Positions 1-64,000 of a stretch of DNA of 64,000 nucleotides are shown piece after piece. This DNA comes from Solirubrobacter ginsenosidimutans. GTDB lineage: Bacteria > Actinomycetota > Thermoleophilia > Solirubrobacterales > Solirubrobacteraceae. Both the position numbers and the translations under genes were made by a program. The DNA lies in NCBI RefSeq assembly GCF_027587205.1, contig NZ_JAPDOD010000009.1, forward strand, positions 1 through 64,000, in the 5' to 3' direction. The first letter of the stretch is position 1; every line of letters starts with the position of its first letter. The notes beneath the pieces are model-generated. The model worked only from the letters and a program-made list of their open reading frames with translations, was not told where the DNA came from and ran no database searches.

Positions 1-55
1 GCCCACCCCCAAAACCGGGAGCAGGCCTCAACTCAACACGGTGCCCCGTGATCTA

Positions 56-541
56 TCAGCGCACCGCGAGCCGCACGGAGGTCGGCCCGGCGATCTTGCA
101 GCGCGAGAACACGCGGCCGTTCTTCTTGATCACGGCGCTGCCGGTGACCGTGGCGGTGGCGGCGTCCGCGGCGAGGAAGCGACCGCTGAGCGTCCACTTG
201 AACTCGCCGGTGCGGCCCCTCACGCCGCCGAGGTTGCGCGCGGTGCCGGTCAGGTCGGCGGAGAACCTGCCGCCCTGCACGCGCACGGATTGGTCGGCCA
301 GGATCGTCGACGCCCAGGCCTCTTGGAGTCCGCCGCCGGTGCACTTGCCGTCGAAGCCCATCCGGACCTTGAGCTTGCCGGCGTCCTGCGCGCCCGTCTC
401 GAGCGTCATCCGCTGCTCGCGCGGGAACTTGATCGCGCCGGTCAGCGCGACGCCCGCCTTCGGCACGACGTCGCTCGCCGCCATCGCGGTCCCCGCCGGA
501 ACGAGGGCGAGCAGGACGAGGAAGGGCCGGAAGGTCATCAT
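56..541 (-). CDS. Secreted hypothetical protein, 161 aa
   Basis: I do not recognise the family. The first ~22 residues form a clear signal peptide (two Met, hydrophobic FLVLLALVPAG, then AMAA), so export is expected. The mature part is rich in beta-type residues and Gly/Thr, with repeated short strand-turn patterns and two cysteines (near KCTGGG and RCKIAG) that could form a disulfide. The C-terminal half could be a small beta-barrel or sandwich. No catalytic motif is visible. It stands alone, divergent from the cysteine-rich gene at 635. The start at 541 is the first Met before the hydrophobic core; a second Met follows directly. Confidence 0.6.
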   Translation of the reverse strand: MMTFRPFLVLLALVPAGTAMAASDVVPKAGVALTGAIKFPREQRMTLETGAQDAGKLKVRMGFDGKCTGGGLQEAWASTILADQSVRVQGGRFSADLTGTARNLGGVRGRTGEFKWTLSGRFLAADAATATVTGSAVIKKNGRVFSRCKIAGPTSVRLAVR

Positions 542-634
542 GCGAACCTATCCAGAGGGCCCGCTCTCAAACACGGTGTATTGCGCAAACCCTGGCTACT
601 CGTCTAGCCATGCGGCGCGAGTAAACTCGCGTCG

Positions 635-1030
635 ATGGGCCGGACAGCCCGCCGAACCGAGGCGGCCGAGTGCCGCCAGTGCCTCACGTACTGCGATCGG
701 GTGATCGCGCCCGCGACCTGCGTGAAAGCGCAGTGCCCCGCGCTTTACACGTATGTCGACCCGCTCAACGGGACGCGCTACATGGGCTGCGCGCACGACG
801 TCTTCGCGACCGAGATCGACGTCGCGCTGTTCGAGGAGGCCGAGCGCGGCCGCGGCTACGGAACGCTCAAGCTGGCGCGCGAGCCCCTCACCCAATGCGC
901 CTTCTCAGTCGAGAAGGCGCACGAGAGCCCGGAGTTTCACTGCCGCAACCGCCGCTTCGCCGACTTTCCGGAGACGGGTCCAGATGCCATAAGGGCGTTC
1001 GACCTCAGACACCATTTGGAGTCCTCATGA
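635..1030 (+). CDS. Small cysteine-rich protein, 131 aa, unknown function
   Basis: There is no signal peptide, so it is probably cytoplasmic. Eight cysteines are spread as ECRQCLTYC near residues 12-20, then TCVKAQC, YMGC, TQC and FHC. This spacing suggests a bound metal (zinc or an iron-sulfur cluster) rather than random cysteines, but that is inference. The segment between (TYVDPLNGTRYMGCAHDVF) looks like a structured conserved core. Product unknown. The ATG at 635 is the first Met of the frame. The C-terminal ~20 residues are less convincing. Confidence 0.6.
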   Translation: MGRTARRTEAAECRQCLTYCDRVIAPATCVKAQCPALYTYVDPLNGTRYMGCAHDVFATEIDVALFEEAERGRGYGTLKLAREPLTQCAFSVEKAHESPEFHCRNRRFADFPETGPDAIRAFDLRHHLESS

Positions 1031-1110
1031 AAGATCGCCTTCAAGGGCAGACCCACGGCAGGAACCGCGCATAAGATGCAGACGCCCCGGCGACCCCGGG
1101 CTCTCACGCT

Positions 1111-1581
1111 ATGGATCAAATTCGCCGCGGCAACTATGACTCCGGTCAAGACTACGTGCTCGAATACGGGGAGCTTCGCTTCACGTTCAACGAGCGCGAC
1201 TTCAGCGAGCGCGTCGAGCAGGCCGCGCGCAAGCTCGGCTTCGTCGGCCGCCCGCTCGAGGAGACCGAGCTCGAGGACCTCGTCAACCTCACCGTCAACG
1301 GTGAGGTCGTCGATCCGGCCTCGGGCCTGGGCGAGCACGTCAACGACTGCTGGCCCGACCTCGTCGGCCCCGCCGACCGCTCCCTCGTGCACTGGCTGCG
1401 CCGCCTCGTCTTCCGCTCCGCCTGGCTGGATCAGCGGGTGAAGGAAGGCGAGCTGGACGTCGTCTTCGACGAGATCACCCACACGTTCGGCTACGTCCAG
1501 CCCGAACGCGACCGCGAACCGATCGAGCTCTCGCCCGAGCCGAGCTGGCGCCGCGTCGCGTACGGCCTGCGCCGCTACTGA
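1111..1581 (+). CDS. Hypothetical acidic cytoplasmic protein, 156 aa
   Basis: This is a soluble acidic protein without signal peptide, membrane segment or recognisable catalytic motif. The sequence is mostly amphipathic helix with conserved-looking aromatic stretches (LEYGELRFTFNERDFSERVEQAARKL near the N-terminus in parts, and ITHTFGYVQPERDREP near the C-terminus). I cannot assign a family. It ends before two inverted repeats that probably terminate it and the converging minus-strand gene. Codon use matches its neighbours. Confidence 0.6.
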   Translation: MDQIRRGNYDSGQDYVLEYGELRFTFNERDFSERVEQAARKLGFVGRPLEETELEDLVNLTVNGEVVDPASGLGEHVNDCWPDLVGPADRSLVHWLRRLVFRSAWLDQRVKEGELDVVFDEITHTFGYVQPERDREPIELSPEPSWRRVAYGLRRY

Positions 1582-1604
1582 GCCGCGGCGCACGCGCGGC
1601 GAAG

Positions 1605-1639
1605 GTCGAGTTCCTCGTGTACAGCACGAGAAACTCGAC
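1605..1639. terminator. Inverted repeat between convergent genes (hairpin 1)
   Basis: A 15-base arm (1605-1619) pairs with 1625-1639 with one mismatch around a five-base loop. It lies just past the stop of the 1111-1581 gene and can form on either strand. There is no clear T-run, as is common in very GC-rich genomes. Confidence 0.5.
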
Positions 1640-1655
1640 GCTCGCGTAGCGCGGG

Positions 1656-1682
1656 GCGCCGGCGGGCGGTGCCCGCCGGCGC
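1656..1682. terminator. Perfect GC-rich inverted repeat (hairpin 2)
   Basis: The 12-base arm GCGCCGGCGGGC (1656-1667) pairs perfectly with 1671-1682 around a three-base loop. It sits 7 bases from the stop of the minus-strand gene ending at 1690 and probably terminates transcription from both sides. Confidence 0.6.
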
Positions 1683-1689
1683 GACGGGA

Positions 1690-3411
1690 CTAGGAGGCGG
1701 CGGGCTTGCGCTTCGCGGCCGGCTTGCGCTTGGCGGCGGCCGGCTTCTTGGCGGCGGCCGCGGGCTTCTTCGCGGCGGCGGCCTTCGGCTTGGCAGCGGC
1801 CTTCGCGGCGGCCGGCTTCTTGGCGGCGGCGGCCGGCTTCTTCGCGGCGGTCGTCGCGGGCTTGGCGGCGGCCTTGGCCTTGGCGGCCGGCTTCTTGGCC
1901 GCGGTCTTCGCAGCGGCGGGCTTCTTCGCCGCCGCCGGCTTGGCGGGAGCCTTCGCGGCCGCGGGCTTCTTCGCCGCGGCGGCCTTCGGCGCGCGGGTGC
2001 GACGGCGGCCGGCGGGCTTCGCCGCGGCGGGCTCGGCGACCGGCTCGGCCACGACGACCGGCTCGGGCTCGGCCACCACGACCGGCTCGGGCTCGGCCAC
2101 GACGACCGGCTCGGGCTCAGCCACGACGACCGGCTCCGGCTCGGCGACGACAACCGGCTCGGGCTCGGGCACGACGACCGGCGGCGCGTCGAGGAGCAGC
2201 TCGGGCCGCAGCGTGCCCGACTCGGTCGTCGCCAGCGCCGGGAACGTTCCCGCCGAGGCGAGCGCGCGATCCAGCGCGATCACGGTCGTCTCGCCGCCGA
2301 TCGGCTCCGGCGACGTCGCGATGACGGTCAGCGAGCCCGCGGCGGCCAGGTTCCGGCCGGCGGCGAGCGCGCGACGGGCGGCCGCGGCCGAGAGGTACTC
2401 GAAGCCGTCGATCAGGACGACGGCGTCGCCGCCGCGCGCGGCCACACGGCGGCCGACCTCGACCGCCTGCTCGACCGCCTGCGCCTGCGCCTCGACCGAC
2501 GCCGAGAAGTTCAGCGCCGAGCCGGGCGTGACGGGGAAGTCCGCGATCTCCTCCGGGCGCACGCCCGTCAGCACCGCTGAGACCTCGAGCTCCGGACGCG
2601 CGGCGAGCGCGGTCGCCAGGCGCCGCAGCGCCTCCGACTTGCCCGAGCGCGACGCGCCGGTGATCAGCACGCGCGAGCCCTTGCCGAACGGCGTCAGCGA
2701 CGAGATCGCGGAGACCGTGGCGTCGTCGGAGACCAGCGAGATCCGCTCGGACGGCCAAGCGACCGCGAGCTCCTCGAAGCGCGTGCCCTCGGCGACCTCT
2801 TCGGCCGGACGGCCGTTGATCGTCTCGACGCGGATCAGCGACGGGAAGCGCTCCGAGCGCCGCGCGGCGCGGACCGGGCCGGCGACGCGGTCGCCCGAGA
2901 CGAGCTCGCACCGCTTGACCTGCGCGGCCGAGATGTAGACGTCGTCGTCGGTCGGGTCCGGCGGCGAGAGGCGCAGGAAGCCCGAGCCGTTGGCCAGCAG
3001 CTCGACGGCGCCCTCGACGGTGCGCTCGTCGCCGCGCGCCTCGGGGGCCGGCGTGGACGCGGCGACCGGCTCCTCGCGGTCGCGGTCCCGATCGCGGTCG
3101 CGGTCGGAATCGCTCGTGGACTCGCCGCCCTCTTCCTCCTCGCGGCGACGGCCACGCCCGCCGCGGCGACCGCGGCGCGAACGGCGCGGCGAATCGTCGT
3201 CGGACTGCTCGCCCCGCTCGGCGGGCGCCTCGGCGACGGGCTCGGGCTCGTCAACAACGGCGACGTCGCCGGACTGGCGGGACAGGATCGCGTCGACCAG
3301 GTCGGGCTTGCGCAGGCGGCGGAAGCCGTCGACACCGAGCTCGTTGGCCAGCAGGTGCAGATCGGCGAGCGGGCTCTGCTCCAAAGCGGAGCGATCCAGG
3401 ACGGAAGGCAT
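1690..3411 (-). CDS. Rho-like protein with shortened ATPase core and histone-like tail, 573 aa
   Basis: Residues 1-48 resemble the Rho N-terminal domain (LANELGVDGFRRLRKPDLVDAIL). An Arg/Glu/Asp-rich linker to ~125 is followed by a Rho cold-shock RNA-binding domain (~130-225; GSGFLRL, DDVYISAAQVKRCEL, INGRPAEEV). The ATPase part has a Walker A-like GASRSGKS (~252-259), a Walker B-like VVLIDGF and a late Rho-like stretch (GSLTVIAT, then TFPALATTESGTLRPELLL). The segment of true Rho with the R-loop and the EEFKGTGN region is missing, so the core is much shorter than normal. The last ~170 residues are a PEPVVVAE repeat and a Lys/Ala/Pro tail like histone H1. Probably a nucleic-acid-binding Rho paralogue, not the essential terminator. 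Confidence 0.8.
   Translation of the reverse strand: MPSVLDRSALEQSPLADLHLLANELGVDGFRRLRKPDLVDAILSRQSGDVAVVDEPEPVAEAPAERGEQSDDDSPRRSRRGRRGGRGRRREEEEGGESTSDSDRDRDRDRDREEPVAASTPAPEARGDERTVEGAVELLANGSGFLRLSPPDPTDDDVYISAAQVKRCELVSGDRVAGPVRAARRSERFPSLIRVETINGRPAEEVAEGTRFEELAVAWPSERISLVSDDATVSAISSLTPFGKGSRVLITGASRSGKSEALRRLATALAARPELEVSAVLTGVRPEEIADFPVTPGSALNFSASVEAQAQAVEQAVEVGRRVAARGGDAVVLIDGFEYLSAAAARRALAAGRNLAAAGSLTVIATSPEPIGGETTVIALDRALASAGTFPALATTESGTLRPELLLDAPPVVVPEPEPVVVAEPEPVVVAEPEPVVVAEPEPVVVAEPEPVVVAEPVAEPAAAKPAGRRRTRAPKAAAAKKPAAAKAPAKPAAAKKPAAAKTAAKKPAAKAKAAAKPATTAAKKPAAAAKKPAAAKAAAKPKAAAAKKPAAAAKKPAAAKRKPAAKRKPAAS
2051..2170. repeat. 24-bp tandem repeat, five copies, coding PEPVVVAE
   Basis: Five near-identical 24-base units lie inside the Rho-like gene, differing by one to three bases each. 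On the minus strand each encodes the octapeptide PEPVVVAE, a stiff acidic linker between the ATPase part and the basic tail. Copy number could vary between strains by slippage. Confidence 0.85.
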
Positions 3412-3482
3412 TGAGTACGTCTCCTCAGGGGTGAATCGGTGGGCTCCGGCCGCGTTGGGTTCAGCGACCGGCGATCAGGGGC

Positions 3483-4394
3483 TCAGCCTAGCGGCAGATG
3501 TGCGGGAACGCCGTCGGGATAGCGCTCCGGCGACAATCCCTCAAGCGGCCCGAGCACCCGCTCGCCCTGCAGAACCGACCGCACCGCGAAGAAGTCCGAC
3601 GCACCCGCGACGTCGTGCACGCGCAGGATCGACGCGCCCTGCTCGACGCCGTACGCCAGTGCCGCCAAGGTCCCCGGATCGCGCTCCGCGGGGGCGCGGC
3701 CGGTGATCGCGCCGACGAAGTCCTTGCGCGACGCCGCGAGCAGGATCGGCCGGCCGAACCCCCGCAGGACGTCCATCCGCCGCAGCACCGCCACGGTCTG
3801 CGCGGGCGTCTTGGCGAAGTCCGGCCCCGGGTCGAGGATCAGTTGCTCCAACGACACGCCCGCCGCCAGAGCAACGTCGATCCGCGAGCGCAGGAACGCC
3901 TCCACCTCACCCACGACGTCCGCGTAGGTCGCCGGATCGAGCAGCGTGCCCTTCGGCTCCACCGCCGTGTGCATGATCACCAGCGCCGCCCCCGAGGCCG
4001 CACACAACGACGCCAGGCGCGTGTCCCGCAAGCCGGACACGTCGTTGACGATCGACGCCCCCGCCGCGATCGCCGCCTCCGCGACAGAGAACTTGTACGT
4101 ATCGATCGACGTCAGCACGTCGTCCTTACTGAACGCGGCCACCAGCTCTTCGACCCGCGCGATCTCTTCCGCAGCTGAGACGGCGGGCCGGTCACCCCGC
4201 GCGGACTCGCCGCCGATGTCGATGATGTCCGCCCCCGCGGCCACCAGCGCCCGCCCGCGCTCGAGCCGCGCCGACACCGGCTCCTCCCCACGCCCGTCCG
4301 AGAACGAGTCAGGCGTCGCGTTGAGGATCCCCATCAACAGCGGGCGCCGGCCGCCGCCGAGTTCCAGCCGCCGCGCACCCGCCCGCAGGATCAC
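3483..4394 (-). CDS. folP: Dihydropteroate synthase
   Basis: This enzyme condenses p-aminobenzoate with hydroxymethyl-dihydropterin pyrophosphate in folate synthesis and is the sulfonamide target. The TIM-barrel signatures appear in order: MGILNATPDSFSDG near the N-terminus, ADIIDIGGES, SIDTYKFSVAEAA, VNDVSGL, LILDPGPDFAKT, LLAASRKDFVGAI and ILRVHDV near the end. The pterin and sulfate-binding residues look intact. The length, 303 aa, is slightly long. The frame is open farther upstream, but that part lies in the preceding gene; the GTG at 4394 overlaps that gene's TGA (GTGA) and gives a normal N-terminus. No other folate genes are nearby. Confidence 0.93.
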   Translation of the reverse strand: MILRAGARRLELGGGRRPLLMGILNATPDSFSDGRGEEPVSARLERGRALVAAGADIIDIGGESARGDRPAVSAAEEIARVEELVAAFSKDDVLTSIDTYKFSVAEAAIAAGASIVNDVSGLRDTRLASLCAASGAALVIMHTAVEPKGTLLDPATYADVVGEVEAFLRSRIDVALAAGVSLEQLILDPGPDFAKTPAQTVAVLRRMDVLRGFGRPILLAASRKDFVGAITGRAPAERDPGTLAALAYGVEQGASILRVHDVAGASDFFAVRSVLQGERVLGPLEGLSPERYPDGVPAHLPLG

Positions 4395-6214
4395 GACTTC
4401 TTGATGCGCAACTTCGTTTCCTTGCGCGTGACGTTGCCCGCCTTGTCGACCGCGGCGACCTTGACCGTGAAGGACCCGCGCTTCCTGTACGTGTGCCGCG
4501 TCGACGCCACCTGCGAGGTGGGCGACTTGTCGCCGTAGTCGACCGTGACGTGATCGAGCCCGGACCCGCCGGCGTCCTTGGCGCGCACCGTGATCTTCAG
4601 GCTCTTGCCCGCCGCCCGCTTGCCTGAGACCTTGACGGTCAAGGTCGGCGGCGTCGCGTCGATCTTCAGCGTCCGCACGCGGCTGCGCGCGGCCTGCCCG
4701 GCGCGATCCACCGACTCGACCTGCCACGTGTGCTTGCCGGTCGTCAGCGGCGTCGCCGGCACCAACGTCGTGTTCGTCGTGGTCCCGATCACGACGCCGT
4801 CCATGTAGACGCGGAACGTCTGCGCGCCCCACGGATCGTTGCCCGGCCGCCAGCGCAGCTCCGGGCGGGTCTTGCGCTTGTAGGCCTCGGTGGTGTCGAT
4901 GAACGGCGCGCCCGGCGGGCGGTCATAGATCGCGACCGCCAGAGTCCGCGCGCCGACCGTCCCCTGCACCATCGCCACCGCGACGTCCCCGGAACGATCG
5001 GCGGCGATGAACGCGCCCGGATCGGCGATCGGGCCGAGGTCGCCGCGCGAGACGGTCACCTCGCCGCTGAACGCACCATTGGCGTCCTCACCGTCGTGGT
5101 AGCGGGCGCGCACCACGGAGGTGCCGTCGGCGCCGGTGAGCCGCCAGGCGATCGCCGAGTCGTTCTGGTCGGTCGAGGCGACCTCGGGCTTGGCGTCCGC
5201 AACCCCATCGATGCTGTCGATCCGGAAGCCGGGCTGGAAGTGGTCATGGTCGAGCCAGGAGCCGAAGATCTGCGCCCCGGCGGGCGTCTGCGCCACCGCG
5301 TACCCGCGGCCGATCCCGCTCATGTCGACCTTCGGCTCGTTCGACGGCACCCCCGCGTCGATGAACTCCGGCGCCTCGTAGGCCGACCCGACCAGCCGCC
5401 GCCCGACCGTGCGCGTCACGCCGTCCACGTCCTCGCGGAAGACGATCCACGCGTAGGACCCGTCGTCCTCGATGTCGATGTCGGGCGAGTCGGCGTTCCC
5501 GCCCGGCAGCGTGATGTCCTGCGGGACCAGCGAGAGGGTCATGCCGGTGATCCGGCGCCCCCACACGTGGGTCGAGCCATCCGCGGCGACCTCGCCCCAG
5601 GTCGCGACCGCGTACCCCTCGGCCGAGACGGCCACCTTCGGGCGCAGCAGGCCGGTCCCGGCCACGCGGTTGATCTCGATGTCCAGCGGCTCGGCGACGC
5701 GTGTCCACGTCGTGTCCTGCAGGCGGGCGGCGACGACGTTGCCGCTCTCCTCCCAGATCGCGTACGCGGCGCCGTTTACGCCGAGGTCCAGATCGAGCGA
5801 GCGAGCGTTCGGCCCACCGACCTGGACGGCCGGAGCGAACCCGCCGGGCGTGTCCCCGCCCGGGGACACCGAGGCGTAGACGTTGCCGTCGGCGATCCAG
5901 GCGACCGCGAGCCGGTTGCCGTCGCCCGCCGCGGCCTTGACGTCGGTCACCGTGCCGGGCGTGAAGCTGATGCGCTCGGGCGGCTGCCAGCCGCCGCCGA
6001 AGATGCGCGACACCCACGCCTGAGGCACGCCGTCGCCGTTCTTGATGTAGGAGACGGCGCCGGTGCCGTCGCGGGCGAGGTCGACGTTGCCGACCGAGAC
6101 GACGTCGGCGCTCGGGCCGTCGATCGGCTGCGCGGGGAACCACCCCGCGTGCGCGGAGGCGGCCGGCACGAGGACAAGTGCGGCGGTGAGCAGGACGATC
6201 AGACGGCGTGGCAA
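4391..6214 (-). CDS. Secreted beta-rich protein with FN3/PKD-like C-terminal domains, 607 aa
   Basis: A TTG start at 6214, with GGAG seven bases upstream, gives a signal peptide (PRRLIVLLTAALVLVPAASAHAG). Residues ~25-390 contain recurrent blocks with Asp/Gly turns and aromatic strands (such as AVATWGEVAADG and YAIWEESGN) that suggest a beta-propeller. About 400-490 is fibronectin III-like (RPELRWRPGND, TGKHTWQVESVDRAG), and ~500-607 is PKD/Ig-like (YGDKSPTSQ, FTVKVAAVDKAGNVTRKE). No enzyme motif is seen; an extracellular or cell-surface role is likely. It precedes folP with a four-base overlap, which probably reflects compact packing rather than shared function. Confidence 0.75.
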   Translation of the reverse strand: MPRRLIVLLTAALVLVPAASAHAGWFPAQPIDGPSADVVSVGNVDLARDGTGAVSYIKNGDGVPQAWVSRIFGGGWQPPERISFTPGTVTDVKAAAGDGNRLAVAWIADGNVYASVSPGGDTPGGFAPAVQVGGPNARSLDLDLGVNGAAYAIWEESGNVVAARLQDTTWTRVAEPLDIEINRVAGTGLLRPKVAVSAEGYAVATWGEVAADGSTHVWGRRITGMTLSLVPQDITLPGGNADSPDIDIEDDGSYAWIVFREDVDGVTRTVGRRLVGSAYEAPEFIDAGVPSNEPKVDMSGIGRGYAVAQTPAGAQIFGSWLDHDHFQPGFRIDSIDGVADAKPEVASTDQNDSAIAWRLTGADGTSVVRARYHDGEDANGAFSGEVTVSRGDLGPIADPGAFIAADRSGDVAVAMVQGTVGARTLAVAIYDRPPGAPFIDTTEAYKRKTRPELRWRPGNDPWGAQTFRVYMDGVVIGTTTNTTLVPATPLTTGKHTWQVESVDRAGQAARSRVRTLKIDATPPTLTVKVSGKRAAGKSLKITVRAKDAGGSGLDHVTVDYGDKSPTSQVASTRHTYRKRGSFTVKVAAVDKAGNVTRKETKLRIKKS

Positions 6215-6281
6215 AGCGACTCCAGGTCGAGGGGCTCCGCCGGATCTCAACCGGCGACGAGCCCGAAAGTTCCGGCGGACC

Positions 6282-7904
6282 TTACGACCCGGGCAGGATG
6301 CCTTCCGCGACGGCCTCCTCGCGGAACGCCGACGCCTCGCGCCCGACGCGCGCCGGATCCCAGCCCAGCTCCTCGCCCATGACCGCCGCCACGCGCTCGA
6401 CCGCGTCGCTCGCGAGCAGCGGACGCGCGGCCGTAAGGCCGAGCCGGGTGCGCCGCAGGAGCACATCCCCGACGGTGCGTGCCTGCTCGCGCCGCGCGGC
6501 GTAGACCACCTCGGCCATCAGGTCGGGCCGGCCGGCGACGATCGGCTCGACCCGCCCGGCCGCCAGGACGTCGTGCGCGATGTGCCCGTAGCGCGAGGCC
6601 AGCTGCTCGCGTGAACCCTCCGGGGCGAGCACCAGGTCCGCGGGATCGACCGGCATCCCGAGCGGTACGGCGTGGGTGCGGCACTTGGTCTCCGAGCCGT
6701 CACGCCACACGATCCGGTCGACGGTCTCCTTCGCCATCCGCCGCCAGGTCGTGAGCTTGCCGCCCGTGATCGTGATCATGCCCGAGGAGGTCTCGTAGAG
6801 CTCGGCCTTGCGCGAGATGTCGACCGATTTGCGCGGATCGCCGGTCGAGATCAGCGGCCTGACGCCCGCGTAGGCGCCCACGAGGTCGTCGACGGTCAAG
6901 GCGGTGGCGAAGAACGCGTTGACGGCGTCCAGCAGGTAGGTCATCTCGTCGGCCGAGGGCTGGACATGGATCGCATCGCCCTCGTGGTCGGTGTCGGTCG
7001 TGCCGATCAGCGTCTGACCCAGCCATGGGAGCACGAAGATCGTCCGCCCCGAGCCCGCGGGGACGATCGCGCCCGCGACGACCGGCAGCGCCGCCCGCTC
7101 GACGATCAGGTGCGTCCCGCGCGACGGCCGGATGACGGGCACCTCGGCCTCGTCGTGCAGCTCCGCGGGGCGCAGGCGGTCGGCCCAGACGCCGGTCGCG
7201 TTGATGACGTTGGTCGCCCGCACTTCCAGCGTCGACCCGCTCTCGCCGTCGCGCAGGATCGCCCCGACGGCGCGCCCGCCCTCCTCCAGCAGCCCGACCG
7301 CGTCCAGCCGATTGGCGACGACCGCGCCGAAGCGCTCCGCCTCGGCCAGGACCGTCAGCACCAGCCGCACGTCGTCGGTCTGGCAGTCATAGAAGAGGTA
7401 GCCGCCCGTGGGCGTGCGGTCGGCCAGGGCCGGGAGGAGCTCCAGGACGTCGGGCCCGGAGATCACCCGGTGGCGCGCCGGGCTCCAGTCGGCCTCGTCG
7501 CGCACCCGCCGGCGCCGGCGCAGCCGGTCGACGGCCATCACGTCGTAGGCGTTCAGGCCCAGCCCGACGACCCGGTCCAGCCGCGCGCCGTCGAACGCGG
7601 GCACGACAAACCGCAGCGGCTTGACCAGGTGTGGCGCGAGATTGACGTTGATCTGGCGCTCCAGCAGCGCCTCGCGCACGAGCCCGAGATCGAAGTTCTG
7701 CAGGTAGCGCAGCCCGCCGTGAACGAGCTTTGACGAACGTGAAGAGGTGCCGGAGGCGAAGTCCGCCCGCTCCACCAGCCCCACCGAATAGCCGCGCGTC
7801 GCCGCGTCGAGCGCCACGCCGGCACCCGTGATCCCACCGCCGATCACGAGCACGTCGAACGGTTCGGACGCGAGCGAGGCGACGGCGTCGGCGCGAGGAA
7901 GCAC
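6282..7904 (-). CDS. glpD: Aerobic glycerol-3-phosphate dehydrogenase (FAD)
   Basis: This membrane-associated flavoenzyme oxidises glycerol-3-phosphate to dihydroxyacetone phosphate and feeds electrons to quinones. The FAD dinucleotide fold is at the N-terminus (VLVIGGGITGAGVALDAATR), followed by the family block SGTSSRSSKLVHGGLRYL and the substrate/FAD region VIRPSRGTHLIVER, TDTDHEG and GGKLTTWRRMA. The C-terminal helical DAO_C domain runs to the end. At 540 aa it is full length. GTG at 7904 is the only reasonable start. Only 23 bases separate it from the divergent gene at 7928, so its promoter must overlap that gene or the message be almost leaderless. No glpK or glpF is in the window. Confidence 0.93.
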   Translation of the reverse strand: MLPRADAVASLASEPFDVLVIGGGITGAGVALDAATRGYSVGLVERADFASGTSSRSSKLVHGGLRYLQNFDLGLVREALLERQINVNLAPHLVKPLRFVVPAFDGARLDRVVGLGLNAYDVMAVDRLRRRRRVRDEADWSPARHRVISGPDVLELLPALADRTPTGGYLFYDCQTDDVRLVLTVLAEAERFGAVVANRLDAVGLLEEGGRAVGAILRDGESGSTLEVRATNVINATGVWADRLRPAELHDEAEVPVIRPSRGTHLIVERAALPVVAGAIVPAGSGRTIFVLPWLGQTLIGTTDTDHEGDAIHVQPSADEMTYLLDAVNAFFATALTVDDLVGAYAGVRPLISTGDPRKSVDISRKAELYETSSGMITITGGKLTTWRRMAKETVDRIVWRDGSETKCRTHAVPLGMPVDPADLVLAPEGSREQLASRYGHIAHDVLAAGRVEPIVAGRPDLMAEVVYAARREQARTVGDVLLRRTRLGLTAARPLLASDAVERVAAVMGEELGWDPARVGREASAFREEAVAEGILPGS

Positions 7905-7927
7905 GTCCTGCGAGGCTATCGGGCCGG

Positions 7928-8512
7928 ATGTCCGACGGATTCGTTCAGGGCCTTTGGCGCTTTCCCGTGCTCGGGATGAAGGGCGAGCAGCTGCGTTCCT
8001 CGCAGGTCGACACGCGCGGGATCGCGGGCGATCGCCAGCACTTCGCGACGGGTCCGGAGGGGATGCTCACGCCGCAGGACATCCCCCGCCTCGGGGAGTG
8101 GACCGCGGCGTTCCCGTTCAATCCCGACGGCGCGATCGTCCCCGATCGCCCGCCGCCGTTCCCGCTGCTGACCACGCCCAACGGCATGAAGAACTACCGC
8201 TGGGGCGACCCGCGCCTGGCGTTCGCGCTGGAGCGCGACCTCGGACGCGCGGTCGACCTCGTGCGCGACCTCGAGCTCACCCGCGGCGTGATCGTCGCCG
8301 CGACGCCGCCCGAAGGTGAGCGCGCGGCCGCCGGGATCAACGTCCAGCTGCGCCTCGAGCCGCCGCCTGGCGGGTGGGCCGGGCGGGAGCTTGCATTCCG
8401 CGACGGGGTGCGCCTGCGACTTGTCGCCTCACGCGGCGATGGACCGGGAATCGAAGCGAGAGTCGTCGAAGCTGGACGTTTGCTGCTCGGCGAGCCGGTC
8501 AAGCTCAGTTAG
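7928..8512 (+). CDS. MOSC-like (N-terminal beta-barrel) protein, 194 aa
   Basis: The opening (VQGLWRFPVLGMKGEQL, DTRGIAGDRQHF) matches the start of MOSC-type proteins, where this strand pattern and the GDR motif are typical. MOSC domains handle sulfur on molybdenum cofactor or molybdenum-linked substrates. The usual conserved cysteine of sulfur-carrying MOSC proteins is not evident, so sulfur transfer is uncertain. The C-terminal part (NVQLRLEPP, RLRLVASRGDGPGIEARVV) resembles the closing MOSC barrel. It is divergent from glpD. A molybdate transporter lies 53 kb away. Confidence 0.6.
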   Translation: MSDGFVQGLWRFPVLGMKGEQLRSSQVDTRGIAGDRQHFATGPEGMLTPQDIPRLGEWTAAFPFNPDGAIVPDRPPPFPLLTTPNGMKNYRWGDPRLAFALERDLGRAVDLVRDLELTRGVIVAATPPEGERAAAGINVQLRLEPPPGGWAGRELAFRDGVRLRLVASRGDGPGIEARVVEAGRLLLGEPVKLS

Positions 8513-8553
8513 GCTTCCGTTGATCGCGAATCATCAAGGAGGACCGGACCGCC

Positions 8554-9180
8554 GTGCTGCGCATCGATGAGACTTCTGGGACGCTCGTGGCGCCGGAGGC
8601 TGCCGGACTCGTCCAGGAGAGCCCCCCTGACCGCGAGGAACTGCTCGGTCTGGTGACCTCCTCGTGGGACGCGTTCGCGGGCGAGCTCGGCCTGTCCGGC
8701 GTACGGCTGCTCGCGCGTGAGCCCGTGCCGTACGTGGATCTGCTCGGCCTCGACGAGGCCACCAACCGCGTCGTCGTCATCCTCGTGACCGGCGACACGG
8801 TCGAGTGGCAGCTCGGCCGCGCGCTCGGCGCGGCGGCTGACGTCGCGTCGTGGGACCGCGAGCGGCTGGTGAGCGTGCACGCCGACCTCGAGGTGATCGA
8901 CGGCACCCAGTCTCCCTCCCTCGTGCTCGTGGCCGGCGGCTACGACCCGCGCGCGCTGGCGACGATCGACTGGCTGGCCAGCCGCCACGACGTCCCGGTC
9001 TCGGCCTACACCGTCGCGATGGTGCGCTTCGGCGGCGAGCGCCTGCTGTCCGTCCGGCGCGAGCCGGCCGACGACGCCGAGCGCGCCCACGACGTCGACT
9101 GGCTGCTCTCGGGCGGCGGCGCCGGCGCGCCCCGCCGCGTCGAGGACGACGAGTACACCGAAGCGCCGCCGGCGACTTAG
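8554..9180 (+). CDS. Hypothetical protein with possible inactive PD-(D/E)XK-like fold, 208 aa
   Basis: GTG at 8554 follows a strong AAGGAGGA about ten bases upstream. The block PYVDLLGLDEATNRVVVILV followed by VEWQLGRALGAAADVASWD has the pattern of NucS/DUF91-type nuclease domains, in which an Asp strand leads to VVIELK and a helix. Here the E-x-K position reads LVT, so the catalytic residues appear lost. The rest (SAYTVAMVRFGGERLLSVRRE) fits the same family. I infer a non-catalytic relative. It is convergent with the GNAT gene; the two stop codons overlap at 9177-9180. Confidence 0.55.
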   Translation: MLRIDETSGTLVAPEAAGLVQESPPDREELLGLVTSSWDAFAGELGLSGVRLLAREPVPYVDLLGLDEATNRVVVILVTGDTVEWQLGRALGAAADVASWDRERLVSVHADLEVIDGTQSPSLVLVAGGYDPRALATIDWLASRHDVPVSAYTVAMVRFGGERLLSVRREPADDAERAHDVDWLLSGGGAGAPRRVEDDEYTEAPPAT

Positions 9181-9971
9181 CCAAAGAACAGGCTGAACAC
9201 GCCCCAGAGGCCCTCGGGGCGCCAGGCGACCGGCGCCCCGCGCCGCATGCGCACGACGTCCGGGCCGTCGGTGCAGCCGAGGGAGCGGAGGGTCTCGACC
9301 GCCGCGGTGTTGGATTCCGGCACGGCCAGCCGGAGGCCGGGAGCGATCAGCGCGCGCAGCAGCGCCTCGCCGGCGGCCGGGTCGCGGGCGAGGATCGGGA
9401 GCGCCGGCCACGGCGGCTTGAGCGCGACCGCGGAGAGATCCTCGGTGGCCAGCGCCCCCTCGAGCGCCACGTCGACCGCCAGCGTGCGCGACTCGCCGGT
9501 GACCCACTCGTCGAGCTCGAGGACCGCGTCGCGATCGGCGGCGGTCAGCCTGCGCAGCCCGTTGGGCACGGGCGCGGGCGTGTCCGGCGGCGACCAGAGC
9601 ACGACGTAGCGCTCCTCGACCTCGAAGCCGAGGCGCTCGTAGATCGGGCGCCCCGCCTCGCTCGCGAGCAGGAGCACCGAGTCGCGCGGGCCGAGGACAT
9701 CGATCGCGGCCTCGGTCAACCGCTGCCCGAGCCGCTCGCCGCGCGCCTCCGGGCGGACGGCGATCCCGCCCAGCCAGCCGTTGCGCCCGAAGCCGACGCT
9801 CGCGCCGGTGCCGAGGATCGCGCCGTCGCGCTCGGCGACGAGGAAGTGGCCGTCGGGGTCTTCGGCGACGGTCGTGTGGACGGTGGGCGGCTGGACGACG
9901 ATCCCGAAGGCGTCGCCGATCACCCGCAAGGCGGCGTCGAGGTCGGTGGGGGTGGCTGGACGGATGAGCAC
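9177..9971 (-). CDS. GNAT-family N-acetyltransferase, 264 aa
   Basis: The N-terminal GNAT domain is clear: LIRPATPTDLDAAL, the beta4/motif A region GGIAVRPEARGERLGQRLTEA with the acetyl-CoA pyrophosphate loop (R-G-E-R-L-G), and GRPIYERLGFEVEERYVVL. The second half (from ~140) is a degenerate GNAT repeat ending TLRSLGCTDGPDVVRMRRG, as in double-GNAT proteins. The substrate is unknown. I prefer the GTG at 9971, nine bases after AGGG and directly before the domain; an in-frame ATG at 10010 would add 13 residues. Confidence 0.75.
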   Translation of the reverse strand: MLIRPATPTDLDAALRVIGDAFGIVVQPPTVHTTVAEDPDGHFLVAERDGAILGTGASVGFGRNGWLGGIAVRPEARGERLGQRLTEAAIDVLGPRDSVLLLASEAGRPIYERLGFEVEERYVVLWSPPDTPAPVPNGLRRLTAADRDAVLELDEWVTGESRTLAVDVALEGALATEDLSAVALKPPWPALPILARDPAAGEALLRALIAPGLRLAVPESNTAAVETLRSLGCTDGPDVVRMRRGAPVAWRPEGLWGVFSLFFG

Positions 9972-10141
9972 GGCGAAAAACCCTAGATGTTCGGCCGCTG
10001 ACCCACTCATGAATGCGCCCTGCCCGATGGTTCAGGCGTTCGGGCAGCGCGGCCAAATGCCCTTCCCGCGCGTCCTGCGCCCCTGTTAGGTTCGCCGCCG
10101 AGGGGTCGGCAAAGCAGAGCTACCGGAGGGTGAGGACAGGG

Positions 10142-13100
10142 ATGTCGGGTCGACGCGCGCTGCGCGCCATGGTCGTGGCGGCCCTGCTGGCGCTCGCTCC
10201 CGCGTCCGCCCAGGCGGCCAAGGCGAAGCCTGACCTCAGCGTCAGCAAGGCCGCGTCGAGCGCGTCGCAGGCCGCTGCCGGCGGGAAGCTGAACCTCACC
10301 TGGACGATCAAGAACGGCGGCAAGAGCGCGGCCGGCAAGTCGACGACGACGCTCGTCCTCTCGGCCGACGCCAAGCTCGACGCGAAGGACTCGAGGCTCG
10401 GCACCGCCGCCCAGAAGGCGCTCAAGGCCAAGAAGACCGCGACCGGCAAGCTGACCGCGACCGTCCCCACGACGCTCGCCGCCAGGCGGTACTCGCTGCT
10501 CGTCTGCGCCGACGGCGCGAACCAGGTCAAGGAGAGCTCCGAGAAGAACAACTGCCGGGTCGCGACCGCTCTCTCCGTGACCGCCGCCCCGGCGCCCGCG
10601 GCGCCGCCGCAGCCGAGCGCTCCGGTGCCGCTGCCTGCGCAGCCGACGCCGGCGCCGACCGACCCGCCGATGGACGGTCCGGACACGCCGATCACCGTCG
10701 CGATCGCCTCACCCGCCGTGTTCGGCTCGACCACCGTGACGTTCGACTTCGTCTCGACCCCCGGAGCGACCTTCCGCTGCCGGATCGACGCCAACCCCTA
10801 CCAGGCCTGCAGCGCGCATCAGAGCTTCGCCGGCGTCCTCGCCGGCGCCCACACGGTCGACGTCATCGCCACGCTCGGGATCCAGACGAGCGCCGCCCAC
10901 AAGGCGTGGCGGATCGAGTTCGAGGCGCCCGCGCCCGGCCCGTCGCCGCCCGCCGCGGCCGCACCTGAGAGCAAGGCCACCGCCGTCGAGGACGCCGAGG
11001 TCACGCTCGTCTCCGACGCCACGCAGTTCCTCTACACCGGCGCCGACCCGATCCAGAAGGGCGTCGCCGCCGACGCCGTCAAGCCGCTCCAGGCCGCCGT
11101 CCTGAGAGGCCGCGTGGTGCGCCGCAACGGCAGCCCGGTGGAGGGCGTCGAGGTCACCGTCCTCGACCATCCCGAGCTCGGCCGCACCGCGACCCGCACC
11201 GACGGCGGCTTCGACATCGCCGTCAACGGCGGCGGCGCCGTCACGCTCGCCTTCGCTCGCGCCGGGTACATCCCGAGCCAGCGCCAGCTCGACGTCCCGA
11301 CCCAGGACTACGACCTCGTCGACGAGATCGTGATGGTCCCGTACGAGGACAAGGTCACCGGCGTCGACCTGACCAAGAACGAGATCCAGGTCGCGCAGGG
11401 ATCGGAGATCACCGACGGCGACGGCACCCGCAAGGCCACGCTGCTGCTCGACCCGGGTACGAACGCCACCGCCACGCTCCCGGACGGCACCACGAAGGAC
11501 CTCGGCGACAAGCTGAACATCCGCGCGACGGAGTTCACGATCGGCGACTCCGGCCCCGAGGCGATGCCCGGCGAGCTCCCGCCCACCTCGGCCTACACCT
11601 ACGCCGTCGAGTACTCAGTCGACGAGGCCAACAAGGACCAAGCCACCGACGTCCAGTTCGACAAGCCCGTCGTCACCTACGTCGACAACCTGCTCGAGTT
11701 CCCCGCCGGCACCGCGGTCCCGATGGGCTACTACGACCGCGAGCAGGCGCAGTGGATCGCCGCGAAGAACGGGATCGTGATCAAGATCCTCAGCGAGTCG
11801 GGCGGCCGCGCGGTGCTCGATGTGACGGGCGACGGCGTCGCCGACACCGGCGTCAAGCTCACCGCGCTCGGCATCGACGACGCCGAGCTGGCCAAGCTCG
11901 CGGAGCTCTATGACCCCGGCAAGTCGCTCTGGCGCGCGGCGATCAGCCACTTCACGCCCTGGGACTACAACTGGCCCTACGGTCTCCCGGACGGCGCGGG
12001 CGGCCCCGGCCAGGGCGGCCCGGACGGCGGCGACCCGCCCGGCGACGACCCGTGCAACTCGCACGGTTCGATCATCCTCTGCGAGAACCAGGTGCTCGGC
12101 GAGCGCTCGCCCGTCAGCGGCACGCCCTACACGCTCGCCTACCAGTCCGACCGGGTGCCCGGGCGGCGCACCGGGGACACGCTGAACATCCCGCTCACGA
12201 GCGCGACGCTGCCGCCGTCGGTCAAGCGCGTCGACCTGATGATCGAAGTGCTCGGGCGCACCTTCAAGCAGTCGTTCACGCCCGCGCCGAACCTGAGCTA
12301 CACGTTCGTCTTCGACGGCCGCGACGCCTACGGGCGGCGCGTGCAGGGGCGCCAGAAGGTCGACATCACGCTCGACTACGTCTATCCGGCCGTCTACCGG
12401 ACGCCGGACACGTTCCAGTCCTCGTTCAGCCAGGTCGGCGGGGCGATCCTCTCGACGAACTCCACGCGCACCGAGATCTCGGTCGCGCAGCAGTGGAGCG
12501 GTGTGGTCGGCGACGGCCTGCAGGCCCCGCCGAGCGCGCTCGCGGGCTGGAGCCTCGACGTCCACCACACCTACGACCCGATCGGGCACACGCTCTATCT
12601 GGGCGACGGCAGCAAGCGCAGCGCCGAGGGCCAGAACTTCGACGTCATCCAGACCACGAAGACCGGCCTGTCGAGCCCCGAGGGCATGACCCGCACGGCC
12701 GCCGGGGCGATGCTGATCGCCGACGGCGCGGCGCAGGTGATCCGGCGCGTGGAGCCGGACGGCACCTCGACGATCGTCGCCGGCAAGCTGGGCAGCGCCG
12801 GCTTCAGTGGGGACGGCGGCCCGGCCACCGACGCGCAACTCGACCACCCGGCGGACGTCGCGCTCGGACCGGACGGGGCGATTTACGTCGCCGATCAGGG
12901 CAACAACCGGATCCGGAGGATCTCCGGCGGGAAGATCGACACGGTCGCCGGCACCGGCGACGGCGGCTACGAGGGCGACGGCGGCCCCGCCCGGCAAGCG
13001 CGGCTGGACGAGCCGACCGACGTCGCCGTCGATGCCGGCGGCGCCGTGCTGGCCATCGACCGCGCCAATAACGCGATCCGGCGGATCGGCCCCGACGGTG

Positions 13101-16100
13101 TCATCACCACGCTCGCCGGCACCGGCGTCCCGGGCTTCGAGGGCGACGGCGGTCTGGCCGCCAAGGCCAAGCTGCGCAACCCGCGTGACATCGTCGTCAA
13201 CGGCGACGGCAGCGTCTTCGTCGCCGACAGCGGCAACCACCGCGTGCGCCGGATCGACCCCGACGGCACGATCCGCACGGTCGCGGGTGACGGGCAGACG
13301 ACGTTCGGCGGCGACGGTGCCCTCGCGACCGCCGCGCACCTCGACACGCCGTCGGCGATCGCGCCGACGCGCGACGGCGGCCTGCTGATCGCCGATTCCG
13401 GCCACGCGCGGCTGCGCAAGGTGCAGTCCGACGGGACGATGACCACGATCGCCGGCAACGGCGACCAGGGCACCCGCGGCGACGGCGGGCCCGCGGGCCA
13501 GGCGCGGCTGCAGTTCCCGTCGGCGATCGTCCTCGGCTCCGACGACACGATCTACTTCAGCGACGAGACCGCCGGCCGCGTGCGCTCCGTCGCCCCCGCG
13601 CTGCCCGCCCTGCGGCTCGGCGAGTCCACGATCGCCTCCGACGACGGCCGCTCGCTGTACGTCTTCGACCCCAACGGCCGCCACCTGCGCACGGTCGACG
13701 CGCTGACCAAGGCGACGGTGCTGACGTTCGGCTACGACGGCGCCGGGCGCCTGATCAGCGTCACCGACGGCGACGGGCACAAGACGACGATCACCCGCGA
13801 TGCCAATGGGATGCCGAAGACGATCGTCGCGCCCTACGGCCAGGTCACGACGCTCGCCGTCTCAGGCGGCTACCTGAGCTCGATCAAGAACCCGGCCGGC
13901 GACGAGATCAAGGCCGAGTACGACGCCGGCGGCCTGCTGACCAAGCTCACCGACCCGCGCAACCAGGTCCACAGCTTCGGTTACGACGGCGCCGGGCGCC
14001 TGATCCGTGACACCGCGCCGGACAACTCCTCGCAGACGCTCACGCGGACCTCCGCGAGCGACGTCGTGACCGTCACGCGCACCACCGGCGAAGGCCGCAA
14101 GACCGTCTATCGGGTCGAGAAGCTCAAGAACGGCGAGATCAAGCGCTCGGTCACGGATGGCGAGGGCGCGGCGACCAACACGCTGATCGGCACCGACGGC
14201 GTCGTCACGGTCACCCGCCCGGACGGGACGGTCGTGACCGAGGAGGCGGGTCCGGACCCGCGCTTCGGCATGGAGGCGCCGCTCACCGCGCGGATGACGC
14301 TGACGACGCCCGCCGGGCTGCGGACCGTGATGTCACGCACCCGCTCGGTGGACCTCGCCACGCCGGGCGCGCCGCTCTCGCTGCGCTCGCTCACGGAGAC
14401 CACGACCGTCAACGACCGCGTCCAGACGACGAGCTTCGATGCCACGACCTCGCGCTGGACCGACGTCTCCCCCGGCGGGCGCAAGCTCGTCACCGAGGTC
14501 GACGGGCAGGGTCGGCCGATTCGCGTGGACGCGGTGGGCATCACGCCGTCGGTCTACACGTACGTCGACGGCCGCCTGACGACGTCGGCGCAGGGCGCGC
14601 GCACCGAGGCCTACGCCTACGACGCGCGCGGGCGCGTGCAGACGATCACCGACGCGCTCGGGCGCGACACGACGTTCGCCTACGACGACGCCGACCGCCC
14701 GCTCACCCAGACGCTGCCGAGTGGCAAGACGATCGCCTACTCCTATGACGCCAACGGCAACCTGCTGACCACCACCCCGCCCGGCCGCGGCGCGCACAGC
14801 TTCGCGTACTCCGAGCGCGGCGTCATGAGGAGCTACACGCCGCCGCAGGTCGGCGCGCCCGCCCCGACCACGTACACGGCGGACAAGGACGCGCTCGTCA
14901 CGAAGATCGAGCGCCCGGGTGACACCGCGATCGGCTTCACCTACGACGACGCGGCGCGCCTGGAGCAGATCACGCACGGCGCGGGCAAGACGACGACGTT
15001 CAGCTACGCGCCCACCACCGGCCGGCTGACGACCGCGAACACGTCGGGCAACGAGAAGCTCCAGTACCTCTACGACGGCGCGCTGCCGGTCAAGACGACG
15101 ATCTCCGGGAGCGTCGCGGGTGTCATCGACGACACCTACGACGACGAGTTCCGCCTCAAGACGGAATCGGTCAACGGCGCCAACCGTGCCGACTACGCAT
15201 TCGACGCCGACGGGCAGCTGACCGCGGCCGGGTCGCTCACGATCACGCACAACCCGGACAACGGCCTGATCACCGCCTTGAACGCCGGGACGAGCGTGAC
15301 GACGCTGACGCCGACGGCGTTCGGGGAGACCGGGTCCTTCGACGCCGGCGTATACGGCGAGACCTACACGCGCGACGCCGGCGGCCGCATCACCGGCAAG
15401 ACCGAGAAGCGCGGCGCGACCACGACGACGTACGAGTACGGCTACGACGCGGGCGACCGGCTGGCGACGATCAAGCGCGACGGCGCGACCGTCCAGTCCT
15501 ACGACTACGACGACAATGGCAACCGCAACAAGACCTCAGACGGGCAGCCGGTCACGTACGACGGCCGGGACCGGATCGCGACCGTCAACGGCGCCGCCTA
15601 CGACTACACCGCCGCGGGCGAGCTGCACGCCAAGCCGGACGGGACCACCTACGACTACGACTCGCTCGGCGCGCTGACCCACGTCAAGCTGCCGGGCGGC
15701 AACACGATCGACTACGCGATCGACTCCGCCGGACGGCGCGTCGCCGAGAGCGGCAACGGCAGCACGCTCAAGCGCCGGTTCCTCTACGGCCGCGGGCTCG
15801 GGCCGGTCGCCGAGCTCGACGCGGGCAACGCGGTCAAGAGCCGCTTCATCTACGCGACGCACTCAAACGTCCCGGACCTGATGGTCCAGGGCTCGACGAC
15901 CTACCGGATCGTCACCGATCAGGTCGGCAGCCCGCGCGCCGTGGTCAACATCGCCACCGGCGCGGTCGTGCAGGAGCTCGACTACGACGCGTTCGGCAAT
16001 GTCACCCACGACAGCAACCCGGGCTTCCAGCCGTTCGGGTTCGCCGGTGGCCTGTACGACTCCGACACGGGGCTCGTGCGCTTCGGCGCCCGCGACTACG

Positions 16101-16687
16101 ACCCGCGGACCGGGCGCTTCATGGCGCCGGACCCGCTGCGCTTCGGCGGCGGCGGGACGAACCTCTACGGCTACGCGCTCGCGGACCCGGTCAACCTGAC
16201 CGACCCGAGCGGCCAGATCCTGGACACGATCCTCGACATCGGGTTCATCGGGTACGACCTGTACCGGATCGGCAAGTCGCTGATGAACGGGTGTGGCGTC
16301 GACCCGTGGGACGTCGTCGCGCTCGGCGCCGACGTCGCGGGCGCGCTGATCCCGTTCGTCACCGGCGGCGGCGCCGCGGTCCGCGCCGGCCGCGAGGCGA
16401 CCGAGGGCATCTACGAGGTCGTGACCAAGGAAGGTCTCCCCTATGTCGGGCAGTCCGGCAACATCGACCAGCGGCTCGCGCGGCACGTGAGCGACGGCAA
16501 GATCACCCAGGAGGCGGCCGACGCGGCCGCCCGGACCGAGGTGACGGGCGGCAAGACCGCGCGCGAGGTCGCCGAGCAGCGACGGATCAACGAGCTGACC
16601 AACGGTGTCGGCGCGTCGGACCCGGGGATCGCCAATAAGGTGAATCCGATCGGGCCAAAACGCCAGCATCTGATGGACCTCTATTGA
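10142..16687 (+). CDS. Secreted RHS-repeat protein with C-terminal GIY-YIG-like nuclease domain (polymorphic toxin), 2181 aa
   Basis: The ATG at 10142 follows GGAGGG and opens a signal peptide (ALRAMVVAALLALAPASAQA). In order: CARDB-like domain (~25-140), Pro-rich linker, Ig-like domain with CRIDANPYQACS, carboxypeptidase-regulatory-like domain (VEGVEVTVLDHPELG), an RHS shell with five NHL blades (GDGGPATDAQL, YVADQGNNRIRRI; ~840-1150), about 15 YD repeats, then the RHS core box (GLVRFGARDYDPRTGRFM, ~1975). After the core a ~90-residue tip carries GIYEVV..GLPYVGQ, an Arg in DQRLARH and a Glu in EQRRINEL, matching GIY-YIG nuclease logic. Known RHS toxins deliver such tips into competitors. The stop overlaps the start of the next gene. 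Confidence 0.9.
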   Translation: MSGRRALRAMVVAALLALAPASAQAAKAKPDLSVSKAASSASQAAAGGKLNLTWTIKNGGKSAAGKSTTTLVLSADAKLDAKDSRLGTAAQKALKAKKTATGKLTATVPTTLAARRYSLLVCADGANQVKESSEKNNCRVATALSVTAAPAPAAPPQPSAPVPLPAQPTPAPTDPPMDGPDTPITVAIASPAVFGSTTVTFDFVSTPGATFRCRIDANPYQACSAHQSFAGVLAGAHTVDVIATLGIQTSAAHKAWRIEFEAPAPGPSPPAAAAPESKATAVEDAEVTLVSDATQFLYTGADPIQKGVAADAVKPLQAAVLRGRVVRRNGSPVEGVEVTVLDHPELGRTATRTDGGFDIAVNGGGAVTLAFARAGYIPSQRQLDVPTQDYDLVDEIVMVPYEDKVTGVDLTKNEIQVAQGSEITDGDGTRKATLLLDPGTNATATLPDGTTKDLGDKLNIRATEFTIGDSGPEAMPGELPPTSAYTYAVEYSVDEANKDQATDVQFDKPVVTYVDNLLEFPAGTAVPMGYYDREQAQWIAAKNGIVIKILSESGGRAVLDVTGDGVADTGVKLTALGIDDAELAKLAELYDPGKSLWRAAISHFTPWDYNWPYGLPDGAGGPGQGGPDGGDPPGDDPCNSHGSIILCENQVLGERSPVSGTPYTLAYQSDRVPGRRTGDTLNIPLTSATLPPSVKRVDLMIEVLGRTFKQSFTPAPNLSYTFVFDGRDAYGRRVQGRQKVDITLDYVYPAVYRTPDTFQSSFSQVGGAILSTNSTRTEISVAQQWSGVVGDGLQAPPSALAGWSLDVHHTYDPIGHTLYLGDGSKRSAEGQNFDVIQTTKTGLSSPEGMTRTAAGAMLIADGAAQVIRRVEPDGTSTIVAGKLGSAGFSGDGGPATDAQLDHPADVALGPDGAIYVADQGNNRIRRISGGKIDTVAGTGDGGYEGDGGPARQARLDEPTDVAVDAGGAVLAIDRANNAIRRIGPDGVITTLAGTGVPGFEGDGGLAAKAKLRNPRDIVVNGDGSVFVADSGNHRVRRIDPDGTIRTVAGDGQTTFGGDGALATAAHLDTPSAIAPTRDGGLLIADSGHARLRKVQSDGTMTTIAGNGDQGTRGDGGPAGQARLQFPSAIVLGSDDTIYFSDETAGRVRSVAPALPALRLGESTIASDDGRSLYVFDPNGRHLRTVDALTKATVLTFGYDGAGRLISVTDGDGHKTTITRDANGMPKTIVAPYGQVTTLAVSGGYLSSIKNPAGDEIKAEYDAGGLLTKLTDPRNQVHSFGYDGAGRLIRDTAPDNSSQTLTRTSASDVVTVTRTTGEGRKTVYRVEKLKNGEIKRSVTDGEGAATNTLIGTDGVVTVTRPDGTVVTEEAGPDPRFGMEAPLTARMTLTTPAGLRTVMSRTRSVDLATPGAPLSLRSLTETTTVNDRVQTTSFDATTSRWTDVSPGGRKLVTEVDGQGRPIRVDAVGITPSVYTYVDGRLTTSAQGARTEAYAYDARGRVQTITDALGRDTTFAYDDADRPLTQTLPSGKTIAYSYDANGNLLTTTPPGRGAHSFAYSERGVMRSYTPPQVGAPAPTTYTADKDALVTKIERPGDTAIGFTYDDAARLEQITHGAGKTTTFSYAPTTGRLTTANTSGNEKLQYLYDGALPVKTTISGSVAGVIDDTYDDEFRLKTESVNGANRADYAFDADGQLTAAGSLTITHNPDNGLITALNAGTSVTTLTPTAFGETGSFDAGVYGETYTRDAGGRITGKTEKRGATTTTYEYGYDAGDRLATIKRDGATVQSYDYDDNGNRNKTSDGQPVTYDGRDRIATVNGAAYDYTAAGELHAKPDGTTYDYDSLGALTHVKLPGGNTIDYAIDSAGRRVAESGNGSTLKRRFLYGRGLGPVAELDAGNAVKSRFIYATHSNVPDLMVQGSTTYRIVTDQVGSPRAVVNIATGAVVQELDYDAFGNVTHDSNPGFQPFGFAGGLYDSDTGLVRFGARDYDPRTGRFMAPDPLRFGGGGTNLYGYALADPVNLTDPSGQILDTILDIGFIGYDLYRIGKSLMNGCGVDPWDVVALGADVAGALIPFVTGGGAAVRAGREATEGIYEVVTKEGLPYVGQSGNIDQRLARHVSDGKITQEAADAAARTEVTGGKTAREVAEQRRINELTNGVGASDPGIANKVNPIGPKRQHLMDLY

Positions 16688-17532
16688 CGCAGCCGACGAT
16701 CTCGGAGATCGACGGTCTCCCCGCCCTCGCCGTCCTCGAGGGCGGGTGGCGCGACGAATACGCGAACGTGATCGAGGCGCACGACCTCGCCGCGCTCTCG
16801 ATCATGGTCCGCGGCGGGGACCTGTCGTTCCTCGCCCGGCTGCCCGCGCTGCGCGGGCTCGTCCTCAACGCCGGCGAGGTGCGCGACCTCGGCCCGGTGT
16901 CACAGCTTCGCGGTCTGGAGACGCTGACGCTCAACACCGTCTCCAAGCCGCGGATGGAGCTCGACTTCACGGCCTTCCCGCATCTGCGCACGCTGCGGAT
17001 GTACTTCAACGCGGGCTTCGAGTCCGTGTTCGCCTGCACGTCATTGGAGTCGCTGTTCGTGTTCGGGCCACCCGACCCGGATCTCACCCGCTTCGGCGCG
17101 CTGCCCGCGCTGCGGCGGCTCGAGCTCTCCCAAGGGCGCAAGGTGACCTCGACGGCGGGCGTCGGGGCCAACGTCGAGTTCCTCGGCCTGTACATGCAGG
17201 GCGCGCTGGAGGCCCTCGACGGGCTGCCGGCAGGCTTGACCGTGCTGGCCATCGAAGGCGCCAAGAAGCTCGAAGCGCTTCCGGCGCTCCCGTCCCGCCT
17301 CACCCGCCTGAAGGTCGCCAACTGCGGTGACATCGCCTCGCTCGCGCCGCTGCGCGGCCTCGATCAGCTCGAAGAGTTCTTCGCGTGGGAGTCGACCAAA
17401 GTGCTCGACGGCGACCTCTCGGTCCTGCTCGAGCTACCGCGCCTGCGCTCGATCGGCCTGCGCGACCGCCGCGAGTACCGCCCACGGGTCCCCGAGATCG
17501 AGGAGGCGCTACGCGGACGACATGGCGGGTAG
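16684..17532 (+). CDS. Leucine-rich-repeat protein, predicted immunity partner of the RHS toxin, 282 aa
   Basis: The TTG start at 16684 overlaps the RHS stop (TTGA), so translation is coupled. The protein lacks a signal peptide. It has ~10 irregular leucine-rich repeats of 20-24 residues (FLARLPALRGLVLNAGEVRDL, LGPVSQLRGLETLTLN, LRRLELSQ, LTRLKVANC, LPRLRSIGLRD). An immunity protein must stay in the producing cytoplasm and bind the toxin tip; LRR solenoids are known among immunity families of RHS and similar toxins. The role is inferred from position and fold, not from a recognised immunity family. Confidence 0.75.
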   Translation: MTQPTISEIDGLPALAVLEGGWRDEYANVIEAHDLAALSIMVRGGDLSFLARLPALRGLVLNAGEVRDLGPVSQLRGLETLTLNTVSKPRMELDFTAFPHLRTLRMYFNAGFESVFACTSLESLFVFGPPDPDLTRFGALPALRRLELSQGRKVTSTAGVGANVEFLGLYMQGALEALDGLPAGLTVLAIEGAKKLEALPALPSRLTRLKVANCGDIASLAPLRGLDQLEEFFAWESTKVLDGDLSVLLELPRLRSIGLRDRREYRPRVPEIEEALRGRHGG

Positions 17533-17541
17533 ACGAAGGCC

Positions 17542-18489
17542 GTGCCCCGCATCGCCCTTCACTGCTCGCACGAGCAGATCGCGCCTAGCCGTCTCCTGCA
17601 GTCGATCGCCAGGGCCGAGCAGGCCGGTTTCCAGGGCGGGATGTCGTCCGATCACTTCGCTCCCTGGAGCGTCCGCCAGGGCGAGTCCGGGTTCGCCTGG
17701 TCGTTCCTGGGCGCGGCGCTCGCGAGGACCGCGCTGCCGTTCGGGATCGTCAACGCGCCGGGACAGCGCTATCACCCGGCGATCATCGCCCAGGCCGCGG
17801 CGAGCCTGTGCGAGATGTTCCCCGGGCGCCTATGGATCGCCCTCGGGACGGGCGAGGCCTCCAACGAGCACATCACCGGCGAGCGCTGGCCGTCGAAGAC
17901 GGTGCGCACGGCGCGGCTGCGCGAGTGCGTGGACATCATGCGAGCCCTGTTCGCCGGCGACGAGGTGTCACATGCCGGGCACGTCATCGTCGATCGCGCG
18001 CGGCTGTGGACGCTCCCGGAGACGCCGCCGCAGCTGCTGTGCGCGGCGGTGAGCGAGGAGACCGCGGCGTGGGGGTCGACGTGGGCGGACGGGCTCGCGA
18101 CGGTCAACGCCCCGGTCGAGCACCTGCGGCGGATGCTCGACGCGTTCGGCGACGACGGCCGCAAGGTCCTGCAGGTGCATCTCTCGTGGGCGAGGACCGA
18201 CGAGGAGGCGCGCAAGATCGCGTACGACCAGTGGCGGACGAACGTGCTCGACCCGCCCGTGTGCTGGGACCTGGACACCCCGGAGGCGTTCGACGCCGCG
18301 TCGGCGTTCGTCCGGCCCGAGGACGTGGCCTCGAAGGTGCTCGTCAGCGCGGACCCGCAACGACATGTGGCGTGGCTGCAGGAGCTCGCCTCGCTCGGCT
18401 TCGATGACATCGCGCTCCACCACGTCGGGCAGGAGCTGGACGCGTTCATCGACACCTTCGGCGAGCACGTCCTCCCGGAGCTGTCATGA
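17542..18489 (+). CDS. Luciferase-like flavin oxidoreductase (non-F420 type), 315 aa
   Basis: This is a TIM-barrel bacterial-luciferase family member. Motifs include SIARAEQAGFQGGMSSDHFAPW, PFGIVNAPGQRYHPAIIAQAAA, LCEMFPGRLWIALGTGEASNEH and RTARLRECVDIMRALFAGDEV. The family resembles F420-dependent glucose-6-phosphate dehydrogenase but is predicted to use flavin; the substrate is unknown. GTG at 17542 is ten bases after the LRR stop. It overlaps the downstream GH13 gene by ATGA, and this pairing with an alpha-glucan enzyme recurs in actinobacteria as far as I recall, suggesting a sugar-linked role. Confidence 0.85.
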   Translation: MPRIALHCSHEQIAPSRLLQSIARAEQAGFQGGMSSDHFAPWSVRQGESGFAWSFLGAALARTALPFGIVNAPGQRYHPAIIAQAAASLCEMFPGRLWIALGTGEASNEHITGERWPSKTVRTARLRECVDIMRALFAGDEVSHAGHVIVDRARLWTLPETPPQLLCAAVSEETAAWGSTWADGLATVNAPVEHLRRMLDAFGDDGRKVLQVHLSWARTDEEARKIAYDQWRTNVLDPPVCWDLDTPEAFDAASAFVRPEDVASKVLVSADPQRHVAWLQELASLGFDDIALHHVGQELDAFIDTFGEHVLPELS

Positions 18490-20105
18490 GCATCAAGGCC
18501 ACGAGCGACCTGTGGTGGAAGAACGGGGTCTTCTACTGCCTCGACATCGAGACCTTCCTGGACTGGGACGGCGACGGGAGCGGCGACCTCGTCGGGTTGA
18601 CCGAGCGCGTCGACTATCTCGCCGGCCTCGGCATCAGCTGCCTGTGGCTGATGCCGTTCTACCCGTCGCCCAACCGCGACGACGGATATGACATCTCCGA
18701 CTTCTTCACCGTCGAACCGCGGCTCGGCACGCTCGGCGACTTCACGGAGCTGATCCGCACCTGCCGCGACCGCGGGATCCGGGTGATCGCCGACTTCGTC
18801 ATGAACCACACCTCGGACCAGCATCCGTGGTTCCAGGCGGCGCGCTCCAGCCCCGACTCGCCCTACCGCGACTTCTACGTCTGGCGCGACGAGCGGCCGC
18901 CCGAGAAGCCTGGCGACGTCGTCTTCCCCGACCAGGAGAACTCGAACTGGGCGTACGACCGCAAGGCCCAGCAGTACTACCTGCACAAGTTCTACTCCCA
19001 CCAGCCGGACCTGAACCTGAGCAACCCGGAGGTGCGCGACGAGCTCGCCCAGGTGATGGCGTTCTGGCTCCAGCAGGGACTTTCCGGCTTCCGCGTCGAC
19101 GCGGTGCCGTTCCTGATCGAGGGGTCGCTCGACGACCCGCATCAGGTCCTGCGCGACCTGCGCGCGTTCGTGAACCGCCGCAACGGCGAGGCGATCCTGC
19201 TCGGCGAGGTCAACCTGGCAGCGCCCGAAGTGCGCAAGTTCCTCGGCGACGAGGGCGGCGACGAGCTGCACATGGTGCTCGACTTCCTCGGCAACCAGGC
19301 GCTATACCTCTCGCTGGCGCGCGGGTCGGCCGAGCCGCTGGCCAAGGCGCTGACCGGCTTCCCGGCGATCCCCGCCTCCGCCTCGCTCGGGCGCTTCGCG
19401 CGCAATCACGACGAGCTGACGCTGGACAAGCTCAGCGAGAGCGAGCGCGCCGAGGTCTTCGCCCGCTTCGGCCCCGACGAGGACCTGCAGCTCTACGGCC
19501 GCGGTCTGCGTCGCCGGCTCCCGAGCATGCTCGACGGCGACGAGCGGGCGATCCGCATGGTCTACTCGCTGGTCTTCTCCCTGCCCGGCACCCCGGTGCT
19601 CTTCTACGGCGAGGAGATCGGGATGGCGGAGAACCTCGCGATCGACGGCCGCTACGCCGTGCGTGCGCCGATGCAGTGGTCGCCCGACGGCGGCTTCACG
19701 GTCTCCGACGCGCCATGCCGGCCGCTGACCGAGGGCGAGTACGGTCCGTCACGGATCAACGTCGCCACCCAGCGCCGCGACCCGCACTCGCTGCTGAACT
19801 GGTTCGAGCGCCTGATCCGGCGTCGCCGCGAGTGCCCGGAGCTCGGCTTCGGGGAGCTGGAGGTGCTCGACACCGGCGCCGGTTCGGTCCTCGCGCACCG
19901 CTGCGATTGGGAGGGCGAGACGATCGTCGCCGTCCACGAGCTGTCCGGCCGGCCCGTGACCGCGCGCCTGGAGATCGAGGACGGAGCCGCGCTCGTGGAC
20001 CTCTTCGGGCACGCCGAGCACCCGCTCCCCGCCACCCTCGAGCTCGAGCCCTACGCAGCGCTGTGGTTCCGCGTGCGCCGCGACGGCCGCCGCCTGCCGC
20101 CGTAA
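18486..20105 (+). CDS. Alpha-amylase family glycoside hydrolase (GH13, trehalose synthase-like), 539 aa
   Basis: This is a cytoplasmic alpha-glucan or trehalose-active enzyme. The GH13 motifs appear in order: DYLAGLGISCLWLMPFYPSP, region I VIADFVMNHTSD, region II GFRVDAVPF with the nucleophile Asp, region III ILLGEVNL with the acid/base Glu, and region IV FARNHDELTL with the stabilising Asp. A beta-sandwich C domain follows (~450-539). All catalytic residues are present. The opening WWKNGVFYCLDIETFLDWDG is like trehalose synthase and oligo-1,6-glucosidase types, but there is no C-terminal maltokinase. The exact substrate cannot be told. ATG overlaps the preceding TGA. Confidence 0.88.
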   Translation: MSIKATSDLWWKNGVFYCLDIETFLDWDGDGSGDLVGLTERVDYLAGLGISCLWLMPFYPSPNRDDGYDISDFFTVEPRLGTLGDFTELIRTCRDRGIRVIADFVMNHTSDQHPWFQAARSSPDSPYRDFYVWRDERPPEKPGDVVFPDQENSNWAYDRKAQQYYLHKFYSHQPDLNLSNPEVRDELAQVMAFWLQQGLSGFRVDAVPFLIEGSLDDPHQVLRDLRAFVNRRNGEAILLGEVNLAAPEVRKFLGDEGGDELHMVLDFLGNQALYLSLARGSAEPLAKALTGFPAIPASASLGRFARNHDELTLDKLSESERAEVFARFGPDEDLQLYGRGLRRRLPSMLDGDERAIRMVYSLVFSLPGTPVLFYGEEIGMAENLAIDGRYAVRAPMQWSPDGGFTVSDAPCRPLTEGEYGPSRINVATQRRDPHSLLNWFERLIRRRRECPELGFGELEVLDTGAGSVLAHRCDWEGETIVAVHELSGRPVTARLEIEDGAALVDLFGHAEHPLPATLELEPYAALWFRVRRDGRRLPP

Positions 20106-20108
20106 CCG

Positions 20109-20510
20109 CTACCGGTCGTCGCGGCCCTTGAGGCGGTCGAGCTGGCGGCGTTCGCGCTTCGTCGGCCTGGCGTTGCGGTCCACGCCCTGCGGTCGCGTCA
20201 TCCGCATCTCGGCCACGCGCTGCTCGCGCTCCTCGCGGCTCTTCTCGGTCTCGACGTAGAGCAGCTGCGCGTCGGAGGCCGGAAGCCGGCGCTCGGCGGT
20301 GGCGCGGATCGTCGCCTCCAGGCGAATCACCCCCGCGCTGAACTCGAGCCGGTCACCCGGGCGGACGTCCTTGCTCGGCTTGGCCGGGAAGCCGTTGACC
20401 TTCACGCGCCCGCCACGGATGGCGTCGACGGCCAGGGCGCGCGTCTTGACGAGCCGCGCGGCCCACAGCCACTTGTCGATCCGGACGGGTTGTTGATCCA
20501 TTTCCGACAT
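20109..20510 (-). CDS. S4-domain RNA-binding protein, Hsp15-like, 133 aa
   Basis: An N-terminal S4 domain (~8-70: RIDKWLWAARLVKTRALAVDAI, GGRVKVNGFPAKPS, VRPGDRLEF) is followed by a basic helical tail (REEREQRVAEM, RPTKRERRQLDRLKG). Hsp15 proteins bind stalled 50S subunits carrying peptidyl-tRNA. The frame is open upstream, but the ATG at 20510 with AGGA just before it gives the usual N-terminus; a second ATG three codons on is also possible. It is divergent from the secreted protein at 20549 with a very short gap. Confidence 0.8.
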   Translation of the reverse strand: MSEMDQQPVRIDKWLWAARLVKTRALAVDAIRGGRVKVNGFPAKPSKDVRPGDRLEFSAGVIRLEATIRATAERRLPASDAQLLYVETEKSREEREQRVAEMRMTRPQGVDRNARPTKRERRQLDRLKGRDDR

Positions 20511-20548
20511 TGTTCCTAACCCTGACGACGCTGCGGCGTTGTGCATCC

Positions 20549-21133
20549 ATGAAGAGATTGCTGGCGCTCCTCGTCGTGCCCGCCGTGGCGCTCGTTCCGA
20601 GCACCGCGGAAGGGCATTCACGAGCCAAGGTCTACAAGGGCACGTTGGCGCTCGTCGGCGCCGACGGCGACTATGTCACCGGGCGCTTCGGCAACGTCCA
20701 ACTGGTCGACAACAAGCGCAACGACAAGCTCAGCGTGCATGTCCGCCAGCTGCGCGCTAAGGCGACGTACACGTACAGATTGCAGGAGGGCACGTGCAAG
20801 GCGGGCGCGCCCGGCGGGACCGACGTCGCCGGCTTCAAGTACAAGCCGCTGCGCACCAACCGCAAGGGCGTCGGCAACTCGACGGCGCGCTCGCGCACCT
20901 TCAGCGCGAAGCGAGGCGCCAAGTACCGCGTGGTGGTCTACGCAGGTGGCGACGTCGCGCTCTGTGCGCAGCTACGCACCAACTGGTGGCACGGCAAGCC
21001 GAAGCCGAAGGCCGACAAGCCGAAGCCGAAGGCCGACAAGCCCAAGCCCAAGGGCGACGCCAAGCAGCGCGGCAAGCGCGATGACGCTCCCGGCCGCAAC
21101 CAGGACAAGCCGCGCGGCAAGCCCGGCCGCTGA
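20549..21133 (+). CDS. Secreted protein with CHRD-like domain and basic repeat tail, 194 aa
   Basis: The signal peptide is KRLLALLVVPAVALVPSTAEG. The mature domain (KVYKGTLALVGADGDYVTG, VQLVDNKRNDKLSVHVRQL, then a pair of cysteines) reads like a small beta-sandwich, possibly CHRD or superoxide-dismutase-like, but no metal ligands are evident. From ~148 it becomes a Lys/Pro/Asp tail with KPKPKAD repeated three times, likely to bind anionic cell wall or DNA. Start: the ATG at 20549 directly precedes the signal peptide; an upstream in-frame Met would add 13 unsuited residues. Confidence 0.6.
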   Translation: MKRLLALLVVPAVALVPSTAEGHSRAKVYKGTLALVGADGDYVTGRFGNVQLVDNKRNDKLSVHVRQLRAKATYTYRLQEGTCKAGAPGGTDVAGFKYKPLRTNRKGVGNSTARSRTFSAKRGAKYRVVVYAGGDVALCAQLRTNWWHGKPKPKADKPKPKADKPKPKGDAKQRGKRDDAPGRNQDKPRGKPGR

Positions 21134-21140
21134 CAAGCCC

Positions 21141-21168
21141 GGTCCGCCGCACCTGGGGGCGGCGGACC
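21141..21168. terminator. Inverted repeat between convergent genes
   Basis: GGTCCGCCGC (21141-21150) pairs perfectly with 21159-21168 across an eight-base loop. It lies 8 bases after one stop and 10 before the next on the other strand, as expected for a two-way terminator. Confidence 0.6.
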
Positions 21169-21178
21169 GCCCTTCGCG

Positions 21179-21718
21179 CTAATCGCGAACGGCCGCGTCC
21201 AGCCAGCGCTGCAGGGCGGCGTGGCCGGTCTGGGTCACCTCGCCGTCGGCGTCGATCCAGTCGCGCACGCGCAGCTCGCGAACCAGGCCCAGCGCGTCGC
21301 TCGGCCCGGGGCCGTCGCCGCGTGAGGAGAGCGCGCTCGTGCCGGGCTCGACCTCCCAGCGGCCTGAGTCCAGCGCGGCGAGCGCGCGGCCCTGGTCGTC
21401 GGACGGGACGTCGAGCGGGTCGGGGCCGGCACCGGAGGGGAACGTCGTCCAGGGCGTGTCGGCGGGGCGCGAGTCGCTGCGGCCCTGCCCGGGCGCCGGC
21501 GCGGACTCGGACTGGCCGACGTTGAACGCGTCGGCCTGCGAGCGCAGCCAATCGCCCGCGGTGTCCATGAAGCGCTTGGCCCGGTCAGCGTCGATCCCGT
21601 ACTCGCGGGCGAGATCCTCGCCCTCGCCACGCTGGACGCGCTCGAGGCCGCGGGTGACCTCGTCGGCGATCGCGCGCAGCGTCTCCTCGAAGGACTTCGG
21701 GTTGTCTTCGTCGCTCAT
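21179..21718 (-). CDS. Hypothetical cytoplasmic protein, 179 aa
   Basis: No recognised family. The N-terminal ~60 residues are acidic helix (FEETLRAIADEVTRGLERVQ, AKRFMDTAGDWLRSQADAF), the middle is Pro/Ser/Asp-rich and probably disordered, and the C-terminus (DALGLVRELRVRDWIDADGE, TGHAALQRWLDAAV) looks like a small helical, possibly winged-helix-like unit. The ATG at 21718 is chosen because the upstream extension has a different composition and lies in the promoter region of the divergent VCBS gene. Confidence 0.55.
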   Translation of the reverse strand: MSDEDNPKSFEETLRAIADEVTRGLERVQRGEGEDLAREYGIDADRAKRFMDTAGDWLRSQADAFNVGQSESAPAPGQGRSDSRPADTPWTTFPSGAGPDPLDVPSDDQGRALAALDSGRWEVEPGTSALSSRGDGPGPSDALGLVRELRVRDWIDADGEVTQTGHAALQRWLDAAVRD

Positions 21719-21896
21719 GCAGGCGATGATCGCACCGGAACCTGCACGTGAGATCAAGGCTCGCGCGATTGGCCTGCTGGCCGCAGGCGTCAGCTCTGGT
21801 GAACCCCCGGTGCCGGACCGCTTGGCGCGTCCGAACCGCGACCGACGTTCAGTTGCCGGTTGCGTCGAACGCCGCTGATAGGAGATCATCGACCGT

Positions 21897-23570
21897 GTGA
21901 AGGGACGGATCCCCGCCGCGCTCGGAGCCGCGGCACTGCTGGTAGGAGCGACGACGGCGTGGGCGGCGTTCACGCCTGAAGGGTCGCCCTACACGACCGG
22001 TAGCGCCCCCTACACGGTGTACGCCGCCGACTTCAACGGCGACGGGCGCGTCGACATGGCGACGGGCAACGGCGACGCCGCGTCCCTGTCGGTGTTCCTC
22101 CGCCAGGCGGGCGGCGGGTTCGCCGAGGAAGCGGGCTCCCCGTTCCCGGCCGCCACCAGCAACGGCGCGGTCGGCGACGTCAATGGCGACAGGCTGCCGG
22201 ACTTCGTCAACGCCGGCTTCCTCCAGAACGAGGGCCTCGGGATCCTGATCCGCAATGCGGGCGGCGGCTTCACGCGCGAGACCTCGCCGGCGCTCGGCGG
22301 GCAGCTGAGCGCCGTCGGCATCGGCGACTTCAACGGCGACGGGCGCGGCGACCTCGCCGTCGCCAACTGGGGCTCGGCCAACATCACGACGCTGCTGCGC
22401 AACACGTCCAACAACGGGTTCACGACGACGGGGAACAACTTCACGGGGACGAATCCGCGCCAGATCGCCGTGGCCGACTTCGACGGCGACGGCAAACTGG
22501 ATCTCGCGGTCGCCAACGTCGGCTCCAACAACGTCATGGTCCTGCGCGGGGTCGGCGACGGCACGTTCGTGCAGGAGGGCGCGGCGGCGATCAGCGTCGG
22601 CAGCGCGCCGAACGGCATCATCGCCGCCGACCTCGACGGCAACGGCCGGCCCGACCTCGCGGTGACGAACAACGCCTCAGGCACGGTCACGGTGCTCCTG
22701 CGCAACGCCGGGAACACAGGCTTCGACGAGGGCTACGGCTCGCCGATCGCGGTCGCGCCGCAGCCCAATCAGATCGCCGCGGGCGACTTCGACGGCAACG
22801 GGCGGCCCGACCTCGCGATCGCCTCCGGGTCGGGCGTCCTCGACACGCTCTACAACACCGGCGCGACGCTCACGCGAGACACGCCGACGGCGATCGTCGG
22901 CGCGCCCAGCGGGGTCGCCGCGGGCGACTTCAACGGCGACGGCGTTCCCGACGCCGCGGTCTCCTCGCTCACGACGAACACCGTGACCGCGCTGCTCTCG
23001 CCGTCCCCGCCCGCCGCGCCGACCCCAGCGCCCACGCCCGCTCCCACGCCGTCACCGCAGCCGGTCCGCAACAAGAGCGTCGCGGCGGAGACCGAGTCGG
23101 GCAAGGTCCTGATCAAGGTCAAGGGCAAGTTCGTCCCGCTCAAGGACGGCGTGATCGCCAACGGGTCGGAGATCGACGCGCGCAAGGGCCGCGTCGGCAT
23201 CACGACGTCCACGAACGAGCAGGCCGACTTCTACGACGGGATCTTCAAGATCAGCCAGACCGGCGGGCTCACCACTGTCACGCTGAGCGAGAAGCTGACG
23301 GGCTGCCCGAAGGCGAAGAAGTCGTCGGCGAGCGCGGCCGCCAAGAAGCCGAAGACGCGCAAGCTGTGGGGCGACGGCAAGGGCAAGTTCCGCACCAAGG
23401 GCCAGTACTCCGCCGCGACCGTCCGCGGCACCAAGTGGCTCGTCACCGACACCTGCACCACCACCGTGACGACGGTCGCGGTCGGCTCCGTCAAGGTGCT
23501 CAACTCTGTCACGCACAAGACCGTGATCGTGCGGAAGGGCAAGCACTACACGGCGCGCAAGAAGCGCTAG
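21897..23570 (+). CDS. Secreted FG-GAP/VCBS-repeat protein with FecR-like C-terminal domain, 557 aa
   Basis: GTG at 21897, 12 bases after GGAG, opens a signal peptide (RIPAALGAAALLVGATTAWA). Residues ~25-365 contain about seven VCBS/FG-GAP units with Ca-binding loops such as DFNGDGRVD, DFDGDGKLD, DLDGNGRPD and DFNGDGVPD; together they probably form a seven-bladed propeller. A Pro/Thr/Ala linker (~370-390) leads to a FecR-like beta domain (ESGKVLIKVKGKFVPL, VRGTKWLVTDTCTTTVTTV) in the last 170 residues. Role unknown; likely cell-surface. Confidence 0.8.
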   Translation: MKGRIPAALGAAALLVGATTAWAAFTPEGSPYTTGSAPYTVYAADFNGDGRVDMATGNGDAASLSVFLRQAGGGFAEEAGSPFPAATSNGAVGDVNGDRLPDFVNAGFLQNEGLGILIRNAGGGFTRETSPALGGQLSAVGIGDFNGDGRGDLAVANWGSANITTLLRNTSNNGFTTTGNNFTGTNPRQIAVADFDGDGKLDLAVANVGSNNVMVLRGVGDGTFVQEGAAAISVGSAPNGIIAADLDGNGRPDLAVTNNASGTVTVLLRNAGNTGFDEGYGSPIAVAPQPNQIAAGDFDGNGRPDLAIASGSGVLDTLYNTGATLTRDTPTAIVGAPSGVAAGDFNGDGVPDAAVSSLTTNTVTALLSPSPPAAPTPAPTPAPTPSPQPVRNKSVAAETESGKVLIKVKGKFVPLKDGVIANGSEIDARKGRVGITTSTNEQADFYDGIFKISQTGGLTTVTLSEKLTGCPKAKKSSASAAAKKPKTRKLWGDGKGKFRTKGQYSAATVRGTKWLVTDTCTTTVTTVAVGSVKVLNSVTHKTVIVRKGKHYTARKKR

Positions 23571-24097
23571 ATCGGCATGCGCTCCGGCGGCCCGTTGCGC
23601 CACTTCGGGTAGGGGGCGTAGGCCTCCTTGGAACGCGGGGTCTCGGTCTCGACGCCGGCCCCGTGCCTGATCGCGGTCTCGTCGCGCGTGTAGACCTGCT
23701 CGCCGCGGTGCGCGCGGGCGCCGGCCATGAAGATGACGCACGGCCCGTCGCCGGCGCCGACGAAGATGTGCTCGGTGCCGGGCGGGCAATGGACGAAGTC
23801 CCAGGCCTTCAGCGCTCGTTCCTGGCCTTCGATGATCGCCAGGCACTCGCCGGAGAGCACGAGGAAGTCCTCCTGGTCGAGCTCGCGGTGATACATCCCG
23901 TTCGGCTGCCCGGGCTGCAGCACGGCGAGCGTGTAGCCGATCTGGCCGAAATCCACGGGACCGCCCTCGAAGATGCAGGCGTCCCCGAACGCCTCGCTGG
24001 TCATCCAGGCCGCGTCGCGGACGTTGACGGTGAACCACCCGTCGGTGGCGGCGACGAGGCCGAACTCGCTCGGCACGAGCGGTGCTTCTTCTCTCAT
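23567..24097 (-). CDS. Cupin-domain protein, 176 aa
   Basis: A single cupin barrel: motif 1 is GQPNGMYHRELDQEDFLVLSG, motif 2 is WDFVHCPPGTEHIFVGAGDG, and a third strand set carries GPCVIFMAGA. The metal ligands are partly present (two His, one Glu). The C-terminal KEAYAPYPKWRNGPPERMP recurs in uncharacterised bacterial cupins. Substrate unknown. ATG at 24097 overlaps the TGA of rarD (ATGA), so the two are co-translated. Confidence 0.8.
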   Translation of the reverse strand: MREEAPLVPSEFGLVAATDGWFTVNVRDAAWMTSEAFGDACIFEGGPVDFGQIGYTLAVLQPGQPNGMYHRELDQEDFLVLSGECLAIIEGQERALKAWDFVHCPPGTEHIFVGAGDGPCVIFMAGARAHRGEQVYTRDETAIRHGAGVETETPRSKEAYAPYPKWRNGPPERMPI

Positions 24098-24978
24098 GCC
24101 GGGACGGTAACGGCCGCGAGCCGGCGGATGCGGAGGCTGTCCCAGGTGAAGAGCGCGACGGCGATCCAGACGAGCGTGAACCCCGCCCAGCGCGAGGCGG
24201 GCATGGCCTCGCCGCGGATCCCGACGCCGATCGCGAACTGCAGGATCGGCGCCAGGTACTGCAGCAGGCCGATCGTCGTCAGCGGGATCCGCACCGCCGC
24301 CGCGCCGAACAGGATCAGCGGGATCGCGGTGACGATCCCGCCGCCCGCGAGCAGCGCGACGTGGCCGGCGCCCTCGGTGGTCAGCGTGCCCTTCCCGCTC
24401 GCCTGCAGGTAGATCACGCACGCCAGCGCGGGCAGGAACAGGAACGTGGTCTCGATCGCGAGGCTCTGCGTCCCGCCCACGCCGACCTGCTTCTTCACGA
24501 GCCCGTAGAAGCCGAACGAGAATGCGAGCGTGAGCGCGATCCACGGCGGCCGGCCGTAGGCCACGGTGAGCACGACCACGGCGGCCGCGGCGATGCCCAT
24601 CGCGACCCACTGCGGCTTGCGCAGCGTCTCCCCGACCACGCTGACGGCGAGCGCGACCGTCACGAGCGGGTTGATGAAGTAGCCGAGCGAGGTCTCGACC
24701 ACGTGCCCGCTGTTGACGCCGTAGATGTAGCCGCCCCAGTTGACGGTGATCAGCGCCGCGGCCACGCCGAGCAGCAGCGTGCGGCGGCGCCCGAGGTCAC
24801 GCACCCACTTGAAGCCTTGCGTCGCCACCAGCAGGATCGCGACGACGACCATCGACCAGAGGATCCGGTGGGCGAGGATCTCGACCGCGCCGGCGGGTTC
24901 CAGCAGCGGCCAGTAGAGCGGGAACAGGCCCCACAGCAGGTACGCCGCGAGGCCCGCGGCGAAACCAGAGCGGAGCAC
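24094..24978 (-). CDS. rarD: EamA-family transporter, RarD type
   Basis: Ten hydrophobic segments fill 294 residues, the normal RarD length. Family signatures are AAYLLWGLFPLYWPLLEPAGAVEILAHR at the start, the INWGGYIYGVNSGHVVETSLGYFINP-type block (here TVNWGGYIYGVN, LGYFINPLVTV), and FGAAAVRIPLTTIGLLQYLAP near the end. RarD was named for chloramphenicol sensitivity in Pseudomonas; the natural substrate is unclear. The frame is open upstream, but GTG at 24978 gives the family start. It is upstream of, and overlaps, the cupin gene. Confidence 0.88.
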   Translation of the reverse strand: MLRSGFAAGLAAYLLWGLFPLYWPLLEPAGAVEILAHRILWSMVVVAILLVATQGFKWVRDLGRRRTLLLGVAAALITVNWGGYIYGVNSGHVVETSLGYFINPLVTVALAVSVVGETLRKPQWVAMGIAAAAVVVLTVAYGRPPWIALTLAFSFGFYGLVKKQVGVGGTQSLAIETTFLFLPALACVIYLQASGKGTLTTEGAGHVALLAGGGIVTAIPLILFGAAAVRIPLTTIGLLQYLAPILQFAIGVGIRGEAMPASRWAGFTLVWIAVALFTWDSLRIRRLAAVTVPA

Positions 24979-25020
24979 CCGAATGACGCTAGCGGACCCC
25001 GCTACGCTGCCTCGCGAAGG

Positions 25021-26478
25021 GTGCAGACCGACCTCCAGGCCATTCTCGACGCGACGATGGACGTCGTCGCCGTGTTCGACTCCGACCGGCGCTTCGTGTC
25101 GGTCAACGAGGCGGCCTGCCGGTTCTACGAGCGCAGCCGCGCCGAGCTCGTCGGCTGCCGCCTGGACGACTTCATCGGCACCGAGCGCGCCGAGGCCGAC
25201 TGGGCGGGGTTCCTGGAGCCTGAGCGGATCGCGCAGGGGATGCTCGAGAACGTCTGGGACGGCGTGCAGGACGGCCGCCGCGTCGTCCTGGAGGTGCGGG
25301 CGCGACCCGAGTTCCTCCCCGATCGCCATCTGTTCGTGCTGCGCGACATCACCGAGCGGCGGGTGCTCGAGGACCAGCTGCGCCAGGCGCAGAAGATGGA
25401 GGCCGTCGGGCAGCTCGCGGGTGGCATCGCGCACGACTTCAACAACCTGCTGACGGTGATCGCGGGCTACGGGGAGATCGCGCGGCGGCGGATCGGGGCC
25501 GGGCCGGGAGCGAACGAGCTCGGCGAGATCGCCCGCGCGGCGGAGCGGGCGGGTGAGCTGACGCGCCAGCTGCTCGCGTTCGCCCGCCGGCAGGTGCTGG
25601 AGCCGGTCCTGGTCGACGTCAACGAGGTCGCGGCGGGGCTGGTGCCGATGCTGTCGCGGCTGATCGGCGAGACGATCGAGATCGCGATGCTGGCCGGCGA
25701 CGACCTGCCTCCCGTGCTCGCGGACCGCGTGCAGCTCGAGCAGGTGATCGTCAATCTGGCGATCAACGCGCGGGACGCGATGCCGGGCGGCGGCACGCTG
25801 GCGATCGAGACGTCAGTGGTCGACGACCACGTGCGGCTGGCCGTCTCTGACACCGGCACGGGCATCGCGCCGGACGTCCTGGAGCGGATCTTCGAGCCGT
25901 TCTACACGACCAAGGCCGTCGGGCTCGGGACCGGGCTGGGCCTGGCGACCGTGCACGGGATCGTCACGCAGTCCGGTGGGCGGGTGGACGTGATCTCCGA
26001 TGCCGGGCTCGGCTCGACCTTCACCGTGTCGCTGCCGGCCGCGGCGGACGGGACGCGCGCGGCGCGGGCGGTCGAGCATCGCGCCGCGCCGCAACTGGGC
26101 GGCGACGAGACCCTGCTGCTGTGCGAGAACGAAGACGCGGTCCGAGCGCTGCTCGAGCTCGTGTTGACCGGCGCGGGCTACTCCGTGCTCGCCGCGGGGC
26201 ACCCCTCGGACGCGCTGGCGCTCGCCGCGCGCGAGGGCGAGGCGATCGACGCGCTGGTCACGGACGTCGTCATGCCCGGGATGTCCGGGCTGGAACTCGC
26301 GGCGCGCCTGGCGCCGCTGCGCACGCTGTTCATCTCCGGCTACGCGGCCGAGGTCGCGGGGCGGGGCGCGCTGCCGGCCGGCAGCGCGTTCCTCGAGAAG
26401 CCGTTCGACCACGGGACGCTGCTCGCCGAGGTCCGCGACCTGCTCGACGCGCCGCTGCGCATAGAGTCCACGCCATGA
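25021..26478 (+). CDS. Hybrid sensor histidine kinase: PAS, HisKA, ATPase and receiver, 485 aa
   Basis: Residues 1-115 form a PAS domain ([31 protein letters not shown]). HisKA follows with the phospho-acceptor His in [15 protein letters not shown], then HATPase_c with [29 protein letters not shown] and [13 protein letters not shown]. The receiver domain (~365-485) has DVVMPGMSG as phospho-acceptor region and FLEKPF at the end. There is no membrane segment, so it is a cytoplasmic sensor; the receiver suggests phosphate relay or feedback. GTG at 25021 is the only start near the domain, with GAAGG unusually close. The stop overlaps the next start. Confidence 0.88.
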
Positions 26479-26897
26479 TCGATGAGCGGACGGACCTTGG
26501 CGCGCTGGTCGCGCGCCACCTGCGCGAGGACCGCGTCGTCTGGCTGACGACCGTGACCCCGGGCGGTGCGCCCGTCCCGAGCCCGGTCTGGTTCTGGTGG
26601 GACGGCGAGGACACCGTGTACGTCTTCAGCCTGCCCGACACGCCGCGCACCCGCAACATCGCCGCCAACGGCAAGGTGTCACTGAACTTCGCGGGCGACG
26701 GATCCGGCGGTGACATCGTGATCGTCTCCGGTGTGGCGTCGCTGGAGCCCGACGACGCGCCCGTGCACAAGCTCCCCGCCTACGTCAGCAAGTACGCCTG
26801 GGGCTTCGAGCGGCTGCGGATCGCGCCCGAGCAGTTCGCGGCGAAGTACTCGATGCCGGTGCGCATCCGCCTGACCAAGGTCCGCGGGCACAAGTGA
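26475..26897 (+). CDS. Pyridoxamine-phosphate-oxidase-like split-barrel flavoprotein, 140 aa
   Basis: This is a small split beta-barrel protein: VVWLTTVTPGGAPVPSPVWFWWD, TVYVFSLPDTPRTRNIAANGKV and SLNFAGDGSGGDIVIVSGVA follow the pattern of the F420- or FMN-binding relatives of Rv3369. Substrate unknown. ATG at 26475 overlaps the kinase TGA (ATGA), and its TGA overlaps the next GTG, so the three genes are translated as a unit. No link between sensor and flavoprotein is known to me. Confidence 0.82.
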   Translation: MIDERTDLGALVARHLREDRVVWLTTVTPGGAPVPSPVWFWWDGEDTVYVFSLPDTPRTRNIAANGKVSLNFAGDGSGGDIVIVSGVASLEPDDAPVHKLPAYVSKYAWGFERLRIAPEQFAAKYSMPVRIRLTKVRGHK

Positions 26898-27349
26898 GCG
26901 ACGCGGTGGTGCGGCTGGCGGGTCCGGGCGATGCGGACACGATCGCCGGGCTGTTGTGCGCGTTCCGGGACTGGTGGGGCTCGACGACGCCGTCCGACGA
27001 GACGTTCCACTCGACGGTGTCCCTGCTGCTCGAGGATCCGCGCACGGAGTACCTGCTCGTCGATGACGTGGGCGTCGCGCAGCTGCGGTTCCGGCTGAGC
27101 GCGTGGACGGGCGTCGAGGACTGCTGGCTCGAGGACCTCTTCGTGCGCGACTCCGCGCGCGGGACCGGCGTCGGCCGCGCGCTGGTCGAGGCGTGCGTCG
27201 AGCGGGCGCGGGCCCGCGGCTGCCGCCGGATCGAGCTCGACGTGCAGGAGACCAACGCGAGCGCGATCGGCCTCTACGAGCGCTGCGGCTTCTCCTCGAC
27301 GCCGAAGGGCGCCGAGCGCACCCTCTTCCTCAGCCAGAAGCTCCCGTGA
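26894..27349 (+). CDS. GNAT-family N-acetyltransferase, 151 aa
   Basis: A complete single GNAT domain: VVRLAGPGDADTIAGLL, DCWLEDLFVRDSARGTGVGRALVEA (motif A with the R-G-T-G-V-G acetyl-CoA loop), RIELDVQETNASAIGLYERCGF. Substrate unknown. GTG at 26894 overlaps the preceding TGA. Its 3' end overlaps the convergent membrane-protein gene by 20 bases. Confidence 0.87.
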   Translation: MSDAVVRLAGPGDADTIAGLLCAFRDWWGSTTPSDETFHSTVSLLLEDPRTEYLLVDDVGVAQLRFRLSAWTGVEDCWLEDLFVRDSARGTGVGRALVEACVERARARGCRRIELDVQETNASAIGLYERCGFSSTPKGAERTLFLSQKLP

Positions 27350-28145
27350 CGCACACCGCGCGCCGCGGAACGCTGCTGAGCAGCGCGGCGTAGGCGATCG
27401 CGCACCCCGCCAGCGCGAGCGGCACGGCGACGATCACGCCGAACCCCGGCGCGACGACGGCCACCGTGACGCAGAAGACGAGGTAGGCCCGCAGCCCACC
27501 CACGAGCCCGCGCAGCGCACTCGCCGCGGCCTCGACCCCCCGGCTGCGGGCGAGCACCAACGCCAGCGCCGTGCTCAACGCGGGGAACGCCCCGATCGTC
27601 CCCGCCGCCGCCGGCCCGGCCAGATCCGCGGTCACCAGCGACGCGCCCACCATCACGAACGCGGCCATCGCCCCGAGCCCCGCCACCAGGGGGTCAGACC
27701 CCTTAACAATGCGATTTGTCTCTGAGCAGGGGTTTTCATACGAACGCCGCGTTGAGGGGTCAGACCCCTTAATAAGCGCGGTGCCGAGGAGGAGCGCCGG
27801 GACGCCCGCGACGATCGCGAACAGCGGCGGGATCGGGGCGACGAGGAGCGAGAGCGCCACGAAGGCCGTGGTGCCGGCGAGGAGGCCGAGGGCGGGGCCG
27901 CGGCGGGTGAGCACCGCGGCGAAGACGAGGGCGAACGCGACCTGGGCGACGACGTGGGAGGCGGCGCCCGCGGCGAGGGTCGCGCCGGCATCGCGGCCGA
28001 GCTCGGCGCCGACGGCGAGGACGATGACGGACAGGGCGACGGGCATCGCCGCCATCGCGCCGGCGACGGCGGGGCCGAAGCGGCGCTCGGCGGCGGTGGC
28101 GGCGAGCATCAGGGTGGGTGCGGCGAGGAGAGGGACGAAGACCAT
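27330..28145 (-). CDS. Polytopic membrane protein carrying an in-frame repeat insertion, 271 aa
   Basis: About eight hydrophobic helices, no recognised family; some likeness to small permeases (AVAGAMAAMPVALSVIVLA). Residues ~122-154 (LIKGSDPSTRR to IVKGSDPLVAG) are hydrophilic, AT-richer and encoded by a paired palindromic element; they interrupt what would otherwise be a loop between two helices. I prefer ATG at 28145 (GAAGG five bases before) over GTG at 28157. It is divergent from the LysR gene at 28222, the usual arrangement for a LysR regulator and its target. Confidence 0.65.
   Translation of the reverse strand: MVFVPLLAAPTLMLAATAAERRFGPAVAGAMAAMPVALSVIVLAVGAELGRDAGATLAAGAASHVVAQVAFALVFAAVLTRRGPALGLLAGTTAFVALSLLVAPIPPLFAIVAGVPALLLGTALIKGSDPSTRRSYENPCSETNRIVKGSDPLVAGLGAMAAFVMVGASLVTADLAGPAAAGTIGAFPALSTALALVLARSRGVEAAASALRGLVGGLRAYLVFCVTVAVVAPGFGVIVAVPLALAGCAIAYAALLSSVPRRAVCVTGASG
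27689..27772. repeat. Paired palindromic element A inside a coding region
   Basis: Two direct copies of GGGGTCAGACCCCTTAA (palindromic core at 27690-27702 and 27756-27768) lie exactly 66 bases apart around an AT-richer spacer. On the minus strand each core encodes GSDP, and the frame of the membrane-protein gene is kept. The same core occurs twice in element B. Confidence 0.85.
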
Positions 28146-28221
28146 GTGGACCTTCACCCTGAGCGATGCGAGCCTTCTATTCCAGCGATGGTTTCGAACG
28201 CAAAAGCGTGCGAGAATCCGA

Positions 28222-29163
28222 ATGATGGAACTCCGGCGTCTCCGGTTGCTGCACGAGTTCTCCCGGCGCGGGACGGTGGCGGCCGTCGCCGAGGCGCTGA
28301 GCTACAGCCCGTCGTCGGTGTCCGTGCAGCTGGCCGAGCTCGAGCGCGAGGCGGGTGTGCCGCTGCTGCGGCGCTCGGGGCGCACGCTCGAGCTCACGCC
28401 CGCCGGCATCCGCCTCGCCGCCCACGCCGCGAGCGCCCTCACCGCCGACGAGGCGGTCCTCGCGGAGCTCGCCGCGCTGACCGGCACGCCACGCGGGCGG
28501 GTGCGGATGACGTTCGTGCAGACCCCCGCGCTCGCGCTGCTGAGCAGCGCCCTCCGGCAGCTCGCCGAGACCGCCCCGGACCTGCGGGTCGAGGTCAAGC
28601 ACTCCGAGACCGCCCCCGCGCTCGCCGATCTGCGCTCGCGGGCGGTGGACCTGGTCGTCGGCATCGACTACGACCCGATCCCGGTGCCCCGCCACCGCGA
28701 CGTCGACCGCCGCGACCTGATCCGCGAAGCGGTGCTGCTGTGCATCCCGCCCGACCACCCGCTCGCCGCGGCCCCCGGCCCGGTCTCGCTCGCCGCGTTC
28801 GAGGACGCCGCGTGGGCGGCCGACTTCCCGGGCAGCGGCCACCGCACCGCGCTCGAGCACCTCTGCAACCGCCTGGGCGGCTACGCGCCCGACATCCGCC
28901 ATCACACCGACGACGCGCTGATCCTGCGCGCGCTCGTCGCCTCGGGTCAGGCGGTGACGATCCTGGCGGCGTTCATCGCGACCGCGACGCCGCAGGTCGC
29001 GGCACGGCCGATCGCCGAAGGCGCCGTGCACCGGACGATCTTCACCGCCGTCCGCGCGTCGACCGCCGACGCGCCCGCGGTCCAAGCGGTCCGCGAAGCG
29101 CTGCAGAGCGCGGCCGTGACGGCGACCGCCGGCCGCGACGACGTCACGCTTCTGGAGACGTGA
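28222..29163 (+). CDS. LysR-family transcriptional regulator, 313 aa
   Basis: The winged HTH occupies residues 1-60 (LRRLRLLHEFSRRGTVAAVA, ALSYSPSSVSVQLAELEREA, LLRRSGRTLELTPAG). The substrate-binding domain follows from ~90 (RVRMTFVQTPALALL, DLVVGIDYDP, AVLLCIPPDHPLA). The frame is open far upstream, but ATG at 28222 (or the next codon ATG) gives the family start. Divergent from the membrane protein gene, with a 76-base shared promoter region; it probably controls that gene and itself. Effector unknown. Confidence 0.88.
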   Translation: MMELRRLRLLHEFSRRGTVAAVAEALSYSPSSVSVQLAELEREAGVPLLRRSGRTLELTPAGIRLAAHAASALTADEAVLAELAALTGTPRGRVRMTFVQTPALALLSSALRQLAETAPDLRVEVKHSETAPALADLRSRAVDLVVGIDYDPIPVPRHRDVDRRDLIREAVLLCIPPDHPLAAAPGPVSLAAFEDAAWAADFPGSGHRTALEHLCNRLGGYAPDIRHHTDDALILRALVASGQAVTILAAFIATATPQVAARPIAEGAVHRTIFTAVRASTADAPAVQAVREALQSAAVTATAGRDDVTLLET

Positions 29164-30295
29164 CCCGGCTGCGGCGCTTCTCGGCGTACATCGCGGTGTC
29201 GGCCTCGCCGAGCAGCTGATCGACGTCCGCGGCGGAGCTGAGCGCGATCGCCGCGACACCGATGCTCGCCCCCGCGGCGACCGTCCGGCCGTCGAGCGCG
29301 ACCGGCTCGCGCAGCGCCGAGCGCAGGCGCTCCGCGGCCGCGGCGGCCTCCTCCGGCGTAGCCTCGCTCAAGAGCACGCCGAACTCGTCGCCGCCCAGCC
29401 GGGCGGCGGCGTCACCTGAGCGCAGGCTCCGGCGCAGCCGCTCGCCCACGATCGTCAGCAGCAGATCTCCGGCCGCGTGGCCGAGCTCGTCATTGACGCT
29501 CTTGAAGCCGTCGAGGTCGATGTAGAGCACCGCGCCGGTCCGCCGCTCCAGGGCCGAGCCGACGACGTCGCGGAAGAGGCGCCGGTTGGCGAGCCCGGTC
29601 AACGCGTCGTGGTGGGCCTGATGGCGGATCTGGGCCCGGCTGCGCTCGAGCTCCTCGTAGCGGCGGGCGTTCTCGAGCGCGACCCCTGCGTGGGCGGCGA
29701 GCAGCTCGAACGCCTCGATCTCCTCCGGCCGCAGCTTGCGGGAGCGCTTGCTGCCGCCGACCAGCACGCCCGCGAGCGAGCCGCCCACCCAGATCGGACC
29801 GGCCACGGCCGAGGTGAAGCCCGCCTGCGCCAGCCGCGGGACCGCGGCGGCCTGGGAGCCGTAGTCGGCGACGGCGACGACCGCGCGGGCCGCCCGCGCC
29901 AGCCCGGTCATCCCGATCGTCGCCGGGTGCACGGCGTTGACGTAGTCGACCGGCATCCCGCGCGCGTGGGTGACGTGGTAGGTCCCGCTCTCCTCGTCGA
30001 TGATCGAGATGTTGGCCGACTCGAAGCCCATCTCCCCCACGGCCGCCACGACACCCTCGAGCACCTCCTCGGTGCCGAGCCGGTTCATGCTCTTGCCCGC
30101 CCGCGCGACCACCGCCAGCAGCGCGGCCGAGCGCGACGCGTCGGCGGCGGAGCGGCGATTGAACGACAGCGCGCCGCACCACACCATCAACCCCACCCAC
30201 AGCACGTGGACGAGAACCTCCCACGGGCCGCGGAGGAAGACCGTCAAGATGGCGAGCGCCGCGAGCGCGGCGCCGGCAGCCCAGATGCGGGTCAT
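29144..30295 (-). CDS. Diguanylate cyclase: membrane anchor, GAF, GGDEF, 383 aa
   Basis: Two N-terminal hydrophobic helices (~5-45) anchor it. A GAF domain spans ~65-215 (GFESANISIIDEESG, GPIWVGGSLAGVLVGG). A coiled link (ELERSRAQIRHQAHHD) leads to the GGDEF domain (DALTGLANRRLFRD, VLYIDLDGFKSVNDELGHAAGD, RLGGDEFGVLL), with the active-site GGDEF intact. An I-site RxxD upstream of it may be present as RSGD. It should make cyclic di-GMP. No EAL domain. The 3' end overlaps the LysR gene by 20 bases, convergent. Confidence 0.9.
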   Translation of the reverse strand: MTRIWAAGAALAALAILTVFLRGPWEVLVHVLWVGLMVWCGALSFNRRSAADASRSAALLAVVARAGKSMNRLGTEEVLEGVVAAVGEMGFESANISIIDEESGTYHVTHARGMPVDYVNAVHPATIGMTGLARAARAVVAVADYGSQAAAVPRLAQAGFTSAVAGPIWVGGSLAGVLVGGSKRSRKLRPEEIEAFELLAAHAGVALENARRYEELERSRAQIRHQAHHDALTGLANRRLFRDVVGSALERRTGAVLYIDLDGFKSVNDELGHAAGDLLLTIVGERLRRSLRSGDAAARLGGDEFGVLLSEATPEEAAAAAERLRSALREPVALDGRTVAAGASIGVAAIALSSAADVDQLLGEADTAMYAEKRRSRVTSPEA

Positions 30296-30367
30296 CGACC
30301 CGACTAATCGGCGCCTCGGCGCTCAGGTGTAGTGGGGCTAGCCACACCTTCGGAGTACGCTCCGCGC

Positions 30368-31717
30368 GTGCCTCTGCCGGCGGAAGGGACGATCCCGACA
30401 CCGGGCTACGACCGCAGCCGGGTGGTCCCGGGGGTCGTGCACTTCGGGGTCGGCGGCTTCCACCGCGCGCACCAGGCGATGTACCACGACCGCCTGCTCA
30501 GCGCGGGGACCGGCTTCGAGTACGGCATCTGCGGCGTGGGCGTGATGCCGCAGGACCGCGCGATGAAGGACGCGCTCGAGGCCCAGGAGCATCTCTACAC
30601 GCTCGTGGTCAAGCACGCCGACGGCACGTACGAGCCGCGCGTGATCGGCTCGATCGTGGACTACCTGTTCGCGCCCGACGATCCCGAGGCGGTGATCGAG
30701 CGGCTCGCCGCCGAGACGACGCGGATCGTCTCGCTGACCGTGACCGAGGGCGGCTACGAGCCGGGCAACGTGGTCTTCCGCTACATCCTCGACGCGCTCA
30801 CCCGCCGGCGCGAGCGCGGCCTGGAGCCGTTCACGGTGATGTCCTGCGACAACCTCCCCGGCAACGGCGATCGCACGCGCCAGGTCATGCTCGAGCTCGG
30901 CGGCGAGGAGGCCATCCGCGGCGTCGCGTTCCCGAACTCGATGGTGGACCGGATCACGCCGCAGACCACCGACGCCGACCGCCGCGAGGTCAAGGAGCGC
31001 TTCGGCCTCGACGACGCCTGGCCCGTCGTCTGCGAGCCGTTCGAGCAGTGGGTGCTCGAGGACGCGTTCACCCTCGGGCGCCCGCCATACGAGCAGGTCG
31101 GCGTGCAGGTGGTCGAAGACGTTGAGCCGTACGAGCTGATGAAGCTGCGGCTGCTCAACGCCAGCCATCAGGCGCTCTGCTACTTCGCCTACCTCGACGG
31201 CTACCGGCTCGTCCACGAGGCCGCCCAGGACCCGCTCTACCGCACGTTCCTGCGTGGCTACATGGACCGCGAGGGCGCGCCGACGCTCGCCCCCGTGCCC
31301 GGCGTCGACCTCGAGGACTACGAGGCGACGCTGATCGAGCGCTTCTCCAACGGCGAGGTGCGCGACACCGTCGCCCGCCTCTGCGCCGAGTCCAGCGACC
31401 GGATCCCCAAGTGGCTGCTCCCGGTCATCCGGCACAACCTCGCCCATGGCGGCGAGATCGAGCGCAGCGCGGCCGTGGTGGCCAGCTGGGCGCGCTACGC
31501 GGAGGGAACGGACGAAAAGGGCGAGCCGATCGACATCGTCGACCCGCTCAAGGACCGCGTCAGCGCCAATGCGCGGGCGGGCCGCTTCATCGAGGATCGC
31601 GCGCTGTTCGGCGACCTCGCCGGCGACGCCCGCTTCCGCGCGGCCTACGACGCGGCGCTGGACTCACTGCACGAGCACGGCGCCCGCAGGACGCTCGAGC
31701 GCTACCAGAGCGTGTAG
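30368..31717 (+). CDS. Mannitol dehydrogenase-family polyol/uronate oxidoreductase, 449 aa
   Basis: This long-chain NAD-dependent dehydrogenase family oxidises mannitol, arabinitol or reduces fructuronate. The N-terminal nucleotide-binding part has VVHFGVGGFHRAHQAMYHD and IVSLTVTEGGY; the catalytic C-terminal part has SCDNLPGNGDRTR, FPNSMVDRITPQT and the catalytic-Lys block LMKLRLLNASHQALCYF. Substrate cannot be fixed from sequence; mannitol 2-dehydrogenase is likely. I chose GTG at 30368 (CGGAG 12 bases upstream); GTG at 30332 is possible. Its end overlaps the convergent SDR by 16 bases. Confidence 0.87.
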   Translation: MPLPAEGTIPTPGYDRSRVVPGVVHFGVGGFHRAHQAMYHDRLLSAGTGFEYGICGVGVMPQDRAMKDALEAQEHLYTLVVKHADGTYEPRVIGSIVDYLFAPDDPEAVIERLAAETTRIVSLTVTEGGYEPGNVVFRYILDALTRRRERGLEPFTVMSCDNLPGNGDRTRQVMLELGGEEAIRGVAFPNSMVDRITPQTTDADRREVKERFGLDDAWPVVCEPFEQWVLEDAFTLGRPPYEQVGVQVVEDVEPYELMKLRLLNASHQALCYFAYLDGYRLVHEAAQDPLYRTFLRGYMDREGAPTLAPVPGVDLEDYEATLIERFSNGEVRDTVARLCAESSDRIPKWLLPVIRHNLAHGGEIERSAAVVASWARYAEGTDEKGEPIDIVDPLKDRVSANARAGRFIEDRALFGDLAGDARFRAAYDAALDSLHEHGARRTLERYQSV

Positions 31718-32403
31718 CCGCCGTCGACGACCAGCACCGAGCCGGTCATGAAGCTGGACGCGTCGCTGGCGAGGAAGACCACCGACGGCCCCATCTCCTC
31801 CGGCAGCGCGTAGCGGCCCATCGGCGGGTCGTCGATCCACAGCGGCTTGAACCGCGGGTCGTCGACCGGTGCCATCTCGGTCTTGACGTAGCCCGGCGCG
31901 AGGGCGTTGACGCGCACGCCGTGCGGCGCCCACTCGGCCGCCAGCGACTTCGTCAGCTGGTGCACGGCGGCCTTGGACGCGTTGTAGGCGGGCTGCCACT
32001 GCGGGCGGTTGACGATCTGCGCGGAGATCGAGCCGATGTTGACGATCGCCCCTCCGCCACGGGCGATCATCTGCTCGCCCACCACCCGCGAGCAGTTCCA
32101 GACGCCGTCGACGTTGACGTCCCAGACCGCGCGCCACTCCTCGTCGGGGACCTCGAGCGCGGGGCGGTGAAAGCACACGCCGGCGTTGTTGACGAGCACG
32201 TCGATCGGTCCGATCTCCGCGACCATCGCGCGCACGCTGTCGATGTCGGTGACATCGGTGATGACGCCCTGCGAGCGCGAGGCGATCACGACCTCGGCGC
32301 CGGCCTCGGTCAGCGCGGTCGCGACCGCGGCGCCGATTCCGCTGCCGCCGCCGGTGACGACCGCAACCTTGCCGTCGAGCCGGAACGTGTCGAGGACGCT
32401 CAT
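31702..32403 (-). CDS. Short-chain dehydrogenase/reductase, 233 aa
   Basis: Classical SDR: cofactor loop VTGGGSGIGAAVA, NNAG, catalytic Ser in NIGSISAQ, and YNASK with Tyr and Lys. The C-terminus (FLASDASSFMTGSVLVVDGGYTLW) is typical of the FabG/glucose dehydrogenase-like group. The second glycine-rich Asp position (ASRS) suggests NADP preference, but this is weak. Neighbouring polyol dehydrogenase suggests sugar or polyol substrates. ATG at 32403 matches the family start; the longer open frame is spurious. Confidence 0.88.
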   Translation of the reverse strand: MSVLDTFRLDGKVAVVTGGGSGIGAAVATALTEAGAEVVIASRSQGVITDVTDIDSVRAMVAEIGPIDVLVNNAGVCFHRPALEVPDEEWRAVWDVNVDGVWNCSRVVGEQMIARGGGAIVNIGSISAQIVNRPQWQPAYNASKAAVHQLTKSLAAEWAPHGVRVNALAPGYVKTEMAPVDDPRFKPLWIDDPPMGRYALPEEMGPSVVFLASDASSFMTGSVLVVDGGYTLW

Positions 32404-32518
32404 CGCGGGCACGCTACCGGAAGCATCGCTCCGGCAGTCGTGATTATCTGTTGACAGCGCGGAGGTTCTTCGCGAGGCTGTGAAACCAGCGAGTAGGCGC
32501 CGGGAGGAGACACGGGGA

Positions 32519-33682
32519 ATGGCCGAGATCACGTTCCAGAACGTGTGGAAGCGGTACCCGGACGGCTTCGAGGCCGTCAAGGACATGAATCTCGAGATCG
32601 GCGACGGCGAGTTCATGATCCTCGTCGGGCCGTCCGGCTGCGGGAAGTCCACCGCGCTGCGGATGGTCGCGGGCCTCGAGGACATCACCGACGGTGATTT
32701 GGTGATCGGCGGCGAACGGGTCAACGAGCTCGCCCCGCGCGACCGTGACATCGCGATGGTCTTTCAGAACTACGCGCTGTACCCGCACATGACGGTGCGT
32801 GAGAACATGGGCTTCGCGCTCAAGCTCGCGAAGGTCAACAAGTCGGAGATCGACAAGAAGGTCGACGAGGCGGCGCAGATCCTCGAGCTCGGCGCGCATC
32901 TCGATCGCAAGCCGGCGAACCTCTCAGGTGGCCAGCGCCAGCGCGTGGCGATGGGCCGCGCGATCGTGCGCGACCCCAAGGCCTTCCTGATGGACGAGCC
33001 GCTGTCGAACCTCGACGCCAAGCTTCGCGTGCAGATGCGCACCCAGGTGGCGCGCATCCAGCAGCAGCTCGGCACGACGATGCTCTACGTGACCCACGAT
33101 CAGACCGAGGCGATGACCCTCGGCGACCGCGTCGCGGTCATGCGCGCGGGCATCATCCAGCAGGTCGACACGCCCAAGGTCCTCTACGAAGACCCGATCA
33201 ACCTGTTCGTCGCCGGCTTCATCGGCTCGCCCGCGATGAACTTCATCCCCGCCCGCCTGGAAGAGGGCAACGTCCGGCTGCCGTTCGGCGACGTGCCGAT
33301 CCCCGCCGGTGTGAAGACCGACAAGCGCGAGGTGATCGCCGGCATCCGGCCGGAGCACTTCGAGGACGCCCAGTACGGCGACGAGGTCGAGGGCGGACTG
33401 CGCTTCAAGACCACCGTCGACGTCGTCGAGTCGATGGGCTCCGAGCTCTACGCCTACTTCGACATCAAGGGCGCGTCGGAGGTCCACTCCGAGCAACTCG
33501 ACGAGCTCGCCGCCGACGCCGGCATGGACGACGTCCCGGGCGGGAGCGCCTCGCACGTCGTCGCGCGCCTGGACGCGCGGTCTCAGGCCGAGCACGGCCG
33601 CGAGGTCGAGGTCGTCCTCGACGCTTCGCAGATCAAGCTCTTCGACCCCGACGGCGGCCGGTCGCTCACGACCACGCGCTGA
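32519..33682 (+). CDS. MalK/UgpC-type sugar ABC transporter ATPase, 387 aa
   Basis: Full ABC ATPase: Walker A GPSGCGKST, Q-loop MVFQNYALYPHMTV, signature LSGGQRQRVAMGRA, Walker B AFLMDEPLSNLD, H-loop YVTHDQTEAM. Then the TOBE/regulatory domain of the MalK group (~240-387; GIRPEHF). A strong GGAGGA lies nine bases before ATG 32519. No permease or binding-protein genes are adjacent, so it is an orphan ATPase, likely shared by several sugar transporters as known for MsmX and MsiK. Confidence 0.93.
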   Translation: MAEITFQNVWKRYPDGFEAVKDMNLEIGDGEFMILVGPSGCGKSTALRMVAGLEDITDGDLVIGGERVNELAPRDRDIAMVFQNYALYPHMTVRENMGFALKLAKVNKSEIDKKVDEAAQILELGAHLDRKPANLSGGQRQRVAMGRAIVRDPKAFLMDEPLSNLDAKLRVQMRTQVARIQQQLGTTMLYVTHDQTEAMTLGDRVAVMRAGIIQQVDTPKVLYEDPINLFVAGFIGSPAMNFIPARLEEGNVRLPFGDVPIPAGVKTDKREVIAGIRPEHFEDAQYGDEVEGGLRFKTTVDVVESMGSELYAYFDIKGASEVHSEQLDELAADAGMDDVPGGSASHVVARLDARSQAEHGREVEVVLDASQIKLFDPDGGRSLTTTR

Positions 33683-33712
33683 GGCGTTCCGGCGCTCGCG
33701 GCTGCCGTCGCC

Positions 33713-34240
33713 CTATGCGGCGGCGGCGGCCGCGATGCGCGTCGCCTTGCGCTTGGCGAACAGGGCGCGGGCGAGATAGAGCGGGGTCGGCGGCACCCAA
33801 CCGAGCTGCAGCGCGGTGCCGAGGTCGTCGCGGTTGGCCCAGTGCTCGATCACGCGGCCGTCGGCGATCCGCAGCCAGTGCGTCTGCGTGCTCGCGAACG
33901 TCTTGCCGGTCGGCGGGAAGGCCTGGCCGACCTTGGCGTCCTCGTCGTAGTCCACGAACACGCGCGTGTGGCGGCCCTTCATCGTGCAGTGCACGACCAC
34001 GATGTCGCCCTCGGCGATCACCTCGTTGATCTCCCAGTGGAGGCCTTCGAAGGCGTGGCGGAGCCACTCCGCGGTGGCGTAGGCGGCGGCCGGACCGCGA
34101 CCGCGCGCGGCGGGCGGCTCATCCTTGGCCTCGTGGTTGAGGAACTCCGGGTGCAGGAGCTCGTGGAAGTCTTCAAGCGTGCCGTCGCCCATGATGTGGA
34201 TCGAGCGGACGGCGAGCGCCTTGGCGTCGTCGATGTTCAT
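33713..34240 (-). CDS. SnoaL-like/NTF2-fold ester cyclase family protein, 175 aa
   Basis: Cone-shaped NTF2-fold protein: LHPEFLNHEAKDEP, AEWLRHAFEGLHWEINEVIAEGDIVVVHCTMKGRHTR, FASTQTHWLRIADGRVIEHWANRDD. This matches the SnoaL-like polyketide cyclase family, most of whose members have unknown roles. The C-terminal ~20 residues are an Ala-rich basic tail. ATG at 34240 is taken since the upstream part lies in the promoter. Same strand as the LuxR gene upstream, 65 bases apart. Confidence 0.8.
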   Translation of the reverse strand: MNIDDAKALAVRSIHIMGDGTLEDFHELLHPEFLNHEAKDEPPAARGRGPAAAYATAEWLRHAFEGLHWEINEVIAEGDIVVVHCTMKGRHTRVFVDYDEDAKVGQAFPPTGKTFASTQTHWLRIADGRVIEHWANRDDLGTALQLGWVPPTPLYLARALFAKRKATRIAAAAAA

Positions 34241-34305
34241 GGCCTCGATGCTCCCGGGGGCGCGCGCCGCTCGCATCAGGGCCAGCACCTGATGTTTCGT
34301 CAGGG

Positions 34306-37095
34306 CTAGCGTGAGATTGCGCCGGTCAGCTGGCCGCGGGACTTGATGTCGAGCTTCTGAAAGACGTGGCGCAGGTGGGTGTCCACCGTCGCGGCGGTGA
34401 CGAACAGCTCCTGCGCGATCTGGCGGTTGGTGAGTCCGGTTGCGGCGAGGTTGGCGACGCGCTGCTCGGAGGGCGTGAGCGCGTCGGTGCCCTGGAGCGC
34501 GAGCCGCCGCGGGCGGGCGCCGGTCGCGAGCAGCTCGGTGCGGGCGCGATCGGCGAGTGGGCGGGCGCCGCAGGCGTGGGCGGCGTCCATGCCTTGGCGG
34601 AGCGGCTCGCGCGCCTGGGCGCGCTGACCAGCGCGCCGTTGGGCCGCGCCGAGGTCGACGCGGGCGCGGGCGAGCTCCAGCCGGTGCGGGCTCTTCTCGA
34701 GCAGCTCGGCGGCGCGCTGGAGGTGGTGGGTGTCGTGGGTGATGAGGCCGAGCCCGCGGTGCGCTTGAGCCTTGGCCAGCGGCGTGCCCCACCGCTCGGC
34801 GAGCTCTCGCTCTTCGCGGGCGAGTGCCTCGTCGTCGGTGAGGATCGCGACGGTGGAACGCCAGGGCGGGACCGCGCGCCTGATGCCGAGCCGCTCGTAC
34901 CGGCGACCGACGCCCTGCGCGTCGCTGAGCGCGTCATCGGGCCGGCCCTGGAGCCCGCGGATACGGCTGCGGAAGTGCAGCAGGAGGTTCATCACCTGGT
35001 GCTCGGGGAGGTCGTCCTGGAGTCCGTGTGCGGTGAGCAGGTCGTCCGCGCGTTCGAGCTCACCCTGTTCGGCGACGACGAGCGCGAGCATCGCCGCCGC
35101 GCTGGCGACCACGGTCGCGGGCAGCTCGAGCTGGGGCCCGAGCTCGAGCGCGGCCTCGAGGTCCTCGCGCGCCGCGACGAGGTTCCCGCGCTCGAGCGAG
35201 ATCCAACCGCGCATCGAGAGCATCAGCGCGTGCCGTTGGATCAACCCGGCGGCGCGGGCACTCGCGAGCACCTCCTCGGCGATCCGCTCGGCGTCGTCGA
35301 GCCGCCCGGCGCGGATCAGGTTCGAGACGACGCCGGTGACGCTCACCCGCGAGCCGTCGGCCGCCGCGCGGTGCACGAGCAGCGCGGCGCGGGCGTGCTC
35401 CGCGGCGGTGTCGACGGGCGTGATCAGGGCCGCGGTGGCGAGCACTCGCCGCTCAGCGGGCGTGTCGCCGTTGAGCGTCTTCGCGAGCGCGATCAACCGC
35501 TCCGGCTCGTCGCCCCCGGTCGACGGGTCCATCCGCACGCAGTCCGCCACCGCGGTTTGGAGACGGAGGTCGAGCTCGCGGTCGTGGGTGCGCCGCAGCG
35601 CCTCGCGGCCGACCGCCGCCCCTTCCGCCCAGCGTGTCTGCTCGGCGAGCATCGACACCAGCTCGAACGCGACCTGCCCGTCGCCGGAGAGCTCCCACGC
35701 CGCCCGCAGCCGCCCGGGACCCTCCGCCGACCCGGCCGCATGCTCAGCCCGCCCGAGTTCGACGAGCAGGGCGACGTGTTCGTCCGCGCCGGCGCGACCC
35801 ACGACAGGCGTCTGGAGTACGCGGCGCAGGTAGATCGCGGCGAGCTCCGGCGTGCCCTGTCCGCACGCCTCGTGGGCGGCCGCACGCAGCGTCTCGTGCG
35901 CCCACCCGTCCGCGGTCGGCGGTGCCGCGAGCAGGTGAGCGGCGACGGCCCCCGGAGGCTTGCCGAGCGCCGCGAGCAGCCGGGCGGCGTCGGCGTGCGC
36001 CTGGCCGAGCTCGACGGCCGGCAGCCGCTCGGCGACCGCCGTCCGGATCAACGGGTGCCGGAACCGCAGCGTGCGGGCGTCCTCGAACAGATCGGCGGCG
36101 ACGAGCTCGGCCGCCGCCACCCGCGCGTCCTCGACCGCGACCCCGGCGAGCCGCGCCGCGACCTCCACCTCCACGCCGTCGCCGAGCACCGCCACCGCGC
36201 CCGCGAGCGGCGCCGCCGCCTCGCCCAGCCCCGCGAGCCGCCGCGCCACCCGCCTTCCGATCCGCTCCACGCTTGCATCCAACTCGTATCCAAGTCGTAC
36301 ACCGGGGTCAGACCCCGGTGTACGCGACGTATGCATGTCGTATGCATCTCGTATACCGGGGTCTGACCCCGGTATGCGGGTGGTGTGCATGTCGTATGCA
36401 AGGTGGGTCTCGCGGGCTTCGGCGAGGAGCTCTTCGACCAGGAGGGCGTTGCCGGCGGTTGCGTGGTGGACCGCGGTGACGAAGGCGGGGTCGGCGGTCG
36501 GGCCGGCGAGGGTCGCGATCGCGGACTCGCTCAGCGGGGCCGGGGCGAGGAGCTGCGCTTCGGCGGCGATCGCCTCGAGGATCGAGCGGTCCTCGTCCGG
36601 GAGCGGAGGCCGCGAAGCGAGCAGCAGCGTCACCGGCAGCTCGCCGACGCGACGCGCGAGGTACGCGAGGAAGCGCAGGCTGGGGCCGTCCGCCCACTGG
36701 GCGTCGTCGACGGTCAGGAGCAGGGGCTGCGAGGACGAAAGGTTCGCGACGAGCCAGTAGAGGCCGTGGAGGCTCGCGAAGCGGTCGCCGGACGCGTCGG
36801 ACGCGTGTCCCAGCGCCGGGGCCGCGAGCGCCGCCGCTCCCTCCAGCCCCGCCTCGGCGGCCGCCCGTTCGAACAGCTGGCGGACGACCCCGAAGCCGAA
36901 CTCGTGCTCGAGTTCCGAGCCCGAGGCCGTCAACACCCGCGCGCTGGAGGACGCCAACTCCGCGGCGTGGCGCAGCAGGCGGGTCTTGCCGAGGCCCGCG
37001 GCACCCTCGATCACCACGACCGCGCCGCGCCCCGCCGCGGCGCCTTCCACCGCGGCCGCCAGCCGCGCCGCTTCGACCTCGCGCTCGAGCAGCAC
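34306..37095 (-). CDS. LuxR-family ATP-dependent (LAL) regulator, 929 aa, with in-frame repeat insertion
   Basis: N-terminal AAA/STAND ATPase: LLEREVEAARLAAAV, Walker A VVIEGAAGLGKTRLL (~30-40), Walker B LLLTVDDAQWAD. The middle is a helical TPR-like array rich in Ala and Glu. The C-terminal HTH (~870-929) is LTPSEQRVANLAATGLTNRQ and VDTHLRHVFQKLDIKSRGQL. Residues ~229-266 carry two tandem 18-residue units with PGSDPG, produced by palindromic element B; these sit at the edge of the ATPase domain. GTG at 37095 begins one base after the AraC stop. The regulon is unknown. Confidence 0.88.
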   Translation of the reverse strand: MLLEREVEAARLAAAVEGAAAGRGAVVVIEGAAGLGKTRLLRHAAELASSSARVLTASGSELEHEFGFGVVRQLFERAAAEAGLEGAAALAAPALGHASDASGDRFASLHGLYWLVANLSSSQPLLLTVDDAQWADGPSLRFLAYLARRVGELPVTLLLASRPPLPDEDRSILEAIAAEAQLLAPAPLSESAIATLAGPTADPAFVTAVHHATAGNALLVEELLAEARETHLAYDMHTTRIPGSDPGIRDAYDMHTSRTPGSDPGVRLGYELDASVERIGRRVARRLAGLGEAAAPLAGAVAVLGDGVEVEVAARLAGVAVEDARVAAAELVAADLFEDARTLRFRHPLIRTAVAERLPAVELGQAHADAARLLAALGKPPGAVAAHLLAAPPTADGWAHETLRAAAHEACGQGTPELAAIYLRRVLQTPVVGRAGADEHVALLVELGRAEHAAGSAEGPGRLRAAWELSGDGQVAFELVSMLAEQTRWAEGAAVGREALRRTHDRELDLRLQTAVADCVRMDPSTGGDEPERLIALAKTLNGDTPAERRVLATAALITPVDTAAEHARAALLVHRAAADGSRVSVTGVVSNLIRAGRLDDAERIAEEVLASARAAGLIQRHALMLSMRGWISLERGNLVAAREDLEAALELGPQLELPATVVASAAAMLALVVAEQGELERADDLLTAHGLQDDLPEHQVMNLLLHFRSRIRGLQGRPDDALSDAQGVGRRYERLGIRRAVPPWRSTVAILTDDEALAREERELAERWGTPLAKAQAHRGLGLITHDTHHLQRAAELLEKSPHRLELARARVDLGAAQRRAGQRAQAREPLRQGMDAAHACGARPLADRARTELLATGARPRRLALQGTDALTPSEQRVANLAATGLTNRQIAQELFVTAATVDTHLRHVFQKLDIKSRGQLTGAISR
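36297..36375. repeat. Paired palindromic element B inside the LAL regulator gene
   Basis: A 27-base palindrome (36297-36323, perfect except the centre; half-site GTACACCGGGGTC) and a 23-base palindrome (36353-36375; half-site ATACCGGGGTC) have centres 54 bases (18 codons) apart. The centre is A in the first and T in the second. The spacer and flanks contain further short repeats of TCGTATGCA. The reading frame stays open. Confidence 0.85.
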
Positions 37096-37096
37096 G

Positions 37097-37939
37097 TCAG
37101 TCGCCGACGACGCCCCCGCCGTCCGGTAGCCGGCGGCGGGTGAACTCGCCCGGCGACCCACCGGCGAACTGGTGGAAGTCACGGACCATGTGGGCCTGGT
37201 CGTAGTAGCCGCAGCGCACCGCGATCTCCGCCCAGCCGGACCCGCTTCCGGCGAGCGCGACCGCGCGCTGGAAGCGCAGGATGCGGCCGAGGAGCTTGGG
37301 CGACACACCCACCTGCTCGCGGAACCCGGCCACGAGATGCCGGCGGCTGCAGCCCAGCTCGGCGGCCAGGTCGCCCACCCGCACGCTCCCGCCGCTCTCC
37401 CGCAGCCGCCCGAGCGCCCGCGTCACGGACGGCACCGGGGAGAGCGCGTCGTCGAGCCGCTCCAGCAGGAAGTCGTCGAGCAGGGCGAAGCGCTCCTCCC
37501 ACCCGCCCGCGCACGCGAGCGCCTCCCACAGCAGCATCCCCGCGCGCCCGAACAGCGCGTCCAAGGTCACCGCCCGCCCCGCCAGCTCGTGCATCGGCGT
37601 CCGCAGGAGCAGATGCGCGCCGACGGGCGAGAGGTCGATCTGCAGACCGCGCTGCGCGCCCACGGTCTCGCTCACCGCGAACGTGTCGTACATGCCGGCG
37701 AAGAAGCCGAACGGCTGGTCGGTCCATCCATCACATGGAGACAAGACGCGAATCGGGGCGCCGAAATTCACGATCAGCACCACTCGATCCGAGGGGAGCT
37801 CGCGCCGGCGGACGAAACTGCCCGTCCGCTCGTCGTAGGCGCAGTACTCCAGGACGTAGCCGCCCAGCCGCGGGTCCGGCGCGCCGTGGATCATCTCCCA
37901 GACGTCGCGCTCGGACTCGTGGCGGACGACGCGCGCCAT
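37097..37939 (-). CDS. AraC-family transcriptional regulator, 280 aa
   Basis: Residues ~170-275 form the double-HTH AraC domain (VGDLAAELGCSRRHLVAGFRE, GVSPKLLGRILRFQRAVALA, GWAEIAVRCGYYDQAHMVRDF). The N-terminal ~160 residues are an uncharacterised sensory part (LPSDRVVLIVNFGAPIRV, GLQIDLSPVGAHLLL) as in the DUF6597-type AraC group. ATG at 37939 shares a base with the stop of the VOC gene. Middle gene of a VOC-AraC-LuxR operon. Confidence 0.9.
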   Translation of the reverse strand: MARVVRHESERDVWEMIHGAPDPRLGGYVLEYCAYDERTGSFVRRRELPSDRVVLIVNFGAPIRVLSPCDGWTDQPFGFFAGMYDTFAVSETVGAQRGLQIDLSPVGAHLLLRTPMHELAGRAVTLDALFGRAGMLLWEALACAGGWEERFALLDDFLLERLDDALSPVPSVTRALGRLRESGGSVRVGDLAAELGCSRRHLVAGFREQVGVSPKLLGRILRFQRAVALAGSGSGWAEIAVRCGYYDQAHMVRDFHQFAGGSPGEFTRRRLPDGGGVVGD

Positions 37940-38307
37940 CAGGCAGGCGGCTGGTGGAGCCCGAACGACGAGCCCTGGTCGTCCTTGCAGAACTTGAAGC
38001 GACCGAACCGCTGCCGCGACTCCTCGGTCTCGTCGCTGCCCATGTCAGGCAGGATCTCACCCCCGAGCTCGGTCACGCGCGCGACCGCCGCGTCCATGTC
38101 CTGGACGGCGAAGAAGAGATACGGCCCGCCGCCCGCGTCGTTGGGGTGCATCCCGCCGCGGATGTTGGGCGTGTGCAACATCCAGCCGTTCCCGGACGGC
38201 CCTGTCTCGAGGTCCCACCCGAAGAGACCCTCGTAAAACACCCGCCCAGCAGCGGAATCGCCGACGCCGAGCTCGAAGAAGCTGACCGCTCCATGCACTG
38301 TGCTCAT
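37939..38307 (-). CDS. VOC-superfamily (glyoxalase-like) protein, 122 aa
   Basis: Two beta-alpha-beta-beta-beta halves: VSFFELGVGDSAAGRVFYEGLFGW and YLFFAVQDMDAAVARVTELGGE; CKDDQGSSFGLHQ near the end. This resembles the group of VOC proteins described as predicted enzymes related to lactoylglutathione lyase. Metal ligands are not certain. The ATG at 38307 is chosen; the open frame continues upstream into the divergent promoter. Stop and next start share a base (TGATG), so it is coupled with the AraC gene. Confidence 0.82.
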   Translation of the reverse strand: MSTVHGAVSFFELGVGDSAAGRVFYEGLFGWDLETGPSGNGWMLHTPNIRGGMHPNDAGGGPYLFFAVQDMDAAVARVTELGGEILPDMGSDETEESRQRFGRFKFCKDDQGSSFGLHQPPA

Positions 38308-38419
38308 GGTCCGAAACCTACGCTCGTCCGGGGGCGGGATCTTGGACAAATGGGAGGTGTGAAAATCTCGACCTTTGAGCACTGGCGTTTCGGCCGTCTC
38401 GTTGGCACTCTTCCGCGCC

Positions 38420-39838
38420 ATGGAGACGTATCGGTCGATCGTGATCGTCCCGTCCAGGACGATCGACAAGTTCCACGAGCCCGCGGCAGAGACGCAGGCC
38501 TATGAGGAACGGCTGCTGTGTCTCCTGTTGATGCTCAGAGACCCGGACCTGCGGGTCGTCTACGTGACGTCCTCGCCGGTCGCGGAGCCCATCATCGAGT
38601 ACTACCTGTCGCTGCTGGGCCCGGAATTCGCCGCAGACGCCCGCGAGCGCCTGACCATGATCAGCGCCGACGACGCGTCGGTGCGCCCGCTGTCGGCCAA
38701 GCTGCTCGAGCGCCCGCGCCTGCTGGACCGGATCCGCTGGGCGATCCCGGACATCGAGCGCTGCCACCTCGTCCCGTACGTCTCGACCGAGCTCGAGCAG
38801 GCCGTCGGCGACGCCCTCGCCATCCCGGTGCACGGCGCCGATCCCGCCCTCGCCTATCTCGGGACCAAAAGCGGGTCGCGCGAGCTGTTCGAGCGGGCGG
38901 GTGTGCAGCACCCGCTCGGCGTGGAGCGGATCACCGGCCGCGCCGACGCCGTCAAGGCCATCGCCCGCCTGCGCGCCGCCAAGCCGGAGCTCGATCAGGT
39001 CGTGGTCAAGCTCGACGCCGGCGTCTCGGGCGAGGGCAACGCGATCGTCGAGCTGAGCGGGCTGCCCGCGCCCGGCTCGCGCTACGAGAAGCACCGCATC
39101 GGCCTGCGCTTCGACGCGATGCAGATGGAGGCGCTCGGCGTGTCGATGGCCGTCTACCTCGAGCGCCTGTCCCACGGCGGTGTCGTCGAGGAGCGCATCG
39201 GCGGGATCGAGCTGCGCAGCCCGAGCGTCCAGCTCGAGCTCACCCCCGGCGGCGAGGCCCGCATCGTCTCGACGCATGATCAGATCCTGTCCGGCCAGCG
39301 CTACCTGGGCTGCCGTTTCCCGGCCGAGCCCGCGTACGCCCGTGCCATCACGGAGAGCGCGCGGCGGGTCGGTGCATTGCTGGCCGCGGCCGGAGCCCGC
39401 GGCCGTGCGGGAATCGACTTCGTCGTCGCGCGCGACGAGACCGGCGTCTGGCACGCCTACGCGATCGAGGTGAACCTGCGCAGCGGCGGCACCACGCACC
39501 CGCTGGCCGCGCTGGAGCTGCTCTCGGGCGGCGTCTACGACGCGGACACCGCGATCTTCACCGCGTCCTGCGGCTCGCCGCGGCACTACGTGGCGACCGA
39601 CCACCTCGAGTCGCCGCGCCTGCGCGCGCTGGGCCACGGCGGCCTGCTGCGGCTGGCGGCGCTCCCGCGCCTTGCCGCGGACGGCTGCGGCGTCGTGTTC
39701 CACATGCTGAGCGCGCTCGACGAGCTCGGCCGCGTGGGGCTGACGGCGATCGGCAACACGGCCGCGGACGCGCAGAGCCGGTTCGAGCAGGCGCAGGAGC
39801 TCCTGCTCGACGCGGCTGGGGAGTACGCCGTAGCCTGA
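38420..39838 (+). CDS. PGM1-related ATP-grasp peptide ligase, 472 aa
   Basis: The protein matches the PGM1 group, named from the pheganomycin pathway, where an ATP-grasp enzyme joins peptides. N-terminal part: SIVIVPSRTIDKFHEP, RVVYVTSSPVAEPIIEYYLS. ATP-grasp part: YLGTKSGSRELFERAGV, VVVKLDAGVSGEGNAIV, GVVEERIGG, and metal-binding YAIEVNLRSGGTTHP with the Glu and Asn. The catalytic residues look intact. It is unaccompanied by a recognisable peptide precursor; a deacetylase follows five bases later. The true substrate is unknown. Confidence 0.82.
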   Translation: METYRSIVIVPSRTIDKFHEPAAETQAYEERLLCLLLMLRDPDLRVVYVTSSPVAEPIIEYYLSLLGPEFAADARERLTMISADDASVRPLSAKLLERPRLLDRIRWAIPDIERCHLVPYVSTELEQAVGDALAIPVHGADPALAYLGTKSGSRELFERAGVQHPLGVERITGRADAVKAIARLRAAKPELDQVVVKLDAGVSGEGNAIVELSGLPAPGSRYEKHRIGLRFDAMQMEALGVSMAVYLERLSHGGVVEERIGGIELRSPSVQLELTPGGEARIVSTHDQILSGQRYLGCRFPAEPAYARAITESARRVGALLAAAGARGRAGIDFVVARDETGVWHAYAIEVNLRSGGTTHPLAALELLSGGVYDADTAIFTASCGSPRHYVATDHLESPRLRALGHGGLLRLAALPRLAADGCGVVFHMLSALDELGRVGLTAIGNTAADAQSRFEQAQELLLDAAGEYAVA

Positions 39839-39843
39839 CCCGG

Positions 39844-40806
39844 GTGCGGGCGGGCAGGATCGCAGCGGCAGCGCCGCGCCGCGAGGCGGGGCGCCGCGAG
39901 GCCGCGTCCCGCGAGGCGGGACGCCGCGAGACCGCGCCCCGCGAAGGGGGGCCTCGCCAGGCCGCGCCCCGCGAGGCGGCGCGCCACGCGCACGCGTGGC
40001 GCCGGTGGCCGCTCGCGCTGGTACTGCTCGCCGCCGGTTGCGGCGGCGGGGACGAGCCGCCGAAGCCGACCCCAACGCCCCCCCCCCAGCAGGCCCCCGC
40101 CCCACGCACGACCGCCGCGGCCGTCGCCTCGCGCTCGCACGTCCCGGTGCTCTGTTACCACCAGATCCGCGAGCCGACGGGCGCCGACAGCGCCGCCGAC
40201 CGGCAGTACATCGTCCGCCCGTCGGTCCTGGAAGCGCAGATGAAGGCGCTGCAAGACGCGGGCTACACGCCGGTCACCGGGGACGCCTACGTCGCGCACA
40301 TGCTGCGCGGGGCGAAGCTGCCCCGCAAGCCGATCCTGCTCACCTTCGACGACGCCTCCGCCGGCCAGTACACGCGCGCGCTGCCGATCCTCAAACGGCA
40401 CCGCTTCGTCGCCACGTTCTTCGTGATGACGGTCGTGCTGGGCAAGGAGGGGTGGTTGACCAAGGGTCAGGTGAAGGCGCTCGATCGCGCCGGGATGACG
40501 ATCGGCGCCCACACGTACGACCACAAGGAAGTCCCGCGGTACGCGGGTGAGGACTTCAAGACGCAGCTCACCGACCCGGGGCGCGAGCTGCGCAGGATCG
40601 TCGGCCACAAGGTCCCGCTCTTCGCCTACCCGGACGGGGCCTACTCCGCCAAGGCGATCCAGCCGATGTTCACCGCCGGCTACCGCGCCGCGTTCCAGCT
40701 CGCCGACAAGCTCGACCGCGAGCACCCGCTGTGGAGCATCCGCCGGATCATCGTGCCGGAGCTGACGGGAAAGCAGCTCCTGCACGAGATCCGGCAGGAC
40801 TTCTAG
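39844..40806 (+). CDS. Polysaccharide deacetylase lipoprotein with basic repeat leader, 320 aa
   Basis: NodB-type deacetylase: VPVLCYHQI, ILLTFDDASAGQYTRALPIL (metal Asp), then the metal His pair in IGAHTYDHKEV, and FAYPDGAYS. It should remove acetyl groups from a surface polysaccharide or peptidoglycan. A lipobox (VLLAAGC, Cys ~68) anchors it to the membrane outside. Before the hydrophobic core lie ~50 residues of an Arg/Glu/Ala pentapeptide repeat, unusual for a signal peptide. GTG at 39844 is the only standard start before the core. Five bases after the PGM1-like gene; likely operon. Confidence 0.85.
   Translation: MRAGRIAAAAPRREAGRREAASREAGRRETAPREGGPRQAAPREAARHAHAWRRWPLALVLLAAGCGGGDEPPKPTPTPPPQQAPAPRTTAAAVASRSHVPVLCYHQIREPTGADSAADRQYIVRPSVLEAQMKALQDAGYTPVTGDAYVAHMLRGAKLPRKPILLTFDDASAGQYTRALPILKRHRFVATFFVMTVVLGKEGWLTKGQVKALDRAGMTIGAHTYDHKEVPRYAGEDFKTQLTDPGRELRRIVGHKVPLFAYPDGAYSAKAIQPMFTAGYRAAFQLADKLDREHPLWSIRRIIVPELTGKQLLHEIRQDF
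39874..39978 (+). repeat. 15-bp tandem repeat, seven units, coding (G/A)xREA
   Basis: Seven imperfect 15-base units encode pentapeptides such as PRREA, GRREA, ASREA, GRRET, APREG, GPRQA, APREA. They form the N-terminal cytoplasmic arm of the deacetylase lipoprotein. Confidence 0.75.
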
Positions 40807-41867
40807 CTCGTCCGCACGCTGTAGACGGGCGGCAGGTGGGTCGCGGCGGTGAACCACGTCGCGCCGGCGTCGGGCGAGCCGAAGACGTCGCCCGAGGTCG
40901 CGCCGAAGTAGAGCTCGAGCGCGTCGCCCTCCCCGCGGCGGTCGAACGCCTCGCGCAGGACGGTGAGGTATGCGTGCTCGGCGGGCAGGCCGTCGCCGCG
41001 CGGCGCCCAGGACTCGCCCGCGTCGCGGGTCTCGTAGACGCGCACGTGGCCCTCGGGCGTCACGCGGTCCATGTCGGCCTTGAGCGGGATCACGTACGCG
41101 CTGTCGGGATCGGCGGGGTCGACCACGAGCGGGAAGCCGAAGTCCGACGGCAGCCCCGCGCCGATCTCCGTCCAGGACTCCCCGGCGTCGTCGGACCGGT
41201 ACACGCCGCCGTGGAACTGGATGAACAACCGCTCCGGGCGGCGGGGCGCGCGCTGGAGATCGTGCACGCAGAGCGTGAGGGTCTGCTCTTGGGATTCCTG
41301 CGGGAGGTAGCGGGCACCGAGACCCTGGTTGCCGTGGCGCCACGTCTCGCCGCCGTCGTCGGTCAGCCACACGCCCACGGCCGAGAGCGCCAGCGCGAGC
41401 TTGTCCGGCTCCCCCGGCCAGGGCGCGATCGAGTGCAGGCACAGCCCGCCGCCGCCGGGGGTCCAGTCCGGGCGGGTGGGGTGCTCGAACAGGCTGCGGC
41501 ACAGCTCCCACGTCAAGCCGCCGTCGACGGTCTTGAACAGCACGCCCGGGTCGCCGCCCGCGTACAGCGTGCCCTCCTCCTCCCCGGCGACGATCACCCA
41601 GATCCGCTCGAGCGCCGCGTCACCGCCCTCCGGCAAGGCCACGCCCTGCGCCTGTTCCCACTCGCCGGTGGCGTCCTCGGCGATGAAGATCTTCGGCCCG
41701 TAGAACGGGCTGATCACGCCCGCGAGGATGCGTCCTGAGCGCGGGTCGCGCATCGCGTACTCGACGGGCTCACCCGCGAACGCGCGCGCCGTGACCTCGA
41801 ACGGCGCCCCGGGTTCGCCCTCGAGCACGAACAGGCCCTTCTTGGTTCCGACCAGCAGCTCGGTCAC
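40803..41867 (-). CDS. BNR/sialidase-like beta-propeller protein, 354 aa
   Basis: Repeated Asp-box motifs give a six- or seven-bladed propeller: KTVDGGLTWEL, TDDGGETWRHG, SDDAGESWTEI, RDAGESWAPRG, DAGATWFTA. Similar to uncharacterised exo-alpha-sialidase-like or Ycf48-like proteins. There is no signal peptide, so it is cytoplasmic, and catalytic sialidase residues are not evident. GTG at 41867 overlaps the TGA of the MoaD-like gene (GTGA): strict pairing. Confidence 0.82.
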   Translation of the reverse strand: MTELLVGTKKGLFVLEGEPGAPFEVTARAFAGEPVEYAMRDPRSGRILAGVISPFYGPKIFIAEDATGEWEQAQGVALPEGGDAALERIWVIVAGEEEGTLYAGGDPGVLFKTVDGGLTWELCRSLFEHPTRPDWTPGGGGLCLHSIAPWPGEPDKLALALSAVGVWLTDDGGETWRHGNQGLGARYLPQESQEQTLTLCVHDLQRAPRRPERLFIQFHGGVYRSDDAGESWTEIGAGLPSDFGFPLVVDPADPDSAYVIPLKADMDRVTPEGHVRVYETRDAGESWAPRGDGLPAEHAYLTVLREAFDRRGEGDALELYFGATSGDVFGSPDAGATWFTAATHLPPVYSVRTS

Positions 41868-42127
41868 GCGCTTCCTCCTGAGATCGCGGGGATGACCTCG
41901 ACGCGGTCGTCGGCAGCGACGGCCGTGTCCTCGGTTCCCTGCTCACCGTTGACGAAGACATTGATGTGGCGGCGGATCCGGCCGCGCTCGTCGAGGATCC
42001 AGCCGTGGAGCCCGGGGTGCTCGCGCTCGAGCGCCCGCAGGAGCTCAGCGATGGTCGCGCCGTCGACCGGGTGCTCCGCTCCCCCGGCGAGGCCCTTGAG
42101 TGGTCCGCGCAGGCGGACGTGTGCCAT
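41864..42127 (-). CDS. MoaD/ThiS-like ubiquitin-fold sulfur carrier, 87 aa
   Basis: The beta-grasp fold is clear: VRLRGPLKGLAGG, ATIAELLRALEREHPGL, RRHINVFVNGEQ, DRVEVIPAISGGSA. True carriers end in Gly-Gly; here two residues (Ser-Ala) follow, so either processing is needed or it is not thiocarboxylated. I prefer the ATG at 42127, nine bases after GGAG; an ATG at 42136 is too close to it. It is coupled to the propeller gene, not to moa genes. Confidence 0.8.
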   Translation of the reverse strand: MAHVRLRGPLKGLAGGAEHPVDGATIAELLRALEREHPGLHGWILDERGRIRRHINVFVNGEQGTEDTAVAADDRVEVIPAISGGSA

Positions 42128-42187
42128 GGAGTGCATTCTCCACAGTTGGACTCGCCCCGCCCCCGAAACTCATCGGCCCCGCAGGAT

Positions 42188-42376
42188 CTAGAGCAGGGCC
42201 TTGAGGTCGTCGCGCAGCGTCCGCAGGCCCGCCTCGTCCAATGACGGGCTCGCCGTCTCCTGCATGCCGCGTTGGATCTCGTCGGGGATCATCAGCGTCC
42301 CGACGCCCATCGACGCCATCACCTTGTCCATCAGCTCCCCGATCTCGGTGCGAAGCTGGTCCTCTGTCTCCTCCAT
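42188..42376 (-). CDS. Small acidic helical protein, 62 aa
   Basis: Unknown. Highly helical, with heptad-like charge (EETEDQLRTEIGELMDKVMA) and a C-terminal DEAGLRTLRDDLKALL. It follows pntB by 13 bases on the same strand and might be part of that transcript. Good Met start. Could be a coiled-coil partner. Confidence 0.5.
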   Translation of the reverse strand: MEETEDQLRTEIGELMDKVMASMGVGTLMIPDEIQRGMQETASPSLDEAGLRTLRDDLKALL

Positions 42377-42389
42377 GGCGCTCAGTGTT

Positions 42390-43763
42390 TCAGAGCGCCT
42401 GGACCTCCGAAAGGATCTCGCTCACTGAGGTCTTCGCGTCGCCGAAGAGCATCGCGGTCTTGGGGTCGTAGAAGAGCGGGTTGTCGATGCCGGCGAAGCC
42501 GCTGCTCATCGAGCGTTTGAGGACGATCACCGAGCCGGACTTGTCGACGTCGAGGATCGGCATGCCGTAGATCGGGGAGTCGGCGACGGTACGGGCGGCG
42601 GGGTTCGTCACGTCGTTGGCGCCGATCACCAGCGACACGTCGGTACGCGCGAACTCACCGTTGATGTCGTCCATCTCCTTGAGCTTGTCGTACGGGACGT
42701 CGGCCTCGGCGAGCAGGACGTTCATGTGCCCGGGCATGCGGCCCGCGACCGGGTGGATCGCGTAGAGCACCTCGACGCCGCGCTTCTCGAGCTCCGCGGC
42801 GAGGTCGGCGACCGCCCGCTGCGCCTGGGCGACCGCCATGCCGTAGCCGGGGACGACCACGACCAGGCGGGCGTAGGAGAGCTGGATCGCGACGTCGGCG
42901 GCACTCGTGGACCGCGCCGTCCCGCCCCCGCCCGGCGCCACCAGCGCGCCTCCGCCTCCGGTTCCCACGCCTGCGAAGAAGACATTGCCGATCGAGCGGT
43001 TCATCGCCTCGGCCATCTGCTTGGTCAGGATCGTGCCGGACGCGCCGACGAGCATGCCGGCGACGATCAGCGCGGTGTTGTCCAGCGCGACGCCCGCAGC
43101 GGCCGCGGACAGGCCCGTGAAGGCGTTCAGGGTCGAGATCACGACCGGCATGTCGGCGCCGCCGATCGGCACCACGGCGAAGATGCCCAGCGCGCCCGCA
43201 CTCAAGAGGATCAGCCAGAACAACAGCTCGGACTCCGAGCCCGCGGCGATGACGATCGCCAGCGCGACGGGAATCGCGGCCAGCACCGCCGTGACCGCCT
43301 TGGGCGTCTTCAGCCCGCCCTTCATCAGCTCCTGGAGCTTGAGGAAGGCGATGTTCGAGCCCCAGAAGGAGATCGAGCCGATGATCGCCGCGAACAGGAT
43401 CGGGATCAGCTCCTGCGCGGGCAGATCGCCGCCCGCACCGCGGAACTCGACGACGCTGATCAGCGCCACCGCCCCGCCGCCCACGCCGTTGAACAGCGCG
43501 ACCATCTGCGGCATCGCGGTCATCTTCACGCTGCGCGCCGCCGGCACGCCCACGGCGACCCCGATCGCGACGCCGATCACGATCAGCAGCCAGTCGCCGA
43601 CGCCGGGCTGCGCCAGCGTCGCGCCGACCGCGATCGCCATGCCGACCGCCGCGACCTGATTGCCGCGCACCGCCGTGCGTGGCCCGCGCAGCATCCGCAG
43701 CCCCGTGATGAACATCGAGAAGGCCACGATGTACAGCAGCTGGATGACGTCGTTACGGCTCAC
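42390..43763 (-). CDS. pntB: NAD(P) transhydrogenase subunit beta
   Basis: Subunit of the proton-translocating transhydrogenase that makes NADPH from NADH. The N-terminal ~270 residues contain about nine membrane helices (VVIGVAIGVAVGVPAARSVKM, LFNGVGGGAVALISVVEF). The C-terminal dIII domain binds NADP (VPGYGMAVAQAQRAVADL, HPVAGRMPGHMNVLLAEA, LVIGANDVTNPAA). A Gly/Ala/Pro linker lies between. 457 aa is normal. GTG at 43763 overlaps the pntA2 stop (GTGA). Confidence 0.95.
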   Translation of the reverse strand: MSRNDVIQLLYIVAFSMFITGLRMLRGPRTAVRGNQVAAVGMAIAVGATLAQPGVGDWLLIVIGVAIGVAVGVPAARSVKMTAMPQMVALFNGVGGGAVALISVVEFRGAGGDLPAQELIPILFAAIIGSISFWGSNIAFLKLQELMKGGLKTPKAVTAVLAAIPVALAIVIAAGSESELLFWLILLSAGALGIFAVVPIGGADMPVVISTLNAFTGLSAAAAGVALDNTALIVAGMLVGASGTILTKQMAEAMNRSIGNVFFAGVGTGGGGALVAPGGGGTARSTSAADVAIQLSYARLVVVVPGYGMAVAQAQRAVADLAAELEKRGVEVLYAIHPVAGRMPGHMNVLLAEADVPYDKLKEMDDINGEFARTDVSLVIGANDVTNPAARTVADSPIYGMPILDVDKSGSVIVLKRSMSSGFAGIDNPLFYDPKTAMLFGDAKTSVSEILSEVQAL

Positions 43764-44059
43764 TCTTCGAGCTCAGGCTTCTTCTTCTTGTCTTTGAACA
43801 TCCCGAGCATCCGGTCGGTCACGAGGAAGCCGCCGACGACGTTGATCGTCCCGAAGGCGATCGCGATGACGAGCAGGAACTCGTTGAGGAAGCCCTCGGC
43901 CGGGCCGATCAGCAGCAACCCGCCGAGCACGACGATGCCGTGGATCGCGTTGGTGCCGCTCATCAGCGGCGTGTGCAGCGTGTTCGGCACCTTCGAGATG
44001 ACCTCGAAGCCGACGAACGCGGCGAGCACGAGGATCGCCAGCTCGGTCAGCAGGTCCAC
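43760..44059 (-). CDS. pntAB: NAD(P) transhydrogenase subunit alpha, membrane part
   Basis: Three membrane helices in 99 residues (LAILVLAAFVGFEVISKVPN, AIHGIVVLGGLLLIG, VIAIAFGTINVVGGFLVTDRML) followed by a charged tail with Lys run. This is the separate dII part of the alpha subunit, as in three-polypeptide transhydrogenases of Rhodospirillum type. GTG start at 44059, three bases after pntA. Confidence 0.92.
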   Translation of the reverse strand: MDLLTELAILVLAAFVGFEVISKVPNTLHTPLMSGTNAIHGIVVLGGLLLIGPAEGFLNEFLLVIAIAFGTINVVGGFLVTDRMLGMFKDKKKKPELEE

Positions 44060-44062
44060 GGC

Positions 44063-45130
44063 TTAGACCACCTTTCCTTCGCGCACCACGCAGGCGCCCT
44101 TGACGACCTCGTCCTCGAAGTCGAAGCCCAGCTCGATCAAACTCAGGATGTTGCGCGCGTACAGCGCCGACGCGTGCTCGGCCATCTCCGACGGCAGGTT
44201 CAGCGGGCCGACGATCTTCACGCCGCCGTCGGTCGTGTAGGTCTCCCCCGGCCGCGTCAGCTCGCAGTTCCCGCCCGCCTCGGCCGCCAGGTCCACGATC
44301 ACGCTGCCCGGCTTCATCAGCTCGACCGCGGAAGCCGGGATCAGCTTCGGCGCGGGCCGGCCGGGCACCAGCGCGGTGGTGACGATCACGTCGGACTTGC
44401 CCATCTGCACGCTCAGCGCATCGCGCTGGATCTGCTGCTCCTCAGGCGTGAGCTCGCGCGCGTAACCGCCCTCGGCCTCCGCGTCGCCCAGACCCTCGAC
44501 CTCGAAGAACCGCGCGCCCAAAGACTGGATCTGCTCCTTCACGGCGCTGCGGATGTCGAACCCGGTGACCACCGCGCCCAGGCGGCGAGCCGTGGCGATC
44601 GCCTGCAGCCCCGCCACACCCGCGCCGAGCACGAGCACCTGCGCGGGCGGAACCGTCCCGGCCGCGGTCATGAACATCGGGAAGAAGCGCTCGAGCTCGG
44701 TGGAGGCGATCAGCACCGCGCGATACCCGCTCACCGTCGCCTGCGACGAGAGCGCATCCATCGACTGCGCCCGGCTGATCCGCGGAATCCGCTCCATCGC
44801 CAAAGCCGTCGCTCCGGTCGCGGCGATCGCGGCGAGCCCGTCGGGGTCGCCGAGCGGGTTCAGGAAGCCGACGAGGATCGTGCCGGAGCGCAACTTGACC
44901 AGCTCGGCCTCCGACGGCGGCGCGACCTTCGCGACCACCTCAGCCGCCCACGGATCGCCCAGCGAAGCCCCCGCAGCGACGTATTGCTCGTCGGTCGCGC
45001 CGGCGGCCAGACCCGCGCCGGCCTCGACGATCACCTCGTGCTCGGCCGCGCGCAGACGCCGAACGACGTCCGGGACCAAGGCCACACGTCTCTCTCTCGC
45101 GGCCGTCTCTTTGGGCACGCCGATCTTCAA
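44063..45130 (-). CDS. pntA: NAD(P) transhydrogenase subunit alpha, NAD-binding part
   Basis: Soluble dI domain: KIGVPKETAARERRVALVPD at the start (TTG at 45130), NAD fold VLVLGAGVAGLQAIATARRL, RQD-loop region (RSAVKEQIQSLGARF), and SDVIVTTALVPGRPAPKLI. Related to alanine dehydrogenase but followed directly by pntAB and pntB. It starts 13 bases after the degenerate adenylate-forming gene, so may be on the same transcript. Confidence 0.94.
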   Translation of the reverse strand: MKIGVPKETAARERRVALVPDVVRRLRAAEHEVIVEAGAGLAAGATDEQYVAAGASLGDPWAAEVVAKVAPPSEAELVKLRSGTILVGFLNPLGDPDGLAAIAATGATALAMERIPRISRAQSMDALSSQATVSGYRAVLIASTELERFFPMFMTAAGTVPPAQVLVLGAGVAGLQAIATARRLGAVVTGFDIRSAVKEQIQSLGARFFEVEGLGDAEAEGGYARELTPEEQQIQRDALSVQMGKSDVIVTTALVPGRPAPKLIPASAVELMKPGSVIVDLAAEAGGNCELTRPGETYTTDGGVKIVGPLNLPSEMAEHASALYARNILSLIELGFDFEDEVVKGACVVREGKVV

Positions 45131-45142
45131 GTGCGCGCAACC

Positions 45143-46348
45143 CTAACTGACGAAGGCGACGTCTCCGAGAAAGAGGCGTCCCGTGCCGTCGAGCGACCCG
45201 ACGTCGGCTGTGTGCAGATATCCGTCCGGATCGACATGCCGGTCGGAATCCTTGTGGTAGCCCTCGAACAGCGTCCAGCCCTTGACCGCAATCTGGCCCG
45301 TTTGTCCGGGGGGCAATTCGGCGCCCGTCTCGAGGTCGAGGATCTTGAGCTGGATGCCGTGAAACGGGCGGCCCACCGAGCTCAGCCGCAACTCGAGCGA
45401 GTCGTCGAGCTGGCCGAGCGAGATGATCCCGCCGGCCTCGGTGCTCCCGTACATCGAGACCTGCGTCGCCTCGGGAGTCCGCTCCGCGGTCGCGCGCAGC
45501 AGCTCCGGGCTGCCGTCGACCGCGACCAGCCAGACCTCCGACAGCGCCTCGACGTCGGACTCATCGAGGATCGCCGCCCACAGCGAGTCGATCGCCGGGA
45601 ACGCGAGCGTGCAGCGCTCCGCCACCAGCAGCCGCGCCGCCTCGGCGGCGTCGAAGCGCGGCATGCCGACGAACGTCGCGCCGACCGCGAGGCACCCGTT
45701 GAACGGCTGCAGCGCGCCCAGGCCCGCCAGCGGCAGCGGATTGAAGATCCGGTCACCCGCCTCCAGCGGGAAGCGCTGCTCGGCGAAGATCCGCGCGGCG
45801 CGGATCAGCCCCTCGTTCCCCAGCCGGCATCCGCGCAGGGAGTCCGCGGGGGCATACACGATCAGTCCGGTATCGGACACCGCCACCGCGCGCTGGGCGC
45901 GACGCACCACCGCGCTGGGCGTCTCGGCAGCGAGCGCGCGCAGGTCCGTTCCGGGCCGGACGACGTGCTCGAGCTGCGGCGCGTCGGGCATCTTGAGGTC
46001 GGTGCCCGCGATCAGCACCTTCAGGTCGGCGTGGCGGGCCACGTCGCGCAGCTGGGCGCTGCGCAGCGACGGGTCGAGCGGCACGCCGATCGCCCCGAGG
46101 CGGGCGGCGCCGTAGAGCGCGGTCAGCGCGGGGATGCCGACCGGCAGCAGGACCCCGACCGTGTCCCCCGCCTCGACGCCGAGCGCGGCGAGCGCGCGGG
46201 CGAACTCGAACGTCGCGTCGGCGAACTGCTCGAACGTGCGCCGGACGCCGCCGAAGACGAGCGCGTCCGTGTCCGGCCAGAGGGTCGCGGCCCGGTCGAC
46301 GTGGTCGGCCAGGGTCCAGCAGGCGCTATAGGGCTCGGGTCGACTCAT
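45143..46348 (-). CDS. Degenerate, truncated adenylate-forming (AMP-binding) protein, 401 aa
   Basis: The large domain of the acyl-CoA synthetase fold is evident: LADHVDRAATLWPDTDALVFG, GVLLPVGIPALTALYGAARLG, SMYGSTEAGGIISL (A5), DGYLHTADVGSLDGTGRLF (A7). Two things are missing. The A3 P-loop (TSGTTGxPKG) is replaced by YAPADSLRGCRLGN, and the protein stops right after GRLFLGD, before the hinge and the ~110-residue C-terminal domain with the catalytic Lys. No remaining piece lies in another frame, as pntA starts 13 bases later. Probably inactive as a ligase; may bind a ligand. It overlaps the ECF S gene by 23 bases. Confidence 0.8.
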   Translation of the reverse strand: MSRPEPYSACWTLADHVDRAATLWPDTDALVFGGVRRTFEQFADATFEFARALAALGVEAGDTVGVLLPVGIPALTALYGAARLGAIGVPLDPSLRSAQLRDVARHADLKVLIAGTDLKMPDAPQLEHVVRPGTDLRALAAETPSAVVRRAQRAVAVSDTGLIVYAPADSLRGCRLGNEGLIRAARIFAEQRFPLEAGDRIFNPLPLAGLGALQPFNGCLAVGATFVGMPRFDAAEAARLLVAERCTLAFPAIDSLWAAILDESDVEALSEVWLVAVDGSPELLRATAERTPEATQVSMYGSTEAGGIISLGQLDDSLELRLSSVGRPFHGIQLKILDLETGAELPPGQTGQIAVKGWTLFEGYHKDSDRHVDPDGYLHTADVGSLDGTGRLFLGDVAFVS

Positions 46349-46964
46349 CGGCGCGGGGCAGCCAGATGATGTCGAAGCGGGTGCGGTAGCGCCGCAAGGC
46401 GCGTACCAGCGCGGGCCCGAAGGCCAGGCAGAAGACGACGTTGCCCGTCGCGTGGGCGATGTCGAACGGCAGCGAGGTGCCTGAGTAGGCGACGAGCCAG
46501 CCGACCGTGTGGTCGCCGTCGAAGGTGATCCAGGCGCTCAGGTTCATCACCGCGCCGAAGCCCAGGCCCGCCAGGCCGCAGGCGGCCGCGAGCGGGATAC
46601 GCCCGAGGTCCCTGCCCGCCACGCGGGCGAGCCCCGCGCCGAACACGCCCACGCCGCCCCAGGCGACCATCTGCCAGGGCGTCCACGGCCCCTGGCCGAA
46701 GAACAGGTTGCTGGCGAGCGCGGCGACGGCGCCGACCATGAACCCGGGGGCGCCGCCCAGCGTGTAGCCGGCGATCAGCACGATGTCGGTCGTCGGCTTG
46801 ACGTTGGGCAGCGCGGTGAACGCGACCCGCCCGAGCGCGGCCATCGCGGCGAGCGTGGCGACGAGAGCGATCACCCGCGTCGACGGGTGGGTGCGCTCGT
46901 ACCAGGCGAACCCGACCACGATCACCGCGCCGAGGATCAGCATGCTCGCGAGGATCCAGCTCAC
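46326..46964 (-). CDS. ECF transporter S component (predicted cobalamin-specific), 212 aa
   Basis: About six hydrophobic helices in 212 residues, an S-component size. The block RVAFTALPNVKPTTDIVLIAGYTLGG contains the short Ala/Val-rich first helix and the NVKPT motif typical of ECF S proteins; then VGAVAALASNLFFGQGPWTPWQM. S components bind the vitamin and toggle in the membrane. Specificity is inferred from the cobalamin riboswitch heading this operon. GTG at 46964 overlaps the EcfA stop (GTGA). Confidence 0.82.
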   Translation of the reverse strand: MSWILASMLILGAVIVVGFAWYERTHPSTRVIALVATLAAMAALGRVAFTALPNVKPTTDIVLIAGYTLGGAPGFMVGAVAALASNLFFGQGPWTPWQMVAWGGVGVFGAGLARVAGRDLGRIPLAAACGLAGLGFGAVMNLSAWITFDGDHTVGWLVAYSGTSLPFDIAHATGNVVFCLAFGPALVRALRRYRTRFDIIWLPRADESTRAL

Positions 46965-48526
46965 AGCGGCACCGCCGTCGCCTGCGTGAGCAGCCGCGCG
47001 CCCTGCTCCGGCGTCAGCGCGCCGCCCGCCCCGCCGAGCACGCGCGCGACCTGCGTCGCGAAGTACCACCCGCCGGCGAGCACTTCCGACGGCGTCGCGT
47101 CGGCGACCGGGCGACCGTCCCCGAGCAGGATCACGCGGGTGGCGAAGGCGGCGGCGAACTCCGGGTCGTGGGTGGCGACGATCGTCACGCCGGCGCGCTG
47201 CGTGAGCCGCGCGGCGAGCGCGTCGCGGCGAGCGGGGTCCATCCCGCGCGTGGGCTCGTCGAGCAGCAGCACCTCGGCCCCCGCGCTGAGCATCAGCTCG
47301 AGCGCGCTGCGCTGGCGCTCGCCGCCGGAGACGTCCTTGGGATGCCGGTGCGCCAGCTCCGAGCCGGGGACGTCGGCGCCGATCGTGTCGTGCATCAGGT
47401 GGTCGCCGGGATGCTGGGTGAGCAGCGCCGTCGCGGGCGTCTTGACGCGCCCGCGGGTGGCGTCGAGCAAGCCGGCGATGACCTTCAGCAGCGTCGACTT
47501 GCCGGCGCCGTTGCGGCCCATCAGCGCGATCGCCTCGCCGGCATGGGCATGCAGCGTCACCCCGCGCAGGATCGCGGGGCCGTCGCGCAGCTCGAGCCAC
47601 ACGTTCTCGACCGACAGCACCGCGTCGCGCCGCGCGTGGCGCGACGCGAAGAGGCCGCGGCGGGAGTCGGCCGCGGCGTTCGCGGCCGCCGACGCGTCGT
47701 CGCCCGCCCGCGCCTCTCCGGTCCACCCCACCCGCGCGAGCCCGCGCCGCGCTTCTTTCACCGTCACCGGCGCCCCGTCCACGCCCGCGAGCGCGAAGAG
47801 CTGCGCCGCCGGCGTCGCGCGCGTTCTCGCCAGCCACGTGCGCGGCGTCTCGTCCGCGACCACCCGCCCGTCGCGCAGCTCGACGACGCGGTCGGCGGCC
47901 GGCAGGCAGCGCTCGAGGCGGTGCTCGGCGAGGACGATCGCGGTGCCCCACTCCTCGTTGAGGCGCCGCAGCACGCCGAGCAGCTCGTCGCCCGCGACGG
48001 GGTCGAGCTGGGACGTCGGCTCGTCGAGCAGCAGCAGGCGCGGGCGGCCGGCGAGCGAGGCGGCGAGCGCGACCCGCTGCAGCTCCCCGCCCGACAGCTC
48101 GTGCGTGGGCCGGTCGAGCAGGTTCCCCAGGCCCAGCGCGAGCGCGGCCTCCTCGACGCCGCGGGCCACCGCGGGCGCCGTCCAGCCGAGGTTCTCCAGC
48201 GGGAACGCCAGCTCGGCCCGGACCGTCCCCATCACGACCTGCGTCTCGGGGTCCTGGAAGAGCGTCCCCGCCACCGCGGCGAGCTGGGCCGGCCCGTGCT
48301 CGCGCGTGTCCAACCCGCCCGTCAGCACGGTGCCGGCGAACGTCCCGCCGTGGAAGTGCGGCACCAGCCCCGACGCGGCGCGCAGGAGCGTCGACTTCCC
48401 CGATCCCGACCCGCCCGCGAGCAGGACCAGCTCCCCGGGCTCGACCGTCAGCGACACGCTGTCCAGCGCCGCCCGCTCCTCGCCGGGGTAGCGGTAGGAG
48501 AGATCGGAGACGCGCAGGGGCGTCAT
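46961..48526 (-). CDS. ecfA: ECF transporter ATPase, two ABC domains fused, 521 aa
   Basis: Two complete ABC domains in one chain. First (~1-230): Walker A AGGSGSGKSTLL, LFQDPETQVVMGTV, signature LSGGELQRVALAASL, Walker B LLLLDEPTSQLD, VLAEHRLERC. Second (~310-480): MGRNGAGKSTLLKVIAGLL, VSGGERQRSALELML, LLLDEPTRGMD, VATHDPEFA. The QDPET and TSQLD forms are typical of EcfA. The linker is Ala/Arg-rich. It powers uptake with EcfT and the S component. ATG overlaps the ecfT stop. Confidence 0.92.
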   Translation of the reverse strand: MTPLRVSDLSYRYPGEERAALDSVSLTVEPGELVLLAGGSGSGKSTLLRAASGLVPHFHGGTFAGTVLTGGLDTREHGPAQLAAVAGTLFQDPETQVVMGTVRAELAFPLENLGWTAPAVARGVEEAALALGLGNLLDRPTHELSGGELQRVALAASLAGRPRLLLLDEPTSQLDPVAGDELLGVLRRLNEEWGTAIVLAEHRLERCLPAADRVVELRDGRVVADETPRTWLARTRATPAAQLFALAGVDGAPVTVKEARRGLARVGWTGEARAGDDASAAANAAADSRRGLFASRHARRDAVLSVENVWLELRDGPAILRGVTLHAHAGEAIALMGRNGAGKSTLLKVIAGLLDATRGRVKTPATALLTQHPGDHLMHDTIGADVPGSELAHRHPKDVSGGERQRSALELMLSAGAEVLLLDEPTRGMDPARRDALAARLTQRAGVTIVATHDPEFAAAFATRVILLGDGRPVADATPSEVLAGGWYFATQVARVLGGAGGALTPEQGARLLTQATAVPL

Positions 48527-49368
48527 ATCCCGCGCCGATCGGCGAACGGCAGCACCGCGCTGAGCATCAGCACCGCGATCGCACCCGCGGTGGCGGCATT
48601 CAGCGGCGCGTACAGTCGCGGATAGGCCTCGAATTCGCCCCAGAGGCCGGCCACGACGCCGGCGGCGATCCCCACCAGCACGATCGCGCTGCACGTGAAC
48701 GCGAGGTCGTGGCGCGACCACGGACGCGGCATCCGCGGCGGCCGCCCGCCGGCGCCGAAGCCGCGGACCTCGAGCGTCGCGGCGACGTCGGTCGCGCGGT
48801 CCAGCGCCCCGGTCGTCACCGCGTGCAGGACCTGCAGCCGCGAGGCGCCGCCGTCCGGCAGGCAGCGCTGCGCGTCGGCGAGCCGCCCCGCGTCGCGCTT
48901 CAACACGCCGAACAGCCGAAGGGCAAGTGCGGCGGTGACCCCAGAGCGCAGGGACACGCGGCGCAGCGCTCGCAGCAGTTCGTCGGTGTCGACGGCGGCG
49001 GCGAGGAAGATCGCTGAGCCGAAGATCGCCAGGATCCGCAGGCCGAGCACGGCGCCGTAGACGAGCGCCTCGAACGTGAAGTCGACCTGACCGACCCACG
49101 GCAGATACGGCCCGCGGAAGAGCACCGTCGCCCCGTTGCGGGAGACGAGCACGTTGATCGCCATCACCACGACGGCGAACGGCACGCCCCAACGCGCCGT
49201 CGCCCGCAACTCCGGGCCGAGCCCCGCCGCGAAGGCGATGATCACCTCGGCGGCGAGCACGGCGACCAGCAGCGCCGGATGCCCGCTGCAGATCGGCACC
49301 GCGCCCAGCGCGAGGCACCACGCTCCACCCACGCTCGCCCGCGTGGCATGGAGCGGGCTGCGCGTCAT
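48523..49368 (-). CDS. ecfT: ECF transporter transmembrane component EcfT, 281 aa
   Basis: Five to six hydrophobic segments plus the cytoplasmic coupling helices expected for EcfT (ELLRALRRVSLRSGVTAALALRL, LEVRGFGAGGRP with the A-R-G-like motif seen here as VRG). It joins the ATPase to the S component. ATG at 49368 overlaps the stop of the DUF4430 lipoprotein gene (ATGA). Confidence 0.85.
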   Translation of the reverse strand: MTRSPLHATRASVGGAWCLALGAVPICSGHPALLVAVLAAEVIIAFAAGLGPELRATARWGVPFAVVVMAINVLVSRNGATVLFRGPYLPWVGQVDFTFEALVYGAVLGLRILAIFGSAIFLAAAVDTDELLRALRRVSLRSGVTAALALRLFGVLKRDAGRLADAQRCLPDGGASRLQVLHAVTTGALDRATDVAATLEVRGFGAGGRPPRMPRPWSRHDLAFTCSAIVLVGIAAGVVAGLWGEFEAYPRLYAPLNAATAGAIAVLMLSAVLPFADRRGI

Positions 49369-50288
49369 GGGGCCTCGAGCGGGAGCGGGACTCCCCGCCC
49401 GGCGTCGATCGCGAGCGCGAAGTGGTCGCGCAACTGGTCCTCGGTCATCGCGGCCGCCGCGGCGGCGACCCCGACGTCGTCGGTGCCGGTGATCATCCAG
49501 GTCGGGTGCTCCTCCTGGTAGGAGGTCGCGGCGACCAGGCCCGAGCCCGGGCCGAGCGTCCGCCCCGCCTTGCCGTCGGCGCTCATCAGCGCGATCGAGG
49601 CGCCGTCCGGCGACGGCTTGGCGAAGACGCCCGACACCGACGGGCCCTGCTCGAGCTGCCGCGAGGCGATGTCCTTGCGCACGTCGGACCACTTGCCGAC
49701 GAGGATGCGCAGCACCTCGCCGGGCGAGGACTCGAGGTTCGAGCGGGCGACGTCGGGCACGCCCGCGTCACGCAGCCGCTTCTCGACCTCGTCGCACGAG
49801 CGGTCCTCGCCGTTGAAGCAGACGAGCCGGATCGGGAGCTTCTTGCCGTTCTCGCCGGAGCGGAACGGCTCCGGGAACGCACCGACGACGGCCGGGACGC
49901 GCATCGCGGTCTGCCAGTCGTGGTGGTCCCACCAGATGCGGTCGCCCGGATAGAGCTTGCGCTCGCCGGCACCGTTGGAGGACTCGATCCCGTTGACGTA
50001 GTAGAACCAGTCGACGCGGCGGCCGTCCTCACGCCCGCCCGAGACGCCGTCGATCTCCTGCACGAAGTTGCCGCCGAAGCGCGTCGTGACGTCGAACGAG
50101 CGCTGCAGCAGCCGCATCACCGTCTCCCCCTCGCGGGCGGTCTGCCGGCTCGTCGGCGCGAGCCGGGCGCGCCCGAAGTCCTCCGAGACGGTCACGCTGA
50201 CCGAGCCGCCGGACTTCTTCCCCGCGCCGAAGCCGCAGCCGGCGACGACGAGGGCGAGAACGAGCGCTGCGAGGGAAAGGCGCTTCAT
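49365..50288 (-). CDS. DUF4430 (transcobalamin-like) lipoprotein, 307 aa
   Basis: Lipoprotein signal with lipobox LVVAGC (Cys ~18). Residues ~30-125 match the DUF4430 pattern: SVTVSEDFGRARL, GETVMRLLQRSFDV, FVQEIDGVSG, VDWFYYVNGIESSNGAGERKLYPGDRIWWDHHDW. DUF4430 is related to the C-terminal domain of transcobalamin and intrinsic factor. The C-terminal half (~130-307) is a separate uncharacterised domain with two cysteines. By context it captures cobalamin at the cell surface for the ECF complex. ATGA overlaps on both ends. Confidence 0.85.
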   Translation of the reverse strand: MKRLSLAALVLALVVAGCGFGAGKKSGGSVSVTVSEDFGRARLAPTSRQTAREGETVMRLLQRSFDVTTRFGGNFVQEIDGVSGGREDGRRVDWFYYVNGIESSNGAGERKLYPGDRIWWDHHDWQTAMRVPAVVGAFPEPFRSGENGKKLPIRLVCFNGEDRSCDEVEKRLRDAGVPDVARSNLESSPGEVLRILVGKWSDVRKDIASRQLEQGPSVSGVFAKPSPDGASIALMSADGKAGRTLGPGSGLVAATSYQEEHPTWMITGTDDVGVAAAAAAMTEDQLRDHFALAIDAGRGVPLPLEAP

Positions 50289-51382
50289 CGGACCGTGAAC
50301 ACCACCCGCGTGGTCCCGCGCGCGAGCGGCGTGCGGTTGCCGGCGCCGTCGATCGCGATCGCGTCGAGCACGTAGCGGCCCTTGCCCAGCTTCGCCGGCA
50401 GCAGGTACGTCCAGTCGGCCCGGTCGCCGATCGCGAAGTACTTCTCGGTGCCGCACTTGGTGCGCCGGAACGTCTCGAGCTTGCCCGAGAAGTACGAGCA
50501 CTTCCCGCCGGCGCGCTTGGCCAGGCGCAGCTTGACGGACTTGATGCCGGACACGTCGGTGAAGCTGCCCTTCAGCTCACGCGGGCCGGTCTTGAGGGTC
50601 TGGCGATCGGTCAAGCCCACCAGTTTGGCGGTCGGGGCGGAGCGGTCGGGCGTCGCGGGCGGCTGGACGGGCACTCCGTTGATCTGGGGGACGCCCTTGG
50701 AGAGGAACGTGACCGACTCGGTGGCCGACGGCGCCGCGCCGGGCTTCGTCGCCCGCAGGTGGATGGGGTTCGCCGACAGGGCGGCCACCGGCACGTCGGC
50801 GTGGCCGGCCGCATCGGTGACCACCGGGACATCGCCGCCGGTGATCGTCGCCCCGGCGACCGGGGTCCGCTCGCCCTCGCCGGGGTTGCCGGTCGCGCTC
50901 GTGTATTCGACCACGGTCACCGGGAGCGGCCCGGCGTTGTTGACCACCTCGGACGGCGTCTCGATGGCGAGCGGGAAGACCGTCGGCGCGAACGTCGGCG
51001 GCGGCGAGAGATCGACCAGCAGCAGCACCTCGTCGCCCTCGGCGAGGTGGTCGGCGCACAGGCCGCTACCGCGCTTGTAGCCCTGGCCCTTGTCCACCCA
51101 CTCGGCCCAGTAGTCGTTGTTGTCGAACTTGTGCGTCTCGCCGAGGATCGTCGAGACGAACTCCTGCTTGTCCCAGTTGCCCTTGGTCGCGGCGTCGAGC
51201 GCCGCACCCGCGGTGTCGGCCTCGCACGGGCTGCCGTTGCCGGAGCCGAGCGTCACGCTCGTGCGCTCCAGCAGCGTCGAAGTGGCCCCCTCGACGCGCA
51301 CGGTGACGGTTGGGGCGGCGGAGGCAGGAGCTGAGAGGAAGAGCAGCCCGGCGACCGTGCCGGCGATAACAGTGAGCTTCAT
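50285..51382 (-). CDS. Secreted DUF4430-like protein, first gene after the cobalamin riboswitch, 365 aa
   Basis: Signal peptide (KLTVIAGTVAGLLFLSAPASA). Residues ~25-125 follow a DUF4430-like pattern: TVTVRVEGATSTLL, AALDAATKGNWDKQEFVSTI, DNNDYWAEWVDKGQG, EGDEVLLLVDL, with two Cys (PCEAD, GLCAD) that may bridge. Then an Ig-like domain (~150-230) and a C-terminal beta domain (~255-365). No membrane anchor after the signal is evident, so it may be free or act with the lipoprotein. ATG at 51382, directly after the riboswitch leader. Confidence 0.8.
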   Translation of the reverse strand: MKLTVIAGTVAGLLFLSAPASAAPTVTVRVEGATSTLLERTSVTLGSGNGSPCEADTAGAALDAATKGNWDKQEFVSTILGETHKFDNNDYWAEWVDKGQGYKRGSGLCADHLAEGDEVLLLVDLSPPPTFAPTVFPLAIETPSEVVNNAGPLPVTVVEYTSATGNPGEGERTPVAGATITGGDVPVVTDAAGHADVPVAALSANPIHLRATKPGAAPSATESVTFLSKGVPQINGVPVQPPATPDRSAPTAKLVGLTDRQTLKTGPRELKGSFTDVSGIKSVKLRLAKRAGGKCSYFSGKLETFRRTKCGTEKYFAIGDRADWTYLLPAKLGKGRYVLDAIAIDGAGNRTPLARGTTRVVFTVR

Positions 51383-51424
51383 GCTGTGAGCCACCCCTTT
51401 CCACGAGGGCGTCGGCTTGGCGGT

Positions 51425-51600
51425 CGGAGGGAGGTCTCCTGGCTTCCGGCGAACCCCTCCGCGCCTTCCCGAGCCGTAAGGACTCAGTGACCGGCGGCGC
51501 ACAGCCGCCCTGCGATGGGCTTGTACCGGTGACAGTGGCGGGTCCGCGCCGGATTCCCACCGGCTTCCCTGACCACCGACCTGATTCGGTCAGCATGGTA
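51425..51600 (-). promoter_or_regulatory. Cobalamin riboswitch (AdoCbl-type)
   Basis: Reading the minus strand 5' to 3', the conserved order is present: GGGAAGCCGGTGGGAATCCG, then GACCCGCCACTGTCACCGG, then GAGTCCTTACGG, CGGGAAGGCG and the B12 box GGAAGCCAGGAGACC (51433-51447). The last part leads into a short stretch with AAAGGGG and the ATG at 51382. High cobalamin should repress the operon of DUF4430 proteins and ECF transporter. The divergent adenosyltransferase gene starts only 17 bases beyond its 5' end. Confidence 0.93.
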
Positions 51601-51616
51601 TTACGGACGCCAAGCG

Positions 51617-52174
51617 ATGACCGTGAACCTGACCCGCATCTACACCCGGCTCGGCGACGGCGGTGAGACGCACCTCGGCGACATGAGCCGCGTCTCCAAG
51701 ACGCATGAGCGCATCGAGGCCTACGGGACCGTCGACGAGCTCAACGCGCAGCTCGGCGTCACGCTGGCCCAGGGCGGGCTCGCCCCGCGCACGGCGCAGT
51801 GGCTCGCGCGCGTCCAGAACGACCTGTTCGACGTCGGCGCCGACATCTCGGTGCCCGAGGGCGGCTCGCGCGAGCGCCTGCGGGTGGTCCCGGAGCAGAC
51901 GAAGTGGCTGGAGGAGGCGTGCGACGAGGCCAACGCGGCGCTCCCGGCGTTGAAGTCCTTCGTCCTCCCCGGCGGCACGGTCCAAGCCGCGCAGCTGCAC
52001 GTGTGCCGCACCGTCTGCCGCCGCGCGGAACGGCGCACGATCGCGTGCGGCGAAGCCGTCAACGCGGAGTGCGTGCGCTACCTGAACCGCCTCAGCGACC
52101 TGCTGTTCATCCTCTCGCGCGAGGCGAACGTGGGTGCCGCTGAGCCCCTATGGGAGCCGGGACGCTTCCGCTGA
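51617..52174 (+). CDS. pduO: Cob(I)alamin adenosyltransferase, PduO type
   Basis: It transfers adenosyl from ATP to cob(I)alamin to make coenzyme B12. Five-helix PduO fold: IYTRLGDGGETHLGD (ATP loop), RIEAYGTVDELNAQLGV, VQNDLFDVGADIS, FVLPGG, CRTVCRRAERRTIA (ATP-binding Arg) and LNRLSDLLFILSREAN. 185 aa, complete. It diverges from the riboswitch operon, so scavenged cobalamin can be converted at once. The 3' end overlaps the PAP2 gene by 68 bases. Confidence 0.94.
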   Translation: MTVNLTRIYTRLGDGGETHLGDMSRVSKTHERIEAYGTVDELNAQLGVTLAQGGLAPRTAQWLARVQNDLFDVGADISVPEGGSRERLRVVPEQTKWLEEACDEANAALPALKSFVLPGGTVQAAQLHVCRTVCRRAERRTIACGEAVNAECVRYLNRLSDLLFILSREANVGAAEPLWEPGRFR

Positions 52175-52904
52175 GCACGAGCGCCCCGGCGGCGATCGCC
52201 AGCGCCCCGACGACGAAGGTCGTGTTGGCGGACGCGTAGGCGAGCGCGCTCGCCGGCCGCGACGCGACCACCAGCAGCCCCGCGGCGGCGAGGATCGCCG
52301 CCCCCAGTGCCGCCCCGCTCGGGCTGGGCGAGAACTCCAGCCGCAGCGCCGCGCTGGCGAGGCAGGCCCACGACGTGGCCACGAGCAGGCCGCCGATGAT
52401 GTCGCTCGGGTAGTGCGAGCCCAGCATCAGCAGCGAGAAGACGGTCGCGACCGTGAGCAGGCCGCCGGCCGCGGCGGCGAGCGGCCGCAGGCGTGACGGG
52501 CTGACGATCACCAGCGCCAGCGAGAGGCTCATCACCGCGGTGGTGTGCCCGCTCGGGAACGCGATCGGCCCCATGAAATGGCCGGGCGGGAAGTCGCGTT
52601 GGAACGCCAGCGCCGGCTTCAGGACCTGGGTCGTGACGGCCGCGCCGTACATCGTCGCGGCCGCCGCGAGCGCGGCGCGCGGGCGCCGGGCGATCAGCCC
52701 GCCCGCGATGATCGAGCCTGACAGCACCGCGAACGGCGCCGGGTCGAACAGGCCCACGAGGTCCAAGGCGTAGGCCTTGCCCGGAAGGCCCATGAAGCCC
52801 TCCAGCACCCGCAGCTCGGCGGCGGCGATCGCCGGGACGTGGACCGCGAAGTACACGACGGCACCCAACACGACGCAGAGCACGGCACTGGCGACACGGA
52901 GCAT
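52107..52904 (-). CDS. PAP2-superfamily membrane phosphatase, 265 aa
   Basis: Six hydrophobic segments with the lipid phosphatase motifs in weakened form: KPALAFQRDFP (site 1, K-x6-RP-like), FPSGHTT (site 2 with catalytic His) and SHYPSDIIGG (site 3; S-R replaced by S-H). Likely hydrolyses an isoprenoid or phosphatidyl phosphate at the membrane. The C-terminal tail overlaps the 3' end of pduO on the other strand. Confidence 0.85.
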   Translation of the reverse strand: MLRVASAVLCVVLGAVVYFAVHVPAIAAAELRVLEGFMGLPGKAYALDLVGLFDPAPFAVLSGSIIAGGLIARRPRAALAAAATMYGAAVTTQVLKPALAFQRDFPPGHFMGPIAFPSGHTTAVMSLSLALVIVSPSRLRPLAAAAGGLLTVATVFSLLMLGSHYPSDIIGGLLVATSWACLASAALRLEFSPSPSGAALGAAILAAAGLLVVASRPASALAYASANTTFVVGALAIAAGALVLSGSVPAPIGAQRHPRSPRARG

Positions 52905-52930
52905 CGCGACGACAAGCTACCCGGCTCGTC

Positions 52931-53323
52931 TCAAGATCTCCTGAGCTTGAGATGCACGTCCTCCAGCGGCGGCGGCGCGACCATCCGCTGCCAGCCGCGC
53001 GGCGAGAGCGCGAACGCTCCCCCCTCCTCGCGCAGCACGAGCTTGCCACCGGCGACGGCCAGCGAGGCCTCCGAGAGCGGCCACTTGCCGTAGGAGGCCA
53101 GGTGCGAGATCGCGCGCCGGACCTGCAGATGCGAGACGCCGCGCTCGAGCAGCGTGTGGACCATCGCCGCCTCGGTGACGTCCTCGACGCTGTAGACGTG
53201 CGGGTCGCCGGAGGACTGCGAGGCGCGGATGTACCCCCACCGCGCCCACTGGCCGATCGTGTTCCCGCTGACGCCCGCCAGCTCCCCCACCTCGCCGGCG
53301 AGAAAGGAGCCATGGGCGCGCAT
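52931..53323 (-). CDS. MerR-like winged-helix regulator, 130 aa
   Basis: N-terminal MerR-type HTH (FLAGEVGELAGVSGNTIGQWARWGYIRAS), then a helical region (AMVHTLLERGVSHLQVRRAI) and a C-terminal beta segment. Effector domain absent or very small. ATG at 53323 lies two bases after the stop of the response regulator, so it is probably the last gene of the two-component operon. Confidence 0.75.
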   Translation of the reverse strand: MRAHGSFLAGEVGELAGVSGNTIGQWARWGYIRASQSSGDPHVYSVEDVTEAAMVHTLLERGVSHLQVRRAISHLASYGKWPLSEASLAVAGGKLVLREEGGAFALSPRGWQRMVAPPPLEDVHLKLRRS

Positions 53324-53325
53324 CG

Positions 53326-53967
53326 CTAGCTGTCCGGGTCCAACAACCTCACTGCTGCTTCGCGGTCCGCGACGCGCAGCTTGCGCAGGATCGCGGCGAC
53401 GTGCGAGCGCACCGTCGCCGGTGAGACCACAAGCGTGCGGGCGATCTGGGCCGTCGTCATCTTGCGGCGCATCAGCTCGAGCACCTCCCACTCGCGGGAG
53501 GTCAGGCGCGGCTCGCCCTCGCGGGAGGGCATCAGCGCCCGCCGCCGTGGCGCGCGGTCGCGGAACTCCTCCACCAGGCGGGTGACCAGCGTGACGGGCA
53601 GCGCCGCCTCGCCTGCCATCACGTCGCGCAGGGCGCTCGGCAGCCGCTCGGTCTCGGTGTCCTTGAGCAGGTAGCCCGCAGCACCGGCGCGAAGCGCCGC
53701 GAACACATGGCTGTCGTCGCGCGAGATGGTGAGCATCACCACTCGCGTGGACGGGAGCCGCGCCGTGATCTCCCACGCCGCGGCCAGGCCGCTGCCCGGC
53801 ATGTTGACGTCGAGCAGGGCGAGATCGGGCTGCTCCCTCAGAGCAGCGTCGACCGCACCCGGCGCGTCTTCCGCCGTGGCAATGACCTCAAAGCCGCCGT
53901 CCTGACCCAGCGCCGCCGCGATGTCCTCGCGCGTCGGCGCGTGGTCATCAGCGACAAGAACGCGCAC
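53326..53967 (-). CDS. NarL/FixJ-type response regulator, 213 aa
   Basis: Receiver domain 1-120: VLVADDHAPTREDI, phospho-acceptor Asp in LALLDVNMPGSG, Thr in VMLTIS, Lys in YLLKD. LuxR HTH ~145-205: PRLTSREWEVLELMRRKMTT, ATVRSHVAAILRKLRV. GTG start. Five bases after the kinase stop. Partner is the kinase upstream; targets unknown. Confidence 0.92.
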   Translation of the reverse strand: MRVLVADDHAPTREDIAAALGQDGGFEVIATAEDAPGAVDAALREQPDLALLDVNMPGSGLAAAWEITARLPSTRVVMLTISRDDSHVFAALRAGAAGYLLKDTETERLPSALRDVMAGEAALPVTLVTRLVEEFRDRAPRRRALMPSREGEPRLTSREWEVLELMRRKMTTAQIARTLVVSPATVRSHVAAILRKLRVADREAAVRLLDPDS

Positions 53968-53972
53968 CTGAT

Positions 53973-55343
53973 CTATGGCAGCACCACCTGCACGAGAGTA
54001 CCCGCGCCGCGGACGGATTCCAGACTGAACTGGCCCCCGACCTGCTCAGCACGCTCGCGCATGGCGATCAAACCGTACCCGGCGACCCCGAGACCGCTGT
54101 TGACGCCGTCGCGGAATCCGTTGCCGTCGTCGATGATCCGGACGGCCAGCGGCGTGCCCGCGAGATCGACCCGCACGTGGTGCGCGCCGCCGTGATTGGC
54201 CGCGTTGCGGACGGCCTCGCAGATGATCCGCATGAGCTCCGCGCGGACCTCGTCGCGAATGATCGTCTGGACGCGCACGTTGACCTGCACCTCGACGCCG
54301 CACTCGGTGGCGAGCCGGGCGCCGAGACGCTCCAGTGCCACGTGCAACGGTTCGTGCGCGGGCGGGACGAGCGCCTCGATCGCGCGGCGGGAGTCCTCCA
54401 GCGCGCGGTCGGCGGCGGCGGTGATCTCCTCGCCGTCCGGATGGCCGGACAGGCGGCCGGCGCGGCGCCGGATCAGGGCCAGCTCCTGCGCGACCCCGTC
54501 GTGCAGCTCACGCGCGAGACGGCGGCGCTCACCGGCGATGGCCGCCTCGGAGCGCAGACGGAAGCGGGTGCGCATCTCGCCCACGACGCCGATCAGCAGG
54601 ACGCCCCACGCCGTGACGCGCAGCACGTCGCCGAGGTGGACGTTCTTCGGCCCCAGCGGCGGGAAGAGCGCGTAGTCGAGCTTGGCGATGCCGGCCAGCA
54701 CGACGGCGACCGCGACCCAGCGCAGCAACGGCTCACCGCGGCGGCTGAGGCCGGCGGCGGCGGTGATCAGCGCGGTGGCGGTCGCGATCTGCACGATCAC
54801 GCGGCCGAGCTCGAGGTGGAACGTCGGCCACGTGGAATTCGGCGTGCGCAGCGTCGGGCCGGCGCCCGCCAGCACCGAGGCCAGCGCGAAGACGACGATG
54901 CCTAGAGCGCCCGCGCCGATCAGGATCCGCCGCGGGTTGACGCGCAGCTTCCTCGACGGGGCGAAGGCCGCGATGGCGAGCATCAGCGTGCCCGCGAGGT
55001 TGCCGCCCATCGAGTAGCGCGCCTCATTGGGCGACCACGAATCGGCGACGACGAGCCCTGCGACGACGAGCGACGTCAGCGCGAGGATCACCAACCCGGC
55101 CGTCAACCAGAGATGATCGGCGCGCGAACGCAGACCGCATTGCCGCAGTAACAGGCCGACGGTCGTGACCGCCAGCAATGAACCACCAGTTTCAAGCGCC
55201 ACCCTCAGGGACGGCGCCTCTACCGACATCCGCAGCCACGGGACGGCGACCACCGCCAGCGAGACCCCCGCAGCACCTAGCGCGGCGATCGACACCGTAG
55301 GAAGCGCCGGCTTCCGAGCCGGTCCTTGCTCCATCTGTTCCAC
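53973..55343 (-). CDS. Membrane histidine kinase, HisKA_3 (NarX/LiaS) type, 456 aa
   Basis: Eight hydrophobic helices cover ~15-255, so the sensor is the membrane itself or something within it. The HisKA_3 box is RRRLARELHDGVAQELALI with the phospho-acceptor His; HATPase_c has ICEAVRNAANHGGAHHV, IIDDGNGF and GYGLIAMRERAEQVGG. ATG at 55343. It heads the kinase-regulator-MerR operon. Confidence 0.9.
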   Translation of the reverse strand: MEQMEQGPARKPALPTVSIAALGAAGVSLAVVAVPWLRMSVEAPSLRVALETGGSLLAVTTVGLLLRQCGLRSRADHLWLTAGLVILALTSLVVAGLVVADSWSPNEARYSMGGNLAGTLMLAIAAFAPSRKLRVNPRRILIGAGALGIVVFALASVLAGAGPTLRTPNSTWPTFHLELGRVIVQIATATALITAAAGLSRRGEPLLRWVAVAVVLAGIAKLDYALFPPLGPKNVHLGDVLRVTAWGVLLIGVVGEMRTRFRLRSEAAIAGERRRLARELHDGVAQELALIRRRAGRLSGHPDGEEITAAADRALEDSRRAIEALVPPAHEPLHVALERLGARLATECGVEVQVNVRVQTIIRDEVRAELMRIICEAVRNAANHGGAHHVRVDLAGTPLAVRIIDDGNGFRDGVNSGLGVAGYGLIAMRERAEQVGGQFSLESVRGAGTLVQVVLP

Positions 55344-55427
55344 CCTCCGAACCTCCGAACCCGGCGGTGTTGTATCTCAACCGGCAAACCCGGCGCAAGG
55401 GGGGCAACCCGAACCACTGGGGACGCG

Positions 55428-55600
55428 TAGTGGTCTGACACCCCTTACAGCGAAACTCACTAAACCGGTTTTTCGCTCTGGGCGGCGGTTTCTGCGCCCT
55501 CTATTTGCCGATCGACGGAAACGTAGGACAGCCGTCAGTACATACGTCCAGTCTTGGCCGCGGGACGATAGGTCCTGACCAGGAGGTCAGTAAGGGGTGC
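55428..55600. repeat. Diverged inverted repeat element C in an intergenic gap
   Basis: CACCCCTTAC (55440-55449) is inverted at 55590-55599 (GTAAGGGGTG), and TGGTCTGACACC overlaps the left side. These resemble, with changes, the GGGGTCTGACCCC cores of elements A and B including the TTA flank. The rest of the 284-base gap 55344-55627 is AT-richer than its surroundings and holds nothing else I recognise. Confidence 0.5.
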
Positions 55601-55627
55601 CGCACCTGAACTGACGGCGTCCGCCCG

Positions 55628-56101
55628 ATGTCGCACGGCTGTCTCAGCCCGAGACTGGACCACATGATGCGAACGGGTTCAGGCCTCATCGACGCCGAAT
55701 ACGCCTTCACCCGCGCCCGCCGCGCGAGCCGCCGCGCCGCGCTGGCGCGAGCGTTGCACCTGGGCAGCGTGGAGCGCAGGCTGGCCGTCTATTGCAGCTC
55801 GGGCCGGCCGCGCCGCGCGGGGCAGCATGGCCTGCGTGAGATCCCGCTCGCGGCGATCGCGGGAACCCTCGAGCCGACCCGCGCCGCGCAGTTCGACGGC
55901 GCCTTCCGGCCGGTGACCCGGTCCGCCCGCCGGCGCTGGGAGCGCATCTGGCTGGCCGAGGACCACGGCACGATCCTGCCCCCGATCTCGGTCGTGCCCG
56001 TGGGCGAGCACTCCTTCGCCGTCGTGGACGGCCACCATCGCGTCTCGGTCGCCCACGCTCGCGGCGCGGTCGCGATCGACGCGACGGTCGACGCCCGCTG
56101 A
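55628..56101 (+). CDS. ParB-like nuclease-domain protein, 157 aa
   Basis: The C-terminal half matches the ParB/sulfiredoxin-like fold: LREIPLAAIAGTLEP, then ILPPISVVPVGEHSFAVVDGHHRVSVAHARG. The DGHHRV motif corresponds to the R/H-rich nucleotide-binding box. There is no HTH, so it is not a chromosome-partition ParB. N-terminal ~50 residues are basic helix. ATG at 55628 is the first; ATG at 55664 is possible with GGA near it. Confidence 0.7.
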   Translation: MSHGCLSPRLDHMMRTGSGLIDAEYAFTRARRASRRAALARALHLGSVERRLAVYCSSGRPRRAGQHGLREIPLAAIAGTLEPTRAAQFDGAFRPVTRSARRRWERIWLAEDHGTILPPISVVPVGEHSFAVVDGHHRVSVAHARGAVAIDATVDAR

Positions 56102-56136
56102 ACGCCTGCCGCCGAGCGCGGCGTAGGCTTCGGCAC

Positions 56137-56433
56137 GTGCACGAGGACTTCGGCTCCCACGCCGGCCGTGAGCCGGACCCGGCCGAACGCGGCTACCGCC
56201 TCGACGTCCTGCTCGACGGCGTCACCGAGGCCGCCGCCCTCGCGCTCATGCACCGGATCGCCGACCTGCTGATCGAAGCGGGTCTGGCCGCGCCGGAGGA
56301 CGGAGACGCCCGGGCGATCGTCGGCCTGCACCCGCACACGTGGACCCCGGAGCTCGCCGATGCGGTGCACCTCGTGATCCCGCGCGCGGTCCCGCAGTCG
56401 CCGGACCTCGGCGCGAACTACAGCCCGAACTAG
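56137..56433 (+). CDS. Hypothetical protein, 98 aa
   Basis: No recognised family. Pattern RGYRLDVLLDGVTEAAALALMHR, DLLIEAGLAAPE, ARAIVGLHPHTWTPE suggests a small alpha/beta protein. GTG at 56137. Same strand and 35 bases after the ParB-like gene, so possibly co-transcribed. Its stop overlaps the convergent mini-flagellin-like gene. Confidence 0.55.
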   Translation: MHEDFGSHAGREPDPAERGYRLDVLLDGVTEAAALALMHRIADLLIEAGLAAPEDGDARAIVGLHPHTWTPELADAVHLVIPRAVPQSPDLGANYSPN

Positions 56434-56699
56434 GTCTGCAGTAGCGCCAGCACGCCGCTGGGCGACGAGTGCGCCTGGGCCAGCATGGCCGTCTGAGCGC
56501 TCGCCAGCAGCTCGCCGGCGGTCAAGAGCGGGGCGTCCGTCGGCTCGAACGCGCCTGCGAGCGCACGCGACGTGAAGAGCGCCTGGTCGGCACGGCCGGC
56601 CGGATTGGCCACCGGCTTGCTCGGCTGGGAGGTCTGCTTGGAGAGATTGAGATTGCCCGTGCTCGCGGCTTGGGCCGGCACGTTTGAGATCAATGACAT
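56430..56699 (-). CDS. Mini-flagellin-like protein, 89 aa
   Basis: The C-terminus (ASAQTAMLAQAHSSPSGVLALL) closely follows the flagellin C-terminal D0 helix, where AMLAQAN-xx-P-xx-VL-x-LL is the hallmark. The N-terminus (MSLISNVPAQAASTGNLNLS) resembles flagellin starts of the MSL-x-IN-x-NV-x-A type. Only ~45 residues lie between, instead of hundreds, with no D1 core. It has a good Shine-Dalgarno (AGGAAAGGA). No other flagellar genes are near. It may be a decayed flagellin or a small protein that kept both D0 ends. Confidence 0.65.
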   Translation of the reverse strand: MSLISNVPAQAASTGNLNLSKQTSQPSKPVANPAGRADQALFTSRALAGAFEPTDAPLLTAGELLASAQTAMLAQAHSSPSGVLALLQT

Positions 56700-56776
56700 G
56701 GGATTCCTTTCCTCTCCTCGATGTATCGGCGCGGACAATCTCGTCGCGATACCCCTGGACAGGTGTCCGATTCGGT

Positions 56777-56986
56777 CTATTTCGACAGGCGTTCGTACAG
56801 CTCGCGCTCCTGCTCGTGCCGCAGGCGCAGGCGCTCCATAAAATCGGCGTCCTTGCGACGCGCCTCGATGTGGGCGTCGATGGCGTCTCGGACGGCGTCC
56901 GTCATCGACTTGTCCTCCGCTCGCGCGACCATCTCCAGCATGGCCGCCCGTTCGTCATCCAGGCGCAGCGTCATGTTCTTGGCCAT
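56777..56986 (-). CDS. Ribbon-helix-helix antitoxin, 69 aa
   Basis: N-terminal MetJ/Arc/CopG-type fold: NMTLRLDDERAAMLEMVARAEDK, then TDAVRDAIDAHIEARRKDADF, and a charged C-terminal helix (RLRLRHEQERELYERLSK) likely to cover the toxin. AGGAG precedes the ATG at 56986. It diverges from the Doc-type gene; the palindromes between them fit autoregulation. Confidence 0.8.
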   Translation of the reverse strand: MAKNMTLRLDDERAAMLEMVARAEDKSMTDAVRDAIDAHIEARRKDADFMERLRLRHEQERELYERLSK

Positions 56987-57010
56987 GTTGAACTCCTACG
57001 GGCGCGGTTC

Positions 57011-57028
57011 GTTGGTACCAACCATGGT
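57011..57028. promoter_or_regulatory. Palindromic operator candidate between antitoxin and toxin
   Basis: A perfect 12-base palindrome GTTGGTACCAAC (57011-57022) is followed at once by the overlapping palindrome ACCATGGT (57021-57028). They lie 25 bases upstream of the antitoxin start, where a ribbon-helix-helix dimer would bind and repress both divergent genes. Confidence 0.55.
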
Positions 57029-57109
57029 AGACGCCAAGGGCCCGATACGTAAACCTGAACTGATGCATGATGGCTCGGTATCGAGACACCGCGACACAAT
57101 GGCGTCACG

Positions 57110-57514
57110 ATGCATCGAGTCGAACTCGCAGACTTCCTCCTGATCGCGGAAGCCCATGCGGGCATCGCCGCCCGGGACCTCGCGCGCATGCCGCGAGTCA
57201 TGCAGATCGCCCAAGCCGCGCTTGCAGCGCCGTTCAGCGGCTTCGGCGCCGTCGAGTTCTTCCCGTCACTCGGCGAGAAGGCAGCCGTCTACGCGTTCCG
57301 GATCATCACGTACCACCCACTTCCAGACGGCAACAAGCGGGCGGGTTACGACGTCATGCGCGAGTTCATCGAACGAAATGGTGCGGTCTTCACGCACCCG
57401 CCCGGCGGGCTCGCCGACACGGCGCAGATGATCGAAGACGTCGCCGCCGGCGTGGCGTCGGAGGCGACGTTCACCGCCTGGGTCCTCGAACGCCTCGAGC
57501 CACCCGCGCCTTAA
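57110..57514 (+). CDS. doc: Doc-type (Fic-fold) toxin, 134 aa
   Basis: The Fic core motif is HPLPDGNKRAG, the Doc variant (K-R in place of G-R), which in phage P1 Doc transfers phosphate to EF-Tu and stops translation. N-terminal helix ELADFLLIAEAHAGI with IAARDL fits Doc length (126 in P1). The usual partner is a Phd-type antitoxin on the same strand; here the partner is ribbon-helix-helix and divergent. ATG at 57110 has a weak ribosome site. Confidence 0.88.
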   Translation: MHRVELADFLLIAEAHAGIAARDLARMPRVMQIAQAALAAPFSGFGAVEFFPSLGEKAAVYAFRIITYHPLPDGNKRAGYDVMREFIERNGAVFTHPPGGLADTAQMIEDVAAGVASEATFTAWVLERLEPPAP

Positions 57515-57522
57515 CGACGAAA

Positions 57523-57540
57523 CCCTGCTCGGAGGCAGGG
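57523..57540 (+). terminator. Hairpin after the Doc gene
   Basis: CCCTGC (57523-57528) pairs with GCAGGG (57535-57540) round a six-base loop, nine bases after the stop at 57514, followed by CGTTCGTT. It also lies just after the 3' end of the convergent tRNA-Glu gene and may serve both. Confidence 0.5.
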
Positions 57541-57550
57541 CGTTCGTTAG

Positions 57551-57623
57551 TACCGCTACGGGGATTCGAACCCCGGTTTCCGCCGTGAGAGGGCGGCGTC
57601 CTAGTCCCCTAGACGATAGCGGC
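57551..57623 (-). tRNA. tRNA-Glu (anticodon CTC)
   Basis: Cloverleaf on the minus strand: acceptor GCCGCTA pairs with TAGCGGT (first pair G-T), discriminator A; anticodon stem CCGCC/GGCGG with loop CTCTCAC giving CTC; T arm GGGGTTCGAATCCCC. Glu GAG codons are abundant here. No CCA is encoded. Confidence 0.95.
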
Positions 57624-57662
57624 AGGGACCACTGCGCCCAGCGTAGCAACGGGCGCAGAGAG

Positions 57663-57747
57663 TGCGGCTGAGAGGACTCGAACCTCCACGGGCGTAAAGC
57701 CCACAGGCACCTGAAGCCTGCGTGTATACCAATTTCACCACAGCCGC
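57663..57747 (-). tRNA. tRNA-Leu (anticodon CAG)
   Basis: Type II tRNA of 85 bases: acceptor GCGGCTG/CAGCCGC with discriminator A; anticodon stem CAGGC/GCCTG with loop TTCAGGT giving CAG; long variable arm TGGGCTTTACGCCCG; T arm GGTTCGAGTCC. It serves CTG, the commonest Leu codon in this DNA. No CCA encoded. Confidence 0.95.
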
Positions 57748-57783
57748 CAGCTGCGAGGCCGCAAGGATAGCGCGGCGGTGCGG

Positions 57784-58926
57784 TCAGCGGGTGCGTTGCA
57801 CGGCGACGATCGCGATGTCGTCGCGGGCGATGCCTTCGGGGGGCCGGAGAGCGGCGAGCAGATGGGCCGGCAGCGCGGCGAGCTCGACGCCGGCGGACGC
57901 GGCCTCGGCGAGGCGGCGGAGGCTTGCGTCGATCGCTTCCGAGCGGCGCTCCACCAAGCCGTCGGTGTAGAGGACGAGGCGGGCGCCCCGCTCGAGCCGG
58001 TCCGTCGCGCCACCCGCCTTCGGGTCGTAGGCGATCAGCGGCGTGGAGGCGCCGGCGGTGAGGAATCGAACCGCGCCGCCAGGATCGATCAGCGCCGGCG
58101 GGAGGTGGCCGGCGGTCGCGTAGCGCAGCGCCCCGGTCGCGGGATCGAGCAGCACGATCACGACCGTGGCCATGTGCCCGGCACGCTGGGCGAGACGATC
58201 GAGGACGCGCAGGGCGTCGCTGGGTTCCGCGCCCGCGAGGATCGCGGCCCGGAGGCCGCCGCGCAGCTCGCCCATCAGCGCCGCGGCGGGGATGCCCTTG
58301 CCGGCGACGTCGCCGATCGCCAGCGCCAGCTCGCCCGATTCGAGCTCCAGCGCGTCGTACCAGTCGCCGCCGACGTGGCCGGTCGCGGGCTCGAAGTGCG
58401 CGACCAGCTCGATGCCCTCGACCGAGGGCAGGCGATCGGGGAGCAGCGCGCGCTGCAGCGTCTCGGCGATCCCGCGCTCGCGCTCGAGCAGCTCCGCGAC
58501 GCGGCGCTCGCCCGCCTCGGCGGCGGCGCGCTGGCGCACGAGCTCGCGATGGGTGCCGACGAGCTCGTCGTTGAGCTCGAGCACTTTCTCGACGAGACGC
58601 TCCTGCTCGTCGACGACCGGCTCCCCCACGACCAGCACCTCGTCACCGGCGGCGGCGATCCAGAGCCGGCGATCGGTCGCGGGCCGCCCCGTCTCGCTCG
58701 CGAAGCCGAACGTCCCCGACCGCCAGCTGTCGCTCGCGGTGGCGAGGCGGCGCTGCAGCGCGGCGTGCTGCGACGGCTCGATCAGGTCCGCGAACGGCCG
58801 GCCGGCGCTCCCGCCGAGCCGCTCCAGCGCGGGGTTGGCGCGCCGGATCAGGCCATCGGCGTCCAATGCCGCGGCCAGCACCGCCACCGACCGCCACGTC
58901 CACGAGTCGATCGAGATGCCGATCAC
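57784..58926 (-). CDS. SpoIIE/RsbU-type PP2C phosphatase with PAS-like N-terminus, 380 aa
   Basis: N-terminal PAS-like part (ALDADGLIRRANPALERLG; ~15-110), then a coiled coil (LVEKVLELNDELVGTHRELV, LLERERGIAETLQRALLPD) and the PP2C/SpoIIE domain (~165-380) with metal Asp in HVGGDWYDAL, AIGDVAGKGIPAAALMG, VLYTDGLVER and IARDDIAIV. Such enzymes dephosphorylate anti-sigma antagonists in partner-switching. GTG at 58926 starts directly after the B12-binding protein stop, so they form a coupled sensor-output pair. Confidence 0.9.
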   Translation of the reverse strand: MIGISIDSWTWRSVAVLAAALDADGLIRRANPALERLGGSAGRPFADLIEPSQHAALQRRLATASDSWRSGTFGFASETGRPATDRRLWIAAAGDEVLVVGEPVVDEQERLVEKVLELNDELVGTHRELVRQRAAAEAGERRVAELLERERGIAETLQRALLPDRLPSVEGIELVAHFEPATGHVGGDWYDALELESGELALAIGDVAGKGIPAAALMGELRGGLRAAILAGAEPSDALRVLDRLAQRAGHMATVVIVLLDPATGALRYATAGHLPPALIDPGGAVRFLTAGASTPLIAYDPKAGGATDRLERGARLVLYTDGLVERRSEAIDASLRRLAEAASAGVELAALPAHLLAALRPPEGIARDDIAIVAVQRTR

Positions 58927-59547
58927 TTAGAAACGGGTCGCAAGCTGGCCGGCGAACGCGGCGGCGTCGGCAGCGAAGAGGTCGGCGCCGGTCTCGAGTG
59001 CGCGCGTCGCGTCGCCCGCGAACGCCTGGCCGCCGACGGCGATCACCGGCGGGGGCTCGAGCGCCCGCAGCACCCGCACCGCGTTGACGAGCTCCGGCAC
59101 GCGCGCGGGCAGCGCGGCCGAGAGCGCGACGACGTCGACGGCCTGCGCACGGGCCAGGTCCGCCACCGCCGCGGACGGCGACAGGGCGCCGACGAAGAGC
59201 ACGTCCCACCCGTCGGCGTCGAGGAAGTCGGCGATCATCCGCACGCCGATCGAGTGCAGTTCGCCGTCGGCGCACGCGATCAGCACTTTGCGTCCGCGCC
59301 GGGTGCCGCCCACGAAGCGCTCGGCGAGCCGCGCCATCAGGCTCTGGGTCGTGGCGGTCGCCAGGTGCTCCTGCGCGACCGAGATCTCCGCCTCCTCCCA
59401 GCGGTGCCCGATCTCATAGAGCGCCGGCTGCAGGACGTCGAGGTAGAGGGAGCGCACGTCGGCGTCGGAGTCCTCGACGAGCCGGACGGCGGCGGCCTGA
59501 TCGCCCGCGACGAGCGCATCGACGTACCGCTGCCGCAGCTCGACCAT
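58927..59547 (-). CDS. CarH-like cobalamin-binding protein without DNA-binding domain, 206 aa
   Basis: Helical cap domain (~1-85) with the W-x9-EH signature of CarH-type light sensors (Trp in GHRWEEAEISVAQEHLAT), followed by a B12-binding Rossmann domain (~88-206): VLIACADGELHSIGVRMIAD contains the E-x-H-x-x-G motif with the lower axial His, then VLFVGALSPSAAVAD, VVALSAAL, VIAVGGQAF. CarH binds adenosylcobalamin and loses it in light. No MerR HTH is present, so it must signal by protein contact, most likely to the phosphatase next to it. Confidence 0.88.
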   Translation of the reverse strand: MVELRQRYVDALVAGDQAAAVRLVEDSDADVRSLYLDVLQPALYEIGHRWEEAEISVAQEHLATATTQSLMARLAERFVGGTRRGRKVLIACADGELHSIGVRMIADFLDADGWDVLFVGALSPSAAVADLARAQAVDVVALSAALPARVPELVNAVRVLRALEPPPVIAVGGQAFAGDATRALETGADLFAADAAAFAGQLATRF

Positions 59548-59646
59548 GCCCGAAGGCTACGCCTACAGATCTTTACCTCACACTTGCACTTCTTAACGAC
59601 AATGCCTCTCGCAAGGCACTGACCACGCCGTCCCGGAGGTTTGCCC

Positions 59647-60057
59647 GTGGCCATCGCCGATCCTCGACTCCACACCGAAGCGCCCACGCAGGAAACCGGC
59701 ACGATCCCTCGGGTCCCCGAGCGAGAGCGCCGCAGAGCATCAGTGACCATGCCGCGCCTCTCACCGGGGCGCTACCTCGCGATCGAGGATGGGTCCGACG
59801 TCGTCCTGCTCCCGCTGGACGCCGACCTGATGCACATCGGGCGCAGCCCTTCCTCGGAGATCGTGCTCGACGACGCGTCCGTTTCCCGCCGCCACGCGCT
59901 GATCGCGCGTCGCGGTGATCGCACCGTGATCCTCGACGACCGCAGCCGCAACGGGGTGCACGTCAACGGGGTCCGGGTCAGCGAAGCCGACCTGCAGGAC
60001 GGCGACGTCGTCGTCTGCGGGCACATCACGCTGCGCTTCGTCGAACGAGCGGAGTAG
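59647..60057 (+). CDS. FHA-domain protein, 136 aa
   Basis: The FHA domain (~45-136) has HIGRSPSSEIVLDDASVSRRH, the Gly-Arg, Ser and Ser-x-x-His residues that bind phosphothreonine, and NGVHVNGVRVSEADLQDGD. N-terminal ~40 residues are Pro/Glu/Arg-rich and may hold a Thr target site (ETGTIPRV). GTG at 59647, seven bases after GGAGG; TTG at 59641 is too close. It diverges from the B12-sensor operon. Partner kinase not in the window. Confidence 0.88.
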   Translation: MAIADPRLHTEAPTQETGTIPRVPERERRRASVTMPRLSPGRYLAIEDGSDVVLLPLDADLMHIGRSPSSEIVLDDASVSRRHALIARRGDRTVILDDRSRNGVHVNGVRVSEADLQDGDVVVCGHITLRFVERAE

Positions 60058-60120
60058 ACGACCCGACGGACGGGGGGTTTCGGACCGCCCCGTCCAGATT
60101 TCTCATAAACTGCGTGGCAA

Positions 60121-61530
60121 ATGCCGCGTGCCGACCACACCCGCGTCGTCTTCCTGTCGCTGGTGCTGGCCGGCATCGTGTTCGCGCTGTCGCAGACGGT
60201 GGTCTCCCCCGCGCTGCCGGAGATCCAGCACCAGTACGGCGCGGACGCGGCATCGGCGGCGTGGATCCTCACGGGATACCTGCTGGCGGCGTCGGTCGCG
60301 ACGCCGATCGTCGGCAAGCTCGGCGACCTGTTCGGCCGCGGCAAGGTGCTGACGATCGTGCTGCTCGTCTTCGCGGCCGGCAGCGCCGTGTGCGCGCTGG
60401 CGCCGTCGCTCGGCGTGCTCGTCATCGGGCGTGTGATCCAGGGCGTCGGCGGCGGGATCTTCCCGCTCGCGTTCGGGATCATCCGCGAGACGTTCCCGCC
60501 GGACCGCGTCGCGACCGCGATCGGAGGGATCAGCGCCACGTTCGGGATCGGCGGCGGCGTCGGGCTCGTGATCGCGGGCCTGATCGTGTCCGCGCTGGAC
60601 GCGTCCTGGCTCTTCTGGCTCGGCCTGATGGCGCTGCCCGCCGCGTTCGCGATCTGGCGCTTCGTCCCGCAGGAGGAGACGCGGCCGGGCGCGCGCGTGG
60701 ACTGGGCCGGCGCCGCGCTGCTGTCGGTCGCGCTCGCCGCGTTGCTGTACGGGCTGAGCAAGGCCAACGAGTGGGGCTGGGGCTCGCCGCGGGTGCTGGC
60801 GCTGTCGCTCGGCGGCCTCGCGCTCGCGGGCTTCTGGGGCTGGTTCGAGACGAAGGTCGACCAGCCGCTGGTCGACATGCGCGTCCTGCGCAGGCGGCCG
60901 GTGCTGATGACGAACGTCACCGCGGTGCTGGTCGGCTTCTCGATGTTCGCGTCGTTCCTGCTGATCCCGCAGCTCGCCCAGACCAACACGAAGTTCGGCT
61001 ACGGCTTCAGCGCGTCGGTCACGGGCGCGGGCCTGCTGATGCTGCCGAGCACGCTGGTGATGCTCGTGGCGGGCCCGTTCGCGGGGCGGCTGGCGACGCG
61101 CGCGAACTCGCGGCTGCCGCTCGTCATCGGGACGTTCTCGGGCATGCTCGCCTTTGTCGTCTACGCGCTGTTTCACGGCAGCGAGTGGGAGATCTGCGTC
61201 GGCGGCGCGCTGCTGGGCGTCGGCATCGGGTTCTCCTTCGCGTCGATGGCGAACCTGATCGTCGAGGCGGTCCCGCGCGACGAGGTCGGCGTCGCCACGG
61301 GGATCAACACGATCATGCGCTCGCTCGGCGGCGCGCTGGGCGCGCAGCTGGTGGCCAGCCTGCTGACGGCCAAGACGATCGCCGGCACCGAGATCCCCTC
61401 CGAGGCCGCCTACACCGACGCGTTCATCGTCGCCGCGGTCGCCGCGGGGCTCGCGGTCGTCGCCGCGCTGGCGATCCCGCAGACGCGGCGCCCGCAGCCG
61501 CAGCCGGTCCCCGCTCCGGTCGCTGCCTAG
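60121..61530 (+). CDS. MFS transporter, DHA2 (14-helix) type, 469 aa
   Basis: Fourteen hydrophobic helices; motif A between helices 2 and 3 is GKLGDLFGRGKVL, motif C-like GIGGGVGLVIAG in helix 5, and the opening is FALSQTVVSPALPEIQHQY. Drug:proton antiporters share this form; substrate unknown. Ribosome site weak. No regulator adjacent. Confidence 0.88.
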   Translation: MPRADHTRVVFLSLVLAGIVFALSQTVVSPALPEIQHQYGADAASAAWILTGYLLAASVATPIVGKLGDLFGRGKVLTIVLLVFAAGSAVCALAPSLGVLVIGRVIQGVGGGIFPLAFGIIRETFPPDRVATAIGGISATFGIGGGVGLVIAGLIVSALDASWLFWLGLMALPAAFAIWRFVPQEETRPGARVDWAGAALLSVALAALLYGLSKANEWGWGSPRVLALSLGGLALAGFWGWFETKVDQPLVDMRVLRRRPVLMTNVTAVLVGFSMFASFLLIPQLAQTNTKFGYGFSASVTGAGLLMLPSTLVMLVAGPFAGRLATRANSRLPLVIGTFSGMLAFVVYALFHGSEWEICVGGALLGVGIGFSFASMANLIVEAVPRDEVGVATGINTIMRSLGGALGAQLVASLLTAKTIAGTEIPSEAAYTDAFIVAAVAAGLAVVAALAIPQTRRPQPQPVPAPVAA

Positions 61531-61554
61531 GCACTGCATTGGTACCGTGAGGCG

Positions 61555-62307
61555 ATGCGCCGTATCGCCGTTCTCGCCTGCCTCGCGCTGCTCGCCGGCT
61601 GCGGGTCAGACGACTCTTCGTCGTCTCCCGCCAAGCCAGCGCTGACCGTTTCGGCCGCCGCGTCGTTGAAGAACGCGGTCACCGACTACGGCAAGGGCTT
61701 CAGCGCCGCCACCGTGCGCCCGTCGTTCGCGGGCTCGGACGAGCTCGCCGCCCAGATCCGCCAGGGCGTCAAGCCCGACGTCTTCGCCTCGGCCAACACG
61801 AAGCTCCCCGACCAGCTGTACGCCGAGGGGCTCGTCGAGAAGCCGGTCGTGTTCGCCTCCAACCAGCTGGTGCTGGCGGTGCCGCCCGACAGCTCGATCA
61901 AGGGACTCGCGGACCTCGCGAAGCCGGGCACGACGATCGCGATGGGCTCGCCGTCGGTGCCGGTCGGCTCGTACACGCGCAAGGTGCTCGACGGGCTGCC
62001 GGCGGACCAGAAGAAGGCGATCCTCGCCAATGTGCGCTCCAACGAGCCCGACGTCGGGGGCGTGGTCGGCAAGGTCGCCCAGGGCGCGGTCGACGCGGGC
62101 TTCGTCTACGTGACCGACGTCGAGGCGACCGACGGGAAGCTGAAGGCGATCGACCTGCCGGAGGACCTCAAGCCGCAGGTCGCCTACGGCGTGGCGGTGG
62201 TCAAGGGCGCCAAGCATCCGGAGCAGGCGCAGCAGTTCGTCGACGGGCTGCTGGACGGGGCGGGACAGCAGGCGCTGCAGCGCGCTGGTTTCCTTCCCCC
62301 TCCGTGA
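61555..62307 (+). CDS. modA: Molybdate ABC transporter substrate-binding lipoprotein
   Basis: Lipobox ALLAGC (Cys ~15). Mature part begins LTVSAAASLKNAVTDYGKGF; VRPSFAGSDELAAQIRQGV, DVFASANTKLPDQL, FASNQLVLAVP, IAMGSPSVPVGSYTR and VTDVEA follow the ModA order. It captures molybdate outside the membrane. First of three overlapping genes. Confidence 0.94.
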   Translation: MRRIAVLACLALLAGCGSDDSSSSPAKPALTVSAAASLKNAVTDYGKGFSAATVRPSFAGSDELAAQIRQGVKPDVFASANTKLPDQLYAEGLVEKPVVFASNQLVLAVPPDSSIKGLADLAKPGTTIAMGSPSVPVGSYTRKVLDGLPADQKKAILANVRSNEPDVGGVVGKVAQGAVDAGFVYVTDVEATDGKLKAIDLPEDLKPQVAYGVAVVKGAKHPEQAQQFVDGLLDGAGQQALQRAGFLPPP

Positions 62308-63068
62308 ACTGGTTCTCCGCGCTGCTGGGTCTCGCGCTGGCCGTCGTGCTGGCGTTCCTCGTGCTGCCGGTGGTCGCGATCTTCGCCGACGTCGGCCCGC
62401 GCGAGCTGCTGTCCTCGCTGGATGACCCGGGCGCGACCGAGGCGTTGTGGCTCTCGCTGCGTACATCACTGGCCGCCGTCGCGTTGATCGTGGTCGTGGG
62501 CACGCCCGCCGCGTGGTTCCTGGCGACGCGGGTGTTTCGCGGGCGCGAGCTCGTGATCACGCTGATCGAGCTGCCGCTGGTGCTGCCGCCGGCGGTGGCG
62601 GGGATCGCGCTCCTGGCCTCGGTCGGCCCGCGCGGACTGCTGGCGCCGCTGGGCGTGTCGTTCACGCTCTCGACCGCGGCGGTCGTGGTGGCGCTGACGT
62701 TCGTGGCGGCGCCGTTCTACCTGCGCCAGGCGCAGTCGGCGTTCGCGGCGCTGGACCGGTCGTGGCTGGACGCGTCGCGGACCTTGGGGGCGAGCGAGGC
62801 GCGGACGCTGGCGCGGGTCGCGATCCCGGCAGCGCTGCCGGGGTTGTCGGCGGGGCTGGCGCTGGCGTGGGGACGCGCCTTGGGGGAGTTCGGCGCGACG
62901 CTGATGTTCGCGGGGTCCTTCGCGGGCGTGACGCAGACCGTGCCGCTCGCGATCTACGAGCGCTTCTCGACGGACTTCACGGGTGCGCTGGGTCTGTCCG
63001 CGGTGCTGGTGTGCGTCTCGGCGGGGCTCCTGCTGGCGGTCAAGTTCGCGTTCCGTGCTGCGGCTTGA
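62304..63068 (+). CDS. modB: Molybdate ABC transporter permease
   Basis: Five to six membrane helices with the EAA loop (LDASRTLGASEARTLARVAIP) and typical ELPLVLPPAVAGIALL, LGRALGEFGATLMFAG-like block (here WGRALGEFGATLMF). GTG at 62304 overlaps the modA stop (GTGA). Confidence 0.94.
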   Translation: MNWFSALLGLALAVVLAFLVLPVVAIFADVGPRELLSSLDDPGATEALWLSLRTSLAAVALIVVVGTPAAWFLATRVFRGRELVITLIELPLVLPPAVAGIALLASVGPRGLLAPLGVSFTLSTAAVVVALTFVAAPFYLRQAQSAFAALDRSWLDASRTLGASEARTLARVAIPAALPGLSAGLALAWGRALGEFGATLMFAGSFAGVTQTVPLAIYERFSTDFTGALGLSAVLVCVSAGLLLAVKFAFRAAA

Positions 63069-64000
63069 GATCGGGGCGGCGCGGGCGTCGCTGGACGTCG
63101 CGCTGACGGTCGGCGACGGCGAGTGCGTCGCGCTGGCGGGTCCGTCGGGGGCGGGGAAGACGACCGTGCTGCAGACCGTGGCGGGGCTCTTCCGGCCGCA
63201 GCGCGGCGTGGTCGCGTGCGGCTCTTCGGTGTGGCTGGACACGGCAGCGGGCGTGTTCGTGGCGCCCGAGCGGCGGCGCTGCGGGTACGTCTTCCAGGAC
63301 TACGCGCTCTTCCCGCATCTGAGCGCGTGGCGCAACGTCGCCTACGGGATCTCCGGCGACGAGCGGCGCACGCGGGCGCACGCGTATCTGGAGCGGTTCG
63401 GGTTGGAGGCGCGCGCGGACGCCAAGCCGGCGGAGCTGTCCGGCGGCGAGCGCCAGCGGGTGGCGCTCGCACGGGCGCTGGCGCGCGGCCCGGAGGTCCT
63501 GCTGCTCGACGAGCCGCTCTCGGCGCTTGACCCGCGCACCCGCGCGGCGGCGGCGCGAGAGCTGCTCGCCGTGTTGCACGAGACGGGCGTCCCGTCGCTC
63601 TTGGTCACGCACGACTTCGCCGAGGCGGCGCAGTTCGGCGACCGCGTCGGCGTGCTCGACGGCGGCTCGGTGGTGCAGCTCGGCACGGCCGCCGAGTTGT
63701 CGGCGCGGCCCGCTTCGGCGTTCGTGGCCGACTTCACCGGGGCGGTCGTCCTGACCGGCGTGGCGTCGGCCGGCCGGGACGGACTGACGTCGGTCGCGCT
63801 TGACGGCGGTGGCACGATCGTCAGCACCGACGCGGCGAGCGGCCCGGTCGGTGCGAGCCTCTACCCGTGGGAGGTCGTGCTGGAGGCGGGCAGCGCGCCC
63901 TCCTCCGCGCAGAATCATCTGGTGGCCGAGGTCGTCTCGATCACCGAGATCGGCGGGCGGGCGCGGGTCGGGCTGCTGGCGGGACAGCCGCTCGTGGCCG
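63055..64000 (+). CDS. modC: Molybdate ABC transporter ATPase, partial (window ends)
   Basis: GTG at 63055 overlaps modB by 14 bases. Walker A GPSGAGKTTVL, Q-loop YVFQDYALFPHLSA, signature LSGGERQRVALARA, Walker B VLLLDEPLSALD, H-loop LVTHDFAEA. A C-terminal molybdate-binding-like part begins ~220 (VLTGVASAGRDG) and is cut by the window end at about residue 315. Confidence 0.92.
   Translation, partial: MLRLEIGAARASLDVALTVGDGECVALAGPSGAGKTTVLQTVAGLFRPQRGVVACGSSVWLDTAAGVFVAPERRRCGYVFQDYALFPHLSAWRNVAYGISGDERRTRAHAYLERFGLEARADAKPAELSGGERQRVALARALARGPEVLLLDEPLSALDPRTRAAAARELLAVLHETGVPSLLVTHDFAEAAQFGDRVGVLDGGSVVQLGTAAELSARPASAFVADFTGAVVLTGVASAGRDGLTSVALDGGGTIVSTDAASGPVGASLYPWEVVLEAGSAPSSAQNHLVAEVVSITEIGGRARVGLLAGQPLVA

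Follow-up and report, generated by a model that had tools for sequence, protein, structure and literature searches.

The window, by which we mean the whole 64,000-nucleotide stretch of Solirubrobacter ginsenosidimutans DNA that was analysed, probably carries a vitamin B12 (corrinoid) uptake operon that would combine a cobalamin riboswitch, capture by DUF4430-type proteins, import by a CbrT-type ECF transporter and a cobalamin adenosyltransferase. Such an operon offers a concrete gene set for B12 acquisition by Gram-positive and soil bacteria that have neither BtuFCD nor corrin synthesis, a largely open question, and gives DUF4430, a domain family of unknown function, a testable role.

Operon layout and ECF transporter core

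Five genes, g1 to g5, lie on the minus strand with a 4-base overlap at each of the four junctions between adjoining pairs, in agreement with the riboswitch-headed five-gene operon proposed by the sequence-only reading. The first gene, g1 (50285..51382), encodes a 365-aa secreted protein with a remote DUF4430-like N-terminal domain (residues ~25-130) followed by Ig-like domains, and g2 (49365..50288) encodes a 307-aa lipoprotein-like protein with a DUF4430 domain and a C-terminal alpha/beta domain spanning residues 130-304 approximately. The product of g3 (48523..49368) is a 281-aa EcfT/CbiQ-type transmembrane coupling protein, matching CbiQ (PF02361) in the Pfam scan at 37.5 bits against a cut-off of 25. 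g4 (46961..48526) encodes a 521-aa fused double ECF ATPase, in which ABC_tran (PF00005) scored 161.1 bits over three stretches and the best NCBIfam model was ECF_ATPase_1 (255.3, under its cut-off of 315). The last gene, g5 (46326..46964, GTG start), encodes a 212-aa S component, a CbrT relative that has no C-terminal toroid. The T component, two ATPase domains and S component that define an ECF transporter were thus found within one operon, and the earlier assignments of g3, g4 and g5 are upheld by the domain matches and CbrT homology.

The Pfam scan placed g5 in ECF_trnsprt at 24.6 bits, under the cut-off of 30.7. Its sole significant PDB match was the CbrT structure 6FNP_A (E 1.9e-13 with the single sequence, 1.2e-22 with a profile), and S components other than CbrT were absent from its PDB matches. 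Clustering with a different vitamin family had been named beforehand as an outcome that would refute the reading, and the test came out in favour of B12. Folate and riboflavin S components were considered and rejected, the folate model TIGR04518 reaching just 18.8 bits against 60 and the riboflavin model 17.1 against 26.7. By homology, g5 is a CbrT-type S component, predicted to bind and transport cobalamin. The Pfam scan of g1-g5 and four neighbour genes revealed no FecCD permease.

Cobalamin riboswitch and leader

The covariance-model search identified a cobalamin riboswitch aptamer (RF00174) at 51412..51630 on the minus strand (score 70.5 bits, gathering threshold 31.5 bits; E 2.4e-15; model positions 1-189), confirming the riboswitch first read from the letters. 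The B12 box had been placed at 51433-51447; a B12-box-like AGCCAGGAGACC lies close by, at 51444-51433. The leader element is a member of RF00174, and ligand-dependent control is predicted from this membership.

Between aptamer and start codon, the linker (51383..51411, minus strand) holds the block CCCTCGTGGAAAGGGG, containing the Shine-Dalgarno-like GGAAAGGGG. This block is unchanged in 9 of 12 sequences (the window and 11 relatives) and differs at one or two positions in L007, L009 and L015. A scan of 51300-51900 for a consensus promoter and terminator found neither. Since the scan showed no terminator-like site in the leader and the Shine-Dalgarno-like block downstream of the aptamer is conserved, control is probably exerted at g1 translation. 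A leader hairpin hiding the block was considered and dropped: the block is kept, but the five linkers folded were no more stable than their shuffles. Among related loci, a cobalamin riboswitch was missing from L005 even with the limit relaxed to E<=1, and the two archaeal loci had none above the gathering score.

DUF4430-type proteins

g2 matches DUF4430 (PF14478) at 49.1 bits, over the cut-off of 23.8, as had been proposed; the Pfam match covers residues 54-122 and the fold residues 25-126. When its predicted structure (model pLDDT 89.3) was used in a fold search, cobalamin carriers were the top matches, among them a beta domain whose structure was solved with cyanocobalamin, so g2 does share its fold with the C-terminal domain of transcobalamin and intrinsic factor from animals, to which DUF4430 had been said to be related. 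We draw this link because the fold is shared and because both groups fall under Pfam DUF4430, a domain reported for animal B12 carriers in their C-terminal region (PMC4350170, available part). In PDB profile searches, transcobalamin was not listed for DUF4430 alignments A2 and A6, and no animal carrier was among the matches listed for A2, A5 and A6.

The kinship of g1 is more remote, and its description as DUF4430-like is right in that remote sense. g1 itself gave no DUF4430 match at E<=1 in the Pfam scan; 9 of 25 scanned members of its family match at E<=0.1 (best 5e-7), and P0176 from Solirubrobacter soli, 55% identical to g1 over its whole length, scored 30.5 against the cut-off of 23.8. 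Comparison of the g1 and g2 N-domain profiles gave a probability of 80.6 (E 1.3e-5; three control pairs <=0.5), a value that holds for the trimmed domains only, the untrimmed full-length alignments A1 and A2 giving 7.2. The matches listed in fold searches with g1 were for the most part Ig-like or other beta-sandwich proteins, and these searches barely covered residues 25-130. The g1 N-terminus is a signal peptide without a lipobox, as judged by eye, and that of g2 is lipobox-like (LPAM_1 15.5 bits, under the cut-off of 20); g1 as a free and g2 as an anchored binder may divide the labour of capture.

B12 binding by g1 and g2 is a prediction, and a rather unlikely alternative is that both act as wall factors or assembly factors, or bind another ligand, while the ECF part alone handles B12. 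The Ig-like domains of g1 suggest wall or surface roles, and the DUF4430 domain of g2 also matches structure 3U7Z, titled putative metal binding protein; the best fold matches of g2 are nonetheless cobalamin carriers, one of them bound to cyanocobalamin. Distribution bears on both sides. Among 100 sampled Thermoleophilia genomes, counted raw with kinship ignored and of unstated completeness, the S component occurs in 42; for 16 of these S components the listing shows no upstream g2 on their contig, perhaps partly through contig breaks, whereas a g2 match (E<=1e-3) is present in 41 of the 42 S-positive genomes against 7 of the 58 others.

B12 context and genome survey

A PduO-type cob(I)alamin adenosyltransferase is encoded divergently at 51617..52174 on the plus strand (PF01923, 202.6 bits; TIGR00636, 179.1 against 108.45), its 5′ end overlapping the riboswitch region on the opposite strand. 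This B12 context went unnamed in the sequence-only reading. An adenosyltransferase match lies within the fetched stretch at 11 of 15 Solirubrobacterales-type loci (L001-3, 5-7, 9, 11, 12, 14 and 15), and in L011, L012 and L014 it follows the operon rather than preceding it.

With CbiC and FecCD as B12-route markers, a CbiC match was absent from 37 of the 42 S-positive genomes and kept in five, S. soli included. Neither CbiC nor a strong FecCD permease (E<1e-30) was found in 28 of the 42, that FecCD threshold being chosen, like those for MetH (E<=1e-12) and the toroid (E<=1e-25), after the lists were seen; at the Pfam FecCD cut-off the count is 19. The sequence-only reading had proposed this system in place of the BtuFCD route; the inverse relation between the two holds across the class sample, and in the window's own strain the replacement is conjectural. 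In S. soli (G001), the nearest relative fetched, six strong matches to FecCD-type permeases accompany the CbiC match, and Solirubrobacter is among the genera listed with a complete B12 pathway in a soil survey (PMC6908642, available part); a need for uptake in this lineage is therefore unproven.

That the transporter serves salvage, taking up precursors or remnants of B12 (cobinamide, other cobamides) and not mainly the intact vitamin, seems doubtful, although this is a sub-case of corrinoid uptake and its likelihood overlaps with that of the main reading. CbrT also takes up cobinamide (PMC5997447, available part) and the five CbiC-retaining genomes would suit salvage, as the 37 lacking CbiC would not; the adenosyltransferase neighbour is compatible with either substrate. 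It is very improbable that the operon encodes a B12-controlled cobalt importer of the CbiMNQO type, a reading set aside on account of the CbrT-like S component: g3 is named CbiQ-like and cobalamin riboswitches also govern cobalt importers, such as cbiMNQO in C. difficile (PMC11477304, available part), but neither Pfam nor NCBIfam matched g5 to CbiM, and the same 37 genomes are without the marker of the corrin synthesis in which cobalt would be used.

Proposed mechanism and known systems

In the cobalamin riboswitch family, low intracellular cobalamin leaves the riboswitch unliganded and permits expression. For the uptake operon proposed here, low cobalamin would likewise turn on expression, with control of g1 translation probably relayed through the four overlaps. 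g1 and the lipoprotein g2 would catch cobalamin outside the membrane via their transcobalamin-beta-like DUF4430 domains, and the vitamin would pass to g5, to be delivered when g5 is docked on the g3-g4 module, as CbrT homology suggests. The divergent PduO-type enzyme would then make adenosylcobalamin, shutting the riboswitch.

The closest known system, ECF-CbrT of Lactobacillus delbrueckii (PDB 6FNP; PMC5997447, available part), has in common the S component family, an ECF module and a nearby pduO; there eight S components are predicted to share a single ECF module, whereas the window operon adds its own T component, fused double ATPase, cobalamin riboswitch and DUF4430 proteins. BtuFCD shares ATP-driven B12 import and an extracytoplasmic binding protein, but the operon lacks a FecCD permease. 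In Bacteroides, B12 is likewise captured by a surface lipoprotein, BtuG, before the transporter (PMC6143338, available part); unlike g2, BtuG is a beta-propeller (PMC6977713, available part) and its partner is the outer-membrane transporter BtuB. Our search of open-licence literature found no account that connects DUF4430 or toroid proteins with a bacterial ECF transporter for B12; an ECF survey from 2009 (PMC2612444), outside the reach of that search, may hold an earlier mention.

A proposed alpha/alpha toroid partner

The alpha half of animal B12 carriers belongs to the alpha/alpha toroid fold class, and in these carriers the alpha domain precedes the beta domain. Each of the 42 S-positive genomes in the class sample has a protein with such a toroid at E<=1e-25; at E<=1e-3 the profile matches 63 of 100 genomes, including 21 of the 58 S-negative ones. 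The window has no toroid match in its open stretches of at least 60 residues, and in S. soli the toroid is encoded at an unlinked site without a riboswitch. In seven of 14 Bacillota relatives a single protein has a toroid ahead of a DUF4430-type domain, the order of the animal carriers, and a g2-type lipoprotein occurs in 15 of 119 sampled Bacillota genomes. In relatives of the window operon a toroid protein or domain would form the other face of the binding site. The toroid partner went unmentioned in the earlier reading.

A wider reading, which we advance tentatively and rate somewhat short of probable, is that bacteria and, in part, archaea possess a transcobalamin-type system, in which DUF4430 (beta) and toroid (alpha) would clamp cobalamin outside the cell, whether in one protein, in a pair of proteins or through a fusion of toroid and S component, and pass it to a CbrT-type ECF importer. 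Animal carriers would share its ancestry. In the window the system would be dispersed: the operon encodes two beta-type proteins, and the toroid would be either lost or unlinked. Transcobalamin, intrinsic factor and haptocorrin have the beta (C-terminal) domain fold in common with g2; by comparison, the bacterial lipoproteins and surface proteins are remote in sequence, and the window is without an alpha-type (alpha6/alpha6) domain. In sequence the toroid resembles squalene-hopene cyclase, and its listed matches include no animal B12 carrier. A sequence link from the toroid or DUF4430 to transcobalamin was sought in PDB, and none was among the matches listed (the best 60 in one toroid search). 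The origin of human B12 carriers becomes a testable question, and the recurrence of the gene set in distant microbes suggests that it may be a widespread way to catch vitamin B12. As a separate lead, a 446-aa protein at locus L019 gives a sub-threshold match to Cobalamin_bind (PF01122, 14.7 against 25 bits).

Operon structure and probable substrate of the S component

A full-length cobalamin riboswitch was located at 51412-51630 on the minus strand (70.5 bits against a gathering score of 31.5), with 29 bases separating it from the g1 start codon (ATG). As the sequence-only reading had proposed, it heads an operon of five genes (51382 down to 46326, minus strand) in which every neighbouring pair shares 4 bases. 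These genes encode a secreted protein of 365 aa (g1), a lipoprotein-like DUF4430 protein of 307 aa (g2), EcfT/CbiQ (g3), a fused double ATPase (g4) and an S component of 212 aa (g5). A PduO-type cobalamin adenosyltransferase gene starts at 51617 on the opposite strand. The interval from aptamer to start codon contains the block CCCTCGTGGAAAGGGG, which is unchanged in 9 of 12 sequences read and has 1-2 changes in the remaining three. The riboswitch may act as a translational OFF switch; no terminator-like site was found in the leader, and a leader hairpin test gave no support.

The same reading had assigned the S component to B12 and not to another vitamin family, and the preset test upheld this. 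With g5 as a single query, 6FNP chain A was the one significant PDB sequence (E 1.9e-13); a 31-row S component profile matched 6FNP at E 1.2e-22, followed by an unrelated entry at E 0.091. 6FNP is ECF-CbrT, for which transport of cobalamin and cobinamide has been demonstrated (PMC5997447), and the substrate claim stands. The operon combines a CbrT-type S component and its own module with the DUF4430 fold; g1 and g2 would bind B12 and hand it over to g5. ECF-CbrT and DUF4430 are each known already, but separately, and no account of their combination was found in the openly licensed literature searched, a set without the 2009 ECF survey.

Conservation of the gene set across phyla

Scanning genome contigs with P0269, an S. 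soli lipoprotein related to g2, gave 21 loci: 15 of Solirubrobacterales type (three titled only Actinobacteria), four from Bacillota and two from archaea. The order g2-EcfT-ATPase-S was kept to each contig's limit except in Brevibacillus L019, where S lies ahead of EcfT. A cobalamin riboswitch was found in 11/15, 2/4 and 0/2 of these loci, respectively. Among those lacking one, the contigs of L004, L008 and L013 start inside or just before the operon, and L005 had none even at E<=1. In the archaeal loci (DHVE2 group and Methanomassiliicoccus), which contain g2-EcfT-ATPase-S, no cobalamin riboswitch exceeds the Rfam gathering score; their genomes also have no match to the alpha/alpha toroid, the proposed partner of DUF4430.

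The g2 profile matched 32 of 119 Bacillota genomes, with near full-length matches (E<=1.5e-46) in 15; 14 of these regions were fetched, the remaining one being L019. A riboswitch lies 0.4-9.8 kb upstream of g2 on the same strand in 13/14, and the fourteenth region begins at a contig end. All but L065 have a toroid match (13/14). The association of these genes extends across phyla. In 7/14 a toroid is followed by a DUF4430-type domain within one protein, some DUF4430 matches being weak (E up to 7e-4). A Pfam scan of three of these seven passed both domains in L053, DUF4430 only in L061 and neither in L058; L053 and L061 also carry S-layer domains. Animal B12 carriers have the same domain order, toroid and then DUF4430.

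A proposed toroid partner

In 9 of 10 Solirubrobacterales-type loci read behind S, the S component continues in frame into a toroid, the exception being S. soli, whose toroid lies on another contig with no riboswitch there. The toroid is absent from all open stretches of >=60 residues in the window. Here, as in S. soli, an AMP-binding enzyme gene (401 aa, 45143-46348, minus strand) overlaps the end of the S gene, occupying the place of the toroid domain in the nine other loci, and is followed downstream by a pyridine nucleotide transhydrogenase alpha gene. A second S. pratensis locus (L023:6023-11446) has back-to-back, divergent cobalamin riboswitches, 9075-9238 (-) and 9241-9417 (+), one facing a g1-like gene and a toroid gene, the other a toroid-bearing gene.

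Fold class and context suggest that the toroid corresponds to the carrier alpha domain. We infer this correspondence, since the toroids resemble squalene-hopene cyclases by sequence and no animal B12 carrier was among the matches listed; an enzymatic role is possible.

Survey of the class

In 100 genomes of the class of S. soli (completeness not stated; all counts ignore kinship), the S profile gave 43 matches, 42 of them strong (E<=4e-55); one weak match (G081, E 2e-4) was left out, giving 42 S-positive genomes and 58 others. Because 98/100 genomes hold a cobalamin riboswitch over the cut-off, only its position is informative: at least 35/42 S genes have a same-strand riboswitch no more than 7.1 kb upstream, where riboswitch counts and genome sizes would predict about 0.1, and the other seven have none among the matches listed. 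At E<=1e-3, g2 was matched in 41/42 S-positive genomes versus 7/58 others; a toroid match at E<=1e-25 was obtained in 42/42 versus 9/58 (21/58 at E<=1e-3). Relative to S, the toroid is fused or downstream in 25 (including G036, at a distance of 2 kb), a few kb upstream in two and elsewhere in 15.

A dispersed form was seen in 11/42, with S preceded by its own riboswitch at a distance of about 1.5 kb and g2 listed on another contig (e.g. G078, L036-L038). L036, the only such locus read, has ATPase-like sequence between riboswitch and S; in L037 a riboswitch precedes g1-like and toroid genes.

Within this class sample the system is inversely related to other B12 routes. CbiC, a corrin-synthesis marker, is present in 5/42 S-positive genomes versus 25/58 others (Fisher p 8e-4, kinship ignored), and FecCD, a permease family serving iron carriers as well as B12, in 13/42 versus 38/58 (E<1e-30) or 22/42 versus 45/58 (Pfam cut-off). 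Neither was found in 28/42 versus 3/58 at the strong FecCD threshold and in 19/42 versus 2/58 at the Pfam cut-off, while a strong B12-dependent MetH domain (E<=1e-12) occurs in 30/42 versus 19/58. The argument that other routes are replaced holds for the class sample but not for the window strain, because S. soli has CbiC and FecCD (as well as MetH) matches and a soil survey counts Solirubrobacter among the genera that carry the full set of 12 B12 synthesis markers (PMC6908642).

Other features of the window

At 6-8 kb from the uptake operon (57784-59547, minus strand), a B12-binding protein of 206 aa (PF02607 and PF02310) lies beside a SpoIIE-type phosphatase; the two may form a signalling pair that senses cobalamin or light. 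An ARAGORN tRNA with an undetermined 4-base anticodon (24295-24381, minus strand) had no Rfam tRNA match and is probably false. A teneurin-like YD-shell protein of 2224 aa (10013-16687, plus strand) carries CARDB, TTR-like, NHL and FN-plug domains.
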